Source: an uncultured Opitutia bacterium (GTDB taxonomy: Bacteria; Verrucomicrobiota; Verrucomicrobiia; Opitutales; Opitutaceae). Taken from it: a stretch of 62,350 bases of DNA. Shown piece by piece: positions 1 to 62,350 of this stretch (positions within the stretch are counted from its first letter, which is position 1; the number at the start of each line of letters is the position of its first letter). Both the position numbers and the translations under genes were made by a program. Where the stretch lies: positions 1 through 62,350 of the forward strand of contig CAIJFT010000430.1 in assembly GCA_903820035.1 (NCBI GenBank). Direction: 5' to 3'. The notes under the pieces were generated by a model. The model saw only the letters and a list, made by a program, of their open reading frames with translations, was not told the DNA's origin and did no database searches.

Positions 1-182
1 ATCTCCCCGGCGAGCCAGACCACCGAGACGCAGCCGCGCACGCGGTTGGCGTCGGTGCGAGCTTCGGCCGGCAAAGGTGCGAGGCGTTTTGCGCGGGCTA
101 CGACGTGGGCGAGGCGTTCCTGCGGATCGTCGATGATCGCGAGATCGTCGACAAGGTGCCGGATTTTTTCTGCGGGAGTCAC
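1..182 (-). CDS. sufE: SufE-like Fe-S assembly protein, N-terminal part (runs off left edge)
   Basis: Reading the minus strand from a GTG at 182 gives 60 codons without a stop up to the window edge. They translate to a SufE-type N-terminus: an LVDDLAIIDDPQERLAHVV segment, then KRLAPLP, then a segment with NRVRGCVSVVW that matches the family's tdenrVrGCqSqVW core, including the cysteine that accepts sulfur. SufE proteins take persulfide sulfur from the cysteine desulfurase SufS and pass it on for iron-sulfur cluster assembly in the cytoplasm. An in-frame TAG lies 33 bases upstream of the GTG, so no longer N-terminus is possible from an upstream ATG. It begins 44 bases after the preceding minus-strand gene and may be co-transcribed. 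The C-terminal half is outside the window. Confidence 0.8.
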   Translation of the reverse strand, partial: MTPAEKIRHLVDDLAIIDDPQERLAHVVARAKRLAPLPAEARTDANRVRGCVSVVWLAGE

Positions 183-226
183 GCCCGCGAGCCTGCGGCG
201 CGCGCTCCCGATTTCCTAGCCAAAAC

Positions 227-2779
227 CTAGTTATAGAACGTCGCTTCGTTCGACTGGAACAGCGCGTGCGCGAACTTGGCCCAGGTATCGAGTGGAGTCA
301 GGTTGTCGTAGACGCCGCCGACCTGTTGGTTGAACCGGCCCTGCTGCTTTGCGCTCTGGGCCTTCTTCGCGGCGATGCGGGCTTCCTTCGCATTGAGTTT
401 GGCTGCCGGCAGTTCGGAGGTGAGTACGACGTCGGTGCCGGTCGGATTGGACTTCACGTACTTGAGCCCGAGGGCGACTTCCTGGTTCGTGGGCCAGCGT
501 TGAAAGATGGCGAGGTAAAGGAGAACGACGCGTTTCTCATCGGTTTCGACTTCCTTGAAAGCCGGCCGGTCGACGAGCTTGCGGGCTGTTTCGATGACCA
601 TCGGGCTGTTCATGAGAAACAGCGCCTGTTGCGGCACGAGGGTCTCGTAGCGTCGGCCTGTGGCGACGTCGGGGCTGGGAAAGTCGAACTGCGTGAGCAG
701 CTCCGGCGGATTGGTGCGGTCGATGAGGGTGTAGATCGCGCGACGTTTGGCAAAACCTTCACTGCTGATCGCAACCGGCCGACCGCCGTAGGTGCGGTCG
801 AGTTCGCCGGTGATCGCGAGCAGCGAGTCGTGAAGCTCCTCGAAGTCCATCCGCCGAAGGTTGTAGCGCCAGAGGAATTTGTTGTTCGGATCCGTCTCGG
901 CGTACTTCGGATTGTTGAGCGAGCTCTGCTGGTAGGCCGCGCTGAGCACGATCAGCCGGTGGAGGGATTTGATCGACCAGTTGCTTTCGACAAAGGTGGC
1001 CGCGAGCCAGTCGAGGAGTTCCGGGTGGGTCGGCGCGGAGGACATGTTGCCGAGGTCGTCGGGCGTATCGACGAAGCCGGAGCCCCAGTGTTGCTGCCAG
1101 ATGCGGTTGACGAGTACGCGGGCCGTGAGGGGATTCTTCGGGTCGGCGATGGCCTGCGCGAGCTGGACGCGTCCTGAGCCCTCGTTCCAGACGGGGCGTT
1201 TTTTGGGGTCGGGTGAGATGACTTCGATGAAACGGCGCGGTGCGATTTCACCTTTGTTGGTGGCTTCGCCGCGGAGCAGCACCGGGTAATCGCGGGGGCG
1301 CGGCACGTCGGTGACGACGTTGGCGCGCGCCGGAGCGCCGGGATGCTGGGCCTCGAGGTTGGCGATGTCGCGTTGCAGTTCGCGTTCGGAGCGCTGCAGT
1401 TGCTGCCGGGTCTTCGGGTCGATCTTGGCGGTGGAATTTTTGCCTTTGGCTGAGCGGACGGCGCGCTGAAATTCTTCGCGCTGGGCCTTCAACTCCGCCT
1501 CGCGTTTGTCCAGCGCCGCGGACTTTTCGAGGTAGTCGAAATAGTCGGCGGTTTGCGGGACCTTCGCCTGCAGCGTGGGCAGGCTCGCCGGCTTGTCGCA
1601 GTTCGCGAACACGCCGAAGAGGCTGTAATAGTCCTTCATGGTGATCGGGTCGAACTTGTGGTCGTGGCAGCGGGCGCAGGTCACGGTCAAACCGAGGAAC
1701 GCTTTGGTGGTGACGTCGATTTGGTCCCCGATGATGTCGTCGCGACGGCCGTTGAACTGGTTGCCGAGAGTCAGGAAGCCCATGGCGGCGAGCGGCCAGC
1801 GGTTGCCGACCGAGGTGTCGTTTTTGTCCTTCGTGTTGCGCTCGCGCGCTCTTTGCAACGCGTCGCCGGCGAGTTGCGCTAGGATGAATTTATCGTACGG
1901 CAGGTCGGCGTTCAGCGCGTCGATGACCCAGTCGCGGTAGGTCCAAGCGTGCGGAAACCGGTTATCCTCCTGTCCCTTCGCGTCGCCCTTCGTGTCTGAG
2001 TAACGTACCACATCGAGCCAATAGCGCGCCCAGTGTTCTCCGTATTGCGGGGTGTTCAGGAGGCGATCAACAATCTTGGTGTAGGCATCGGGCGACGTGT
2101 CCTTCACGAAGTCCTGCACTTCGTTGGGGCGTGGCGGCAGTCCGATGAGGTCGAAATAGATTCGACGGATGAGCACCGCCTTCTCCGCGGGTGAGTTCGG
2201 CGTCATACCGGCGCCCTCGAGCTTGGCCAAAACGAAGGCGTCGACGGGATTCTTGCCCCAGTTGGTATTCTGCACGGAGGGTACCTGCGGCTTTTGCACC
2301 GGCTTGAAGGCCCAATGATTTTTGCCGACGCCGCCGTAGGACTTTGCGCCGCCGGCCACGACTGCGGCCCGCGGGTCGGGCGCGCCGCGGCGCACCCACT
2401 CGGTCAGGTCGGCGATTTCCTGATCGGAGAGCTTCTCCCCTTTCGGGGGCATCTGCAGGTCCTCGTCCTTGTAGCGGACGGCCTGGATCAGGAGCGACTC
2501 ATCTGGCTTGCCCGGGACGACCGCCGGTCCGGTGTTGCCGCCGGCCACGGTTGCCTCGCGGGTGTCGAGCAGGAGTCCGCCGCGCACCTTGTCGGACTGC
2601 TGACTGTGGCACTTGTAACATTTGTCGGCCAGCAGCGGGCGGATCTTGGTTTCGAAAAATTGGAGGTCACCCGACGCGATCGGCTTCGTGGTCGGGGCCG
2701 CGGCTCGGCTGTTGGGGACCAGGGCGAGGGAGACAACGAGCAAACCTCCGGCGAGGAGCGGACGGACGGCGGCTTTCAT
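227..2779 (-). CDS. Planctomycete-type cytochrome c / DUF1549 / DUF1553 protein
   Basis: An 850-residue exported protein. A Sec signal peptide covers about residues 1-27. It is followed by a PSCyt1-type cytochrome c domain with one heme motif CYKCH at 54-58 and a possible distal ligand in the LQMPP motif near 110. DUF1549 spans about 170-390 and carries a conserved CARCHDHKFDP motif at 368-378. DUF1553 spans about 530-780. Such proteins are abundant in Planctomycetes and Verrucomicrobia; their biochemical role is not settled, and oxidation or breakdown of complex polysaccharides has been suggested. The start codon is 3 bases after the stop of the DUF1501 gene, so the two form one transcript with DUF1501 first. 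Full length for the family; no frameshift seen. Confidence 0.92.
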   Translation of the reverse strand: MKAAVRPLLAGGLLVVSLALVPNSRAAAPTTKPIASGDLQFFETKIRPLLADKCYKCHSQQSDKVRGGLLLDTREATVAGGNTGPAVVPGKPDESLLIQAVRYKDEDLQMPPKGEKLSDQEIADLTEWVRRGAPDPRAAVVAGGAKSYGGVGKNHWAFKPVQKPQVPSVQNTNWGKNPVDAFVLAKLEGAGMTPNSPAEKAVLIRRIYFDLIGLPPRPNEVQDFVKDTSPDAYTKIVDRLLNTPQYGEHWARYWLDVVRYSDTKGDAKGQEDNRFPHAWTYRDWVIDALNADLPYDKFILAQLAGDALQRARERNTKDKNDTSVGNRWPLAAMGFLTLGNQFNGRRDDIIGDQIDVTTKAFLGLTVTCARCHDHKFDPITMKDYYSLFGVFANCDKPASLPTLQAKVPQTADYFDYLEKSAALDKREAELKAQREEFQRAVRSAKGKNSTAKIDPKTRQQLQRSERELQRDIANLEAQHPGAPARANVVTDVPRPRDYPVLLRGEATNKGEIAPRRFIEVISPDPKKRPVWNEGSGRVQLAQAIADPKNPLTARVLVNRIWQQHWGSGFVDTPDDLGNMSSAPTHPELLDWLAATFVESNWSIKSLHRLIVLSAAYQQSSLNNPKYAETDPNNKFLWRYNLRRMDFEELHDSLLAITGELDRTYGGRPVAISSEGFAKRRAIYTLIDRTNPPELLTQFDFPSPDVATGRRYETLVPQQALFLMNSPMVIETARKLVDRPAFKEVETDEKRVVLLYLAIFQRWPTNQEVALGLKYVKSNPTGTDVVLTSELPAAKLNAKEARIAAKKAQSAKQQGRFNQQVGGVYDNLTPLDTWAKFAHALFQSNEATFYN

Positions 2780-2782
2780 GGG

Positions 2783-4240
2783 TCAGGTCAGGATCGGCTT
2801 CACCACGTTACCGGCGACATCGGTCAGGCGGAAGTCGCGGCCGTTGAAGCGGTAGGTGAGCTTGGTGTGGTCCATGCCCATACAGTGCAAAATGGTGGCA
2901 TGCAGGTCATGCGGATGCACCTTGCCCGCCACGGCGGCCGTGCCGAACTCATCGGTGGCGCCGTGGACCGTGCCACCCTTGATGCCGCCGCCAGCGAGCA
3001 CGGTGGAAAACGCCTTGGCGTTGTGGTCTCGGCCCGGGTCCTCGTAACCGTTGCGGTCACGGGTGGATTTGCGCCCGAACTCACCGCCCCAGATCACGAG
3101 CGTCGAATCGAGCAGACCGCGTTGCTTGAGGTCGCCGATGAGAGCGGCGAGCGGTTGATCGATTTCCTCGGCCTTCTTGCTTAGGCGGGTCCGGAGCTGC
3201 TGGTGGTGGTCCCAGCCGTTGTGCCAGACCTGTACCATGCGCACGCCGCGCTCGACGAGGCGGCGGGCAATCAGGAGTTGTTTGCCCTGCTCGCCGGTGC
3301 CGTAGGCGGCGCGCGTCTCGGCCGACTCCTTGTTGAGGTCGAAGGCGTCGAGCGCCTCCGCCTGCATGCGGAACGCGATCTCGTAGCTCTCAAGGCGCGT
3401 CTCAAGCGCGGCGTCACGTTGCAGGTTCTTTGCGTGGATTTCGTTCAGTTGGTGGACGAAATCCAGCTGCCGCCGCTGTTCGCTTTTCGCGACGTAGGTG
3501 TTCCGGATGTTCTGGATCATCTGCGCCACCGACGGGGCCTGGGTGTTGATGCTGGCGCCTTGATAAACGCCCGGCAGGAATGCCGATTGGTAGTTGCTGG
3601 CGCCGCCGGGCGGCAGGCCGCTCCCGCGGAGAGCGATGAAGCCGGGGAGATTCTGGTTCTCGGTGCCGAGTCCGTAAACCAGCCACGAGCCGAGACTCGG
3701 CTTCGCGATGCGCAGCGAGCCCGTGTTCATGAACACCGTCGCAACTTCGTGGGCCGGAATGTCGGTCCACATGGAGCGGATGACCGCGAGGTCGTCGGCG
3801 TAGGCTGCGGTTTTGGCGAATGCGCTACTGACCTCCAGGCCGCTCTGGCCGTATTTGGAAAAGGTGAAGGGCGAACCGAGCGCGATGCCTTCGGGCCCGA
3901 TGGACTTGCCGTCCATTTTGGTGAGCATCGGCTTCGGATCCCAAGTATCCAGATGCGACGGCGCACCCTGGGCGAAGATATGGATAACCGCCTTGGCTTT
4001 ACCGGGAAAGTGGGAAGGGCGGGGGGCAAGAGGACCGGCCGCGAGCTTGCCGGAGGGCGCGGCCGCCATGAGGTGGTTCGGGTCGATCAGATTGGCGAGG
4101 GAGAGGGCGCCCATGCCCATACCCATGCGGTTGAGGAACTGTCGCCGCGTCAGGAAGTAATCCTCGAGATTGGTCGAAATGCCACGGCAGGGATGCGCGT
4201 GGCCGTGGGTATGCTCCGTGGACTCGTGGGTGGAGGACAT
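2783..4240 (-). CDS. DUF1501 protein with Tat signal
   Basis: A 485-residue DUF1501 protein of the alkaline-phosphatase/sulfatase-like fold. A twin-arginine motif TRRQFLNRMG lies at 31-40 ahead of a hydrophobic stretch, predicting Tat export. The 30 residues before it are unusual in being histidine-rich (THGHAHPC near 11-18). The body carries family landmarks such as FAQGAPSHLDTWDPKP, WGGEFGRKS and a C-terminal LTDVAGNVV end. It is the first gene of the pair with the cytochrome c/DUF1553 gene 3 bases downstream; these families often occur side by side and the products may act together outside the cytoplasm. The exact reaction is unknown. The 217 bases upstream (4241-4457) presumably hold the promoter, but no consensus element stands out. 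Confidence 0.92.
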   Translation of the reverse strand: MSSTHESTEHTHGHAHPCRGISTNLEDYFLTRRQFLNRMGMGMGALSLANLIDPNHLMAAAPSGKLAAGPLAPRPSHFPGKAKAVIHIFAQGAPSHLDTWDPKPMLTKMDGKSIGPEGIALGSPFTFSKYGQSGLEVSSAFAKTAAYADDLAVIRSMWTDIPAHEVATVFMNTGSLRIAKPSLGSWLVYGLGTENQNLPGFIALRGSGLPPGGASNYQSAFLPGVYQGASINTQAPSVAQMIQNIRNTYVAKSEQRRQLDFVHQLNEIHAKNLQRDAALETRLESYEIAFRMQAEALDAFDLNKESAETRAAYGTGEQGKQLLIARRLVERGVRMVQVWHNGWDHHQQLRTRLSKKAEEIDQPLAALIGDLKQRGLLDSTLVIWGGEFGRKSTRDRNGYEDPGRDHNAKAFSTVLAGGGIKGGTVHGATDEFGTAAVAGKVHPHDLHATILHCMGMDHTKLTYRFNGRDFRLTDVAGNVVKPILT

Positions 4241-4457
4241 GGGACGGTGGGTTGGTTTTGGGTCAGGCCGGGGATTGCCGTGGCCCGTAGACGCTTGGGG
4301 CGCCGGTGGGTTTCAGGGGACTTGAAGCTAGGGCGGCGAAAGCAAACGGCTTGGCCGTTGGTAGGCAACGCCTTTGCTGAGTTCGTGAACGGCCCTGCGT
4401 GGTTTTACTGATTCCTCAGCCCAGCTCGGAGCGCCAACCGGCGTAACGCGGCCGTCA

Positions 4458-6419
4458 CTACACTGGGTTTGCGAGCGGTGGCATTGGGCAGTCGAGGGTG
4501 GCGGCGATCGCGCGTAATAACTCGCCCTCGGTCACCGAGAGTTGGCCGTCCGCGACGACGATGGCCGCGGCCGCGGCCAAGGTACGCTGCTTGATGGGCA
4601 GGCTTGCCGCGGCAAGCTTGTCGACCGCGGCGTCCAGGGCGGCGAGTCCGGTTGCGGTTTCCGGCAGGAAGCGCAGCGCGGACTCCACAAATTTTAGCTG
4701 CGCCGCTCCTGCTGCGAACGCGCTTTCCGCGGTGTTGGCGTCGGTGGTCGAGGCTCGGGCCAGGGTGGACAGCACAATGGAGAGTTCGTCGGTGAGTGCA
4801 TGGAATGACTGATATTGCTCCACGCGCCGGCCCGGGTTTTGTCCCAACTTGAGGGTGCGACTCAGGAGCTTTTGTAGGGCATACTCAAAGGCGGATACCT
4901 GCCCGTCGGCGTGCACGAGTTCGTCGAGCGTCTCGAAAAAAACCGCTAGGGCGGCGGGCGGAGTATACCGCAGCGCGGGGAGGGCGATTTGCAGCAGCGG
5001 CAGTTTTTGCCCCGGTTGCAACTGCCGTAGGAAAGGCTCCAGATCGTCCAGAGTGGTCAGCGCGGCGGGCCCGCTCTTATCGGAAATAACCGCCCGTTGT
5101 TTGACGCGGACGGCCCGCTCCTCGTGCAGCAGCAGGCCGAATACCAGTAGCCGGGCTTCGTCCGCCGTTTGCGCCGCGCGCCGAAGCCGGTCGGGTGTAT
5201 CGGCGAGGATTTGCTGGGCGTTGGCGAGGTGTTCCGGGGTAAGGGATCCGATGGACTGGAGGGCGACCCCGGCGGCGGCGGGAGCGAGCCGTCCGCCCGG
5301 GCGGAGGGAGGCGGGAGCTAGACCCGCACTGACAAAAGACTCCGCCGCCACGTCGACGACCTCCGGGGGATGGAAGCTCTGGCCGTCGAAGGCGGGATCG
5401 ATCGCGCGGATTCGTTCGTCGAGCGGCGGATGGGTGGCGAGCAGTCCCGCGAAGCTGGAGCGAAAGCTCTGCGCGAAGAAGAAGTGTCCGATCGCGGCAC
5501 TCTTCGAGGTCTGCAAGTTTGAGCCGAGGGCGTAGCCGCCGATTTTTTTCAGGGCGCCCGTCAGTCCCGGGGGATTGCGGGTGAACTGCACGGCGGAGGC
5601 GTCGGCCAGGAACTCCCGCTGGCGGGACACCGCGGCCTGGATTAGGCGGCCGAAGAAATAACCGACGTAGCCGATGATCAGCATCGCGACACCGGCCGCG
5701 ATGATGGCGACGATGATTCCGCCGCTATTTTTCTCCCTCGAGCGGATGCGCGTGTAGCGCAGGCTCCAGAGAATTCCGCGGCCGGCGAGGCCGATCACCA
5801 GAATCCCGAAAATCGTGGCGGCGATCCTCAGGTTGAGGCGCATGTCGCCGTTGAGTATATGGCTGAATTCGTGGCCGACTACGCCCTGTAGTTCGTCACG
5901 GCTGAGTTTTTCCAGCGTGCCCCGTGTTACGGCGACGACGGCGTCGCTGGTCGTCAAGCCGGCGGCGAATGCGTTGATCGCCGGTTCGTCGTCCAGGACA
6001 TACACGGCCGGGACCGTGGTGCCTGATGCGATGGCCATTTCCTCGACTACGTTCAGGAGCCGGCGCTCATGCAGATTGGTGGTGTTCGGTTCGACGCGGC
6101 GACCGCCGACGCTCTCGGCCACGGCGGAGCCGCCGGCGGAGTATTCGAGCCATTTATATAAGGAGGCGGCGGTGACGACCAGTAGCGTGCCGCTGCCGAC
6201 GATTCCGAGGATGTGCGGCTGCCAGAGCTCCAGCTGCTGAAATCGCGGGGAGTGGTCCCGTTGGCGGTTGGTTTTTTCTGGATTCGCGCCGGCGAAATGC
6301 AGGATGAGGACGGCCGAGAAGTAGGCCGCGGCGATCGTGCCGGCGACCGCAAGACCGAAGAGGGCGATGAGCCGGGAGGTGCGCCGTTTCGCGCGAGCCT
6401 GGGCCTCGAAGAAATCCAT
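4458..6419 (-). CDS. HtpX-like M48 membrane metalloprotease with TerB-like C-terminus
   Basis: A 653-residue protein. Two transmembrane segments (about 17-41 and 69-90) precede an M48 peptidase domain with the zinc motif HEFSH at 183-187 and the third ligand glutamate E269 in REFLADASA. Two further hydrophobic segments (about 197-216 and 234-256) lie between them. HtpX-type proteases degrade misfolded membrane proteins and face the cytoplasm. The extra 250 residues after the protease domain contain two acidic, TerB-like repeats: HADGQVSAFEYAL at 503-515 and VADGQLSVTEGELL at 622-635. Plain HtpX is only about 290 residues, so this is a fusion-type protein. It is the last gene of a minus-strand unit with LemA and a DUF6941-type protein; LemA is commonly found next to such proteases. 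Family placement is firm; the substrate is unknown. Confidence 0.88.
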   Translation of the reverse strand: MDFFEAQARAKRRTSRLIALFGLAVAGTIAAAYFSAVLILHFAGANPEKTNRQRDHSPRFQQLELWQPHILGIVGSGTLLVVTAASLYKWLEYSAGGSAVAESVGGRRVEPNTTNLHERRLLNVVEEMAIASGTTVPAVYVLDDEPAINAFAAGLTTSDAVVAVTRGTLEKLSRDELQGVVGHEFSHILNGDMRLNLRIAATIFGILVIGLAGRGILWSLRYTRIRSREKNSGGIIVAIIAAGVAMLIIGYVGYFFGRLIQAAVSRQREFLADASAVQFTRNPPGLTGALKKIGGYALGSNLQTSKSAAIGHFFFAQSFRSSFAGLLATHPPLDERIRAIDPAFDGQSFHPPEVVDVAAESFVSAGLAPASLRPGGRLAPAAAGVALQSIGSLTPEHLANAQQILADTPDRLRRAAQTADEARLLVFGLLLHEERAVRVKQRAVISDKSGPAALTTLDDLEPFLRQLQPGQKLPLLQIALPALRYTPPAALAVFFETLDELVHADGQVSAFEYALQKLLSRTLKLGQNPGRRVEQYQSFHALTDELSIVLSTLARASTTDANTAESAFAAGAAQLKFVESALRFLPETATGLAALDAAVDKLAAASLPIKQRTLAAAAAIVVADGQLSVTEGELLRAIAATLDCPMPPLANPV

Positions 6420-6463
6420 GACAATTTGCGGCCGGCCGGGGCGACCGGCCGGCGGGGCTAGGC

Positions 6464-6856
6464 TTATTTTGCCTGGCGCACGAACAGCGGGGTGGTGCCG
6501 TGGTGGTCGCCATCCAGCGCGAGATCGATGGAATATTCACCGTACGATTCGATTTTCATCGAGGCGATGTTGGCCACGACTTGGATGGTGTTGCTCTGCG
6601 CATCCGGCGGCATGACGACGTTGACCGGGACCTCCATGGCGGGGAAGACGAGCTTGCCGTCATCGTCGGCGATGGAGAGCCGCACCCGCTTCTGGCCGAC
6701 CTCGGATTTGTCGAAGCGCAACTTGACGGTTAGGCAGCAGTGCGGGTGGACGGCCGGCATCTGACGGGCGAAAATCGTGTCGAAGATGCCGACGACGCTT
6801 AGTTTGCCACCATAGTCGGCGGCGAAATCGGAGAGGGTGAGGAGTTCAATTTTCAT
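6464..6856 (-). CDS. DUF6941-type small protein
   Basis: A 130-residue soluble protein without signal peptide or membrane segment. The opening, with LSDFA followed by GKLSVVGIFDTIFA, resembles small proteins annotated DUF6941, which have a compact beta-rich fold and no established function. It sits 10 bases after lemA and 44 bases before the M48 protease gene on the same strand, so it is probably translated from the same message. That position suggests a role with LemA and the protease, but this is inference only. I recognise the family from memory at moderate confidence; the reading frame itself is well supported by tight packing between two recognised genes. Confidence 0.75.
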   Translation of the reverse strand: MKIELLTLSDFAADYGGKLSVVGIFDTIFARQMPAVHPHCCLTVKLRFDKSEVGQKRVRLSIADDDGKLVFPAMEVPVNVVMPPDAQSNTIQVVANIASMKIESYGEYSIDLALDGDHHGTTPLFVRQAK

Positions 6857-6866
6857 TCAAAAAGGC

Positions 6867-7469
6867 TCAGGTGAAGCTGACCTTGGGGGCGTTGCGCTCC
6901 GTGGGGTCGTCCACCTTGAAAAGCTCGGCGGGCAGGAAGCCGAACATCCCGGCGAAGATCACATTCGGAAACGTTTCCCGCGTGGTGTTGTAACCCATCA
7001 CGCCGTCATTGTAAGCCTGCCGGGCGAACGAGATTCGGTTTTCCGTCGAGGTGAGCTCTTCGGTCAGTTGCAGCATGTTTTGGTTGGCCTTCAGGTCGGG
7101 ATATTGTTCCGACACCACCATGAGGCGGGAGAGCGCGCCGCCCAGTCCGGCCTCGGCGGACATAAGGTTCTTCATCGCGCCGGCGTCCGCCGGATTTGCC
7201 GCGGCTCCCTGCGAGGCGGCCAAGGCGATGTTACGCGCCTTGATTACGGCCTCGAGCGTCGAGCTCTCGTGCTTCATGTAGCCCTTGGCGACTTCAACAA
7301 GGTTGGGGATGAGGTCGTAGCGGCGCTTGAGCTGAACGTCGATTTGCGCGAACGCATTCTTGAAGCGGTTGCGCAGCGCAACGAGCGAGTTGTAGATGCC
7401 GGCGACCCAGAGGCCGAGGACAACGACGAAGAGGAGCAGGGCTCCGAGCACGATCAAGGCGATGGTCAT
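6867..7469 (-). CDS. lemA: LemA family membrane protein
   Basis: A 200-residue LemA protein. A single N-terminal transmembrane segment (about residues 2-24) is followed by the family core: YNSLVALRNRFKNAFAQIDVQ, then RRYDLIPNLVEVAKGYMKHE, and further on ENRISFARQAYNDGVMGYN. LemA proteins form a long helical bundle anchored to the membrane; function is not settled. The ATG at 7469 is chosen because the transmembrane segment begins directly after it. An open frame extends 52 codons further upstream, but that extension is arginine-rich and has no LemA character. It heads the minus-strand group lemA, DUF6941, M48 protease and is divergent from the TPR gene at 7593, so the promoter must lie within 7470-7592. 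Confidence 0.93.
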   Translation of the reverse strand: MTIALIVLGALLLFVVVLGLWVAGIYNSLVALRNRFKNAFAQIDVQLKRRYDLIPNLVEVAKGYMKHESSTLEAVIKARNIALAASQGAAANPADAGAMKNLMSAEAGLGGALSRLMVVSEQYPDLKANQNMLQLTEELTSTENRISFARQAYNDGVMGYNTTRETFPNVIFAGMFGFLPAELFKVDDPTERNAPKVSFT

Positions 7470-7592
7470 GGCAATGGTGGGTTGAGTGCTTGAAACGCGG
7501 GGCGAGTGTGGCGGGATCAACCGGTCGCGCGAGACGGAACTCGTTATAACGCGGTTGATTGTTTCCAGCTCAGCCCGCAAGGATCGCCTCCG

Positions 7593-10298
7593 GTGAATTC
7601 TCCTCCCAACCGCTTCCTTTTGCACGCTGGCGTCGTCCGGGCGATGCTTGGGCTGGTGGCGGTCGCGCTGGACGCGCAGGAGCCGTTGAATCCGCCGGCG
7701 CCGCTGCTCCGGAACTCTACCACTCGGGGCAGTGCGGGGGTGGTGGTGTCACTAAACGCAGCGCAGCGGGCGCAGGACCTCGGGATGCCGTCGGTCGCGG
7801 CGGACATTCTCCGCAGCCTGCGCGACGAGCCGGGCGCGGATCGCGCGGTGGTTGGACTCGCCTTGGCCTCGGCGCTGTTGGATTCGGATCGTCCCGCGGA
7901 GGCCGAGCAGGTTTTGGAATCGATTCAAGAGCCGCGGGGGGCGCCGTGGCGTTTGCGGCTCGGCCTGGCCGCATTGCAAAACCGTCGTCGTGATATCGCG
8001 CAGGTGCAGTACGACTCCCTCCGCGTTGAAGATCTGCCCGAGCTGGACCGGCCCTGGTTCTGGTTCCTCGCGGGTGCGCTTTACGATTCGGCGACGCCGC
8101 GGGATGTCAGGCGGGCTAATGAGAACTATCGGAAGGCGGAGCTGGCATCGTCGACTGATCTGGCGCGCGCTCGTTTTCAACTTGCGGGTGAAGAAGTCCG
8201 CCTGCGTTTGCTCGGGCGGCCCTCGGACGCGGACCTGAAGCAGGCGAAGGACAACGCCGAGCGGTTTCCGGGGCAGGCTTTCGGTTACAGTGCGACGGGA
8301 TCCTACGCGATGATGCTGGCCGCCGCGGGCCAGCGGGCCGAGTCGGTCGCCGTGCTGCAGCGGGTGCTTATTGGCGTTCCGGCGCAGGAGCGGGTGGCAC
8401 GCGATGAATTGCGGTTTCGGCTAGGTTTGGTGGGTGATCGCGGGCGCAATGGTGCGGGGCGCAATGCACTGAACCAACTGCTTGAGAACGGTCAGGATCC
8501 GGAGCGGCAACGGCAGGCGTTGGAGATGCTCGCGGAGGCGTCGCGCGAGGAGCCGGCGCGTGGACAATTCCGCGCTGAGTTGGATCGGCTGATCGCGGCC
8601 AAGATTCCGCATCCGGTTCTGGAGAGCCTTTGGTATTACCGGGCGCAGCTTGCCCTGGCGGACAAGGATTTTGCCCGGGCGGAGGAAGATGCGATGGCGC
8701 TACTCAAGCAGTTTCCTCTTTCGCCGTTGCGGGTGCATGCCCTCGGTGTCCTGACGCAATCCGCTTGGGAGCAGCGGCGGTATCGCCTCGCCGCCGACTA
8801 CGCGCGCAAGGCGCGGGCCGACCTCGTGCCAGCGGTGCGGCTGGGGGCGGCGGGTGGTAACTCGGTGCGGGCTCGTTTGGAGCTTGGCGTGCTTGAGGCA
8901 GAAGCTTCCTACCGGGCCGGCGACTTTCGCAATGCCGCGGACGCCTATGCTGCGGTCCTGCGCGACCGACCAGCGGAACTCGAGCCCAACCGCGTCACGG
9001 AGCTCATGTACCAGCGGGTGCTGGCGGAGATCAAGGCCGGCTCGGGCGAGGCGGCCAAGGTGTTGGACGACTTGGAGCGCGATCCCTCTTTCGATTTGGA
9101 GAGCCGCTGGCAGGCGGAATGGAGCCTGGCCCGTGCCCTGCAGTTAAGCGGGGAGGCGGGTGCCCAAGAGGCGTACGGTCGGATCAATACTCTGCTGACG
9201 GAATCCGCGCCAAGCGTTGCTGCGCTCCGGCCTGAACTTCGGGCCCGAATGCTATGGCTTCAGGTCAAGCTGGCTTTCGAGAGCGGTCAGGCGGAACAGG
9301 CGGTGAAATTGGCTGAGGGCTATTTGGCGACAACCTTGACACTTGAGGCTGGCCTTCGGGCTGAGATTGCATCGGACGTCGTCCTGCTGAAGGCGCGGGC
9401 GGAGTTTGCCGCTGGCCGGGAACCTGTCGGGCTCGAGTCGCTTCAGCGCCTGCGTTCGGACTACCCTCGGACTGAAGCAGCGGTCTCTTCTTTTCTGATC
9501 GAGGCGGAATATTACGCGGCCCAGGACAAGATTGACGAGGCCCGCAACCGGCTCGTTCGCCTCACCGACAATCCAGCTTACAAGGACAGTGAGTACGTGC
9601 CGTTGGCCCTCTTCCGGCTCGCCCTTCTGTCGGAGCGGCTCGGGCGTGAAGAAAATCTGCAAGAAGCCAACAAGCGTATCGAGGAACTCGTCCGCCAGCT
9701 GGGGGCCGCTCCGGTGGGCGCGCCGGAGCAGGCGCTGCTGTTTGCCGCGCGGTTTCGGCAGGGGGATATTTTCCGTAAGCTCAATGACTTCCCCGCGGCC
9801 CAGCGAGCCTACGAAGACCTCGTTAACCGGTATCCGAAACGTCCGGACGTTGTGCTCGCCCAATTGGCCCTGGCCGAGTGTCACAATGCCCAGTCGTCAA
9901 CCGATCCCTCGGCGGCGGACCGGGCGCAGTTGATATTTGAGCAACTGCGCGACCGAGTCGATGCGCCGCTCGACGTTCGGGTCGAGGCCGGTTACAATCT
10001 GGGTGCGCTGCTCGCCCGTCGCGGTAAGACTGAAGAGGCGGCCAAGGTTTGGTGGCGTGATGTGATCACGCCTTTTCTCATCGATGAGACGCATCCGCTG
10101 GAGCAGAACGCCAAGCGACCCTATTGGCTGGCGCGGACGCTTCTTGACCTCGGGGAGTTGCAGGAGAAGAGGGGCCGGTATGACGAGGCCAAGGAGGCCT
10201 TCCAGATCATCTTGCGCAAACAACTTCCCTTTGGCGCTGGAGTTGCCCGCGCGCGGCTCCAGCAGTTGGGCGTCGTGGCGCTAAAGGCGGCACCGTGA
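7593..10298 (+). CDS. Large exported tetratricopeptide-repeat protein
   Basis: About 901 residues. I choose a GTG at 7593 because AAGGA lies 9 bases upstream and because this start gives a signal-peptide-like N-terminus (hydrophobic about residues 14-26, ending near ALDAQ). An ATG at 7644 would cut into it, and longer frames add 29 non-signal residues. The rest is almost entirely alpha-helical repeat sequence of TPR type, for example ARAEEDAMALLKQFPLSPL and QRAYEDLVNRYPKRPDVVLA. It has no enzymatic motif that I can see. It probably works in the periplasm as a scaffold. It is the first gene of a unit with ExbB-like, ExbD-like and TonB-like genes 55 bases and further downstream, reminiscent of the link between TPR protein CpoB/YbgF and the Tol system, though the sequence is not CpoB. 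Confidence 0.85.
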   Translation: MNSPPNRFLLHAGVVRAMLGLVAVALDAQEPLNPPAPLLRNSTTRGSAGVVVSLNAAQRAQDLGMPSVAADILRSLRDEPGADRAVVGLALASALLDSDRPAEAEQVLESIQEPRGAPWRLRLGLAALQNRRRDIAQVQYDSLRVEDLPELDRPWFWFLAGALYDSATPRDVRRANENYRKAELASSTDLARARFQLAGEEVRLRLLGRPSDADLKQAKDNAERFPGQAFGYSATGSYAMMLAAAGQRAESVAVLQRVLIGVPAQERVARDELRFRLGLVGDRGRNGAGRNALNQLLENGQDPERQRQALEMLAEASREEPARGQFRAELDRLIAAKIPHPVLESLWYYRAQLALADKDFARAEEDAMALLKQFPLSPLRVHALGVLTQSAWEQRRYRLAADYARKARADLVPAVRLGAAGGNSVRARLELGVLEAEASYRAGDFRNAADAYAAVLRDRPAELEPNRVTELMYQRVLAEIKAGSGEAAKVLDDLERDPSFDLESRWQAEWSLARALQLSGEAGAQEAYGRINTLLTESAPSVAALRPELRARMLWLQVKLAFESGQAEQAVKLAEGYLATTLTLEAGLRAEIASDVVLLKARAEFAAGREPVGLESLQRLRSDYPRTEAAVSSFLIEAEYYAAQDKIDEARNRLVRLTDNPAYKDSEYVPLALFRLALLSERLGREENLQEANKRIEELVRQLGAAPVGAPEQALLFAARFRQGDIFRKLNDFPAAQRAYEDLVNRYPKRPDVVLAQLALAECHNAQSSTDPSAADRAQLIFEQLRDRVDAPLDVRVEAGYNLGALLARRGKTEEAAKVWWRDVITPFLIDETHPLEQNAKRPYWLARTLLDLGELQEKRGRYDEAKEAFQIILRKQLPFGAGVARARLQQLGVVALKAAP

Positions 10299-10352
10299 TA
10301 ACCGCTGATTCAGGTTGGCGCCGACCCGGAAGGCAACCAGACTTTCCCCTCC

Positions 10353-11000
10353 ATGGCTGGATTTGATTTTTCGCTTTTTTCTCGGGGCGGCCCGATGCTC
10401 TGGTTGCTCGTCGCCTTGGCGCTGGTCGGCCTCGTTATCTTTTTGGAGCGCGTGCTCTTTTTGCACCGTGGCCAGATCCGGGCGAAAATGTTTGTCGACG
10501 GTATAAAAAACATCCTCGCGAAACGGCGCCTCGTCGAGGCTCTGACGGTATGCGAAGAAACGCCAGGGCCCGTCGCGGCGGTGGTGAAATCGGCTTTGTT
10601 GCGCGCCGGTTCGCCTGCGGACGAAATGCAATTTCATGTGCGCGAAGCGGCGATTGTTGAGCTACCCGCGTTGGAGCGCCGCCTCGGTGCGCTTGCTGCG
10701 ATTGCCCAGGTTGCGCCTTTGGTCGGACTGCTCGGAACCATCCTAGGGATGATTAGTACGTTTGTCGCGTTTGAGCAAGGGGGCAACTATGCGATGGCCG
10801 GAGCACTCTCTGCCGGGATGTGGCAGGCGCTGCTCGCCGTCGCGGGAAGTCTGATGCTTGCGATCCCGGCCCACCTGGCGCACCACTTCCTCAGCTCACG
10901 GGTTCGCGCCATAGTCCGCGATATCGAATGGTCCGGCAACGAGATCATGAAGTACTTGCTTACGGAGTACCGCAACCCGAGCGACGGGCGGTCCTCATGA
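10353..11000 (+). CDS. ExbB/TolQ-like channel subunit lacking the TM3 threonine
   Basis: A 215-residue MotA/TolQ/ExbB family protein. Transmembrane segments lie at about 14-34, 116-138 and 155-178, the usual ExbB layout. The TM2 motif VGLLGTILGMI is intact, with T129 matching E. coli ExbB T148. In TM3 the family pattern EALLATAIGLVAAIPA reads QALLAVAGSLMLAIPA, so V163 replaces the conserved threonine (E. coli ExbB T181, TolQ T178) that lines the proton path. ExbB-type pentamers with ExbD dimers normally use proton motive force to energise TonB- or TolA-type proteins. The downstream ExbD-like gene overlaps by four bases (ATGA), so the two are translationally coupled. The family call is firm; whether it moves protons is open. 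Confidence 0.9.
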   Translation: MAGFDFSLFSRGGPMLWLLVALALVGLVIFLERVLFLHRGQIRAKMFVDGIKNILAKRRLVEALTVCEETPGPVAAVVKSALLRAGSPADEMQFHVREAAIVELPALERRLGALAAIAQVAPLVGLLGTILGMISTFVAFEQGGNYAMAGALSAGMWQALLAVAGSLMLAIPAHLAHHFLSSRVRAIVRDIEWSGNEIMKYLLTEYRNPSDGRSS

Positions 11001-11446
11001 TCACCCGCCCACTAGATCTCGCTTCGAAATTACGACCGGAGCCGCGCAACTTCGATTGGCTCTTCTTTGTGAACTCCGGGTTGCTGGTTCTTTTCTTTGG
11101 TCTTTTTGGTTCTCGGTTCGTCCTTGCTCCTGGGTTGGGGGTCGACTTCCGCCTCCCTGCGGTGGTAGGTGCCTCTGCCGCCGCACGCGCGCCGACGCAC
11201 GTTGTTAGCGTGGTCAATTCCGGGCAAATCTTTACCAGCGATGGCTTACGTAAACTGGCAGACTTGAATGAGTGGCTCGGGCAAAATGCGAAGGGGGTGC
11301 GGTCACCGCTCTTACTGGTTCGCGGCAGCTCGGGAGTTCCGATGTCGGTGCTGGCGGAAATTGCCAGTGCGGCCACCGCGGCGGGATATGAAGTCTTGTG
11401 GGCGGCCAGCGAGGCTGATTTGACCGCTCGTCCCAAGGGTCCCTGA
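10997..11446 (+). CDS. ExbD/TolR-like subunit lacking the TM aspartate
   Basis: A 149-residue protein starting at the ATG in the ATGA overlap with the ExbB-like gene. It has one transmembrane segment (about 21-42) followed by a VDFRLP motif that matches the VxxxLP after the helix in ExbD, then a periplasmic domain of about 95 residues ending with AAGYEVLWAASEADL, which matches the last strand of ExbD. In canonical ExbD/TolR the helix begins P-x-x-D-V and the aspartate (E. coli ExbD D25) is essential for proton use. Here the aligned stretch is FFVNSGLLVLFF with asparagine N26 in that place; the nearest acid, D20, is six residues earlier at the membrane edge. Assignment rests on position, topology and end motifs. 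Confidence 0.8.
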   Translation: MITRPLDLASKLRPEPRNFDWLFFVNSGLLVLFFGLFGSRFVLAPGLGVDFRLPAVVGASAAARAPTHVVSVVNSGQIFTSDGLRKLADLNEWLGQNAKGVRSPLLLVRGSSGVPMSVLAEIASAATAAGYEVLWAASEADLTARPKGP

Positions 11447-11448
11447 GT

Positions 11449-12195
11449 GTGAAAATTACCTTGGGTGAAAAGCGGCGGTGGGCCTTTGCGGCCTTTTCGG
11501 GGAGTTTATTGCTAACCGGGATTCTTGGTCTTTTTCGGGTTCCTAGCACGCCGCCGTCCTCTGGGGCAGGGCGGACCCAAGCTCCCGTGCAAATCGCGCG
11601 ACCCAGTCGGGTGGATCCGATTTTACAGGAGGAAACCGAACTACGCGACTTGACGCCGCTATTTCTTCCCACTGAGCGCAATGCTTCACTGCCCCAGCCG
11701 CGCCGCGAACCCGGCCGAACTTTACTCGATGAAGAGAACCCGAAGTACCGTTTCTCCGATGCGGAGTTGACGCTATCCAAGGGGCTACCGCCTGCTGCAA
11801 CGCTGAGTGGTAAGCCTGCGGGTGCCGCCGAGCCGGTCGACGTTTTTGCCCCTCAAATTTTAGGTGGATCGCTCGCCGGTTTCGGCCGGCAGCAAATTGA
11901 AGAAGGAACCTTCAAATCAAGGGGCGGATTTCTGGAAGTCGTAGCTGCTGGCACAGGAAGAGTAGTGCTGGCGGAGGCGCTTTTGGGAATCGGGCGGCCT
12001 CCGGGCGACAAAGTTTGGTCTCCTGTTGAGTATTTGGCTGTGGTTGATGCATCTGGATTAGCGATTCCGTTAATCGTTACCGAGGGATCCCGCTTAGCGG
12101 AAGTTGACGCTTTCCTTGGCAACTACCTGACCCGCAATTACCAGCTGGGCGGTCGACTCCCGCCGGGATTCTATCGTGTCACTGTGGCACCGTAG
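11449..12195 (+). CDS. TonB-like periplasm-spanning protein
   Basis: A 248-residue protein starting at GTG, 2 bases after the ExbD-like gene. One N-terminal transmembrane segment (about 11-28) is followed by a proline-rich, low-complexity stretch (about 32-135) and a compact C-terminal domain from about 185. That last part contains VEYLAVVDASGLAIPLIV, then a conserved-looking GSRLAEVDAFLGNYL and ends PPGFYRVTVAP, which resembles the order of strands and helix in TonB C-terminal domains. Its place directly after ExbB- and ExbD-like genes supports a TonB role. The proline-rich spacer does not have the long PE/PK repeats of E. coli TonB, and no TonB sequence signature is strong, so the call is by topology and neighbourhood. 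Confidence 0.6.
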   Translation: MKITLGEKRRWAFAAFSGSLLLTGILGLFRVPSTPPSSGAGRTQAPVQIARPSRVDPILQEETELRDLTPLFLPTERNASLPQPRREPGRTLLDEENPKYRFSDAELTLSKGLPPAATLSGKPAGAAEPVDVFAPQILGGSLAGFGRQQIEEGTFKSRGGFLEVVAAGTGRVVLAEALLGIGRPPGDKVWSPVEYLAVVDASGLAIPLIVTEGSRLAEVDAFLGNYLTRNYQLGGRLPPGFYRVTVAP

Positions 12196-12289
12196 ATTTT
12201 TTTAATTCCGCCGAATTTGCTGTTGACGGTGCCAAATACGGGTCGCACTTTCCTCGGCTCTTTTCGTTTTTTGGCACAAATTTTCCTCT

Positions 12290-12365
12290 GCCCAGATAGC
12301 TCAGTTGGTAGAGCACCCCCTTGGTAAGGGGGAGGTCGACGGTTCGAATCCGTTTCTGGGCTCCA
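12290..12365 (+). tRNA. trnT: tRNA-Thr (anticodon GGT)
   Basis: A 76-base cloverleaf. Acceptor GCCCAGA pairs perfectly with TCTGGGC at 12355-12361. The anticodon stem is CCCCC/GGGGG around the loop TTGGTAA, giving anticodon GGT, which reads ACC and ACT threonine codons. A GTTCGAATC T-loop is present and CCA is encoded (12363-12365). It stands 82 bases before tuf and is probably on the same transcript, as in many bacteria. Confidence 0.97.
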
Positions 12366-12447
12366 GGGTCAGGAAACTCGTCGGTATAGGCTTCTACGAC
12401 GTTAAACCAGAGGTCGCATTTCATCATCACCCAAACACCCGTCTCAC

Positions 12448-13638
12448 ATGGCTAAAGGTACATTCGAACGCAAGAAACCGCACGTGAACGTTGGCACCAT
12501 CGGCCACGTTGACCACGGCAAAACCACGCTCACGACCTCGATCCTCGCGTGCCAAGCCCGCAAGGGCCTCGCTGAGGTGAAGACGTACGCCGATATCGCC
12601 AAGGGCGGTACGGTCCGTGACGCTTCGAAAATCGTCACGATTTCAGTCGCCCACGTTGAATACGAGTCCGATAAGCGCCACTACGCGCACGTCGACTGCC
12701 CCGGTCACGCCGACTTCGTCAAGAACATGATCACGGGCGCTGCACAGATGGACGGCGCAATTTTGGTGGTATCCGCGGCCGACGGCCCGATGCCTCAAAC
12801 CCGGGAGCATATCCTCCTCGCCCGCCAAGTTGGCGTGCCGAAGATTGTCGTTTTCCTCAACAAGGTCGACCTCATCGACGACAAGGAACTTCTCGACTTG
12901 GTCGAGATGGAAATCCGCGAACTTCTCTCCAAATACCAGTTCCCGGGTGACACCGCTACAATCATCCGCGGTTCCGCTACCGCCGCAATTGAGGGTACTC
13001 CTGAAGGCGAGAAGGCTATCGCGGATCTCATGAACGCGATTGACACCGACATCCCGGAGCCCCTCCGCGAGATGGACAAGCCTTTCCTGATGTCCGTCGA
13101 GGACGTGTTCTCGATCACTGGCCGCGGCACCGTCGCCACTGGGCGCATCGAGCGCGGCGTGGTCAAGGTTAACGAGTCGATCGAGATCGTTGGTCTTCGC
13201 GATACGGTTACCTCGGTTGTCACTGGTATCGAAATGTTCCGTAAGCTGCTTGATAGTGGTCAAGCCGGGGACAATGTTGGAATTCTCCTTCGTGGTATCG
13301 AAAAAGAGGGTATTGAGCGTGGCCAAGTGCTGGCGGCTCCGAAGTCGATTAAGCCACACAAGAAAGCCAACGCGGAAATCTACGTTCTATCCAAGGATGA
13401 GGGTGGTCGTCATACGCCGTTTTTCAACGGATACCGTCCGCAGTTCTACTTCCGTACGACCGATGTGACTGGAATCGTGAATCTCCCGAAGGGTGTTGAG
13501 ATGATCATGCCGGGCGACAACATCGCCGTTGAAATCGATCTGATTGTTCCGATCGCGATGGAAAAGACCCAGAAGTTTGCCATACGCGAAGGCGGCCGCA
13601 CCATTGGTGCCGGTCGTATCACGGACATCATCGAATAA
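12448..13638 (+). CDS. tuf: Elongation factor Tu
   Basis: A 396-residue EF-Tu, which brings aminoacyl-tRNA to the ribosome as a GTP complex. G1 is GHVDHGKT (19-26), G3 is DCPGH (83-87, with the catalytic histidine H87), and G4 is NKVD. Domains 2 and 3 are complete, ending GRITDIIE. Switch I is unusual: the near-universal ARGITINTSHVEY reads [13 protein letters not shown] at 60-72. The Mg-binding threonine (T64) is kept, but the R-G pair before it is K-I, and the hydrophobic-gate isoleucine is valine (V63). Flanked by trnT and trnW, the classic order. No Shine-Dalgarno motif is visible before the ATG. Confidence 0.97.
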
Positions 13639-13660
13639 GCGCTTCGCTAATTGTTTAAGG

Positions 13661-13702
13661 ACGACGCGCCGAGGCCTCGAAACGGGGCCTCGGCTGTGTC
13701 GT
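13661..13702 (+). other. Stem-loop between tuf and trnW
   Basis: A perfect 9-bp stem, GCCGAGGCC at 13668-13676 with GGCCTCGGC at 13686-13694, around a 9-base loop. It is extended by an outer ACGAC/GTCGT pairing (13661-13665 with 13698-13702). No T-run follows, so it does not look like a standard intrinsic terminator. More likely it is a processing site or a 3' protective structure separating the tuf message from the tRNA and secE-nusG part. Confidence 0.6.
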
Positions 13703-13718
13703 CTAAAGGACCAAAAAC

Positions 13719-13794
13719 AGGCGCGTAGCTCAATTGGTAGAGTAGCGGTCTCCAAAACCGTTGGTTGGGGGTTCGATTCCCTCCGCGCCTGCCA
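13719..13794 (+). tRNA. trnW: tRNA-Trp (anticodon CCA)
   Basis: A 76-base cloverleaf. Acceptor AGGCGCG pairs with CGCGCCT at 13784-13790. The anticodon loop CTCCAAA gives anticodon CCA for tryptophan. The T-loop GTTCGATTC is present and CCA is encoded at 13792-13794. It lies between tuf and secE, a conserved bacterial location. Confidence 0.97.
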
Positions 13795-13807
13795 GCTATT
13801 TCCCAGA

Positions 13808-14011
13808 ATGAAAAATCCGTTCCGCAGCACACGTATCTTCCTCGGCGAAATGGTCGGCGAGCTTCAAAAAGCAACCTGGCCTACCAAGACCGAGCTGCGC
13901 GACTCTACCATTGTGGTGGTAGTCGCAGCGATCATTCTCGGTTTATTCACGAGCATCAGCGACTTTTCTCTATACCAGGTCGTTGACCTCTTCACGTCCT
14001 GGGTCAGTTAA
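13808..14011 (+). CDS. secE: Preprotein translocase subunit SecE
   Basis: A 67-residue single-span SecE of the short type. An amphipathic N-terminal region with GEMVGELQKATWPTKTEL (family signature: K-x-x-W-P-T/S-x-x-E) is followed by one transmembrane helix (about 36-62). SecE clamps the SecY channel in the plasma membrane and is essential for protein export. The ATG at 13808 begins 13 bases after trnW; the open frame extends further upstream only through the tRNA and is discounted. nusG follows 23 bases later. Confidence 0.95.
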   Translation: MKNPFRSTRIFLGEMVGELQKATWPTKTELRDSTIVVVVAAIILGLFTSISDFSLYQVVDLFTSWVS

Positions 14012-14034
14012 CGCCCCAGCGCAGAACCCGCACC

Positions 14035-14613
14035 ATGTCCGCCTCAACAACCGCGCCCTCCGGCGCCCAGTGGTTCGCCCTTCACACGCTCTCTGGTCAA
14101 GAAAACAAGGTGAAGACCTACATCGAGAGGTTTAAAAAGGCCGAGGAGCTCGACGACCACATTTTTGAAGTTCTACTTCCGACCGAGGTTGTTTCAGAGG
14201 TCAAGGGCGGCAAGAAGAGCACCAAGGTGCGCAAGTTGTATCCGGGGTATGTTTTCATCCAGGCGAAACTGTTCGGCGATGACGGCAAACTGATCAACAA
14301 ACCTTGGTACTTCGTCAAGGAGACAACAGGCGTGATTGGCTTTGTGGGTGGTGATCGTCCGGCAGCCCTTCGCCAGACTGAGATTGACGAAATTTACGCC
14401 CGGATCGAGGCTGCTAGCGGGAAAGAGGTTCCCAAGGTCCAGTACTCCGTAGGAGAAGAAGTCAAAATTACCGACGGAGCCTTTGCCTCGTTGACTGGTC
14501 GCATCGACGAGATTGACCCCGATCGCGGCAAGCTGAAGGTTTCCGTTTCCATTTTCGGCCGCTTTACGCCGGTCGAGCTCGAATACTGGCAGGTGCAACG
14601 TCTCACCGAGTGA
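14035..14613 (+). CDS. nusG: Transcription termination/antitermination factor NusG
   Basis: A 192-residue NusG. The N-terminal NGN domain (about 8-125) includes WFALHTLSGQENKVKTYI and KLYPGYVFIQ, and binds RNA polymerase. The KOW domain (about 138-190) includes VGEEVKITDGAFASLTG and ends with FGRFTPVELEYWQVQ; it contacts Rho or ribosomal protein S10. Size is normal. The stop codon is part of an 11-bp hairpin (14595-14621). It sits between secE and rplK as in most bacteria. Confidence 0.97.
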   Translation: MSASTTAPSGAQWFALHTLSGQENKVKTYIERFKKAEELDDHIFEVLLPTEVVSEVKGGKKSTKVRKLYPGYVFIQAKLFGDDGKLINKPWYFVKETTGVIGFVGGDRPAALRQTEIDEIYARIEAASGKEVPKVQYSVGEEVKITDGAFASLTGRIDEIDPDRGKLKVSVSIFGRFTPVELEYWQVQRLTE

Positions 14614-14621
14614 GACGTTGC
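14595..14621 (+). other. Perfect hairpin spanning the nusG stop codon
   Basis: GCAACGTCTCA at 14595-14605 pairs perfectly with TGAGACGTTGC at 14611-14621 around the loop CCGAG; the stop codon TGA is the first three bases of the second arm. No T-run follows, so a simple intrinsic terminator is unlikely. It could slow or block 3' exonucleases, or act as a boundary between secE-nusG and the L11/L1 message. Confidence 0.6.
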
Positions 14622-14681
14622 CTCTGTGTCACAGCCGACATTCCATTAACGACAAGATAAACACCCGCCACCTCCGTTCCC

Positions 14682-15107
14682 ATGGCTAAGAAGATCCAAG
14701 GTTATATCCGCCTCCAATTACCCGCCGGCGCCGCGAATCCTGCGCCCCCGGTTGGCCCCGCCCTCGGCGCGCAAGGCGTCAACATCATGGCGTTTTGTAA
14801 GGAGTTCAACGCGCGCACCAAAGACCAGAACGGCATGATTTTGCCGGTAGTTATCACGGTGTTCTCGGACAAGAGCTTCACGTTCATTCTCAAGTCTCCG
14901 CCAGCGTCAGTCCTTCTGAAGAAGGCGGCAAATATCGCAAGCGGGTCGGCGAAGCCTAACCAAGACAAAGTTGGAAAGGTTACGAAGAAGCAGCTGCTCG
15001 AGATCTACAACCTCAAGAAGGCCGATCTCAACGCCACGACTCCTGAAGCCGGCATTAAGGTCATCGCTGGCACCGCCCGCAACATGGGCATCGAAGTTAT
15101 CGACTAG
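14682..15107 (+). CDS. rplK: 50S ribosomal protein L11
   Basis: A 141-residue L11 of standard size. The N-terminal domain holds [21 protein letters not shown], and the C-terminal RNA-binding domain ends with [13 protein letters not shown]11 binds the GTPase-associated region of 23S rRNA and helps factor-dependent steps. It is followed by 136 bases with a marked secondary structure before rplA, an unusually long gap for this pair. Confidence 0.97.
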
Positions 15108-15121
15108 TATTTTTTGCGGAC

Positions 15122-15176
15122 ATCGATATCTAGGCGACCGGGGGTGGTGACACCCCTTCGGAGCATTTATATCGAT
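15122..15176 (+). promoter_or_regulatory. Nested RNA stem-loop between rplK and rplA, possible L1 control site
   Basis: ATCGATAT at 15122-15129 pairs with ATATCGAT at 15169-15176. Inside lies CCG plus GGGGTG (15138-15146), a GTGA tetraloop (15147-15150), CACCCC (15151-15156), a TT bulge and CGG (15159-15161). The two helices are separated by an asymmetric internal loop of 8 and 7 bases. Ribosomal protein L1 is known to repress its own operon by binding an mRNA mimic of its rRNA site. The position just before rplA makes that an attractive reading, but the L1 consensus was not compared base by base. Confidence 0.5.
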
Positions 15177-15243
15177 TCCAGCATTCCGTCCAACCACCAC
15201 TCAGCGGGAGTCCTTCCGGACGCAAGAACCGCAAGGAGTCACA

Positions 15244-15942
15244 ATGGCAAGAAAACACAGTAAGCGTTATAACAGCGCCATCAAGGTCGCTGATCTCACC
15301 AAGGATTACCCGCTAAAAGACGCGGTCGAAATACTCGGTAAGTTTCCGAAGGCTAAGTTCGACGAGACAGTCGAGCTTTCTTTCCGCCTCGGCGTAGACG
15401 CCACGTCTGGCGAACAAAACGTCCGCGGTACCACGCCCCTTCCGAATGGTTCGGGTAAGAAGGTTCGCGTTATCGTTTTTACTGACGATCCGCAGAAGGC
15501 TCTCGCGGCTGGTGCCGATGTCGCCGGCCTTCAGGACTTAATGCAGAAGATCAACGAAGGCTGGCTCGAGTTTGATGTCGCTATCGCGACGACCGAGGCC
15601 ATGAAGCTGGTTCGTACGCTTGCTCGAGTTCTCGGTCCAAAGGGCCTAATGCCTAACCCTAAGGCCGGTACTGTCACCGATGATATTGCCGCCGGTATCA
15701 AGGCAGTAAAGGCAGGTCGCGTTGAGTTCAAAATGGACAAAACAGCGAACATCGGCGTCGGTGTCGGCAAGCGTTCCTTTAGCCCCGCGCAGATCCTGGA
15801 AAATGCCGCGACGGTGCTGGAAGCGGTTGGTAAGGCCAAACCCAGCACCTTCAAGGGCAGCCAGTTCATCAAGTCTGTAACGATTTCCTCGAGCATGAGC
15901 CCGAGCGTAAAGATCGCGTCCACCGAGTTCAGCAAATACTGA
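15244..15942 (+). CDS. rplA: 50S ribosomal protein L1
   Basis: A 232-residue L1. It carries the family landmarks KFDETVELSFRLGVD, the central NGSGKKVRVIVF and VLGPKGLMPNPKAGTVT, and the C-terminal IKSVTISSSMSPSVKI. L1 forms the L1 stalk of the large subunit, moves deacylated tRNA and acts as a translational repressor in many bacteria. A clear Shine-Dalgarno AAGGAG precedes the ATG, unlike most genes here. rplJ follows after 11 bases. Confidence 0.97.
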   Translation: MARKHSKRYNSAIKVADLTKDYPLKDAVEILGKFPKAKFDETVELSFRLGVDATSGEQNVRGTTPLPNGSGKKVRVIVFTDDPQKALAAGADVAGLQDLMQKINEGWLEFDVAIATTEAMKLVRTLARVLGPKGLMPNPKAGTVTDDIAAGIKAVKAGRVEFKMDKTANIGVGVGKRSFSPAQILENAATVLEAVGKAKPSTFKGSQFIKSVTISSSMSPSVKIASTEFSKY

Positions 15943-15953
15943 GGAGCCCGACC

Positions 15954-16451
15954 ATGAGAGCAGAAAAACAATACCTGATTTCGGAGGTCGATACGCACCT
16001 CAAAAAGTCCGATTACGTTATCTTGGCTAATTTCACCAAGGTGACTGTTGCGGACACGGCCGAGTTGCGCAAGCGGCTTGCTGTAGAAAAAGCTGAGTTT
16101 CACGTCGTCAAAAACAGCTCGCTCAGAGTCGCCGCGAAGGCGCTCGGTCTGCCTGAGTTTGATTCCGTTCTTACTGGCCCGACGGCGGTAATCGTGGGCG
16201 GTAAAAACTCGGCCGGAGTGGCTAAAGTCCTCAAGAAGTTCTTCGACGAGAAGCAGAAGCTCGAGATTAAACTTGGCGTCATTGACAAGAAGGTGATTAC
16301 GGCTGCCGATCTTTCCAAAATCGCCGACCTGCCACCCTTCGATGCGCTGCGCTCGCAGTTTCTCAGTCTACTCACCAGCAACGCGGCAGCATTCGTGCGT
16401 GTCCTCGATGCCAAGGTCAAAAAGGAGCAGCCCTCTGCTCCGGCCGCCTAA
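15954..16451 (+). CDS. rplJ: 50S ribosomal protein L10
   Basis: A 165-residue L10. It opens with MRAEKQYLISEVDTHLKKSD and carries LRKRLAVEKAEFHVVKNSSL, the 23S-binding part. The C-terminal helix binds L7/L12 dimers to form the stalk. AGGAG lies close before the ATG. The 11-base gap from rplA leaves no room for the long L10 leader found upstream of rplJ in many bacteria, so stalk-protein autoregulation, if present, must act elsewhere. Confidence 0.95.
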   Translation: MRAEKQYLISEVDTHLKKSDYVILANFTKVTVADTAELRKRLAVEKAEFHVVKNSSLRVAAKALGLPEFDSVLTGPTAVIVGGKNSAGVAKVLKKFFDEKQKLEIKLGVIDKKVITAADLSKIADLPPFDALRSQFLSLLTSNAAAFVRVLDAKVKKEQPSAPAA

Positions 16452-16535
16452 CCCTCCCTCCATTTTAATCCTTTTTGCTTGCGCGACCCGTATATCTGCG
16501 CGCCTCGCAAAGCACCAACACCAACGGCTCCGGCT

Positions 16536-16551
16536 AGGGGATACGTCCCTT
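16536..16551 (+). other. Short UACG-tetraloop hairpin between rplJ and rplL
   Basis: AGGGGA at 16536-16541 pairs with TCCCTT at 16546-16551 (one G-U pair) across the tetraloop TACG, a very stable UNCG-type loop in RNA. It lies in the 150-base gap between rplJ and rplL, which otherwise shows no gene. It may mark an RNA processing point that helps raise L7/L12 output over L10; there is no T-run for termination. Confidence 0.4.
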
Positions 16552-16601
16552 AAACGCGTTTCATTTTTCGAAACCGCTAACCGGCTCCAGAAGTCACCAA
16601 C

Positions 16602-16979
16602 ATGAGCAACGTTACTAAAGATCAAGTCATCGAGTGGCTTTCCGGCCAATCGGTTATCGAACTCGCCTCCCTAGTCAAAGACCTCGAAGGCAAGTGGGGC
16701 GTGTCCGCTGCCGCTGCCGTAGTGGCCGCCCCTGCGGGTGCCGCCGCAGCTCCGGCTGCCGAGGCACAGACCGAGTTCACGGTCATCCTGAAGGAGGCTG
16801 GCGCGAACAAAATTGGCGTCATCAAGGAAGTCCGTGCCATCACCGGCTTGGGCCTCAAAGAAGCCAAGGACCTCGTCGAGGGTGCTCCGAAGCCGGTCAA
16901 GGAGAACGCTCCGAAGGCCGAAGCAGAAGACATCAAGAAGAAGCTCGAGGCGGCCGGCGCCAAGGTCGAGCTCAAGTAA
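16602..16979 (+). CDS. rplL: 50S ribosomal protein L7/L12
   Basis: A 125-residue L7/L12. The N-terminal dimerisation part (about 1-34), an alanine-rich hinge (about 35-56) and the C-terminal domain with [20 protein letters not shown] and [20 protein letters not shown] are all normal. L7/L12 is present in several copies per ribosome and recruits translation GTPases. It is separated from rpoB by 188 bases with a strong hairpin, the usual site where only part of the transcripts continue. Confidence 0.97.
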
Positions 16980-17026
16980 TACGAACGCCGCTTGGCGCTT
17001 TCATTCGTACCACTTCCGTTTCAGTC

Positions 17027-17074
17027 GGGACAGGCCGTGCTGCTGCATGGCCTGTCCTTTCCCTTTTCTCTTTT
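17027..17074 (+). terminator. Attenuator-type terminator between rplL and rpoB
   Basis: GGACAGGCCGTGC at 17028-17040 pairs with GCATGGCCTGTCC at 17045-17057 across a TGCT tetraloop, a 13-bp stem with one G-U pair. It is followed by a pyrimidine tract TTTCCCTTTTCTCTTTT up to about 17074. The structure is right for partial intrinsic termination. In E. coli a partial terminator at this exact place makes rpoBC expression lower than that of the ribosomal genes, and the same role is inferred here. Confidence 0.75.
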
Positions 17075-17167
17075 CGTTCGTCCGCTCCGTGGCTCTAGCC
17101 ACCGGCGCGTGCATTGAGGTCATTGCCGCGTCCTTTTCTGTCTCTTAATCTCTACCGGGAAATTCTC

Positions 17168-20947
<3,780 letters not shown>

Positions 20948-20996
20948 GCCGCCAACCGTCCCGTTCACCTTCAGAAAACTTCAGGGAGACACCAAA

Positions 20997-25154
<4,158 letters not shown>

Positions 25155-25180
25155 TAGTTGGCAGAAGCGCGCCAACGATC

Positions 25181-25213
25181 GAGACCGCGGACATCGTCCG
25201 CGGTCTTTTTTTT
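25181..25213 (+). terminator. Intrinsic terminator after rpoC
   Basis: A perfect inverted repeat AGACCGCGGAC at 25182-25192 with GTCCGCGGTCT at 25196-25206, loop ATC, is directly followed by an unbroken T-run to 25213. It is the clearest Rho-independent terminator in the window and separates rpoBC from the nuo operon. Confidence 0.95.
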
Positions 25214-25246
25214 GCGGCTCCAAAGTGCATTTCACGCGCGAGATCA

Positions 25247-25316
25247 GCCGACGGAATGATGTCGGCAGATTTCTTAAAAGCGACTTGCGCGACACGCAGG
25301 TGCGCCCAAACCTGCG
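25247..25316 (+). promoter_or_regulatory. Two small hairpins in the region ahead of nuoB
   Basis: GCCGAC at 25247-25252 pairs with GTCGGC at 25261-25266 (8-base loop), and CGCAGGT at 25295-25301 pairs with ACCTGCG at 25310-25316 (8-base loop). Both lie between the rpoC terminator and nuoB, a 136-base stretch that must contain the nuo promoter. They could be leader RNA structure or operator half-sites. No sigma-70 consensus stands out. Confidence 0.35.
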
Positions 25317-25349
25317 GCCGATTCTAACCTTCGCCTCACCTGTTCAACC

Positions 25350-25859
25350 ATGGTCACCGCCAACACAGAACTCGGCTACAACAGCAAAGTTGAAGGCGGC
25401 GTGATCGTATCCCGCGCGGACGCCGCTATCAACTGGATCCGGACCAACTCCATGTGGCCGATGCCGATGGGATTGGCGTGCTGTGCGATTGAACTGATGG
25501 CAGTCGGCGGGGCACGTTTTGACATCGCCCGCTTCGGCGCCGAAGTCATGCGATTTTCTCCTCGCCAGTCTGACTGTATGATCGTGGCCGGAACCGTGAC
25601 TTACAAAATGGCTCCGCAGGTTCGCCGGATTTACGATCAGATGTGCGCTCCGAAGTGGGTGATCGCGATGGGGGCCTGTGCGAGTTCCGGCGGCATGTAT
25701 CGCAGCTATTCTACGCTTCAGGGGGTGGATCGCATCGTCCCGGTCGACGTGTACGTCAGCGGCTGCCCGCCTCGGCCGGAAGCCCTGCTCGACGCACTGA
25801 TGAAACTTCAGGCCAAGGTCCGGGCAGAGCCTGCCAGCCGGCGGCTCCTTTCGGCCTGA
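25350..25859 (+). CDS. nuoB: NADH-quinone oxidoreductase subunit B
   Basis: A 169-residue NuoB, carrier of iron-sulfur cluster N2 next to the quinone site. The four cysteine ligands are all present: tandem C44-C45 in [10 protein letters not shown]110 in MGACASSGG and C139 in [11 protein letters not shown]. The ATG at 25350 is used; no Shine-Dalgarno motif precedes it. It is the first gene of the operon; nuoA, which normally comes first, is not found between the rpoC terminator and this gene. nuoC follows 27 bases later. Confidence 0.97.
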
Positions 25860-25886
25860 TCCCTGCTTCATTTCCGCCGTAACTGT

Positions 25887-26537
25887 ATGTCAGTCGAAGT
25901 CCTTACTGCGCTAAAAGCGAAATTTCCCCAAGTCTCCGACCGTCCGTCGGCTGACCATCCGGCGGTTGATGTGCCGCGGGCGGACCTCGTGGAAGTGCTG
26001 CGTTACCTGCGCGACGAGCACGCATTCGATCTGTTGATGGACCTGACGGCGATCGATTGGGCGCAATGCGCCTCACCTCGTTTCACAATGGTCTACCACT
26101 TGCTGTCCACGACCCGCGCCGGTAGTTACATGCGGGTAGCGGTCGCATGCGCGGGCAGTGAAATCGAACCGACATCGCCTAGCGTGGTGCATCTCTGGGC
26201 TGGGGCCAACTGGCATGAGCGTGAGTGTTTCGACATGTTTGGGATCAAGTTTGAAGGTCATCCGGACCTGCGGCGGATTTTGATGTGGGACGGTTATCCG
26301 TATCATCCGCTTCGGAAGGAATTTCCGCTCGCAGGTATCGAGACGGTCCTGCCGGTTGCCGATATTGCCGAGGAGACGGGCGCCAAGGTCATCGCGGCTC
26401 CGATGGCTGGAGGGCCTTTTGTGGCCATCTCTGGCGAGATCAACCTCACCGAGGCTGAACCGCGCGCAAAAGATGAGAGCTGGAGTGACCGCGCCGCCCG
26501 TCCCGATCAGACCGCCCTGCGCCAGGTCAAAGAATAA
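25887..26537 (+). CDS. nuoC: NADH-quinone oxidoreductase subunit C
   Basis: A 216-residue NuoC of the peripheral arm. The family signature is clear: ANWHERECFDMFGIKFEGHP, then LRRILMWDGYPYHPLRKEFP at about 130-150. About 60 residues beyond this core form a charged C-terminal extension of no recognised domain. Not fused to nuoD, which starts 13 bases downstream. NuoC and NuoD together shape the quinone-reaction module at the membrane interface. Confidence 0.95.
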   Translation: MSVEVLTALKAKFPQVSDRPSADHPAVDVPRADLVEVLRYLRDEHAFDLLMDLTAIDWAQCASPRFTMVYHLLSTTRAGSYMRVAVACAGSEIEPTSPSVVHLWAGANWHERECFDMFGIKFEGHPDLRRILMWDGYPYHPLRKEFPLAGIETVLPVADIAEETGAKVIAAPMAGGPFVAISGEINLTEAEPRAKDESWSDRAARPDQTALRQVKE

Positions 26538-26550
26538 CGCGCTGCACCCG

Positions 26551-27795
26551 ATGGCCACCGAATTTACCTATCCCGATAGCGCGGCAAAAGCCGCGGGCGC
26601 CGCACAGGCGGCGCCCGCCGAGTTTCAGACGGAGAAAATGTCGCTATCGATGGGCCCCTCGCATCCTTCCACGCACGGCGTTTTGCGGCTGCAAATGGAG
26701 CTCGACGGAGAGATCCTGACGAAGGCCGATCCCGTGGTTGGTTATTTGCATCGTGGCGACGAGAAGATCGCCGAGAATATGACCTACAATCAGTTCGTGC
26801 CCTACACGGACCGGTTGGATTATCTCGCGCCGCTGGCCAACAACATGGCCTACGCCATCGCGGTCGAGCGACTCGCAAAACTTGAAGTCCCGGAGCGCTG
26901 CCAGGCGATTCGCGTTCTTACCGCGGAGATGGCGCGCCTCTCTTCGCACATGATGGGGCTCGGGGCGTTCGCCCTCGACGTCGGTGCTTGGAGCGTTCTG
27001 CTTTACGCTCTCGAGGAGCGCGAGAAGCTCTACAAGTTGTTCGAGGAACTTACCGGCGCGCGTTTTACGACGAGCTATACCCGCATTGGTGGTGTTACCC
27101 GAGACGTACCGGAAGGTTGGCTCGGCCGCGTGAATGCGTTCTGCGATCAATTCCTTCCGATTCTTGAGGAGATTTTGAATCTCCTCACTCGAAACAAGAT
27201 ATTCATGGATCGCACCGTCGGCGTCGGCGTGATATCAAAGGCCGACGCCCTCACCTATGGTCTCACCGGCCCGAACCTCCGCGGTAGCGGTGTTGCCCTC
27301 GATCTGCGCAAAGATAAGCCTTACTCTGGGTATCAAAACTACGAATTCGACGTACCGGTCGGTACCAAGGGCGATTGCTACGACCGATATCTCGTGCGCG
27401 GCGAGGAGATGCGCCAGTCGGTGCGGATTATCCGCCAGGTGATCGCCAAATTTCCGGGCGGGGCGTGGTATGCGACCGACGCAAAGCGCATATTTGCACC
27501 GCCGAAAGACAAGATCCTCAGCTCGATGGAGGAGCTTATCCAGAATTTCATGATTGTGACGGAAGGTCCCCAGATTCCGCCAGGCGAAGTCTATTTTGAG
27601 GCCGAAAATCCCAAAGGCATTCTCGGCTTCTACATTGTGAGCAAGGGCGGTGGCGTACCGTACCGCCTGAAGATCCGTTCTCCCTCATTCTGCAATCTCT
27701 CCATTATCCCGAAGATCAGCGTGGGATGTCTCATCTCCGACGTTGTTTCAATCTTGGGCTCGCTCGACTTCGTCATGGGCGAGTGCGACCGCTAA
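26551..27795 (+). CDS. nuoD: NADH-quinone oxidoreductase subunit D
   Basis: A 414-residue NuoD, the 49-kDa-type subunit that forms the quinone pocket with NuoB. It includes GPSHPSTHGVLRLQMELDGE with the conserved histidines near the quinone headgroup, GYLHRGDEKIAE, and the C-terminal region ending GSLDFVMGECDR. The ATG at 26551 is chosen because the segment from MATEF onwards is the normal N-terminus; the open frame reaches back 65 codons, but that part overlaps nuoC and has no family similarity. Normal length. Confidence 0.96.
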   Translation: MATEFTYPDSAAKAAGAAQAAPAEFQTEKMSLSMGPSHPSTHGVLRLQMELDGEILTKADPVVGYLHRGDEKIAENMTYNQFVPYTDRLDYLAPLANNMAYAIAVERLAKLEVPERCQAIRVLTAEMARLSSHMMGLGAFALDVGAWSVLLYALEEREKLYKLFEELTGARFTTSYTRIGGVTRDVPEGWLGRVNAFCDQFLPILEEILNLLTRNKIFMDRTVGVGVISKADALTYGLTGPNLRGSGVALDLRKDKPYSGYQNYEFDVPVGTKGDCYDRYLVRGEEMRQSVRIIRQVIAKFPGGAWYATDAKRIFAPPKDKILSSMEELIQNFMIVTEGPQIPPGEVYFEAENPKGILGFYIVSKGGGVPYRLKIRSPSFCNLSIIPKISVGCLISDVVSILGSLDFVMGECDR

Positions 27796-27822
27796 GTGCT
27801 TTCGCCTGCGCCAAACCAGCCG

Positions 27823-28308
27823 ATGAAACTAAAGCCCGAAACGCTGCGACGGATTGACGAGGTCATCCCGCATTATCCGGTCAAGCGGAGTGCGACGCTG
27901 CCGCTGCTGCATTTGATCCAGGAGGATGCGGGCTACATTTCTAGCGAGGCGGTGGAGTGGGTCGCCGCGAAGTTGGAACTGCAGCCGATCAACGTGCTCG
28001 AGGTGGTGACCTTCTACCCAATGTTCCGGCAGAAGCCGATCGGCCGCCGTCATATTAAGGTCTGCCGCACGCTTTCCTGCGCCTTGATGGGGGGCTACAA
28101 GACCTGCGAGTCCTTTGAGAAGGAATTCAATACCCCCCGTGGTGAAGTCTCGGCCGACGGCGAGGTCACGATCGAGTTCGTCGAGTGCCTCGCAAGCTGC
28201 GGCACCGCACCGGTGGTGATGATCGACGACGATCTGCACGAGAAGGTGGACTGTGCGAAGGCGAAACAGCTGAGCGATCAGATCAAAGCCGAGTCGAAAA
28301 AGCGCTGA
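27823..28308 (+). CDS. nuoE: NADH-quinone oxidoreductase subunit E
   Basis: A 161-residue NuoE with a thioredoxin-like [2Fe-2S] domain (cluster N1a). The ligands are C81 and C86 (CRTLSC) and C122 and C126 (CLASC). The ATG at 27823 gives the usual MKLKPETLRRIDEVIPHYP opening; a GTG at 27796 directly after the nuoD stop would add nine residues and cannot be excluded. NuoE pairs with NuoF and NuoG to form the NADH-oxidising module. Confidence 0.95.
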   Translation: MKLKPETLRRIDEVIPHYPVKRSATLPLLHLIQEDAGYISSEAVEWVAAKLELQPINVLEVVTFYPMFRQKPIGRRHIKVCRTLSCALMGGYKTCESFEKEFNTPRGEVSADGEVTIEFVECLASCGTAPVVMIDDDLHEKVDCAKAKQLSDQIKAESKKR

Positions 28309-28316
28309 TACCCGCC

Positions 28317-29669
28317 ATGCCCGCTCCCCAACAACGTCGGATCATTTTCCGACACATCGACGAACCCGGCTATACCAACGATCTCGCGTGCTACGTCCGC
28401 CATGGCGGTTACGAGATGTTGAAGAAGGCGGTCGCGATGGCGCCCGCGGCTCTTATCGAGGAAGTCAAGAAATCCGGCCTGCGCGGTCGTGGCGGCGCGG
28501 GTTTCCCGTGTGGCGTGAAGTGGAGCCTCGTCGACCGCAAGAGTGGCAAGCCGATCTACCTTGTCGTCAACGCTGACGAATCTGAACCCGGCACTTTCAA
28601 GGACCGCTACATCATTCACCAGGATCCGCACCAGCTGATCGAGGGGATTATGATCTCGAGCTTCGCCAACAACGTGAAGCAGGCTTACATTTATATTCGC
28701 GGCGAAATGCCTCACGGCGCTCGGATCTTGGAAAAGGCGATCGCGGAAGCACGCGCAGCTAATCTCGTTGGCCCGAATATTCTCGGAACCGGTTACGGTT
28801 GCGAGATCTACGTGCATCGCGGCGCTGGCGCCTACATCTGTGGCGAAGAAACCGGCCTCATCGAGTCACTCGAAGGCAAGCGTCCGTATCCACGCATCAA
28901 GCCGCCGTACTTTCCGGCCGTGCTCGGACTTTATCAGTGTCCGACGATCGTGAACAACGTGGAGACGCTCTGCCACGTGAAGCACATCGTCGAGATGGGC
29001 GGTGACGCCTATGCCAAGATCGGCACCCCAAACAACACCGGTACGCGCATCCTTTGCGTCAGCGGTCACGTGCAGAAGCCCGGCTATTACGAGTACGAGG
29101 TCGGCACGATTACCCTCGGCGAACTCCTCAACGAGGTTTGTGGCGGTCCGCTGCCCGGCCGGAAATTCAAGGCGGTGATTCCCGGCGGTTCTTCGGCGAA
29201 GATCCTCCGTTTTGGCGAAACCTTCACCTTGAAGAACAAGGACGGTTCCTCGCGCACGCTTACCGTCGAGGACATTCCGATGGACTTCGATACGCTCGCG
29301 GCCTGCGGTACTATGGGTGGTTCCGGGGGCGTCATTGTGATGGACGACTCGGTCAACATGGTTGAGGCACTCGCCAACATCAACGCGTTCTACGCCCACG
29401 AGAGTTGCGGCCAGTGCACGCCTTGCCGTGAAGGCTCGCTGTGGATGAAAAAGATCACAACGCGCATGGTTCACGACCACGCGCGCACGGAGGACGGAGC
29501 GTTGCTCAAGAGCGTCGCCGACCAGATCGCCGGCCGGACTATCTGCGCATTCGGCGAAGCCTGCTCCTGGCCGACGCAGAGCTTCGTTGCGAAGTTCGGC
29601 GACGAATTCAGAGCGTATCCCGAAACCAAGAAGGCCGCGAAGTCCGCGGGCACCCTCGAGCTTGTTTGA
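28317..29669 (+). CDS. nuoF: NADH-quinone oxidoreductase subunit F
   Basis: A 450-residue NuoF, the FMN and NADH-binding subunit. The FMN loop GRGGAGFP is at 57-64, NADESEPGTFKDRYI follows, and the [4Fe-4S] N3 ligands are seen in SCGQCTPCREG plus the later TICAFGEAC cysteine. The ATG at 28317 is 8 bases after nuoE; the longer open frame upstream overlaps nuoE and is discounted. Full family length. Confidence 0.97.
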   Translation: MPAPQQRRIIFRHIDEPGYTNDLACYVRHGGYEMLKKAVAMAPAALIEEVKKSGLRGRGGAGFPCGVKWSLVDRKSGKPIYLVVNADESEPGTFKDRYIIHQDPHQLIEGIMISSFANNVKQAYIYIRGEMPHGARILEKAIAEARAANLVGPNILGTGYGCEIYVHRGAGAYICGEETGLIESLEGKRPYPRIKPPYFPAVLGLYQCPTIVNNVETLCHVKHIVEMGGDAYAKIGTPNNTGTRILCVSGHVQKPGYYEYEVGTITLGELLNEVCGGPLPGRKFKAVIPGGSSAKILRFGETFTLKNKDGSSRTLTVEDIPMDFDTLAACGTMGGSGGVIVMDDSVNMVEALANINAFYAHESCGQCTPCREGSLWMKKITTRMVHDHARTEDGALLKSVADQIAGRTICAFGEACSWPTQSFVAKFGDEFRAYPETKKAAKSAGTLELV

Positions 29670-29678
29670 TTTCCTGAA

Positions 29679-31385
29679 ATGATCGCCACGCCCAAACCCG
29701 ACCTCGTCACCGTCAATGTCGACGGCAAGGAGATCGCTGTGCCGAAGGGCACGAATGTGATCGAAGCAGCTCGGCTGGTCGGCGTGGACGTGCCGTACTA
29801 CTGCTACCATCCGAAACTCTCGATCTCGGGCAATTGCCGGATGTGTCTCATCGAAATGGGCATGCCGGCGGTCGATCCTGCGACGAAGGCGCCGATCATG
29901 GACCCGGCGACGGGCAAGCAGAAAATCAACTGGATCCCGCGGCCGCAAATCGGCTGTGCGACCAACGCCTCCCCCGGCCTTCACATCCGCACCAACACGC
30001 CGCAGATCAAGGACTGCCGCGAGGGAGTGATGGAGTTCCTTCTCGTCAATCACCCGCTCGACTGCCCGATTTGCGATCAGGCCGGCGAGTGCAAGCTGCA
30101 GGAGCAGTCGACCGGCTATGGCCGCGGTTACTCGCGCTTTATCGAGCATAAGAACGTGAAGCCGAAGCGTACCCAGCTCGGTCCGCGGGTTACTCTAGAT
30201 GACGAGCGCTGCATCCTGTGCTCACGTTGCATTCGGTTTTGCAAGGAGGTCGCGAAGGACGACGTGCTCGGCTTCGTCGATCGAGGCAGTTACTCGACGC
30301 TGACTTGCTACCCGGGCAAGGCGCTTGCGAATAATTACTCGCTCAACACCGTCGACATTTGTCCCGTGGGCGCGCTTACGAGCACGGATTTTCGGTTCAA
30401 GATGCGGGTCTGGTTTCTTAAACAGACGAACAGTATCGACACGGAGTCGAGCGTCGGGGCCAACACTGTCGTTTGGTCGCGCGAGGGCGTCATTTACCGA
30501 ATCACGCCGCGCCAGAACGACGGGGTGAATGACACTTGGATGCCCGACAGCGGTCGCGATCTCTACAAGATCGTCCGCGCCAACGACCGGCTCGCCGTGA
30601 TCAAGGTAAACGGTGCCGATGCTTCGCTCGACGAAGCCGTGAACGCCGCCGGTCGGCTATTGCAATCTGCCGCGGGTGCAGTGGCTGTCATCGGCTCGGG
30701 GCGCAGTTCCGTCGAGGAACAATTCCTCACTCGCAAGTTGGCTGACGCCCTTGGCACCTCGACGCAGTTGGTGAGCCGGGTGGGGCAGGGTGACGGCCTG
30801 CTGATTTCCGCCGACCGCAACCCGAACGTACGCGGTGCGCTCGTGACCGGTCTCATCAAGGATCTGCCCACGGCCAAACTTACGTCCCTCGGCGCCGCGA
30901 TTGACGCCGGCAAAGTGAAGGCAGTCGTCGTTGTCGGGGAAGACCTTGCCGCGGCCGGGCTAAGCGCAACGCAGATGGCCAAGGTGGCGATCGTCTATCT
31001 CGGTACGCACGCTAACGCCACCAGTACGGCGGCCCGCGTGGTGATTCCGACCCTTACCGTATTCGAGAAAAGCGGCACGTTCGTGAACCAGCAGTTCCGT
31101 ATCCAAAAATACCTCAAGGCTGTTCCCGGGGTTGCCGGTGCTCAGGACGATCTCCCGGTGCTGGCGCGCCTTGTGGCCGCGGTCGGCGGTCCGATCCTTG
31201 CCGGAGAGCTCCATGCGCTTTGGCGGACGCTTGCGGCGGAAATCGCGGCTCTCGCTCCCATCTCTTTCGCCACACTGCCGGAGGCCGGCCTATTGCTTGA
31301 TGGGACCCCGTACGCGGCAGGTCCGTTTGTGGAGACTGAATCGCTGCACTTTAACCCCGCGGCCAAGCCGGCCGTCACTACCTGA
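29679..31385 (+). CDS. nuoG: NADH-quinone oxidoreductase subunit G (short form)
   Basis: A 568-residue NuoG. The N-terminal [2Fe-2S] ferredoxin domain has C42, C53, C56 and C93. The His-ligated [4Fe-4S] cluster N5 has H125, C129, C132 and C138. Cluster N4 has C178, C181, C184 and C228. After about residue 240 comes a shortened molybdopterin-oxidoreductase-like domain with no metal cofactor motif. The C-x2-C-x3-C pattern of the extra cluster N7 (present in E. coli) is absent. NuoG is often 700-900 residues, so this is a compact version. The subunit passes electrons from NuoF/NuoE towards NuoI. Confidence 0.95.
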   Translation: MIATPKPDLVTVNVDGKEIAVPKGTNVIEAARLVGVDVPYYCYHPKLSISGNCRMCLIEMGMPAVDPATKAPIMDPATGKQKINWIPRPQIGCATNASPGLHIRTNTPQIKDCREGVMEFLLVNHPLDCPICDQAGECKLQEQSTGYGRGYSRFIEHKNVKPKRTQLGPRVTLDDERCILCSRCIRFCKEVAKDDVLGFVDRGSYSTLTCYPGKALANNYSLNTVDICPVGALTSTDFRFKMRVWFLKQTNSIDTESSVGANTVVWSREGVIYRITPRQNDGVNDTWMPDSGRDLYKIVRANDRLAVIKVNGADASLDEAVNAAGRLLQSAAGAVAVIGSGRSSVEEQFLTRKLADALGTSTQLVSRVGQGDGLLISADRNPNVRGALVTGLIKDLPTAKLTSLGAAIDAGKVKAVVVVGEDLAAAGLSATQMAKVAIVYLGTHANATSTAARVVIPTLTVFEKSGTFVNQQFRIQKYLKAVPGVAGAQDDLPVLARLVAAVGGPILAGELHALWRTLAAEIAALAPISFATLPEAGLLLDGTPYAAGPFVETESLHFNPAAKPAVTT

Positions 31386-31387
31386 TC

Positions 31388-31609
31388 ATGCGCTCTATTG
31401 CTTTCGCCGCCGTCGGTCTTGGATTCGTTCTCATGGGCGCCGGCCTGTTTGCGCTCACGTTGCGCAAGCCCAAAAACCAGCCGGCGGTGCCGACAAAGGC
31501 GCAGCAGCGCGAACAGACCCAGCTGGAGGAGGAGAAGAAGAAAATGTACATCGCCGCCGGAGTGAGCGCCGCCGTGGGGCTCGCCCTCATTGTCCTCATG
31601 CTTTTCTGA
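31388..31609 (+). CDS. Unknown 73-residue two-span membrane protein inside the nuo operon
   Basis: Starts 2 bases after the nuoG stop and ends 1 base before the nuoH start, so it is tightly embedded. A hydrophobic segment (about 3-24) is followed by a hydrophilic, charged loop (about 25-51, rich in K, Q and E) and a second hydrophobic segment (about 53-73) ending at the C-terminus. No cysteine and no cofactor motif. I do not recognise the family. The spacing strongly suggests co-translation with membrane-arm subunits, so it may be an accessory subunit or assembly factor of complex I. It is too hydrophobic and too well packed to be a spurious frame. It is not NuoA, which has about 120-150 residues and three spans. 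Confidence 0.75.
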   Translation: MRSIAFAAVGLGFVLMGAGLFALTLRKPKNQPAVPTKAQQREQTQLEEEKKKMYIAAGVSAAVGLALIVLMLF

Positions 31610-31610
31610 G

Positions 31611-32771
31611 ATGGTCGAATTCTACCTTCAGCTTAATCCGGTGGTGCAGGGTGTGCTCAAGGGGCTCGCCGTGATTTTGGTTATTTTCCCCATCGGCGGC
31701 GCCTGTTCGATGGCAGAGCGTAAAGTCTCAGCCTGGATTCAGGGTCGGCCTGGTCCCAATCGTGCCATCGTGCCGTGGGTCGCCTGGATTCCGCTGGTGG
31801 GAACTTTTCTGCAGCGGCTGGGCTTGTTTCACGTCATGGCCGACGGCGGTAAAATGCTTTTCAAGGAAGACGCGCTGCCTGGCCACGTGAACAAGTTCTA
31901 CTTCGTTCTCGCGCCGATTGTCGCCATGATACCTGCGCTCACGACGGTGACCGCCGTGCCGTTCGGTGCGTACCTCGATTCCGCTGGTATGGTCGTGCCG
32001 CTGGTGTTGGCCAACGTCGACATCGGCTTGCTCGCGGTCTTCGCGGTTTCCTCGCTCGGTGTCTACTCGCTGATTCTCGCGGGCTGGGCATCCAATTCAA
32101 AGTATCCGTTCCTCGGTGGTGTTCGCGCCTCGGCTCAGCTGATCTCTTACGAACTTTCGATGACGCTCTCCGTCATTCCGGTCTTCCTTTGGGTTAACGC
32201 GCCGGGCATGGAGCCGACGATGGGACTTGGCCGGGTGGTTGAGTTTCAGAGTCAACCTGGCTTCTGGGGCGGCGCTTGGTTCCTATTCATCATGCCGGTT
32301 TCGGCGTTTATTTTTCTGACGTCGCTGTTTGCTGAAACCAACCGTCAGCCGTTCGACATGCCGGAGTCCGAGGCTGATCTGGTCGGCGGCTTTCACACGG
32401 AGTATGGCGCGTTCAAGTGGGGCTTATTCTTCGTCGCGGAGTACGCCCACATGTTAATTGGCTCCGGTGTTTTCACGCTACTCTTCTTGGGGGGGTGGAA
32501 TCCGCTCCCGTGGATCCCGCTCGCGACGTTCGTTGGCTGGCTCTCGTCGATTCTGCCAATTGCGGGCCATCCAATCTTCGTCGGGGTGCTCTCGATCACC
32601 ATCTTCCTTACGAAGGTGCTCGCGATGATCTTTTTCTTCATGTGGGTGCGCTGGACTCTTCCGCGCTTCCGCTACGATCAGGTCATGGAGATCGGCTGGA
32701 AAAAACTCCTGCCCCTCGCGATCGCGAACCTGCTCGCGTACGCCGTCGGCATCGCGCTGCTTCAGTCCTAA
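31611..32771 (+). CDS. nuoH: NADH-quinone oxidoreductase subunit H
   Basis: A 386-residue NuoH, the membrane subunit that forms the quinone tunnel at the foot of the peripheral arm. It contains ERKVSAWIQGRPGPNR in the first loop, the FAETNRQPFDMPESEADLVG motif in the conserved loop, GGFHTEYGAFKWGLFFVAEY and a C-terminal MWVRWTLPRFRYDQVM. At least eight hydrophobic segments are visible. The ATG at 31611 follows the small membrane protein's stop by one base; a codon 21 bases upstream would overlap it. Confidence 0.97.
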   Translation: MVEFYLQLNPVVQGVLKGLAVILVIFPIGGACSMAERKVSAWIQGRPGPNRAIVPWVAWIPLVGTFLQRLGLFHVMADGGKMLFKEDALPGHVNKFYFVLAPIVAMIPALTTVTAVPFGAYLDSAGMVVPLVLANVDIGLLAVFAVSSLGVYSLILAGWASNSKYPFLGGVRASAQLISYELSMTLSVIPVFLWVNAPGMEPTMGLGRVVEFQSQPGFWGGAWFLFIMPVSAFIFLTSLFAETNRQPFDMPESEADLVGGFHTEYGAFKWGLFFVAEYAHMLIGSGVFTLLFLGGWNPLPWIPLATFVGWLSSILPIAGHPIFVGVLSITIFLTKVLAMIFFFMWVRWTLPRFRYDQVMEIGWKKLLPLAIANLLAYAVGIALLQS

Positions 32772-32785
32772 CTCAGCCACGCGCC

Positions 32786-33328
32786 ATGGCCATCGTCCCA
32801 CTTGAACGCAAGCCGCTCACCTTTGCTGAGCGCACGTACATCCCGCAGATTGTTGCGGGGCTAAAGACGACGTGGAAGCACCTCGTCAGGCCTAAGCAAA
32901 CCTTGGAGTACCCGGAGCAACGGCCTGCGATTCCGGCCGGTTATCGCGGGGTGCCGACGCTCGTGAAGGACCCGCACGGCCGGGAGAAGTGCGTTTCCTG
33001 CCAACTCTGCGAATTCGTCTGCCCACCGAAGGCGATCCGCATCACGCCCGGAGCGATCGCGCTCGACGACCCGACGGGTCACGTGGAGAAGGCACCGCAG
33101 GAGTTCGAGATCGACATGCTGCGCTGCATCTATTGCGGCATGTGCCAAGAGGTGTGCCCCGAGGAGGCCATTTTCCTGCAAAACCAGTTTTCGATGACCG
33201 GCTACACCCGCGAGGAGATGGTCAACCGCAAGGCGCGGTTGTACGAGCTCGGTGGCACGCTGCCCGACACACACTTCAAGTGGGACAAGAAGAAGGCCGC
33301 CGAGGACCACGGCAACGCCCTGCACTGA
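32786..33328 (+). CDS. nuoI: NADH-quinone oxidoreductase subunit I
   Basis: A 180-residue NuoI with two ferredoxin-type [4Fe-4S] motifs (clusters N6a and N6b): C69, C72, C75, C79 and C114, C117, C120, C124. NuoI connects the peripheral electron wire to NuoB. The ATG at 32786 is 14 bases after nuoH; the longer upstream frame overlaps nuoH and is discounted. Length and motif spacing are normal. Confidence 0.97.
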   Translation: MAIVPLERKPLTFAERTYIPQIVAGLKTTWKHLVRPKQTLEYPEQRPAIPAGYRGVPTLVKDPHGREKCVSCQLCEFVCPPKAIRITPGAIALDDPTGHVEKAPQEFEIDMLRCIYCGMCQEVCPEEAIFLQNQFSMTGYTREEMVNRKARLYELGGTLPDTHFKWDKKKAAEDHGNALH

Positions 33329-33344
33329 GCTTCGCATCACCATC

Positions 33345-33860
33345 ATGGGCTCACTTCTTTTCAACGTACTTGCACTGAGCACCCTGATCGCCGCGGCCGG
33401 CGTCGTGGTGAACAAGAACGCCGTCAACGCGTCGATGTGCCTGCTGCTCTCGTTGGTGGGCGTTTCCGGGCTCTTCGTGGCGCTCGAATCCTACCTTCTG
33501 GCGTTCCTGCTGCTACTGGTTTACGCCGGCGCCATCGCCGCGCTGTTTCTATTCATTGTCATGTTGCTCGATACCAAAGGCGATGCCCGGCCGACGCTGC
33601 ACAGGTTGCCTCTCGTCGCGCGCGTCCTCGCGGTCGGGTTGGTCGGCCTCGGGCTCGTCTCTTTCGCCGTCCGCGGACAGCTCGCATCCTCCGACCTAGC
33701 CAAGGTGCCCGCCGTTGGGGCTTCGTTAAAGCTCTACGCTTACCAGCTCTTCACCACTTACCTGCTGCCGGTACAAATCCTCGGTTTCCTGCTGTTGATC
33801 GCGATGCTCGGAGTGATCGTGCTGAGCAAGCGCTTTGAAGGCTTGGAGGACATCAAATGA
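33345..33860 (+). CDS. nuoJ: NADH-quinone oxidoreductase subunit J
   Basis: A 171-residue NuoJ with five hydrophobic segments. The third span carries the conserved [19 protein letters not shown] sequence, including the pi-bulge region used in coupling quinone chemistry to proton pumping. The ATG at 33345 is the first that fits the normal N-terminus; a longer open frame overlaps nuoI. Its stop overlaps the nuoK start (ATGA). Confidence 0.95.
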
Positions 33861-34165
33861 TTCCGGCGACGCTCAACTCCTACCTCTTCGTCAGCGTCGT
33901 GCTGTTCGCCATCGGCCTAGTCGGTGTGCTGGTCCGGCGTAACACCCTGATCGTGTTCATGTGCCTTGAGCTGATGCTGGTGGCCTCGACCCTCGCGCTC
34001 GTGGCGTTCTCTCGCTACAACGGCACGATGGATGGCAACGTCTTTGTGTTTTTCATCCTCACCGTGGCTGCGGCGGAGGTCGCAGTCGGTCTTGCCATCA
34101 TTGTGGCGCTGTTCCGCAAGCGGCAAACAATCCAGCTGGATCAGTTGAACGCGCTGAAAGATTGA
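33857..34165 (+). CDS. nuoK: NADH-quinone oxidoreductase subunit K
   Basis: A 102-residue NuoK with three transmembrane helices. The two membrane-embedded glutamates needed for proton transfer are in place: E38 in MCLELML and E74 in [11 protein letters not shown] (E. coli E36 and E72). The ATG overlaps the nuoJ stop by four bases. Length is standard. Confidence 0.97.
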
Positions 34166-34170
34166 CGCTG

Positions 34171-36075
34171 ATGACGCCTGCCCAACTCGCCATTTCCGTC
34201 CTCGTTCTGCCGCTCGCTTCGGCGGCGGTTATCGCGCTTTTCCTGCGCCGGTCCGGCGGGCTTGCTTCGCTCGTTTCGGTTCTAGCCGCGACCGGCATTG
34301 CCGGTGGGGCGCTCCTGCTCGCTTTCGGGGGCAAGGACGCCCGCTTCACTGCGGCTTCCGAATGGCTCCGCTTCGGTGATTTCGCGATCTCGATCGGCTT
34401 TAAGTTCGACGACCTCGCCGCGCTGATGCTCTCGATCGTCGGCGTGGTCGGCCTGTGTGTCCATGTGTTCTCGCTCGGCTACATGCACGGCGACGCGTCG
34501 CGTGGGCGTTACTTCGGCGGTCTTTCGATCTTCATGTTTTCGATGCTCGGCATCGTTTTTGCCGACAATCTTTTCATGCTGTTCATCTTTTGGGAGCTGG
34601 TCGGTTTCAGTTCCTGGCTGCTGATCAACCATTACATGGACAAGCAGTCCGCAGCGGATGCCTCTAAGAAGGCTTTCATCGTGAACCGTGTCGGCGACTT
34701 TGGTTTCCTGCTCGGCATCCTCTGGTGCCAGGCTCAGTTTGGTACGACGAACCTCGATGCCTTGGCCAAGCTGGTTGAGGGCGGCGCGGTGGCGGCGACC
34801 GCGATTCCGCTGCTCCTCTTTTGTGGCGCGGTCGGCAAGTCGGCGCAACTGCCGTTGCACGTGTGGCTTCCCGACGCGATGGAAGGCCCGACGCCGGTGT
34901 CCGCGCTCATTCACGCCGCGACGATGGTCGCCGCCGGCATCTACATGTTGTGCCGGATCAATGTCCTCATGGTGCCCGACGCACTCTCCGTGATTATGTG
35001 GGTCGGCACCTTCACCGCGGTTTACGCGGCCCTTTGCGCGATCACGCAGAGCGATATCAAGAAGGTTCTCGCGTACTCCACGCTCTCGCAGCTCGGCTAT
35101 ATGGTCGCGGCCTTCGGGCTTGGTTCGGTCAGCAGCACGCACATGCACGGCGATACGCCGCACACGGTTTTGCTCGAGGCCGGCGTGGGGGCGGCGATGT
35201 TCCACCTGACGACGCACGCCTTCTTCAAGGCCCTGATGTTCCTCGGTTCCGGCTCGGTGATCCACGCCTGCCACCACGAGCAGGACATCTTCAAGATGGG
35301 AGGTCTGGCAAAGAAACTGCCGATCACGTTCTTCACCTTCACGATCGGCGTGCTGGCGATCATCGGCATGCCGCTGCTCGCCGGCTTCTTCTCCAAGGAT
35401 GCGATTCTCTTCCTGTCTTACGTCGTCGATAAGCGCGTTTTCGTCCTCCTCGCATTCACCGCAATCCTAACAGCCTTCTATATGGTGCGCATGTGGAAAA
35501 TCGTTTTCCTCGGTCTGCCCCGCAGTGAAAATGCGCACCATGCGCATGAGGGTGGTCTGGCGCTGACCGCGCCGCTCGTGGTCCTTGCCCTGCTTTCCGT
35601 GGTTGGCGGCTACGAGTGGTTCTACGAGAAGGTACTGCGCGGCGCGTTTGAAGGGGTGCTTGAACTCGTGCCGCACGCACACGACACCGACCACACGGTC
35701 ATCCTTGCGACGAGCTTGGCGGTCCTCTTGATCGGGGCGCTGAGCGCATTTGCCCTTTATCGTCCGTCGCCAACCGACACGCTCGCGGAGAAGGCCCCCG
35801 GACTCTTCGGTGCCTTGGTTGCGCTCAAGGGCGCTTTTGACCGTTCCTACGATTATTACGTCGCCAAGATGCAGCAGCGTTTCGCGATGCTGTTGAATTT
35901 TCTCGAGCAGATCTTGCTCGCCGGCGTGATCATCCGCGGACTGGCGGGGATCGTCGGCCTCTTCGGGCTCGGCGCCCGTGCGCTGCACGTCGGTAACGCC
36001 AACGCCTACACCTACTGGTTTCTTTTCGGCGTCGCGGCCCTTTGGGCGGCCGCGGCCGGCGTGTTGATTTTCTGA
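34171..36075 (+). CDS. nuoL: NADH-quinone oxidoreductase subunit L
   Basis: A 634-residue NuoL, the distal antiporter-like proton-pumping subunit with the long lateral helix at its C-terminus. The pumping residues are conserved: glutamate in IFWELVGFSSWLL, lysine in AVGKSAQLPLHVWLPDAMEG, then PTPVSALIHAATMVAAGIYM. The ATG at 34171 is used; a TTG at 34162 overlapping the nuoK stop would add three residues. nuoM follows 7 bases later. Confidence 0.96.
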   Translation: MTPAQLAISVLVLPLASAAVIALFLRRSGGLASLVSVLAATGIAGGALLLAFGGKDARFTAASEWLRFGDFAISIGFKFDDLAALMLSIVGVVGLCVHVFSLGYMHGDASRGRYFGGLSIFMFSMLGIVFADNLFMLFIFWELVGFSSWLLINHYMDKQSAADASKKAFIVNRVGDFGFLLGILWCQAQFGTTNLDALAKLVEGGAVAATAIPLLLFCGAVGKSAQLPLHVWLPDAMEGPTPVSALIHAATMVAAGIYMLCRINVLMVPDALSVIMWVGTFTAVYAALCAITQSDIKKVLAYSTLSQLGYMVAAFGLGSVSSTHMHGDTPHTVLLEAGVGAAMFHLTTHAFFKALMFLGSGSVIHACHHEQDIFKMGGLAKKLPITFFTFTIGVLAIIGMPLLAGFFSKDAILFLSYVVDKRVFVLLAFTAILTAFYMVRMWKIVFLGLPRSENAHHAHEGGLALTAPLVVLALLSVVGGYEWFYEKVLRGAFEGVLELVPHAHDTDHTVILATSLAVLLIGALSAFALYRPSPTDTLAEKAPGLFGALVALKGAFDRSYDYYVAKMQQRFAMLLNFLEQILLAGVIIRGLAGIVGLFGLGARALHVGNANAYTYWFLFGVAALWAAAAGVLIF

Positions 36076-36082
36076 TTTTGCG

Positions 36083-37597
36083 ATGAGCCAATTGCCCTTT
36101 GATCCGCTGCTGATCTCCATCGCGATCCCGCTCGCGCTGGCCCTGCTCATTGCGTTCGGCCTGCCCAAGCGCTGGTCGATCCGGCTCGCCTACGTCGCCT
36201 TCGCGGTGCCGCTGCTGATGGCGCTGCACACGTGGTGGCATTTTTCGGCCCAGCCGCAGACAGCTGGTTACGCGTTCCTGACGAATTACACGACGGGGCT
36301 GCAGGGCATCGGAATTTCGCTCAAGCTCGGCCTCAACGGCATCTCGATGCCGCTCTTCGTGCTCGCTGGCATCGTCGGCTTCGCGGCCGGCCTCTACGCG
36401 ATTCGCTCTCAGGCGGAGCGGTTGAAGATTTATCTGATGCTCCTGCTCATCATGCAGGGCGGCTTGATGGGCGTGTTCGCCAGCGTTGACGTCTTCTTCC
36501 TCTACTTCTTCCACGAACTCGCGCTGATCCCGACCTTCATCATGGTCGGCATCTGGGGCGGGCGCGACCGCAGCTACGCGGCGATGAAGCTCACGATCTA
36601 TCTCACCGCCGGTGCGATGATCTCACTCGTTGGCTTGATCGCGCTCTACGTGAAGAGCGGGGCGAACACTTTCGACCTGATCGCCCTCAAGGCCCACCTC
36701 GCGGCGAATCCTCTGCCGGTGACGCTGCAGGAAAATATCTTCGGCCTCCTCGTCTTCGGCTTCGGCATTTTGGTTTCACTCTGGCCGCTGCACACGTGGG
36801 CCCCGCTGGGCTACGGGGCGGCGCCGAGTTCCAACGCCATGCTGCACGCCGGCGTGCTCAAGAAGTTTGGCCTCTACGGTCTCATCCAGGTCGGACTCCC
36901 GCTGCTGCCCGCCGGACTCACCCACTGGGCGCACCCGCTCGCGTGGCTGGCGGTGGTCGGCAACGTTCTCATCGTCGGTCTGATCACCATCGCGCAGCGC
37001 GACCTGAAGCAGATGCTCGGTTACAGCTCGGTGATGCACATGGGTTATGCGTTCCTCGGCATCGCGGCCGGTTCGACCCTCGGCGTCGGCGGCGTGGTGC
37101 TGATGATGGTGGCGCACGGCTTGTCGGTGGCGCTGTTGTTCCTGCTCGCCACGAGTATTTATCAACGCACGCAGACCTTCGCGCTCGACGAGATGGGCGG
37201 CCTCGCTTCGAAGACTCCGGTGCTCGCCGCCTTCTTCGTCTCCGGCACCTTTGCGAGCATCGGTCTGCCGGGTTTTGCAAATTTCTGGGGTGAGCTCACG
37301 ATCTTCATCGCCCTTTGGAAATTCTCACCGTTGATCACCGCTCTGGCGGTCGCGGGCGTGGTGATTTCAGCCGTCTACGGTTTGCGGGCGGCGGCCCGCG
37401 TGTTCTTTGGTCCAGCCACGGAACGCATGGCAGATGTCGCCACGCGAAATCCTCCGACCGATCTCGCCTGGTCGGAAAAGATCCCCGCGCTGATCCTGCT
37501 CTTCTCCCTGCTGTTTGTCGGTTTCTGGCCCAAGTCGATGTCCGAGCCGATCAATGCCGCCCTGACACCCGCCGCCGCGGCGGTCGTTGCCAAATAA
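36083..37597 (+). CDS. nuoM: NADH-quinone oxidoreductase subunit M lacking the TM7 lysine
   Basis: A 504-residue NuoM, the middle antiporter-like subunit. The TM5 glutamate is present (E145 in FFHELALIP), as are the TM8 lysines (K260-K261 in HAGVLKKFGLYG) and the TM12 glutamate region (NFWGELTIF). The TM7 region is different from the family. Canonical NuoM has A-V-K-x-P-x-x-PLHTWLPDAHxEAPT, whereas here residues 225-249 read FGFGILVSLW followed by PLHTWAPLGYGAAPS. The lysine matching E. coli K234 is thus replaced by a hydrophobic residue (about L230) and the PDAHxEAP turn is lost. The frame is open and collinear throughout, so this is not a frameshift. NuoL and NuoN in the same operon keep their lysines. 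Confidence 0.95.
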   Translation: MSQLPFDPLLISIAIPLALALLIAFGLPKRWSIRLAYVAFAVPLLMALHTWWHFSAQPQTAGYAFLTNYTTGLQGIGISLKLGLNGISMPLFVLAGIVGFAAGLYAIRSQAERLKIYLMLLLIMQGGLMGVFASVDVFFLYFFHELALIPTFIMVGIWGGRDRSYAAMKLTIYLTAGAMISLVGLIALYVKSGANTFDLIALKAHLAANPLPVTLQENIFGLLVFGFGILVSLWPLHTWAPLGYGAAPSSNAMLHAGVLKKFGLYGLIQVGLPLLPAGLTHWAHPLAWLAVVGNVLIVGLITIAQRDLKQMLGYSSVMHMGYAFLGIAAGSTLGVGGVVLMMVAHGLSVALLFLLATSIYQRTQTFALDEMGGLASKTPVLAAFFVSGTFASIGLPGFANFWGELTIFIALWKFSPLITALAVAGVVISAVYGLRAAARVFFGPATERMADVATRNPPTDLAWSEKIPALILLFSLLFVGFWPKSMSEPINAALTPAAAAVVAK

Positions 37598-37609
37598 TTC
37601 CCGCCCGCG

Positions 37610-39136
37610 ATGAATCTCGAAGCCGTCAAACTCGCCGCCGCGGATAATCTTTGGACCGCCATTCTGCCCGAGCTCACCCTCGCGTGCATCGCATTGTTCC
37701 TGCTTGTGCTGGAGATCGTCCTCCCGAAGCAGCACCACCGCCTTATCCCTGATGTCGCCGCCGCGGGCATTCTCGGTACCCTCGCCGGACTTTGTCTCAA
37801 CTGGCATCCGGCAACGCTCGGGCTCGATACCTTCAACGGTCTCCTGCACCATGGGCTCGCGGGACAGGTGATGCGCGTGTTTTTCCTGATCGCGGCGTTT
37901 CTCGTCTGCGTCTTGGCGAGGGTGAGCCTCGCGAAGCAGCCGATGCCGCGCGTAGAGTTTTATCACATCCTGCTGGTCGTGACCGGGGCCATGATGCTCC
38001 TCGCGCAGAGCAACCACTTCGTGATGCTGTTCGTCGCCCTCGAGACGTTGACCATCGGGCTTTATGTGTTGGTCTCGTATTTCCGTACCAGCGCAGCCTC
38101 GCTCGAAGCCGGGTTGAAGTACCTGGTCATGGGCGCGCTCAGCTCAGGCATCCTCCTCTTCGGTATTGTGCTACTCTACGGTGTCGCGGGCAACCCGGCG
38201 CTGCCGGCGCACACGGCGCAAGCGTTTAATTACAGTGAACTCGCCCGCTTCCTTGCGGCCAACCCGCATCACTTTGTCGCCAGCCTAGGCATCGTCTTCG
38301 TACTCGCGGGTGTTGCCTTCAAGATCGGAGCTTTTCCTTTCCAGATTTGGGTTCCCGACGTCTACCAAGGTGCGCCCACACCGGTCACGGCGTTTCTCGC
38401 GGTGGCGTCCAAGGGTGCTGGATTTGCCGTTTTGCTTTCGTTGTGCGGCCCAGGCGGTGCTTTTGCCTCTTACGGCTGGCTGATCACACCGATCCTCACC
38501 GTGATGGCGGCGGCGACGATCCTCTTTGGCAACATTGCCGCGCTCACCCAGCACAACGTCAAACGGCTCATCGGGCTCTCCGGTGTTTCACACGCGGGCT
38601 TTTTGCTGCTCGGGGTCGTCGCGGCCCGCACGGTGCCGATGGCGGTGGGCGCGATTTATTTCTATCTGTTCGCCTACCTCATCGCTTCGTTTGCGGTGTT
38701 TGGCGTGATGACACACTTGGCGGGGGAGAAAGATGCCGACCAAGAGCTTGAGCATTATGCCGGGTTGGCGAAGGAACGGCCCTTCCTCGCGATGGTTTTG
38801 GCCGTCGGCCTTGGCTCGCTTGCCGGTATTCCGCCCCTTGCGGGCTTCATGGGCAAATTCTTCGTCTTCATCGCCGCCTATCAGGCTGGTGCGCGTTGCA
38901 TGCTCGCGATCGCGGTGGTGGGGGTGGTGATTTCGATCTATTACTATTTCGGGTGGATCAAGGCGGCCTTTTTCGAGTCATGGACGGTATCGACCGCGGC
39001 GAATCAAGATACCGCCAAGCCGGTTCCGACTCCGGTTGGTTTGATTGCGGGCGTGACGCTCGGTGCTCTGGCGCTCGCGTCGCTCGTCCTTGGTTTCTAC
39101 CAAGGCCCGCTCGGGCAGTGGTTGACCCTACGCTAG
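37610..39136 (+). CDS. nuoN: NADH-quinone oxidoreductase subunit N
   Basis: A 508-residue NuoN, the proximal antiporter-like subunit. Conserved pumping residues are seen: glutamate in FVALETLTIGLYVL, lysine in LKYLVMGALSSGI, and lysine in GVAFKIGAFPFQIWVPDVYQ followed by GAPTPVTAFL. The C-terminal part includes SLAGIPPLAGFMGKFFVF. It is the last nuo gene; no clear terminator follows in the 75 bases before the ThyX-like gene, so read-through into it is possible. Confidence 0.96.
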   Translation: MNLEAVKLAAADNLWTAILPELTLACIALFLLVLEIVLPKQHHRLIPDVAAAGILGTLAGLCLNWHPATLGLDTFNGLLHHGLAGQVMRVFFLIAAFLVCVLARVSLAKQPMPRVEFYHILLVVTGAMMLLAQSNHFVMLFVALETLTIGLYVLVSYFRTSAASLEAGLKYLVMGALSSGILLFGIVLLYGVAGNPALPAHTAQAFNYSELARFLAANPHHFVASLGIVFVLAGVAFKIGAFPFQIWVPDVYQGAPTPVTAFLAVASKGAGFAVLLSLCGPGGAFASYGWLITPILTVMAAATILFGNIAALTQHNVKRLIGLSGVSHAGFLLLGVVAARTVPMAVGAIYFYLFAYLIASFAVFGVMTHLAGEKDADQELEHYAGLAKERPFLAMVLAVGLGSLAGIPPLAGFMGKFFVFIAAYQAGARCMLAIAVVGVVISIYYYFGWIKAAFFESWTVSTAANQDTAKPVPTPVGLIAGVTLGALALASLVLGFYQGPLGQWLTLR

Positions 39137-39211
39137 GTTGATCGGGCGCCGGCGATTTCTACGTTACGTTCTTGCGCCCATGCCGGCTCTTTGCGGCCAT
39201 CGCAGGCGCGC

Positions 39212-40558
39212 ATGAGAATCACCGGTATCGCCCTTGTTCCGCCTCCGACCGCTGCTGATTGCCCCAAGGTGACCCCGGAGCTGCTCGCTTCCGTGCTGGC
39301 GCGCTACTCCCGGAGCAACGAGGGCATCCAGGCGATTCTGGCCAAGGTCGATCTTGCCAACCCGGATGCCTCGATCGACCGCATCCTGAAGTTTGTCGAT
39401 TATGGACACGCTTCAATTGGCGGCCTGACCGGCGGATTGGCGGTCGCACTCGACGACGTGTCGATGTGGCTCGCTTATAAAATTTTCGAGATCGCGCAGA
39501 TGGCCGACGGCCAAGAGTCGAGCACGCGATATATCACGATGGATGCGTCGAACCTGCCGACGGCTGAAGCACTCGGTATTCCCGCCGACCTCGCGGGCCG
39601 CTGGAGCGATGTGATGGCCCGGGCGTTCGCCGCGTACCACGCGGAATATGAGCGACTCGACGCCCTTGCCACCGCCGAGCCGCAGCGCGTGCGTGTGCCG
39701 GCTGAGCCTAAGCCCGCCGTAGTGACGCGGCTGCGTAAGAACTACGCGTTGGATCGCGCCCGCTATTTTATCCCGTTCGCGACGCGCACCAACCTCGGAC
39801 TCGTTCAGTCGTCGCGGATGTGGGCGACGACGGTGAAACAACTGGATTCACTTGCGCATCCCGAGGCGAAAGCGGCGGCGAAGTTGATCCGCGAGGAATT
39901 GCTCAAGCAGTCTCCGCGCCTAATGCGCCACAGTGCCGCCGAGGCGTCTTGCGTGGAGCAGGCCCGCCAGGAACTGGCGACGTCGCTCGCGTTAGGGAGC
40001 CAGCGGCTCTCCGCGGCGCCGTTGGCCGACGAAGTCTGGGTGAAAGTCGACCGCGAGGCGCCGCCGTGGCTGGCGGAGCGGCAGCCGATCGCTGAGGCGC
40101 TCCGGCACCGCTTCAACCGCTACGGTCAGCAGGGTACGGCCACCCGCCGGATGCGCGTCACCTTTGCGTGGAACAACATGGCTTTGGCTGAGCTCCGCGA
40201 TCTCAACCGGCATCGCACGGGGAATCGTTTTACCCCCTTGATCCAGGCAGGATTTTATTTGCCGCCAGAGATTGAGCGGGCGCCGCATGCGGCATTACTG
40301 GCGGACCAGTTGGAACTCACCCGCGAGTTGATGGCGCGCGGTTCAGCGTCCTACGTTTATTCATTGTTGCTCGGGGCTCAGACGCCTTTCGAGCATACGA
40401 CCCAGGCCGACAAATATATCTATGAGGCGGAGCTTCGCACCGGGATGGGTGCGCACTTCCGCTATGCCGAGCACCTCAGCGCCACCTTGAAGGCCTTCTT
40501 CGCCCAAGTGCCGGAGGCCCGCGAATGGGTGGTCGAGGGGACGGCTGAGCCGGAGTGA
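39212..40558 (+). CDS. Tandem-domain ThyX-like protein (FAD-dependent thymidylate synthase family)
   Basis: A 448-residue protein, about twice the usual 210-250 of ThyX. Residues 20-245 look like one ThyX domain: GHASIG at 65-70, QESSTRYI at 101-108, and ARYFIPFATRTNLGLVQSSR at 183-202. Residues 300-440 look like a second: FAWNNMALAELRDLNRHRTG, with RHR at 333-335 and NRFTPL next to it, then LLLGAQTPFEHTTQADKYIY. The ThyX signature R-H-R-x2-S-x-N-E-x-S-x-R-Y is thus divided: the first domain has the E-S-S-x-R-Y half without RHR, and the second has RHR without the NE-S-RY half. Genuine ThyX makes dTMP from dUMP using FAD and methylenetetrahydrofolate. Whether this protein does so is unclear. 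The ATG at 39212 is chosen over an in-frame TTG at 39191. Confidence 0.75.
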   Translation: MRITGIALVPPPTAADCPKVTPELLASVLARYSRSNEGIQAILAKVDLANPDASIDRILKFVDYGHASIGGLTGGLAVALDDVSMWLAYKIFEIAQMADGQESSTRYITMDASNLPTAEALGIPADLAGRWSDVMARAFAAYHAEYERLDALATAEPQRVRVPAEPKPAVVTRLRKNYALDRARYFIPFATRTNLGLVQSSRMWATTVKQLDSLAHPEAKAAAKLIREELLKQSPRLMRHSAAEASCVEQARQELATSLALGSQRLSAAPLADEVWVKVDREAPPWLAERQPIAEALRHRFNRYGQQGTATRRMRVTFAWNNMALAELRDLNRHRTGNRFTPLIQAGFYLPPEIERAPHAALLADQLELTRELMARGSASYVYSLLLGAQTPFEHTTQADKYIYEAELRTGMGAHFRYAEHLSATLKAFFAQVPEAREWVVEGTAEPE

Positions 40559-40665
40559 GTTTTCAATTTTCCCAAGGTAGTTCGCCGATTTTGCCCGCGC
40601 TCCGGATGGTTTATTTGATTTGCTGCAAATTGCTGACGTCGCCTTGCTCGTAGGTACTGTCAGCC

Positions 40666-41232
40666 ATGCGAACGCGCGGTATTATCCTCCTCGGGACCCT
40701 TGCGGTTTTCGCTGTTTTGGCGCGAGGCGCGGATGCCACGACGCCCATCGATTATACGCAGCGTAACGGTCCGTTTGCCCCGGCCGGAAGTTATTCCGCG
40801 GAGAAGCAGACGCCGAACACGAATGCGAGCGTTCAGGAGAAGCGGGTGGATACCAAGACCGTGGAAAAAAAGCCTGCGGTGGTGGGGGAACGCCGCGCGG
40901 CGATCGAACTCAAGGAAGCCAAGGAGAAGCAGGTGCGGGAAAAGGATTCGCACCGTCCGGAGAAGATCGACGTGCCGAATAGTGCGTTTAACCACCAGCA
41001 GGCGTTGATTTCCACCGGCGCGGATACGACCAAGCCGCCCATGGTGACAAAATACCAAGATAAGCTGGTTTCGGCGAGCGCCACAAACATGGCTCGTTTT
41101 CCTGCGATCGACGGTGCGACCGGGGCGAAGATCAACCGCTTTGTTTTTCGGAAGAACCCCGAGGAAAAAAGTGTCACCACGACGGCCGCGGATAGTACCC
41201 CGGCGGCGGGCGGTTCGGTGATTCAGAAGTGA
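40666..41232 (+). CDS. Exported protein of unknown function
   Basis: A 188-residue protein with a Sec signal peptide (about 1-22: arginine-containing start, hydrophobic GIILLGTLAVFAVLA, then ARGADA). The mature part is hydrophilic, rich in K, E, T and A, with a strongly charged middle (about 55-98) that could form a helix or coiled coil. No cysteine or known motif. No family recognised. It stands 107 bases after the ThyX-like gene and 19 bases before the endonuclease/phosphatase-fold gene. Likely periplasmic or surface-associated. Confidence 0.65.
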   Translation: MRTRGIILLGTLAVFAVLARGADATTPIDYTQRNGPFAPAGSYSAEKQTPNTNASVQEKRVDTKTVEKKPAVVGERRAAIELKEAKEKQVREKDSHRPEKIDVPNSAFNHQQALISTGADTTKPPMVTKYQDKLVSASATNMARFPAIDGATGAKINRFVFRKNPEEKSVTTTAADSTPAAGGSVIQK

Positions 41233-41251
41233 ACCGGTCGCTTTCCCGACG

Positions 41252-42025
41252 ATGAATCGCTTCCGGGTTTCCCAATTCAACATGCAGTTCGGTCAGATTT
41301 GGGATGATGCATATCCCGATCGCGCGCCGATCCGGCTGGACGCCACACTGCAGGAGCTGCAACGGCATGAGGCCGACCTCATTATTCTGCAGGAGGTGGA
41401 GCGCGCTTCGCCTGGCGGCGTGCAGGCGACCGTGCCCCCCAACTTTACCTGGCTCCGTCAGCAGTTGGCGGGCTATGATAGCTGGTTCAGCTATCCCAAG
41501 GCCGACCCGCGGGAATTGCCCTTCGGAATCGGGCTCGCCATTTTTTCCCGTACGCCGCTGCGCGAGCGCGTGCGGTTCGACATTCCCTCACCCGCGATTG
41601 AGTTTAGTTTCTTCGGCCAGAAGATGACCCCGACCGACCGTTTGATGATCGGGGCCAAGACGACAGTGTGCGGCCGCGAGTTGCAGGTGCTCAACACCCA
41701 CCTTCTGGCGTTTTTCATGCTCGGTTCCAGCAGTTCGCTCAATCCCCAGCAGCGCGATTTCGTGGCCGCGCACCTCGCAACGATGCAGGGGCCGACGGTG
41801 CTGGGTGGTGATTTTAACGTCAGCCACCACCGCGCCCTTGTGGAGCAGTTCGCCGCCCGGGGATTCGCGACCGTGCAGGAAACAGCCGTGACGTGGCGCC
41901 GCCGGCCCTTCGTGCTCGATCATATTTTCCACAATCCGGCGCTGCGTTGCATCGGCCATCAGGTCGCGCCGACGCTGGCGAGCGACCACCATGTGATTAC
42001 GGCGGACTTTGAGTTTTCCGCGTAG
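41252..42025 (+). CDS. Endonuclease/exonuclease/phosphatase family protein
   Basis: A 257-residue protein of the EEP superfamily. The motifs come in the right order: LIILQEVERA (Mg-binding glutamate), LNTHLLAF, LGGDFNVSHH (Asp-x-Asn) and, at the end, SDHHVITADF. No signal peptide. Members cleave phosphodiester bonds in DNA, RNA, lipids or inositol phosphates, so the substrate cannot be assigned. It begins 19 bases after the exported unknown protein; convergent with the small coiled-coil gene on the minus strand. Confidence 0.88.
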   Translation: MNRFRVSQFNMQFGQIWDDAYPDRAPIRLDATLQELQRHEADLIILQEVERASPGGVQATVPPNFTWLRQQLAGYDSWFSYPKADPRELPFGIGLAIFSRTPLRERVRFDIPSPAIEFSFFGQKMTPTDRLMIGAKTTVCGRELQVLNTHLLAFFMLGSSSSLNPQQRDFVAAHLATMQGPTVLGGDFNVSHHRALVEQFAARGFATVQETAVTWRRRPFVLDHIFHNPALRCIGHQVAPTLASDHHVITADFEFSA

Positions 42026-42112
42026 CTGCAACAATTGAATCCACGGAGCGCCTGAACTAAAACCCGATGCGGAAACCGGGCGCGGCGATCAGTCAATTTG
42101 TTTAGCCCGCGC

Positions 42113-42397
42113 TTACTTGCGCCGGCGAATCCGCTCCTTCTCGTCCTCGCGCTCCTCGTCGATCCGGGCCCGCTCGCTGGCGAGCTGCTGCTTGATCTTC
42201 TCGGCGTCTTCAAATTTCTGCGCTGAGAGCGCTTCTTCCAATTGCTTCTTCAGGAATATTTCCCGCTCCGCGAGTTTGCCCTGATACAGGCGGTCGATTT
42301 CGGCCAGCCGGGCCTTTTGCTCCGGGGTCAGCGGCCGGGACGCCGAAGGGTCCGACTTGGCGAGACGTTCCATCGCGAGTTCGTAGGCGCTTTTCAT
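42113..42397 (-). CDS. Small coiled-coil protein with UVR-like motif
   Basis: A 94-residue protein, starting at the ATG at 42397 (MKSAYELAMERLAK). An ATG 78 bases upstream is possible, but its extra residues look unlike protein. It is highly charged and helical. Residues about 53-79 (LEEALSAQKFEDAEKIKQQL within it) match the spacing of the UvrB/UvrC interaction motif, and the end is an arginine-glutamate-rich helix. Soluble, no cysteine. Function unknown; it may bind a partner by coiled coil. It lies 97 bases downstream of comEC on the same strand. Confidence 0.7.
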   Translation of the reverse strand: MKSAYELAMERLAKSDPSASRPLTPEQKARLAEIDRLYQGKLAEREIFLKKQLEEALSAQKFEDAEKIKQQLASERARIDEEREDEKERIRRRK

Positions 42398-42494
42398 GTG
42401 GAGTGGACGAAAGGATCGCGCATCGCCTAATGCGAGCAAATCAGAAAACGCCTGCGGTCGTTCCGTCGGGAACATTTAGACGAGGCTCTGGGGC

Positions 42495-44132
42495 TCAGTC
42501 GAATCGCATCCCCGCCAAAAGGGTCAGGGCCACGATAACCACCGGCGGCCACCACCCGCCGGTCCGGCTTTTCCATTCGGTCGCATAGCCGGTGAACAAA
42601 GCTGCGAGCACCAATCCCAAGGCGAGAGGCCCAACCCAAGTCGACCTATAGTGCGCGGATAAAAAAGCTCCCGGCACTTGCACGCTGGCACGGACCAAGT
42701 GCTCGATCACCAGGAGCAGGAGTGCCGAACCGTGGTTGCAGAGGCTTGCGCCGGCCGTCCAGCCGGCCAAGCCGCACAGCAGCGAGGCGAAGCCGCCAAG
42801 GGTCACGATCATGGCCGCCGGGATCAGAATCAGGTTCGTGGCCAGTGCGCCAGGAGTCAGAAGCTGGAAAAACTGTACGCCGGTGAGGAGGCTGACGCCG
42901 GTTGTGGCCAAGCCCACCGCGAGCGCCGAAGCCGTGGCAGCCCAGAGCCAAGCGACCCGGTGTTGCCACCCGTGCCACGTTACTTTCGGCACCGCTCGCC
43001 AAGGCGACCAGGCGGCTTGCCACGCCTCGCCGAGGGGGGCGCCGTGCAGCAGCAGGGCCAACACGATACCGTAGCTCATGATGAAGCTGGCGCTGAAAAT
43101 TTGCAATGGAGCCGCCAGTTCCACCGCAAGGGCGGAAATCACGAGCGCAGCGAGCAGGTTGCCGGGACGCCGCAGGAGTAATGCCGCCTGCATAAATGTC
43201 GCCATGCCGAAGGCGCGAACCGCCGAAGGCGAGGCTCCGGTGAGGTCGACGAACATCCAGAGCAGGACCGTGGCGACGACGAAGCGGCCCGCAGGGGGTA
43301 GCCGGATGAGCGCGAGCATTACCTGCAGCGCGGTCGCAATTACGCCGATGTTAAGCCCGCTGATTGCGAACAAATGCATGGTGCCGCTCTGCATGAACAG
43401 GGTGCGTTGCTCCCCGCTCAGGTCGTGCATTGAGCCCAGCATCATCGCCCGGAGCAGTCCTGCCAACTCCGGCCGTTTAAGGGTCAGGCCCTCCCCAAGA
43501 ACCTCGTGGCACCACGCGGCTGCGTCGGCGCAATGGCGGTAATAGGCCTGTGCCGGAGCTGCCCGGCTCAGGATGCGGCCGCGGGTCAAACGGAAGTTGA
43601 CCCCTGCATCGGCCAGATAGCCGTCAAAGGTGTCCGGCGGTGGACTACGGGGCAGGGTAACGAGCACTCCGATTGCCGCCAGGTTTTCACTGCGGATCGG
43701 CTCGGGTTCGCCGGCTCGGAGCGCGAGTGAAAAATAGATTCGTTGCCCCACCAGATCCCACAGGTGGGGTTCGGCCAGCACGACGGTGGCGAGACCGTTG
43801 ACCTTGCGTGCGTCGGGCCCGGAGAAAACGCGGTCGATTGCCACGCTGAGTCGCACCTCGCGCGCGGGCAGACGGTCCCATTCGACGAGGCGGTTGCGGT
43901 GGAGCGAATAAGCTGCGCTGCCGGCGCCAAAAAGCCCGACGACCAGAGTCGCGGCCCAGAGCCAAGGCGCGCGGTTAACAAAGCAGATGGACAAGCCGGT
44001 CGAGCCCAGGGCGGTCGCGAGCGTCGCGGCTTGACCGGATATCCAGCCCAGCCGACCGAAGACCAATCCCGCGGCGAATGGTAGCACCAGCCAGAGAAGG
44101 GGGGCGCGATGGCCGAGGGTCCGGCTAGTCAT
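42495..44132 (-). CDS. comEC: ComEC/Rec2-type channel, without the metallo-beta-lactamase domain
   Basis: A 545-residue polytopic membrane protein. The N-terminal soluble part (about 85-190) includes DTFDGYLADAGVNF and matches the DUF4131/OB-type domain. The competence domain begins at the motif HLFAISGLNIG at 253-263 (consensus HLLAISGLHVG, with N in place of H) and includes GASPSAVRAF. It ends soon after the last transmembrane segment. The C-terminal metallo-beta-lactamase-type nuclease domain of full ComEC (700-800 residues) is missing. ComEC carries single-stranded DNA across the inner membrane during transformation. Divergent from rarA with a 177-base gap. Confidence 0.9.
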   Translation of the reverse strand: MTSRTLGHRAPLLWLVLPFAAGLVFGRLGWISGQAATLATALGSTGLSICFVNRAPWLWAATLVVGLFGAGSAAYSLHRNRLVEWDRLPAREVRLSVAIDRVFSGPDARKVNGLATVVLAEPHLWDLVGQRIYFSLALRAGEPEPIRSENLAAIGVLVTLPRSPPPDTFDGYLADAGVNFRLTRGRILSRAAPAQAYYRHCADAAAWCHEVLGEGLTLKRPELAGLLRAMMLGSMHDLSGEQRTLFMQSGTMHLFAISGLNIGVIATALQVMLALIRLPPAGRFVVATVLLWMFVDLTGASPSAVRAFGMATFMQAALLLRRPGNLLAALVISALAVELAAPLQIFSASFIMSYGIVLALLLHGAPLGEAWQAAWSPWRAVPKVTWHGWQHRVAWLWAATASALAVGLATTGVSLLTGVQFFQLLTPGALATNLILIPAAMIVTLGGFASLLCGLAGWTAGASLCNHGSALLLLVIEHLVRASVQVPGAFLSAHYRSTWVGPLALGLVLAALFTGYATEWKSRTGGWWPPVVIVALTLLAGMRFD

Positions 44133-44309
44133 ACACGGCGAGTGTGGGCGCGCGCGACGCGACGCGAAGTGCTTTGCCTACTTGATTCACGGAGGTGCGG
44201 CGGTCCAAGCCTCGGCCGAGTAAACTCCTAGGCGCCGGCTGGGGCATGATTTCTCGTAGGCGGTCTTTCGCCTTTGAACTTCGCCGATTCGGCTGCATTG
44301 CTTCGCCCG

Positions 44310-45653
44310 ATGCCCGCCGCGGACCAACCAGATCTCTTCGGGACCCCCGAGCCGTTACCGCCGGCGATGGAGCCGGGGAAGTCCGCGCATCAACCGCTCG
44401 CGGCGCGGATGCGGCCGCGCCGGCTGAGCGAGGTTGTGGGGCAGGGGCATTTGCTCCAACCCGGCAGCCTATTGCCGCGCTTGGTGGCGCAGAACCGTTT
44501 CGGGTCGCTGCTTTTCTACGGTCCGCCCGGTTGCGGCAAGACGAGCATTGCCGAAGCCATCGCGCGCGAAACGAAGAGCCGTTTTGTCCGCATCAACGCG
44601 GTCATGTCGAATGTCGCGGAGTTGCGCGAAATCCTGGCCACGGCCCGGCGTGCGCCCGAGGCGGCGACGATCCTTTTCATCGACGAGCTCCATCGCTTCA
44701 ATAAATCACAGCAGGATCTGCTGCTCCCCGATGTGGAGGAGGGCAACGTGCGTCTAATCGGGGCGACCACGCACAATCCGGGTTTCTATGTGAATCCGCC
44801 GCTGCTGTCGCGGAGCCACCTTTTTCGCTTGGAGCCGCTTTCGACCGAGGCTGTCGTAGGGGTTTTCAAGCAGGCCCTGGAGGATCCCGAACGCGGCTTG
44901 GGTGCGCGCTTGGTGCGCACGGACGACAAGATTTTGGCGGATCTCGCGGTGCTGTGCGGCGGCGACTTGCGGCGCGGACTCAATTCCCTCGAGGTGATCG
45001 TACTCGGGCTTCCGGCCGGCGGCGTGATCGGCCCGGCGGAGTTGGAGGTCTTTGCGCGCGAGCGGCGGATCCGATACGACGCCGACGAGGACGAACATTA
45101 CGACACGGTTTCGGCGTTTATCAAAAGCTGCCGCGGCAGTGATCCTGATGCTGCGATGTACTGGCTGGCCAAGATGCTCGCGGGGGGCGAGGACCCGCGC
45201 TTCATCGCGCGCAGGCTCGTGATTTTGGCCAGCGAGGATGTCGGCTTGGCCGATCCACAGGCACTTCCGCTGACGGTCGCGGCTCACCACGCCGTGGATT
45301 TCATCGGGTTACCCGAGGCTGAATACACGCTGGCGCACGCGACACTGTATATCGCAACCGCGCCGAAGAGTAACTCGGCCACCCTCGCGCTCGGCGCGGC
45401 GCGGCGCGCGGTGCAGGAGCAGCCGATGCAGTCGATTCCTTCGCCGCTTCGGAGCAAGTCGGGTCAGGCGAATAAGCGGCTCGGGCAGGGGAAGGATTAT
45501 GCCTACTCCCACGATTTTCCTGAGAATATCTCCGGGCAGGATTATCTGGAAAATCCGCTTACCCTCTACGAGCCGAAGGCCGCCGGATGGGAGGCGAAGA
45601 TCGCCGACCGTCTCCAACGCTGGAAGGAACTGAAGGCCAACCTGCGGCGCTGA
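44310..45653 (+). CDS. rarA: Replication-associated recombination protein A (RarA/MgsA), AAA+ ATPase
   Basis: A 447-residue AAA+ protein. Walker A GPPGCGKT is at 71-78, Walker B ILFIDELHRF at 121-130, followed by LLPDVEEGNVRLIGATTHNP and the RarA C-terminal tetramerisation part ending YLENPLTLYEPKAAGWE. An N-terminal QPDLFG motif may be a clamp- or partner-binding peptide. RarA works at stalled replication forks, loading or unloading clamp-like factors. The ATG at 44310 is used; a TTG 36 bases upstream also keeps the frame open. Confidence 0.95.
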   Translation: MPAADQPDLFGTPEPLPPAMEPGKSAHQPLAARMRPRRLSEVVGQGHLLQPGSLLPRLVAQNRFGSLLFYGPPGCGKTSIAEAIARETKSRFVRINAVMSNVAELREILATARRAPEAATILFIDELHRFNKSQQDLLLPDVEEGNVRLIGATTHNPGFYVNPPLLSRSHLFRLEPLSTEAVVGVFKQALEDPERGLGARLVRTDDKILADLAVLCGGDLRRGLNSLEVIVLGLPAGGVIGPAELEVFARERRIRYDADEDEHYDTVSAFIKSCRGSDPDAAMYWLAKMLAGGEDPRFIARRLVILASEDVGLADPQALPLTVAAHHAVDFIGLPEAEYTLAHATLYIATAPKSNSATLALGAARRAVQEQPMQSIPSPLRSKSGQANKRLGQGKDYAYSHDFPENISGQDYLENPLTLYEPKAAGWEAKIADRLQRWKELKANLRR

Positions 45654-45675
45654 GGGCCGCTCGTCGCCGCCGCAA

Positions 45676-46320
45676 TCAAAGCGCCGCGAGGGCGCTTTCG
45701 TACTGGGTGTGGGCCGTGGTCGGGTCGCTCGCGGTACAATCGAGGTCGCGCAGCAGGCCGTCCTTGAGCCCGTAAATCCAGCCGTGGACCGCGAGTTCCT
45801 GACCGCGGGCCCAGGCGTCGCGGACGATCGTGGTGCGGCACACGTTGTGCGCCTGTTCGACGACATTCAGTTCGCACAGGCGATCGCAGCGGGCCGACCC
45901 ATCGTCGGCGAGGCATTGCAGCTTGCGCTCGTGTTTGTGCCTTACGTCCTGCACGTGCTGCAGCCAGTTGTCGGCGAGCCCGATCCTGTCCCGGTGGAGC
46001 GCGGCGTGCACGCCGCTGCACCCATAGTGTCCGCAGACGATGATATTCCGTATCTTCAGCACCTCGACGGCAAACTGCATGACGGAAAGACAATTCAAAT
46101 CCGTGTGCACGACGACATTGGCGATGTTACGGTGGACGAAAAGTTCACCCGGCAATAGGTCGACGATTTCGTTGGCGGGCACGCGACTGTCCGCGCAGCC
46201 GATCCACAGGTAGCCAGGCGATTGCTGCCGCGAAAGCTCGACGAAGAAATCGGGGTTCTTGGTGCGGATCTTCTCCGCCCACGCTTTATTTTTGGCGAAA
46301 AGATCGCTGAGGTTCGGCAT
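45676..46320 (-). CDS. can: Beta-class carbonic anhydrase
   Basis: A 214-residue beta carbonic anhydrase, which interconverts CO2 and bicarbonate. The zinc ligands and catalytic dyad are visible: C42, D44 and R46 in GCADSRVPANEIV, and H98 and C101 in CGHYGCSGV. The ATG at 46320 begins the normal MPNLSDLFAKN start; an open frame 73 codons longer is arginine-rich and not part of the family. Cytoplasmic, no signal peptide. It is convergent with rarA (22-base gap) and divergent from the exported unknown at 46441. Confidence 0.96.
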   Translation of the reverse strand: MPNLSDLFAKNKAWAEKIRTKNPDFFVELSRQQSPGYLWIGCADSRVPANEIVDLLPGELFVHRNIANVVVHTDLNCLSVMQFAVEVLKIRNIIVCGHYGCSGVHAALHRDRIGLADNWLQHVQDVRHKHERKLQCLADDGSARCDRLCELNVVEQAHNVCRTTIVRDAWARGQELAVHGWIYGLKDGLLRDLDCTASDPTTAHTQYESALAAL

Positions 46321-46440
46321 GGTTTTACGGTACTGGCGCCAGAGCATTGGCGGGGCCGGTCCGGCGTCAAACGGAACTGAATCCCGGAGGGCGCCGCCAA
46401 GCCGCTTGCGGCCGGCGGGAGCGCTGGTATGGTGTGAAGC

Positions 46441-46899
46441 ATGAAGACAGACGTTGCGCGGCTCCTTTTGTTGGCGGTGTGGTTGGCGGCGGGCGTTCCA
46501 TTGGCAACCGCCGCGACGGGCGGGCCGGCCAAGGGGCAAGCTCCGGCGGTCAAGGTGGAAGAAGTGGCCAAGGTCGAGGGCATGGAGGTTGCGCGGGCGG
46601 GCGGGGGCTTGCTCGGAGTGGCAATGGTCGGAGGCACCTTCAAAATTTCCTTCTACGATGCGAAACGTAAGCCGGCCCAGGCCGACGTATCGCGGGCACT
46701 GCTGCGCTGGGATCCGAAATACAAGCTGGGGTCGGAGCGGGTGGTGTTAACCTTGGGTGCGGACGGGAAGTCGCTTGTGTCGCCCAAGCCGATCCGTCCG
46801 CCTTATGCTTTTAAGTTGTTCATCACCTTGCTAAAAGACGCCACGGGAGCGGAGGAGTCGGCTGCCGGCGAGGTGTTGGTGATTGATTTTCGCGGGTAG
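46441..46899 (+). CDS. Exported protein of unknown function
   Basis: A 152-residue protein with a Sec signal peptide (about 1-25: MKTDVAR, hydrophobic LLLLAVWLAAGVPLA, then TAA). The mature part begins with a low-complexity K/V/A/G linker and continues as a beta-rich domain of about 100 residues (for example GGTFKISFYDAKRKPAQADV, later SERVVLTLGADGKSLVS). No cysteine and no enzymatic motif. Not a recognised family. Divergent from the carbonic anhydrase gene with 120 bases between. Probably periplasmic. Confidence 0.65.
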   Translation: MKTDVARLLLLAVWLAAGVPLATAATGGPAKGQAPAVKVEEVAKVEGMEVARAGGGLLGVAMVGGTFKISFYDAKRKPAQADVSRALLRWDPKYKLGSERVVLTLGADGKSLVSPKPIRPPYAFKLFITLLKDATGAEESAAGEVLVIDFRG

Positions 46900-46949
46900 C
46901 CGGCCGGCCTCTTGGCGTGTGTGGAGCCTCTCCGCACTTCCGCTGGAAT

Positions 46950-46976
46950 TTCGGATTGCGGATTGCCGATTTCGGA
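46950..46976 (+). repeat. Short GGATTGC-type direct repeat in the gap before ribH
   Basis: Two exact adjacent copies of GGATTGC (46953-46959 and 46960-46966), flanked by TTC and by a degenerate third unit CCGATTTCGGA, make a small tandem repeat in the 120-base gap between the unknown exported protein and ribH. Such units are sometimes dispersed in GC-rich genomes; only one copy is present in this window. Confidence 0.35.
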
Positions 46977-47019
46977 GAGTCCCTGACCGTCCGCGTTTTT
47001 CCAGCGCGCCACCGCCTCC

Positions 47020-47493
47020 ATGAGTTTGTCTGCTCCATCCTCCCGCTCCATCCGTGCCACTGGCTTTCGCTTTGGCCTTGCGGCGGCGCGTTTCAACGAG
47101 GCGTTGGTGGACGGATTGCTGACGCGGGTTGTCGCCGGTTTGAAAAAGGCCGGAGTGAGCGCGAAGGATATTCGGGTAGTCCGCGTACCCGGATCGCACG
47201 AGGTGCCGTGGGCCGTGCAGCAGTTGGCGGCGGCCGGGCGATTGGATGGCATCATTGCTTTGGGTGTACTTATTGCGGGCGACACCAACCACCATGAGAT
47301 GGTGGGCAATAGTGTGTCGCAGGCATTGCAGGGCATTGCGGTCGGCACCGGCGTACCCGTGATCAACGGGGTGATAGTGGTTAACTCCGCGGCGCAGGCC
47401 CGCGCGCGCTGTGTGGGCAAAATCAACCGCGGGGCCGAGTTTGCGGCCGCGGCGCTGGAGATGGCGGCTCTCCGCCGGGAGTTTTCGCGATGA
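47020..47493 (+). CDS. ribH: 6,7-dimethyl-8-ribityllumazine synthase
   Basis: A 157-residue lumazine synthase, the penultimate enzyme of riboflavin synthesis. The N-terminal FGLAAARFNEALVDGLL, the VPGSHEVPWAVQQLA helix and the catalytic histidine in GDTNHHEMV are present, and the arginine of the phosphate site is kept in QARARC. The usual V-I-R-G ahead of it reads L-I-A-G. Only ribH of the riboflavin pathway is found here. Its stop overlaps the nusB start (ATGA), a common ribH-nusB pairing. Confidence 0.93.
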   Translation: MSLSAPSSRSIRATGFRFGLAAARFNEALVDGLLTRVVAGLKKAGVSAKDIRVVRVPGSHEVPWAVQQLAAAGRLDGIIALGVLIAGDTNHHEMVGNSVSQALQGIAVGTGVPVINGVIVVNSAAQARARCVGKINRGAEFAAAALEMAALRREFSR

Positions 47494-47933
47494 GCAAAGC
47501 CCAATTCGCCCAGCGACACGATGGCCGTGTCGCGGCCCTGCAATTCCTCTACGCGTGGAGCATGAACTCGCCGAAGAACCTCACGGAGGATCTCCGCGTG
47601 TTTTTCGAGAATTGTGAAGCGCCGCGCGAGCACTATGCCTTTGGCGAGGAGCTGATCCACGGGGTCATCGAGCGGATCGCCGAGATCGATGCTCAGATCA
47701 AGGGTATGGCGCATAACTGGGAGTTTGAGCGCATCGCCAAGATCGACCTCGCGATTCTGCGCGTGGCGATGTTCGAGATGATCTATCGGAAGGACATTCC
47801 GCCCGTGGTCTCGATCAACGAAGCGATCGACCTTTCCAAGGAGTTTTCGAATGCCGACGCCAAGCGTTTCATCAACGGGATTCTTGACCGGCTGAAGGGT
47901 CAGCTCGGGCGTGACGCCCGCAAGGCGGAGTAA
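47490..47933 (+). CDS. nusB: Transcription antitermination factor NusB
   Basis: A 147-residue all-helical NusB. Landmarks are RVAALQFLYAWSMN at the N-terminus, then IAKIDLAILRVAMFEM and VVSINEAIDLSKEFSNADAK, followed by RFINGILDRL at the C-terminus. NusB joins S10 in the rRNA antitermination complex. It overlaps ribH by four bases and is followed by ftsY 30 bases later. Confidence 0.96.
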   Translation: MSKAQFAQRHDGRVAALQFLYAWSMNSPKNLTEDLRVFFENCEAPREHYAFGEELIHGVIERIAEIDAQIKGMAHNWEFERIAKIDLAILRVAMFEMIYRKDIPPVVSINEAIDLSKEFSNADAKRFINGILDRLKGQLGRDARKAE

Positions 47934-47963
47934 TTCCGTCCGCCTGGCGGAAACGGCGATTAC

Positions 47964-48899
47964 ATGTTCGGACTCTTCAAGAAGTTTAAGGAGGGCTTCG
48001 CCAAGACGGTTTCGGCGATCGCCGCGAAAACGCAGGGCCTTTTCGGTGGCCGCAAAATTGATGCTGCCTCGCTCGAAGGCCTGGAGGAGGCGTTGTACAC
48101 GGCGGACTTCGGGGTTGAGACGACCAACGAGATTCTCGCCGAGATCAAGCAGGCCTTCGCGAAAGACAAAGAGCTGCAGGGTCGGCAGGCCGCTGAGATC
48201 GGCGTCGCCGTACTCCAACGTGTTTTGGCCGGTGCCGAGGGGAACCTTGACGCCCTAACCGCGAAAGGTGCAGCCGGCGCAAATCCGGTCGTGATCGCGA
48301 TGATCGGGGTCAACGGCTCCGGCAAGACCACGACCTCGGCGAAACTTGCCTGGCGGCTCAAGCAGGAGCAACGCACCGTGACTTTGGCAGCCTGCGATAC
48401 GTTTCGCGCCGCGGCCGTCGAGCAGTTGAAGACGTGGGCCACGCGGCTTGAGCTCGACATTGTGGCGAGCCACACCGGGGCGGACTCTGCGGCGGTGGCC
48501 TTCGATGCCTGGCAGGCGGCAAAATCCCGCGGGCGGGATTTCCTGATCGTCGACACGGCGGGCCGCTTGCACACGAAGAGCAATCTCATGGAAGAGCTGG
48601 CGAAGATCCGCCGGGTTTTGCAGAAGAACGATCCCACGGCGCCGCAGCACCGCTGGCTCGTCGTCGACGGTTCGCTGGGCAGTAATTCGATCGAACAGGC
48701 GCGCGTATTCCATCAAAGTTTCGGCCTCACCGGGTTGGTCGTGACCAAGCTCGACGGCACCAGCCGCGGTGGCGCGTTGGTGGGCATCTACCGTCAGCTA
48801 AAGATTCCGATCTATTTTATCGGCCTCGGCGAAAAGGCCGAGGACCTCCAGCCGTTTAGCGTGCGTGACTACGCGAAGGCGGTTTTCGGTTTGGAGTGA
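47964..48899 (+). CDS. ftsY: Signal recognition particle receptor FtsY
   Basis: A 311-residue FtsY with N and G domains and no acidic A domain. P-loop GVNGSGKT is at 115-122, DTFRAAA at 145-151, DTAGR at 197-201, and TKLDG follows near 262. The usual D-A-T-x-G-Q-N loop reads VDGSLGSNS, a small variation. An amphipathic N-terminus (FGLFKKFKEGFAKTVS) could bind the membrane. FtsY receives SRP-ribosome complexes at the inner membrane. Convergent with the TPR gene, 27 bases away. Confidence 0.96.
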   Translation: MFGLFKKFKEGFAKTVSAIAAKTQGLFGGRKIDAASLEGLEEALYTADFGVETTNEILAEIKQAFAKDKELQGRQAAEIGVAVLQRVLAGAEGNLDALTAKGAAGANPVVIAMIGVNGSGKTTTSAKLAWRLKQEQRTVTLAACDTFRAAAVEQLKTWATRLELDIVASHTGADSAAVAFDAWQAAKSRGRDFLIVDTAGRLHTKSNLMEELAKIRRVLQKNDPTAPQHRWLVVDGSLGSNSIEQARVFHQSFGLTGLVVTKLDGTSRGGALVGIYRQLKIPIYFIGLGEKAEDLQPFSVRDYAKAVFGLE

Positions 48900-48926
48900 G
48901 TGGGCGGTACGCTTCAGGGGGCCGGC

Positions 48927-50555
48927 TCAAGGAAGCGGAGTTACCGGTTGCGCGAGCGCCCGCTCGATTTGTTGCCGCAGCGGGGCGTCCGAGGCTTCGT
49001 TGAGGGACTTCAGGGTTTGCTCGAGCGCAGCGCGGAAGTGTTTTCGCATCGCAAACAACTTCGGTATGTTCTCCGCAAGAGCGGTCCGATCTCCGGCCTC
49101 GGCCTGGAGGCGGATCAGCTCGGCGAGTGCGGGCTCGTTGTTTCCATCGAGTTCACAGGCGCGCTCCAGAATGCGACGGGCCTGCGGTAGCTGGCCGACG
49201 GCCTTGAACTGGCGGGCCAAAAGGAGGGCGTCGTTGGCGCGAACCTTGGAATTTTCGAGAAACGCAGCGAGCATCACCTGGCCGCGCACCGGCTCGCCGC
49301 CCCCGAAATAGGCCACGGCCCGCAGGGCGCCGAGGAGCGTCACCATGTAATCCGACGGGTTTTGGTCTGGGCGCACGGCGGCTTCCGCCAGCTCCAACGT
49401 TCGAGGGTAGTCCTTTGCGGCGAGGTAAGCCTGCACCCGTGCGAGGTGATGGGCTCCGACGGGAACCTTCAGTTCGCGGACCAGGGTGAAAACGCGTTCT
49501 GCGACCATCGGACGGGCGGTGTCGGCGGCGAACCAGGCGAGCAGAAGCAGCGCGTGGGCATCGTTCGAGAACTTCCGAAAATATTCCTCCAGTTCCCGCT
49601 GCTCGGCGGCGGTGTCGCCGGAGGTCCGATACGAGCCGAGCAGGTCGATCCGGGCCCCGGGGCTCTCGGGGCTATTGAATTGGCGGAGCAGCGCGTAGCG
49701 ACGCGCGTCGCCTTGATGGCCGATCTCCCGGTTCAGGCGGACCAGCTCGACATACAGCTCGTCCCGACGGGGGAACTTTGCCACCGCCCATTCCAGGCGG
49801 GCCGCGGCGAGGTCATCGAGTCCCTGCTGCCGGTCGCAGCGCGACACCAGAATCACGCCCTCGAGCGAGTTTTGCAGATTCCAGTTCCGGATCAGCTGGA
49901 CCGCTTCGCCGAGCCGGCCGCGGTGATAGTGGGCGGTTGCAGCCTGCAAGGCGATGAATTGATGGATGACGACATTGTCTTGGGCACTCGGTAGCATCGT
50001 GCCGGCCAGACGGATGATCTCGTCGTCCTTTTGTTGTTCGAGCAGGACCCCGAACAGTAGTTTGAGATACTCCAGATCGTTGCTGGCATACTTGATGCCG
50101 TCGCTAAGCGTTCGGACGGCGCGGTCCGACCGGCCGATCATTCCCTCGATGTTCGCGACATAGCGCCGAGCCTGGTTGTCGTCGGGGACGCGCGCCAGGC
50201 CGGCCAGCAGCAGAGCGTACGCTTCGCGGTAATTTCGCTTGTTCCATTCTATCCGGCCGCTTGCGATGAAGTGCTCCCCCAGGCCCTTTTGGTAGTGTTC
50301 CCGACGCCACGGATAGAAGGCTATATCGACGTAGCTTGCGGCGGCGAAACCGCGTTCAAACCTGACGAAGGCCCAAACCCCGCCCGCCGCGCTCAGCCAG
50401 CCGAGCACGGCTAGGGCGAACAAGCCGGTCGCGATTCGGCCCCAGAACACATGATAGTAGACGTGCCCAACCCCCTGTACGCGCAGCCAGAGCTTTCGAC
50501 GGTGCTTGGGACTTTCGGGGTCTAAGATAGTGTCGTCTGCTTTGCTGTATTCCAA
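48927..50555 (-). CDS. Membrane-anchored TPR protein of unknown function
   Basis: A protein of about 540 residues on the minus strand. A basic N-terminus (KHRRKLWLRVQ) is followed by one transmembrane segment (about residues 38-62) and then a long run of helical repeats of TPR type, for example GRIEWNKRNYREAYALLLAG and AQARRILERACELDGNNE. The start is uncertain. No ATG lies between the stop and the membrane segment; I give a TTG at 50555. A GTG at 50690 is also in frame, but it would overlap the end of the receptor gene by 80 bases. No other motif. A protein-interaction scaffold is the likeliest role. Confidence 0.72.
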   Translation of the reverse strand: MEYSKADDTILDPESPKHRRKLWLRVQGVGHVYYHVFWGRIATGLFALAVLGWLSAAGGVWAFVRFERGFAAASYVDIAFYPWRREHYQKGLGEHFIASGRIEWNKRNYREAYALLLAGLARVPDDNQARRYVANIEGMIGRSDRAVRTLSDGIKYASNDLEYLKLLFGVLLEQQKDDEIIRLAGTMLPSAQDNVVIHQFIALQAATAHYHRGRLGEAVQLIRNWNLQNSLEGVILVSRCDRQQGLDDLAAARLEWAVAKFPRRDELYVELVRLNREIGHQGDARRYALLRQFNSPESPGARIDLLGSYRTSGDTAAEQRELEEYFRKFSNDAHALLLLAWFAADTARPMVAERVFTLVRELKVPVGAHHLARVQAYLAAKDYPRTLELAEAAVRPDQNPSDYMVTLLGALRAVAYFGGGEPVRGQVMLAAFLENSKVRANDALLLARQFKAVGQLPQARRILERACELDGNNEPALAELIRLQAEAGDRTALAENIPKLFAMRKHFRAALEQTLKSLNEASDAPLRQQIERALAQPVTPLP

Positions 50556-50610
50556 GGCCGAAGGATTAACCGAAATGGCCTGGTGACGTCCAGACGGGAT
50601 CCACGTGGCG

Positions 50611-52695
50611 CTAGAATGTAAGGCGTACGCCCGCGAGGAAACCTCGACCTGGCAGGGGCGCAAACGCTTTGAGGAAGGAGGTGTGCTCACGCGCCTCCGC
50701 GTTGGTCAAGTTTCGCCCTCGTACGAATAGCTCCCAACTTAGCCGTGGGCCGGGAAACAGCCGGCTTACGCTTGCGTTAACCAGGGTGTATGCAGCCGTC
50801 GGTGCCTCTTCCGGGGCCGTCCGGTCTTGGGCTTCCACATGGCGGAGCTCGATCAGCGCGTGCCAGCGCCCGTCTTCGTAACCCAGGCGTGCCCCGTGTC
50901 GGCGGCCGGGAATCCGAGGGAGTGGGCGGCGGGTGCGGGTTTCCGTGGCGCGGACCCGATCCGAGCTGAGTTCAAAATACAGTCTCCGGCCGTCTGACTC
51001 CAGGAGGTGTAGCCGCAACTCGGCTTCGCCGCCGACGTACTGGGCATCGGTCGCGACGAATTGGTAGGGCGTCAGGCCGTCCTTGTTCCACAATTCCGGA
51101 ATGGTACCGTCGGGAAGTTCCTGTTCGAAGATGAAATTCTGGAAACGGTTCACAAAGGCGCCGATCGAGCCCGTGACGAATCCGGCGCGCCGCCGGACGC
51201 TGAGATCCAGCCCGAGGGAGCGCTCGCGGGCGAGCGCTTGGTTGCCAATCTCATAGGCGCGAGTACCAGCGTGCGGACCATTAGAAAAAAGTTCCTGGTT
51301 GGTGGGTAGGCGCTCACTGAGCGCCAGGGAAGCGGCGATGGCCCAGTCTGCCGCCGGGTGGACCACGATCCCGAGCGAACCGCTAAGCCCGGCGTGGCTT
51401 TTTCGCTCTCCGGTCTGGGCAGAAAATCCTCCTGCGGCGGGCCGTCCGGCGGGAACTTCCCCCAACCTGATAGATTGACCTTCGTAGCGGGCGCCGAGTT
51501 GAACGGTGGTCGTGCGGCCGAGCGTAAGTTCCTCCAGAGCGAAAAGGGCGCCGCTGCGCGTGAGCGACGGTGGCGTCGCCACCTCGGCACCGGCCGCGGC
51601 GAAGTCGCTTTGTGCCGCCTGTATGCCGATCGTGCCGCTGACGGGTCCCCCCGGAGCATGGCCCAACTCGAGCCGCCCCTCCCAGGCGTTGTTGGTGAAG
51701 CGCGTGTTGATGGTATCCCCTCCGCTGAGCTCGGCGTGGTGGTAGCGGCTGGCGCCGAATCGGGCCTTCACACTGCGCCAAAAGCCCGTCGCCTGGTTGA
51801 CCTCGGCTTCCAGATCGAGCCGCGTCCGTCTCATCTGGATACTGGTGGCCGGCGTTTCACCGGTTGGCACCCCGTAGTCGGACTCGTAGCGGCTGAGCGC
51901 CGCTCCGGCCCTTCCCTGTGTCCAGAAATAACCGCCGCCAATCGAGCCGCTTTGCGAGTCCGTTGCGCTGCCGGGTAACGTGCCTCGGGGTTGTCGGGGC
52001 GGGGCCTCGGCGTCGATGCGCGCGAAGCCGGGGACGGCGACGTCTCGGGTGTGTTGTTTGAGCAGGTTCACCCGCGTGGCGAACGATCCGCGTCCGCCGC
52101 CGACCGAGGCGACCCCTGCGGTTTCTCGGGCGGCGCCACCGGCGCGGACTTCAACGTCGCCGTGGGTCCGCCCATCGGGGGCCTGATCGGGAACGGCATT
52201 GTCGATGACGTTGACCACGCCCCCGACTGCGGAGCTGCCATAAAGCAGGGTGCTCGGGCCACGGAGGACCTCCATGCGCGAAGCAAAGAGCGGCTCAATG
52301 GCTGTGTTGTGGTCGGGACTGATGGTGGATGCATCCAAAGTACCGATGCCGTTGTCGAGGACGCGAACCCGGTCGCCGCCGAGACCTCGGATCACCGGGC
52401 GGCTAGCGCCGGGGCCGTAGTAGGTGGAGCTTACGCCCGGCGTGCTGGAGAGGGTTTCGCCTACCGTGGATTGGATCAGGCGGTGCAGTTCTTCGCCGGC
52501 GAGCACGGAAGTGCCCTGGGCGACGTCAAACGCGGTTTTGGGATCGTGGCCCGCGCTCACGACGAATTTGTCGAGGTGCTGGACGTTGTCTCCCGTACGA
52601 ACGGGAGAGGGCGGGCTGGCGGTTTGAGTGCGAGCAAAATTTGCCGACAGAAGAAGTGAAAGAAAGGATACAATAAAATGATTCGATGCGGGCAT
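50611..52695 (-). CDS. TonB-dependent outer membrane receptor, ZnuD-like
   Basis: A 694-residue receptor. Signal peptide about 1-23; plug domain about 45-165 with SRPVIRGLGGDRVRVLDNGI, then STISPDHNTAIEPLFASRME and VLRGPSTLLYGSSAVGG; the rest is a 22-strand-type beta barrel ending in GFLAGVRLTF with terminal phenylalanine, as needed for outer-membrane insertion. The plug motifs resemble ZnuD zinc receptors, but the substrate cannot be fixed by sequence alone. The small His/Cys protein gene is 94 bases upstream on the same strand. Import would need a TonB system; the TonB-like operon at 7593-12195 is one candidate in the window. Confidence 0.88.
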   Translation of the reverse strand: MPASNHFIVSFLSLLLSANFARTQTASPPSPVRTGDNVQHLDKFVVSAGHDPKTAFDVAQGTSVLAGEELHRLIQSTVGETLSSTPGVSSTYYGPGASRPVIRGLGGDRVRVLDNGIGTLDASTISPDHNTAIEPLFASRMEVLRGPSTLLYGSSAVGGVVNVIDNAVPDQAPDGRTHGDVEVRAGGAARETAGVASVGGGRGSFATRVNLLKQHTRDVAVPGFARIDAEAPPRQPRGTLPGSATDSQSGSIGGGYFWTQGRAGAALSRYESDYGVPTGETPATSIQMRRTRLDLEAEVNQATGFWRSVKARFGASRYHHAELSGGDTINTRFTNNAWEGRLELGHAPGGPVSGTIGIQAAQSDFAAAGAEVATPPSLTRSGALFALEELTLGRTTTVQLGARYEGQSIRLGEVPAGRPAAGGFSAQTGERKSHAGLSGSLGIVVHPAADWAIAASLALSERLPTNQELFSNGPHAGTRAYEIGNQALARERSLGLDLSVRRRAGFVTGSIGAFVNRFQNFIFEQELPDGTIPELWNKDGLTPYQFVATDAQYVGGEAELRLHLLESDGRRLYFELSSDRVRATETRTRRPLPRIPGRRHGARLGYEDGRWHALIELRHVEAQDRTAPEEAPTAAYTLVNASVSRLFPGPRLSWELFVRGRNLTNAEAREHTSFLKAFAPLPGRGFLAGVRLTF

Positions 52696-52789
52696 GGTGG
52701 AATGGAGTGCTTGCGTTCAATGACACGGGCAGCCGCCGCGAACGGATGCGGTCTGCCCCTGATCCCGCGCGCGTCGGCGCGGTTTTGCT

Positions 52790-53131
52790 TCAGCTCAATC
52801 CAGCCAAAGGTGGCCCACGTTCCGGCTGACGGAGATAACGGGGTGGCACCAAAAGAAGCTCGCATCTGCCGGGTAGTCGGTCGGCACGTAGCGCCGTCGC
52901 TGATCGCGCAACGGTGATGTCAGTCACGGGGCAGCTCGTTCCACCGGAAAAAAGCACGACGGCGCAGTCGTCTATTTCCGAGGCCCGAGCCTCGCCGGTA
53001 GCGTGAAAAATCGCATGCAGGGCCGGACTGAACGCGGCCAGAGCCAGCAACAGAGCCAAGGCCGAGCAACCGGCCGCCAACAGCCGTTGCACGCGGTCGG
53101 TCGGGCCTTCGCTCTGCACGCGTGAGTTCAT
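52790..53131 (-). CDS. Small exported or membrane protein upstream of the ZnuD-like receptor
   Basis: A 113-residue protein. A hydrophobic segment (about 18-40: LLAAGCSALALLLALAAF) works as a signal peptide or anchor. After it come HAIFHATGEARASEIDDCA and TSCPV, histidines and cysteines in a pattern that could bind a metal or form a disulfide; a proline/arginine-rich tail follows. No named family recognised for certain. It precedes the receptor gene on the same strand and may be co-transcribed, which suggests a role in metal acquisition, by inference only. Confidence 0.6.
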   Translation of the reverse strand: MNSRVQSEGPTDRVQRLLAAGCSALALLLALAAFSPALHAIFHATGEARASEIDDCAVVLFSGGTSCPVTDITVARSATALRADRLPGRCELLLVPPRYLRQPERGPPLAGLS

Positions 53132-53193
53132 CTAGAGGCGCTGCGTATAGGATCCGGTTGTCCCGTCAAGCACCTGCCAATGGATCGCAAGGT

Positions 53194-53892
53194 CTAAGGG
53201 CGGCGACGCCGTTGTAGCAAGGTGACGGCCAGCAGCATGAGAAACGAAAGCCCGAGCAGGACGGCGGAGAAGACGTGGGCCTGAGGGTAGTTCAGTGTTT
53301 GCACTTCATCGTAGAGCGCGATGCTGGCGACTTTGGTTACGCCTGGGATCGAACCGCCGATCATCAGGACGACCCCAAATTCGCCCAAAGTGTGGGCAAA
53401 TCCCAAGGTAAGTCCGGCGGTGATGCCGCGCCAGGCCAACGGGGCGTGTACGCGCAGGAACACGCGCGTCGGAGAGGCGCCAAGCGCGGTACCAGCGTCG
53501 AGCAGCTCCGCCGGCACCGTGCGCAAGGCGGCTTGAAACGGTTGGACGGCGAACGGTAGCGAATAAAACACGGATGCCACCACCAGCCCGCCGAACGTGA
53601 ACGCGAAAGGGGTGCCGGTAAGTTCTCGCCACCAACTTCCGGGCGGGTGATTCGGAGAAAACGCCACCAGTAGGTAAAATCCGATGACGGTTGGCGGAAG
53701 TACAATCGGCAGCCCCACCAAGGTTTCCACCAGCGCGGCCATACGCGAACGGGTCGTGTTCAGCCAATGGGCGAGCGGCAGCCCGACAAGCCCCAGGGCC
53801 AGGGTGGTGATGGCGGCGAGACGCAGCGTCAGGCCCAACGCCTCCCACAAGGGGCCCGACAGGCTGAAGAAATTGGAAGCGGGATCGGGCAA
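53194..53892 (-). CDS. modB: Molybdate-type ABC transporter permease ModB, without modA or modC nearby
   Basis: A 232-residue permease with five to six transmembrane segments. The family landmarks are GLPIVLPPTVIGFYLL, the EAA-loop region LDAGTALGASPTRVFLRVHA with PLAWRGITAGLTLGFAHTLG, and EFGVVLMIGGSIPGVTKVAS. ModB normally works with binding protein ModA and ATPase ModC for molybdate or tungstate. Neither is next to it: the upstream side is the divergent DUF1800 gene, and the downstream neighbour is the small exported protein. Sequence is intact, so the partners may lie elsewhere or it may serve another oxyanion. Confidence 0.88.
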   Translation of the reverse strand: MPDPASNFFSLSGPLWEALGLTLRLAAITTLALGLVGLPLAHWLNTTRSRMAALVETLVGLPIVLPPTVIGFYLLVAFSPNHPPGSWWRELTGTPFAFTFGGLVVASVFYSLPFAVQPFQAALRTVPAELLDAGTALGASPTRVFLRVHAPLAWRGITAGLTLGFAHTLGEFGVVLMIGGSIPGVTKVASIALYDEVQTLNYPQAHVFSAVLLGLSFLMLLAVTLLQRRRRP

Positions 53893-54168
53893 GACGACAG
53901 AATGTTCGGAAGGTGAATTCCGAGGCTCAAGGCTTTCAAAACGGACCGGTCACTGGCAAGATGGCTTTCGACACGGGTTGGAATTACTCGGGCCCTAGCC
54001 GATCGCGTTGATTTAGGCCCTGTCGTGTTTACGAACCATGAATTTCTGTAGTCGCGCCGGTTTTGAACTGACGCTCGACTCGAGGTCATCACCCCCTCAA
54101 AGCTCTCGGAGAGTCTTCGTCCGATCCCACTCGGCCCGCCTCCCTCTTTTTCGGCTTTCCCCTGCCTC

Positions 54169-57100
54169 ATGAAAATCACGACTGGCTTTTTCAGGTCACT
54201 GCTTGCGAGTACCGTTCTCGGTTTGGTTCCGGCCTCCGCCGCGGAGTTCAACCAACGCTTGTCGAACCTCTCAACCCGTACCCAAGTAGGCACCGGCGCC
54301 AACGTAGCCGTGGTCGGCTTTGTGGTCGGTCCGGGTTCTTCGAAGAACATTCTAATCCGAGCGGTGGGCCCCGGCCTTTCGGCCTTCGGTGTGTCCGGCG
54401 GATTAGGTGATCCGAAGATCGACCTCTTCGACAGCTCGACGCCCGCAAAACTCGTTGCAACCAACGATAACTGGACTGCTGCCAGCGTGGGCGCGACGAC
54501 CTTCGCCACGGTCGGGGCCTTCAACTTGAGCACCGGCAGCCGAGATGCGGCGTTGACCGCGACCCTCGCACCCGGCTCCTACACGGCCCAAGTGAGCGGG
54601 GTGGCAAATGTTACCGGTATCGCGCTCGTGGAGGTTTACGATGTCACGGGCCCGGCCCGGCTCATGAATTTATCCACCCGTGCCCAGGTGGGAACCGGTG
54701 CCAGCGTTTTGATTTCCGGCCTTTCCATCGCCCCAGGCGGTGGCGCGAGGAAGATCCTCGTGCGCGCCGCCGGTCCCACGCTCGGGAGCTTTGGCGTGAC
54801 GGGCACGATCGCCGATCCGGCGATCGCAGTACTCGACAGCACGAATACTCAGGTCGCGTCTAACGATGATTGGGGTACCGGTAACGCTACTGCTCTTGCG
54901 GCCGCGTTTGCCCAGGCCGGCGCGTTTCCGTTCACCGCCGGATCGAAGGATGCGGCCCTGATTGTCGACCTTCCGCCGGGGCGCAACTACACGATTCAAG
55001 TCAGCGGCGTGGGCGACACCACAGGCGTCTCTCTGGTCGAAGTCTACGACCTTACGGCGGAGGGCTCCGCTTCGGTTACGGTCGCGGCTACGACCGCGAG
55101 CACCGATGCCAAGGGCGCGCCTCCGGCGGTCTTCACGATTTCCCGCAGCGGACTCACTACGTCCCCGCTGACGGTATACTACCAACTCGTTGGCACGGCG
55201 GTGGCGGGGGTGGATTTCGCGAGCGTTCCGGCTTCGGTGACTATTCCCGCGGGGGCTATCAGTGCCAGCGTCCGTATCTCGGCAGTGGGCTCCGGCGATG
55301 CCAACGCGCTAAACAAGGATACCACGCTGTCGATTTTACCGGGGCCAGGCTATGAGATCGGTGGCAGTAGCGCTGCGGCGGTGACGATCTTCTATAATCC
55401 CGGCACGCTCTACGTCGCTTCGCTGCGCATTCCCTCTACGGTTAACGCCTCGACTGCTTATGGCACCGCATCCCTCCAGCTGAGTGCGGATGGCCGATTT
55501 GCCGTCGTATCTGTGACCTTCTCCGGGCTTAGCTCTCCGCAAACGGTCGCCTATCTCCGTTACGGTAGCACCGGCGAAGTCGGTACCGAATTGCTGCGTC
55601 TGCCCAACGGGCAGGTGAGCGGTGTATCTTGGGTTTTTACGGGATCCGGGACCCTTTCGGCTGCTGATATGGTGAAGGCGATTCAGGACGGTCGGATTTT
55701 CCTGAGCATCGAGTCCTCCCGTTATCCCTCCGGGGAGCTGCGGGGAACATTTCTTCAGACCAGCGGCACCCTGGCCTTCACGCCCCCGCCGGCACCCCCT
55801 GCTCTGGCGGATGCGCCGTTGAATGCGGTGGATATCTCCCGATTCCTCACCCAAGCCACGTTTGGCCCGACAAAGACGGAGATCGATGCCCTGACTGGGA
55901 AGAAGCTGGCTGACCTGAATAACTGGATTTCGGCTCAGATCGCATTGCCTGCGTCTTTGCATCTCACGGCGACGGATGAAGATTGGCGGACCTATACCGC
56001 CATCGCCGATAACCCCCAGTATTCACAACAAAATCGGCAGGCAGCATGGTGGAAACTCGCGTTGACCGCGCCCGATCAGCTAAGGCAGCGGGTTGCCTTT
56101 GCCTTGAGCGAATTGATGGTGGTATCCGACTTGAATGGGGTGCTTGCGAACAACGCCCGGGCGCTGGCCAACTACTACGATATCATGACGCGCGGTGCCT
56201 TCGGTAATTTCCGCACCGTCCTTGAGGAGGTGACTTTGAGTCCCATCATGGGAGTCTACCTTACCAGTTTGCGCAACTCCAAGGCGACATTCGACGCCAG
56301 TGGCAAAGCTATTACGCTCGCCGACGAAAACTACGCTCGTGAAATCATGCAGTTGTTCACGGTCGGTCTCAGTCAACTCCAGCCGGACGGCACTCTGAAG
56401 GTGGATCCCCTGGGCGTGCCGATCCCGTCCTACGATAATAAAACTATCACGGAAATGGCGCGGGTCTTTACCGGTATGGCGTTCTACTCCGCCAACCCGG
56501 TGCCGAATTTCCGCGGCGAGCCGACCAACTATCTCCAGCCGATGATGATGTATCCCGCGTTTCATGACGACGGAGCTAAGACGATCATCGGCGGCATGAC
56601 GCTGCCGGCCAATCAAGGTGCGACGAAAGATCTCTCCGACGCCTTGGATGCGCTATTCAATCACCCCAACACTGCTCCGTTCATCTCGCGGCAGCTGATC
56701 CAGCGCTTGGCGACGTCCAATCCAAGCCCCGGTTATGTTTATCGTGTGGCACAAGCCTTCGCGAACAACGGTCGTGGAGTGCGCGGCGACCTCGGAGCGG
56801 TCGTCCGGGCGATTCTAATGGATTACGAGGCGCGTTCGAGCGCGGTCGCTGCGACGGCCAGCTTCGGCAAGCTCAAAGAGCCGTTGCTCCGGGCGACGGA
56901 GATTTTACGGGCCTTCAACGGCGGAGCGAACAACGGTCGCGTCGGCATATTCAATCCGGAGGGCACCCTCGCGCAGGCGGCCCTCCGCGCCAGTACGGTC
57001 TTCAACTTCTTCGAACCGGCCTATGTCTACCCAGGCGATCTGGCCGCTGCCGGTCTTGTGGCGCCTGAGTATCAGTTGCTGACTGACACTACGGCGATCA

Positions 57101-57432
57101 GTATGCCGAACCAACTCTGGAACTACATCTATGGCAGTCGCTCGGGCATGCCCGGTACGACCACGGCGCTCAATCCCGCTGAGGGCACGGTTGCGGTGCT
57201 GTTCGACTCCACAATTCTAGCAATGGCCCGAAATCCGCAGGCCCTCATCGACTACGCCAACCTTGTGCTGGCCGGCGGCAGCTTGCCGAAAACGGTGACC
57301 GACGGCTTCGTGCGGGCGATCACCACCATGCCCAACAGCACCGCCGCTGCGCTGGGTTCCACCGATGTCGAGCGCGTCCGCTCTGCCATCTACCTCACCG
57401 TCACCGTGCCCCACGGCGCCATTCAAAAATAA
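54169..57432 (+). CDS. Large exported DUF1800 protein with surface-type repeats
   Basis: A 1087-residue protein. Order of parts: Sec signal peptide (1-25); two about 125-residue repeats opening LSTRTQVGTGANV and LSTRAQVGTGASV (34-157 and 168-294); a Calx-beta-like domain (about 300-408); a CHRD-like domain (about 412-535); a proline spacer; then DUF1800 (about 555-1085) with FLTQATFGPTKTEIDAL at the start and RQRVAFALSELMVVSDLNG. DUF1800 proteins are widespread in Planctomycetes, Verrucomicrobia and Proteobacteria, and their chemistry is unknown. The added beta domains suggest a cell-surface or secreted protein. The DUF1501 gene follows 9 bases later, the standard pairing. Confidence 0.93.
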   Translation: MKITTGFFRSLLASTVLGLVPASAAEFNQRLSNLSTRTQVGTGANVAVVGFVVGPGSSKNILIRAVGPGLSAFGVSGGLGDPKIDLFDSSTPAKLVATNDNWTAASVGATTFATVGAFNLSTGSRDAALTATLAPGSYTAQVSGVANVTGIALVEVYDVTGPARLMNLSTRAQVGTGASVLISGLSIAPGGGARKILVRAAGPTLGSFGVTGTIADPAIAVLDSTNTQVASNDDWGTGNATALAAAFAQAGAFPFTAGSKDAALIVDLPPGRNYTIQVSGVGDTTGVSLVEVYDLTAEGSASVTVAATTASTDAKGAPPAVFTISRSGLTTSPLTVYYQLVGTAVAGVDFASVPASVTIPAGAISASVRISAVGSGDANALNKDTTLSILPGPGYEIGGSSAAAVTIFYNPGTLYVASLRIPSTVNASTAYGTASLQLSADGRFAVVSVTFSGLSSPQTVAYLRYGSTGEVGTELLRLPNGQVSGVSWVFTGSGTLSAADMVKAIQDGRIFLSIESSRYPSGELRGTFLQTSGTLAFTPPPAPPALADAPLNAVDISRFLTQATFGPTKTEIDALTGKKLADLNNWISAQIALPASLHLTATDEDWRTYTAIADNPQYSQQNRQAAWWKLALTAPDQLRQRVAFALSELMVVSDLNGVLANNARALANYYDIMTRGAFGNFRTVLEEVTLSPIMGVYLTSLRNSKATFDASGKAITLADENYAREIMQLFTVGLSQLQPDGTLKVDPLGVPIPSYDNKTITEMARVFTGMAFYSANPVPNFRGEPTNYLQPMMMYPAFHDDGAKTIIGGMTLPANQGATKDLSDALDALFNHPNTAPFISRQLIQRLATSNPSPGYVYRVAQAFANNGRGVRGDLGAVVRAILMDYEARSSAVAATASFGKLKEPLLRATEILRAFNGGANNGRVGIFNPEGTLAQAALRASTVFNFFEPAYVYPGDLAAAGLVAPEYQLLTDTTAISMPNQLWNYIYGSRSGMPGTTTALNPAEGTVAVLFDSTILAMARNPQALIDYANLVLAGGSLPKTVTDGFVRAITTMPNSTAAALGSTDVERVRSAIYLTVTVPHGAIQK
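54268..55050 (+). repeat. Two tandem protein-level repeats inside the DUF1800 gene
   Basis: Unit 1 (54268-54639) and unit 2 (54670-55050) encode similar segments. Shared points are N-L-S-T-R-x-Q-V-G-T-G-A, I-L-I/V-R-A-x-G-P, F-G-V-x-G, D-P-x-I, S-N/T-N-D-x-W, A-G/V-A-F, D-A-A-L and V-S-G-V-x-x-x-T-G, each ending V-E-V-Y-D. They are about 30-40 percent identical by eye. This points to an old internal duplication rather than a recent DNA repeat. Confidence 0.8.
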
Positions 57433-57441
57433 TCTGTCGCG

Positions 57442-58899
57442 ATGAAATCCCAAAAGAATACTCCTGACCTTTCGCGCCGTGGTTTCCTCGGGGCCTGCTG
57501 TGCTTCCGTCGGGGCTACCGGACTATTGTCGTCGATGGCCCAGATGAGGTTAATGGGCGCCGTGGCGGATACCAGCACCGGTCCTGCGACTCCGTCCCGG
57601 GCCGGCGCCCCCCAGTCGGATTACAAGGCGCTGGTTTGCTTGTTTCTCGCCGGTGGAAACGATGCGAACAATCTCGTGGTGCCGACCGATACTTCGACCT
57701 ACGCTGCCTACGCCGCTGGTCGTGGTGTGCTCGCGATCCCGCAAACCTCGCTACTGGCAATCAAGCCCAAGACGAGCGATGGCCGGACTTGGGGCATGCA
57801 TCCCGGATTGAGCGAAATGAAGGCGCTCTTCGACCAAGGTAAGTTCGCTGTGATGGCGAATGTCGGTACCCTTGCTCAGCCGCTGACAAAGGCACTTTAT
57901 AATTCTCGGCCGGACATGCGGCCGCTGCAGCTCTTTTCCCACAACGACCAGCAGGTTGAGTGGCAAACAAGCGTCGCCAACAAGCCGTTCACCGAAGTCG
58001 CCACCGGCTGGGGGGGGCGCGTGGCCGATCTGACGAACGCGATGAACACCAATAATCGCATCTCGATGTCGATCACGCTCAACGGTCAGAATACGTTCCA
58101 AGTCGGCAAGACTGTCTCACAGTATGCGGTCGGGCAGGGTGGCGCGATCGCTCTGACTGGTGAAGGTACAGGAACTTCGGTAAACGGGCTGCGCACGGCG
58201 GCGTTGAAAGACGCTTTAGTCATGCAGAATCCGAACTTGTTTGAAACGGCCTTCGGCGGCTTCACGGGAGGGGCCATTAATACTAGCGCCCTGATCGCTT
58301 CAGCAGTTTCCGGCACTAGCCCGGTTCAGTCGCATTTTTCGGCGGTCCCCAGCACCAGTCTCGCCCAGCAACTTCATATGGTGGCGCGCCTCATCAATTC
58401 GCAGGCCTCCTTGAATCTGAAGCGGCAGATCTTTTTTGTCCGCATCGGCGGCTTCGATCTGCACGATAATCAGGTAGTCATCGGCAACACGGTCAGTGGC
58501 GCTCACACCAATCTCCTGCGCGATATTAGCCAGTCGCTAAATGCCTTCAACAACGCCCTCGTCCAACTCGGCGCGCAAAATCAGGTCACGGTCTTCACGG
58601 CCTCAGACTTCGGTCGGACGTACGATACCAATGGCGATGGCTCCGACCATGGTTGGGGAAGCCATCACTTTATGATGGGAGGTGCCGTCAATGGCGGCGA
58701 CATCTATGGCCGGATGCCGGACTTCAGCATCAACGGTCCGGATGACACCGGTCGTGGTCGATGGATTCCGAGTACGAGTGTCGATCAGTATTCCGCCACA
58801 TTGGCGAAATGGTTCGGGGTCAGCCCGACCAACATTCCAGTGATCTTCCCGAATGTCGGCCGTTTTGATACGACGGACCTCGGCTTCATGGGGGCATGA
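57442..58899 (+). CDS. DUF1501 protein with Tat signal, partner of the DUF1800 protein
   Basis: A 485-residue DUF1501 protein. The twin-arginine motif [10 protein letters not shown] is at 11-20, followed by a hydrophobic stretch, predicting Tat export. Landmarks are [40 protein letters not shown] and [13 protein letters not shown]; these metal- and phosphate-type motifs are those of the alkaline-phosphatase/sulfatase-like fold. It lies 9 bases after DUF1800 and overlaps the next gene by four bases (ATGA), so all three are on one message. Its sequence is clearly different from the DUF1501 protein at 2783-4240; they belong to separate subgroups. Confidence 0.94.
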
Positions 58900-59444
58900 G
58901 ACGCAGGCGCTGGCTAACGCCAGTGATCGTGGCGGCGGTTCTTCTCGGGCTGCTTTTTTGGATCCTTCCGCGCAGTCAACCGCGGGCCAAGGCCGGCGCC
59001 TCTGCCCGTACTCCGGAGCCGACTACCCCGCTACCCATCGCGCCTGGGATCGAGGTCCCGGACGCAGCGTCCTCGCTTTCCGGTCAAAGCCGAGTAGCCG
59101 ACGACCTTAACCTGTCCGCCGGAACGATTCAGCGGGACCTCCGGATTCTCAATGAGGTTTTCGAAACGTGGCAGACCAACTTTCCCCGCACCGGCAACCC
59201 CGTCGGGGAAAACGGTGAAATTACCCGGGCGCTGACGGGGTTGAACGAGCTCAAGTTTGCGTTCATCGTTCCGGGACATCGCGCGATCGATGCCCGCGGC
59301 CAACTCTGCGATCGCTGGGGCACGCCGTTCCGCTTCCACCAATTGAGCGGACAGCAGATGGAAATTCTTAGTGCGGGACCTGACCGGACTTTCAATACAC
59401 CAGATGATGTGGCTTTTTTCCCGGAGATCTTGGTCCTGCGCTAG
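58896..59444 (+). CDS. Single-span protein with GspG-like C-terminal domain, not a prepilin
   Basis: A 182-residue protein. An arginine-rich start MRRRRW and one transmembrane segment (about 7-24) are followed by a proline-rich linker and a globular C-terminus. The end contains [10 protein letters not shown] (139-148) and [14 protein letters not shown] (159-172), matching the DPWGxPYxY and xSxGPDxxxxTxDDI motifs of the major pseudopilin GspG. It lacks the prepilin cleavage site and the F-T-L-L-E helix start. Overlaps the DUF1501 stop by four bases and precedes gspG by 78 bases. It may be a membrane-fixed partner of the pseudopilus; function unproven. Confidence 0.75.
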
Positions 59445-59522
59445 AATTTAGCCGGTTTGGAACAAACCTGTGGATTGGCGCGTCTGGACATTCATCGGCA
59501 CTCCCTCAACCCTGCCGATGTC

Positions 59523-60002
59523 ATGTTCCAATCGTCCCATCCCCCCCGCGGTCTTCTTCGTGGTCGTCCGGGCCTAAGTGCCTTTACCCTGCTGGAGATC
59601 TTGGTCGTACTGGCGATCATCGGTCTGCTTGCCGGTCTCGCGATCACCAATGTGGATAAAATCTTTGGCGGGGCGCAGCTAGGGACGGTGCAGATTTTTG
59701 TGAAGGAGAGCATGAAAACCTCCCTGACCACCTTTCGCATCCAGATGGGGGACTATCCCTCGACCAGTGAGGGGCTGCAGGCCCTGATCGACCGTCCGTC
59801 GACCAAAGGCGAACGCTGGAACGGCCCGTATATTTCCGGTGGTAAAGTCCCGCTGGATCCCTGGGGCGAACCTTACCAGTACGCGTATCCGGGTTCTAAA
59901 AACAAGGGAAGTTATGACCTTTGGTCCAAGGGGCCGGACAAGCAAAGTGGTACTGAAGACGACATTGGCAATTGGGATTCCGGTGGCGCGACCGCGAAGT
60001 GA
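59523..60002 (+). CDS. gspG: Type II secretion major pseudopilin GspG
   Basis: A 159-residue pseudopilin. The cleavage/methylation region is SAFTLLEILVVLAIIGLLAG (19-38), with Ala20 in place of the usual glycine before F21 and the conserved glutamate at E25. The globular part has ALIDRPSTKGERWNGPYISG, DPWGEPYQY and the calcium-loop region SKGPDKQSGTEDDIGNWD. GspG forms the shaft of the periplasmic pseudopilus that drives substrates through the outer membrane pore. The ATG at 59523 is chosen; a codon 66 bases upstream keeps the frame open. Its stop overlaps the gspH start. Confidence 0.95.
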   Translation: MFQSSHPPRGLLRGRPGLSAFTLLEILVVLAIIGLLAGLAITNVDKIFGGAQLGTVQIFVKESMKTSLTTFRIQMGDYPSTSEGLQALIDRPSTKGERWNGPYISGGKVPLDPWGEPYQYAYPGSKNKGSYDLWSKGPDKQSGTEDDIGNWDSGGATAK

Positions 60003-60643
60003 TGTCATGGAGTGACGGACTCGATCGGCGGAAATTTGGACGGGGTTCGCCCGCGTCCCGCCCCCGTCCCGTACAAGGGGTAAGTGGTCGGCCGAAAGCA
60101 GGTTTCACGCTCCTAGAAGTGCTGCTGTCGATCGGGATCATCGCACTATTGGCCGGCGTCCTGGTTGGTGGGGCCGCGAATATGGTCTCGGATCAGCCGG
60201 TCACTCCATATGAGCTATTCTGGAAGTCCGTCCAGGAGGCGCGTAAGTCAGCTCTCAAGTCCGAGCATGATATCCGGCTTAAGTTTGATGCGGAAAAGAA
60301 GGAATTTTTTCTCGTCGATGGACTCGCTCCGCCCACGGAGGAGGCGGGAGTCCAACGGGAGGAGATTCGCTTAAAGGCATTCCCCATTTCCGCCAAACAT
60401 GCGGCGGACCTGACGGTTGATTTTCTCGGATCCCTTTCGAAGGGCACCAACATGATTCTTGTCGGCGGAGTCGTGCTCGAGTCGAAAACGATTCCTTACG
60501 TCACTTTCTATTCCGACGGTACCTGTGCTCCCTTTAGAGCTCAATTCGTCCGAAACGGTGGTAGTAGCACTCTCGCCATCGACCCGTGGACCTGTGCTCC
60601 GGTCCTGACCCCGCCCGATCCCAATGCACCGCCACCGTTTTGA
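60002..60643 (+). CDS. gspH: Type II secretion minor pseudopilin GspH-like
   Basis: A 213-residue protein. A long leader (34 residues) ends at KAGFTLLEVLLSIGIIALLA: Gly34 before F35 and glutamate E39, the normal prepilin peptidase site. The globular part is beta-rich, with VTFYSDGTCAPFRAQFV near 175, consistent with GspH. Starts within the gspG stop codon (TGATG) and overlaps gspI by 20 bases. GspH is placed between shaft and tip in known systems. Confidence 0.85.
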   Translation: MSWSDGLDRRKFGRGSPASRPRPVQGVSGRPKAGFTLLEVLLSIGIIALLAGVLVGGAANMVSDQPVTPYELFWKSVQEARKSALKSEHDIRLKFDAEKKEFFLVDGLAPPTEEAGVQREEIRLKAFPISAKHAADLTVDFLGSLSKGTNMILVGGVVLESKTIPYVTFYSDGTCAPFRAQFVRNGGSSTLAIDPWTCAPVLTPPDPNAPPPF

Positions 60644-61112
60644 TCCGTGGTCGCGAGAGCCGGTCCGTGGCTTCACCTTGTTGGAGGTCCTCGTGGCCTT
60701 GAGTATCGTGGCGATGGCCGTGGTCGTGTTGGGTTCGTCCTATCTCAACGTTCTAAACAGTTATGAGGTCGTGCGCCGTGGGGTCATGATCAACGAAGAC
60801 TTTGCCTTCGCTCGAAAGCAGGTGCTGCGGCAGCCCGACCGCAAGAAGCTGGAGCAAGGGGGCGACTTTGAGACTGCGGATGGCCGTCGGGCGCGGTGGG
60901 AGGTTGAGATTACCTCCACCACGCTACCCGACGTCTTTAATGTCGCGTTCACCTGCGAGATTGCGGATCCGGTGCGACCCGAGCCCGAGCGTGCCATGCA
61001 GACTTTTACGGTCCTGCGGCCGACGTGGTCGGTGGATGCCGGTGAGCGGGGCAAGTTAAAGGAGGAAGTGAAGCGGCGGATCCAGGAGATCCAGGGAACT
61101 AAACCACCGTGA
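60624..61112 (+). CDS. gspI: Type II secretion minor pseudopilin GspI-like
   Basis: A 162-residue protein with cleavage region VRGFTLLEVLVALSIVAMAV: Gly16 before F17 and glutamate E21. This start and the ALSIVAMA helix are typical of GspI, which nucleates the tip complex with GspJ and GspK. The C-terminal part is charged and helical (KLKEEVKRRIQEIQ). Overlaps gspH by 20 bases and gspJ by four bases (GTGA). Confidence 0.85.
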   Translation: MHRHRFDPWSREPVRGFTLLEVLVALSIVAMAVVVLGSSYLNVLNSYEVVRRGVMINEDFAFARKQVLRQPDRKKLEQGGDFETADGRRARWEVEITSTTLPDVFNVAFTCEIADPVRPEPERAMQTFTVLRPTWSVDAGERGKLKEEVKRRIQEIQGTKPP

Positions 61113-61786
61113 GAATTTCTTCTCTCAACCCACGGACCCGGCCGGGATCAGTTCGTGCCTTTACCTTGCTGGAAATTCTGCTCGCGCTGGCGCTGGTCGG
61201 TCTGCTGCTCGTGGCGCTCAACACCTTTGTGTTTTCGATGAGCGAACTATGGGGTCAGCGCACGGAGTCGCGGCTCTTCGACCAGCATGTGCGGGCCGTG
61301 ACGCGTTTTCTGGAGCGTGAATTGCGCGCCGCCGCTCTGCCGCCGGCCGCCCGACCGAATTCCACCCCAATCGGACTGCAGGAGATTCGGCCGCAAAGTG
61401 GACTTGCGGAGAAAATGCTCACGTTTGAACTGCCCGGAGGAAGCCGGCTCTTTCGGTGGCCAGAACGACCCTTGCCCGAGGTAGTATGCTCCTTTCAGGC
61501 CCGCAAAGAGGAAGGGCTGATAATCCTTTGGCATTCCCGGCTCGAGAAGAACTTCGAATCCGACCCACCGAGGGAAACCGTAATCACGCCGCTCGTGACA
61601 GCGCTCGCCTACGACTACTTCGATGGCGATACCAACCGTTGGTCGACCGAGGCGGCACTCAAGCAGGACCCGCAAGGCCAGCCGATGACGCCGCTTCGAC
61701 TGCGCCTAAAGTTTGCTTATGCGGGCATGACGAGGGAAAGCGTCGTGACTCTGCCCGTCCCAGTCGAGGGCTTGCCGCTGTTCTGA
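61109..61786 (+). CDS. gspJ: Type II secretion minor pseudopilin GspJ-like
   Basis: A 225-residue protein starting at GTG in the GTGA overlap with gspI. The cleavage region is VRAFTLLEILLALALVGLLL: Ala17 before F18 and glutamate E22, again with alanine at the -1 position as in GspG. Later sequence RAVTRFLERELRAAALPP and the beta-rich domain of about 150 residues agree with GspJ. gspK begins 2 bases after its stop. Confidence 0.85.
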   Translation: MRISSLNPRTRPGSVRAFTLLEILLALALVGLLLVALNTFVFSMSELWGQRTESRLFDQHVRAVTRFLERELRAAALPPAARPNSTPIGLQEIRPQSGLAEKMLTFELPGGSRLFRWPERPLPEVVCSFQARKEEGLIILWHSRLEKNFESDPPRETVITPLVTALAYDYFDGDTNRWSTEAALKQDPQGQPMTPLRLRLKFAYAGMTRESVVTLPVPVEGLPLF

Positions 61787-61788
61787 AA

Positions 61789-62350
61789 ATGGACCCTTCA
61801 CTTTCAGTTTCACGTCGCGGTTCGGTGCTGGTCATCGTGATGGTTACGTTGCTCTTTGCCACTTTCGCGCTGCTCGCGTTCATGGAAAAGGCCAGTGTCG
61901 ATCTGCTCGTCGAGCAGCGGGAGGCGGTTTCCCGTCGTCTGCGGGTCGAGGCCTATTCAGCCCTCGAGTTTACGCTTGGTGTATTAAGCGAGTTCCGCGA
62001 ATTCGGCAACGGCCTGCACAGTCCCGCCGAAGGGTGGGGGAATCCGCTGACTTTTGCCGCCTACCAACCGACTGAGGGACGTACGGTGGAGGTCGCATTT
62101 GAGGACGAGAGCGGGAAGATCTCGCTGCCTCACGCCAACGCGGTGGTGCTGTCGAACCTGTTTCGCCACTGGGGCATGACGCAGGTAGACGCCGACACCT
62201 TGGCGGACGCGATGCAGGGCTGGATGAAGCAAAACCACGTGTATACTACTGCGGTGCAGCCGATGTACGATGCTGGCGCGATTCCCTACGAGGTGCCGGG
62301 GCGTTCACTCCGGTCGCTGCAGGAACTCGCCGCGATTGAAAAAGTGCGGG
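61789..62350 (+). CDS. gspK: Type II secretion minor pseudopilin GspK, N-terminal part (runs off right edge)
   Basis: An open frame from the ATG at 61789 to the window end, 187 codons without a stop. The start SRRGSVLVIVMVTLLFATFA has the R-R-G cleavage point and a hydrophobic helix without the +5 glutamate, as in GspK. Near residue 105 it has EDESGKISLPHANA, the conserved D-E-x-G-K-I-x-L motif of GspK, and DADTLADAMQGWM. GspK caps the pseudopilus tip. The rest lies outside the window. Confidence 0.88.
   Translation, partial: MDPSLSVSRRGSVLVIVMVTLLFATFALLAFMEKASVDLLVEQREAVSRRLRVEAYSALEFTLGVLSEFREFGNGLHSPAEGWGNPLTFAAYQPTEGRTVEVAFEDESGKISLPHANAVVLSNLFRHWGMTQVDADTLADAMQGWMKQNHVYTTAVQPMYDAGAIPYEVPGRSLRSLQELAAIEKVR

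Follow-up and report, generated by a model that had tools for sequence, protein, structure and literature searches.

A widespread NuoM lineage of complex I without the TM7 lysine, seen from an uncultured Opitutia bacterium

Introduction

Can the central antiporter subunit of complex I still work as a proton pump when the lysine of its seventh transmembrane helix (TM7) is missing? The question is raised by a nuoM gene in a stretch of 62,350 nucleotides from an uncultured Opitutia bacterium of the Opitutaceae (assembly GCA_903820035.1, contig CAIJFT010000430.1, positions 1 to 62,350 of the forward strand), the whole of which we call the window. In current models the TM5-Glu/TM7-Lys pair of each antiporter subunit is a switch that relays a signal along the membrane arm (PMC11496545, PMC9802314, PMC9271201), and the TM7 lysine of the NuoM subunit is needed in both E. 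coli and Paracoccus (PMC3046159, PMC9802314). The published TM7 Lys mutants have lost activity altogether, not just one proton, and the stoichiometry of Paracoccus variants is unchanged. Since mutations of the central-subunit pair stop the enzyme in model bacteria, the role of the pair there is hard to dissect. The pair rule is already weaker for NuoN, where a 2026 study of E. coli reports full pumping without the corresponding lysine (PMC13073174), and here we describe its natural loss from the central subunit, in four phyla. Our literature search found no title or abstract on this NuoM TM7 Lys loss, and the study of double-NuoM complexes by Chadwick et al. 2018 (ISME J) may already note such a loss.

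Results

A complete nuoM with leucine in place of the TM7 lysine

The nuoM gene (36083..37597, + strand) is a complete open reading frame of 504 codons whose product scores 377.4 bits against the NCBIfam model TIGR01972, well above the curated cut-off of 263.8, and it is therefore a NuoM by homology. Its position is also that of a nuoM, between nuoL (34162..36075, + strand, 637 aa, with a C-terminal arm of three-module length) and nuoN (37610..39136, + strand, 508 aa), and it is the only nuoM of the window operon. The remaining genes, nuoB to nuoK, occupy 25350..34165 of the same strand; NCBIfam confirms C, D, F, G, H, J, K, L, M and N, and B, E and I were assigned from the translated sequence only. 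The operon begins with nuoB right behind rpoC (25154-25350) and lacks nuoA; the two nuoA matches of this genome lie on contigs C229 and C30, the former within a second nuo operon and the latter standing alone (C30:12894-13193). The AlphaFold2 model of the window NuoM has a mean pLDDT of 95.4 (40 aligned sequences), and Foldseek matched it to solved NuoM chains with a query TM-score of up to 0.92.

A preliminary description of this locus, made from the DNA letters, had claimed that this NuoM lacks both the TM7 lysine and the PDAH motif and that NuoL and NuoN of the same operon keep their lysines, which is what we observe. The TM7 stretch reads ...FGFGILVSLWPLHTWAPLGYGAAPSSNAMLHAGVLKKFGLYG... 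in the translation of 36083-37597. Leu230 (codon TTG, 36770..36772, + strand) is the counterpart of E. coli Lys234, and in each of the five HMMER alignments printed, all to solved NuoM/NdhD chains (8qby_M, 6hum_D, 7p61_M, 3rko_M, 6tjv_D), it is paired with the TM7 lysine, with the motif region aligned free of gaps. PDAH is absent, and the NuoL and NuoN motifs are retained as GKSAQLPLHVW and FKIGAFPFQIW, respectively, each with its TM7 lysine. In the AlphaFold2 model, used for helix limits only, TM7 consists of a helix (213-230), a break (231-239) and a second helix (240-246), with Leu230 at the end of TM7a just ahead of the break. Another TM7 lysine, an outcome for which the preliminary description had allowed, does not exist: residues 213-246 contain neither lysine nor arginine. 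From the canonical charge set the window NuoM thus has the TM5 Glu, TM8 Lys and TM12 Glu (E145, K261 and E404), with Leu230 where the TM7 Lys should be.

Leu230 is conserved throughout the class

Homologues of the window NuoM were matched in 96 of 100 family genomes and 110 of 113 class genomes, both counts being among the matches listed, with part of the candidates scored in some genomes; a draw from the whole phylum gave matches in 39 of 115 genomes, mostly class members. Leu230, His255 and Lys260 were each present in all 102 class genomes read, that of the window included, and Lys261 in 101 of them, the exception being a Thr (L111). Five comparisons with Opitutaceae relatives gave dN of 0.11-0.20 against dS of 0.71-1.07, indicating purifying selection. 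Because Leu230 recurs in 102/102 class genomes and dN lies well below dS, it is more than chance or error. An alignment or sequencing artefact, for which we found no support, is contradicted by the gap-free motif alignment to the five solved chains and by the recurrence of Leu230 in 102 class genomes and three further phyla, and its probability is negligible. The loss of the TM7 lysine in the window NuoM is real, old and conserved, and the clade-wide conservation that the preliminary description had proposed to look for is present. As a gene the window nuoM is ordinary; as a natural experiment it is unusual.

The TM7 lysine is missing as well from two loci of a different class of the phylum (L070 and L245), where residues 255, 260 and 261 are Ser, Lys and Gln. 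A MAG titled Verrucomicrobia (L190) encodes an odd NuoM with Met230, Gly255, Lys260 and Ser261. In two family genomes (G016:C14:14726-16255 and G060:C50:175304-176863) the NuoM match is split into two segments that overlap and share a single open frame, a hint of an insertion around residues 270-290 in these two proteins.

TM7-Leu NuoMs of four phyla form one lineage

Occurrence outside the phylum was followed with a DNA pattern and with two homology surveys. The pattern asked for a hydrophobic residue at 230 together with Lys at 260. In a set of 117 loci (loci of other subunits among them) it fitted 103, and in a scan of the species collection it gave at least 116 matches that by record title comprise 97 Verrucomicrobiota, 13 Bacillota, 3 Chloroflexota, 1 Omnitrophota and 2 without a phylum; since the pattern itself demands Lys260, these loci are uninformative on Lys260 frequency. 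In the phylum of Heliobacterium mobile 25 of 61 genomes matched, and 15 of the 25 loci read there were TM7-Leu (8 Met260, 7 Lys260), none of them with a Lys-type NuoM in the same locus; one genome (G289) has a Lys-type NuoM on another contig. In the phylum of a Thermoflexales record 48 of 51 genomes matched, and the 29 loci read comprised 20 with Lys-type NuoM only and 9 in which a TM7-Leu NuoM adjoined a Lys-type NuoM. Loci of both surveys extend about 1.5 kb past the match, so 'adjoining' means within that span, and Pseudomonadota, Nitrospirota and most other phyla lie outside the surveys' coverage. TM7-Leu NuoMs were seen in Verrucomicrobiota, Bacillota, Chloroflexota and Omnitrophota, and named strains that have one include Heliobacterium mobile DSM 6151 and Desulfoscipio geothermicus DSM 3669. 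The Omnitrophota genome (G281) contains two distinct TM7-Leu NuoMs, one with Phe255-Lys260-Thr261 (L133) and one with His255-Lys260-Thr261 (L258).

Copy removal took the alignment from 335 to 308 rows (L080, L103, L114 and L275 were dropped), and L290 yielded no NuoM row. In a 99-row tree built without residues 224-266, all 60 TM7-Leu rows fall on one side of a branch with an SH-aLRT of 99. In a 72-row tree, also with the trait columns removed, the TM7-Leu clade has UFBoot 100 and SH-aLRT 97 and is recovered in 100% of 200 bootstrap trees; this tree took at most 6 rows per group and excluded rows without the TM12 Glu as well as the long-branch rows L283, L286, L104, L106 and L107. In these trees the clade takes in the window NuoM together with the NuoM2 of Chloroflexota and the NuoM2 of contig C229. 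Position 230 is Leu in 249 of 250 lineage rows and Met in one, with all six Leu codons in use. Note that the pattern-scan loci (L118-L233) are included in this codon count and in the NuoL arm lengths given below, and that 8 of them (with L258) are in each tree; they were left out of the residue counts and of the comparison of positions 244 and 260. Since NuoL and NuoN of these loci keep their lysine, we infer by outgroup reasoning that Leu is the derived state at 230, the trees themselves being unrooted.

The lateral path is kept and TM7b and TM8 are changed

Residues were compared between 138 TM7-Leu and 49 TM7-Lys rows, none of them chosen by pattern, and also without L246-L263 and without Lys-type rows lacking the TM12 Glu; the Lys-type set is mainly from Chloroflexota, Bacillota and Verrucomicrobiota NuoM1, together with four solved chains. 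Position 230 is Leu in 138/138 of these lineage rows. Residues kept are Glu145 on TM5 (E. coli Glu144; 36515..36517, + strand; 138/138), the usual central TM8 lysine Lys261 (E. coli Lys265; 36863..36865, + strand; 134/138), His319 (E. coli His322; 37037..37039, + strand; 138/138), His345 (E. coli His348; 37115..37117, + strand; 135/138) and Glu404 on TM12 (E. coli Glu407; 37292..37294, + strand; all 137 rows having the column). His255 on TM8 (36845..36847, + strand), aligned with the TM8 His of NuoL, occurs in 126/138 TM7-Leu rows versus 0/49 Lys-type rows, a difference to be read with the single origin of the TM7-Leu rows in mind. Position 260, on TM8 (36860..36862, + strand), is Lys in 112/138 and Met in 26/138 TM7-Leu rows and is never Lys in the Lys-type rows (0/49). 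Pro232 is mostly replaced by Ser or Gly, position 174 is Leu in 127/138 TM7-Leu rows versus Thr in 48/49 Lys-type rows, and Arg435 is found in 129 TM7-Leu rows versus 5 Lys-type rows. The preliminary description had counted E145 and a K260-K261 pair among the kept residues; that is correct for E145 and K261, but K260 is an extra lysine.

Tyr244 (36812..36814, + strand) aligns with the histidine of TM7b (H248 in E. coli, H246 in Paracoccus). Among the 195 rows compared, His244 is accompanied by Leu or Met at 260 in all 66 cases, and Tyr or Asp at 244 by Lys, Ser or Ala at 260 in 128 of 129. Counted as independent events this amounts to 5 paired changes, or 4 within the lineage, and none in the opposite direction (p of 0.125 and 0.25), so that a link between residues 244 and 260 is suggestive only. 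In L081 and L232 the TM7b position is Asp, rather than Tyr or His, together with Lys260. These patterns bear on the idea that Lys260 takes the place of the TM7 lysine in space, the Glu-Lys pair surviving with a lysine from another helix. Its presence in every class genome read and in most lineage rows, set against its absence from the Lys-type rows, speaks for such a replacement; yet eight Bacillota loci whose NuoM is of the TM7-Leu type only have Met260, and Lys260 tracks residue 244 rather than residue 230, and we regard a replacement as improbable. It would be too strict to require His255 or Lys260 of every lone TM7-Leu NuoM: L071 (also L243; G207:C33, another class), which is of the TM7-Leu type and the only NuoM of its nuo locus, has neither. 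A search for a partner charge change in NuoN or NuoL gave nothing convincing, with two weak columns only (NuoN 379 and NuoL 607).

One NuoM in the window operon, two on contig C229

A further nuo operon of this genome lies on contig C229 (L008, about 5407-17636). Besides NuoL and NuoN it encodes two NuoMs, NuoM1 with the TM7 lysine and NuoM2 of the TM7-Leu type, an arrangement known as '2M complex I' in papers that cite Chadwick et al. 2018 (PMC7117926, PMC9040806). Eight loci from relatives (L234-L241) combine a Lys-type with a TM7-Leu NuoM, which makes nine with C229. The TM7-Leu NuoM is the sole NuoM of its locus in Verrucomicrobiia and in the sampled Bacillota; in Chloroflexota and on C229 it serves as NuoM2, next to a NuoM1 that has the lysine. 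The preliminary description had raised a canonical nuoM elsewhere in the genome as a counter-indication; such a gene exists, but as NuoM1 of a separate operon. That NuoM1 could in principle substitute in the window complex and so make the Lys-less NuoM tolerable, and its being encoded in the same genome gives this account its footing. The C229 operon is, however, self-contained, having L, M1, M2 and N of its own, the window NuoL has the arm length of a three-module enzyme, and among the 113 class genomes (110 of which gave a match) 67 have a single NuoM match at E <= 1e-40, a hand count among the matches listed that a weaker second NuoM would escape; all 47 of those single-NuoM genomes that were read lack the lysine. 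A rescue by NuoM1 is accordingly very unlikely.

Beyond the TM12 Lys, the arm of the window NuoL spans 225 residues; the C229 NuoL has 671 aa in total. Arm lengths are 200-249 in 150 TM7-Leu-only loci, 253-291 in the 9 both-type loci and 220-291 in 28 Lys-type-only loci, and because the last group overlaps both others arm length alone cannot separate the types. By its clade the window NuoM belongs with the NuoM2 of 2M complexes; it has no NuoM1 beside it and no lengthened NuoL arm. The window complex is most likely a three-module enzyme with a middle module of the NuoM2 lineage.

Discussion

In the window NuoM the TM5-Glu/TM7-Lys ion pair cannot form because the lysine is gone, and the lateral proton path is intact. 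In Thermus Nqo13 the Glu-Lys pair is described as tuning the step in which a proton passes from the TM8 Lys to the Glu of TM12 (PMC11496545). The N-side uptake channel of Paracoccus is walled by TM7b and TM8, with an essential TM7b His246 (PMC9802314) that aligns with Tyr244 of the window NuoM, and simulations of Nqo12 put the NuoL-type TM8 His in the uptake wire. The gene product would be a functional central antiporter module, from an old NuoM lineage of complex I that lost the TM7 Lys once. Protons would be conducted along Lys261 - His319/His345 - Glu404; cytoplasmic uptake may be re-routed over TM8, with His255 as a stepping stone and Lys260 as a further one where the TM7b His became Tyr. 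Glu145 has no lysine partner, and therefore the gate would be set by something else, candidates being the Lys260-Lys261 pair, the neighbouring NuoN through its terminal Lys, and Glu145 itself through protonation. The window operon itself appears built for three antiporter subunits, and the NuoM2 of double-NuoM complexes comes from the same lineage.

It had been proposed that the enzyme pumps fewer protons or routes them differently. Re-routing fits the changed residues of the TM7b/TM8 uptake channel, and judging from the residues the window NuoM most likely remains a pump, its uptake re-routed and its gate a different one. That the window complex I yields fewer protons is possible but so far unsupported, the lateral path residues being kept. 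Its extreme form is a spacer, a module that no longer pumps in an enzyme moving one proton fewer per NADH. The need for this lysine in E. coli and Paracoccus speaks for a spacer, but a spacer would have no use for the central Lys, bridging His and terminal Glu that are kept in nearly all lineage rows, and the published mutants fail as a whole instead of losing one proton; we consider this unlikely.

On the available sequences the explanation that we favour, and hold to be reasonably probable, is jointly that of a working central module with proton conduction kept, uptake re-routed over TM8, a changed gate and a three-antiporter operon. Against it count L071, without His255 and Lys260 though the sole NuoM of its locus, the lack of a convincing partner change in NuoN or NuoL, the requirement for the same lysine in the two model bacteria, and the few independent changes (p 0.125-0.25) behind the 244-260 link. 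That the widespread lineage as a whole represents a coupled, fully pumping complex I without the central ion-pair switch, its gating and uptake moved to TM8 (His255, Lys260/Lys261), has in our estimate slightly less than an even chance. If full pumping is true, the TM5-Glu/TM7-Lys pair would not be a general requirement of the central pump. The TM7-Leu branch of NuoM is a natural test of proton pumping by complex I.

Compared with canonical NuoM/ND4/Nqo13 (E. coli, Paracoccus, Thermus), the window protein is alike in fold, in its position between nuoL and nuoN, and in the TM5 Glu, TM8 Lys, two His and TM12 Glu. It differs in that its lineage is without the TM7 Lys, has mostly lost the TM7 Pro (Pro236) and has gained His255 and Lys260, with the TM7b His changed to Tyr in the window. 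With the NuoM2 of 2M complex I (Chloroflexota, C229) it shares the clade and Leu230, whereas in its operon a NuoM1 is lacking and the arm of NuoL is shorter; the NuoM2 of Chloroflexota and Verrucomicrobiota mostly has Met260 and retains the TM7b His, in contrast to Lys260 and Tyr244 of the window NuoM. Finally, it resembles NuoL/ND5/Nqo12 in having a TM8 His in the same column (IHAA versus LHAG), which we take to be that of E. coli NuoL His254. NuoL, however, has the TM7 Lys and no TM8 Lys, and the window protein scores as a NuoM.
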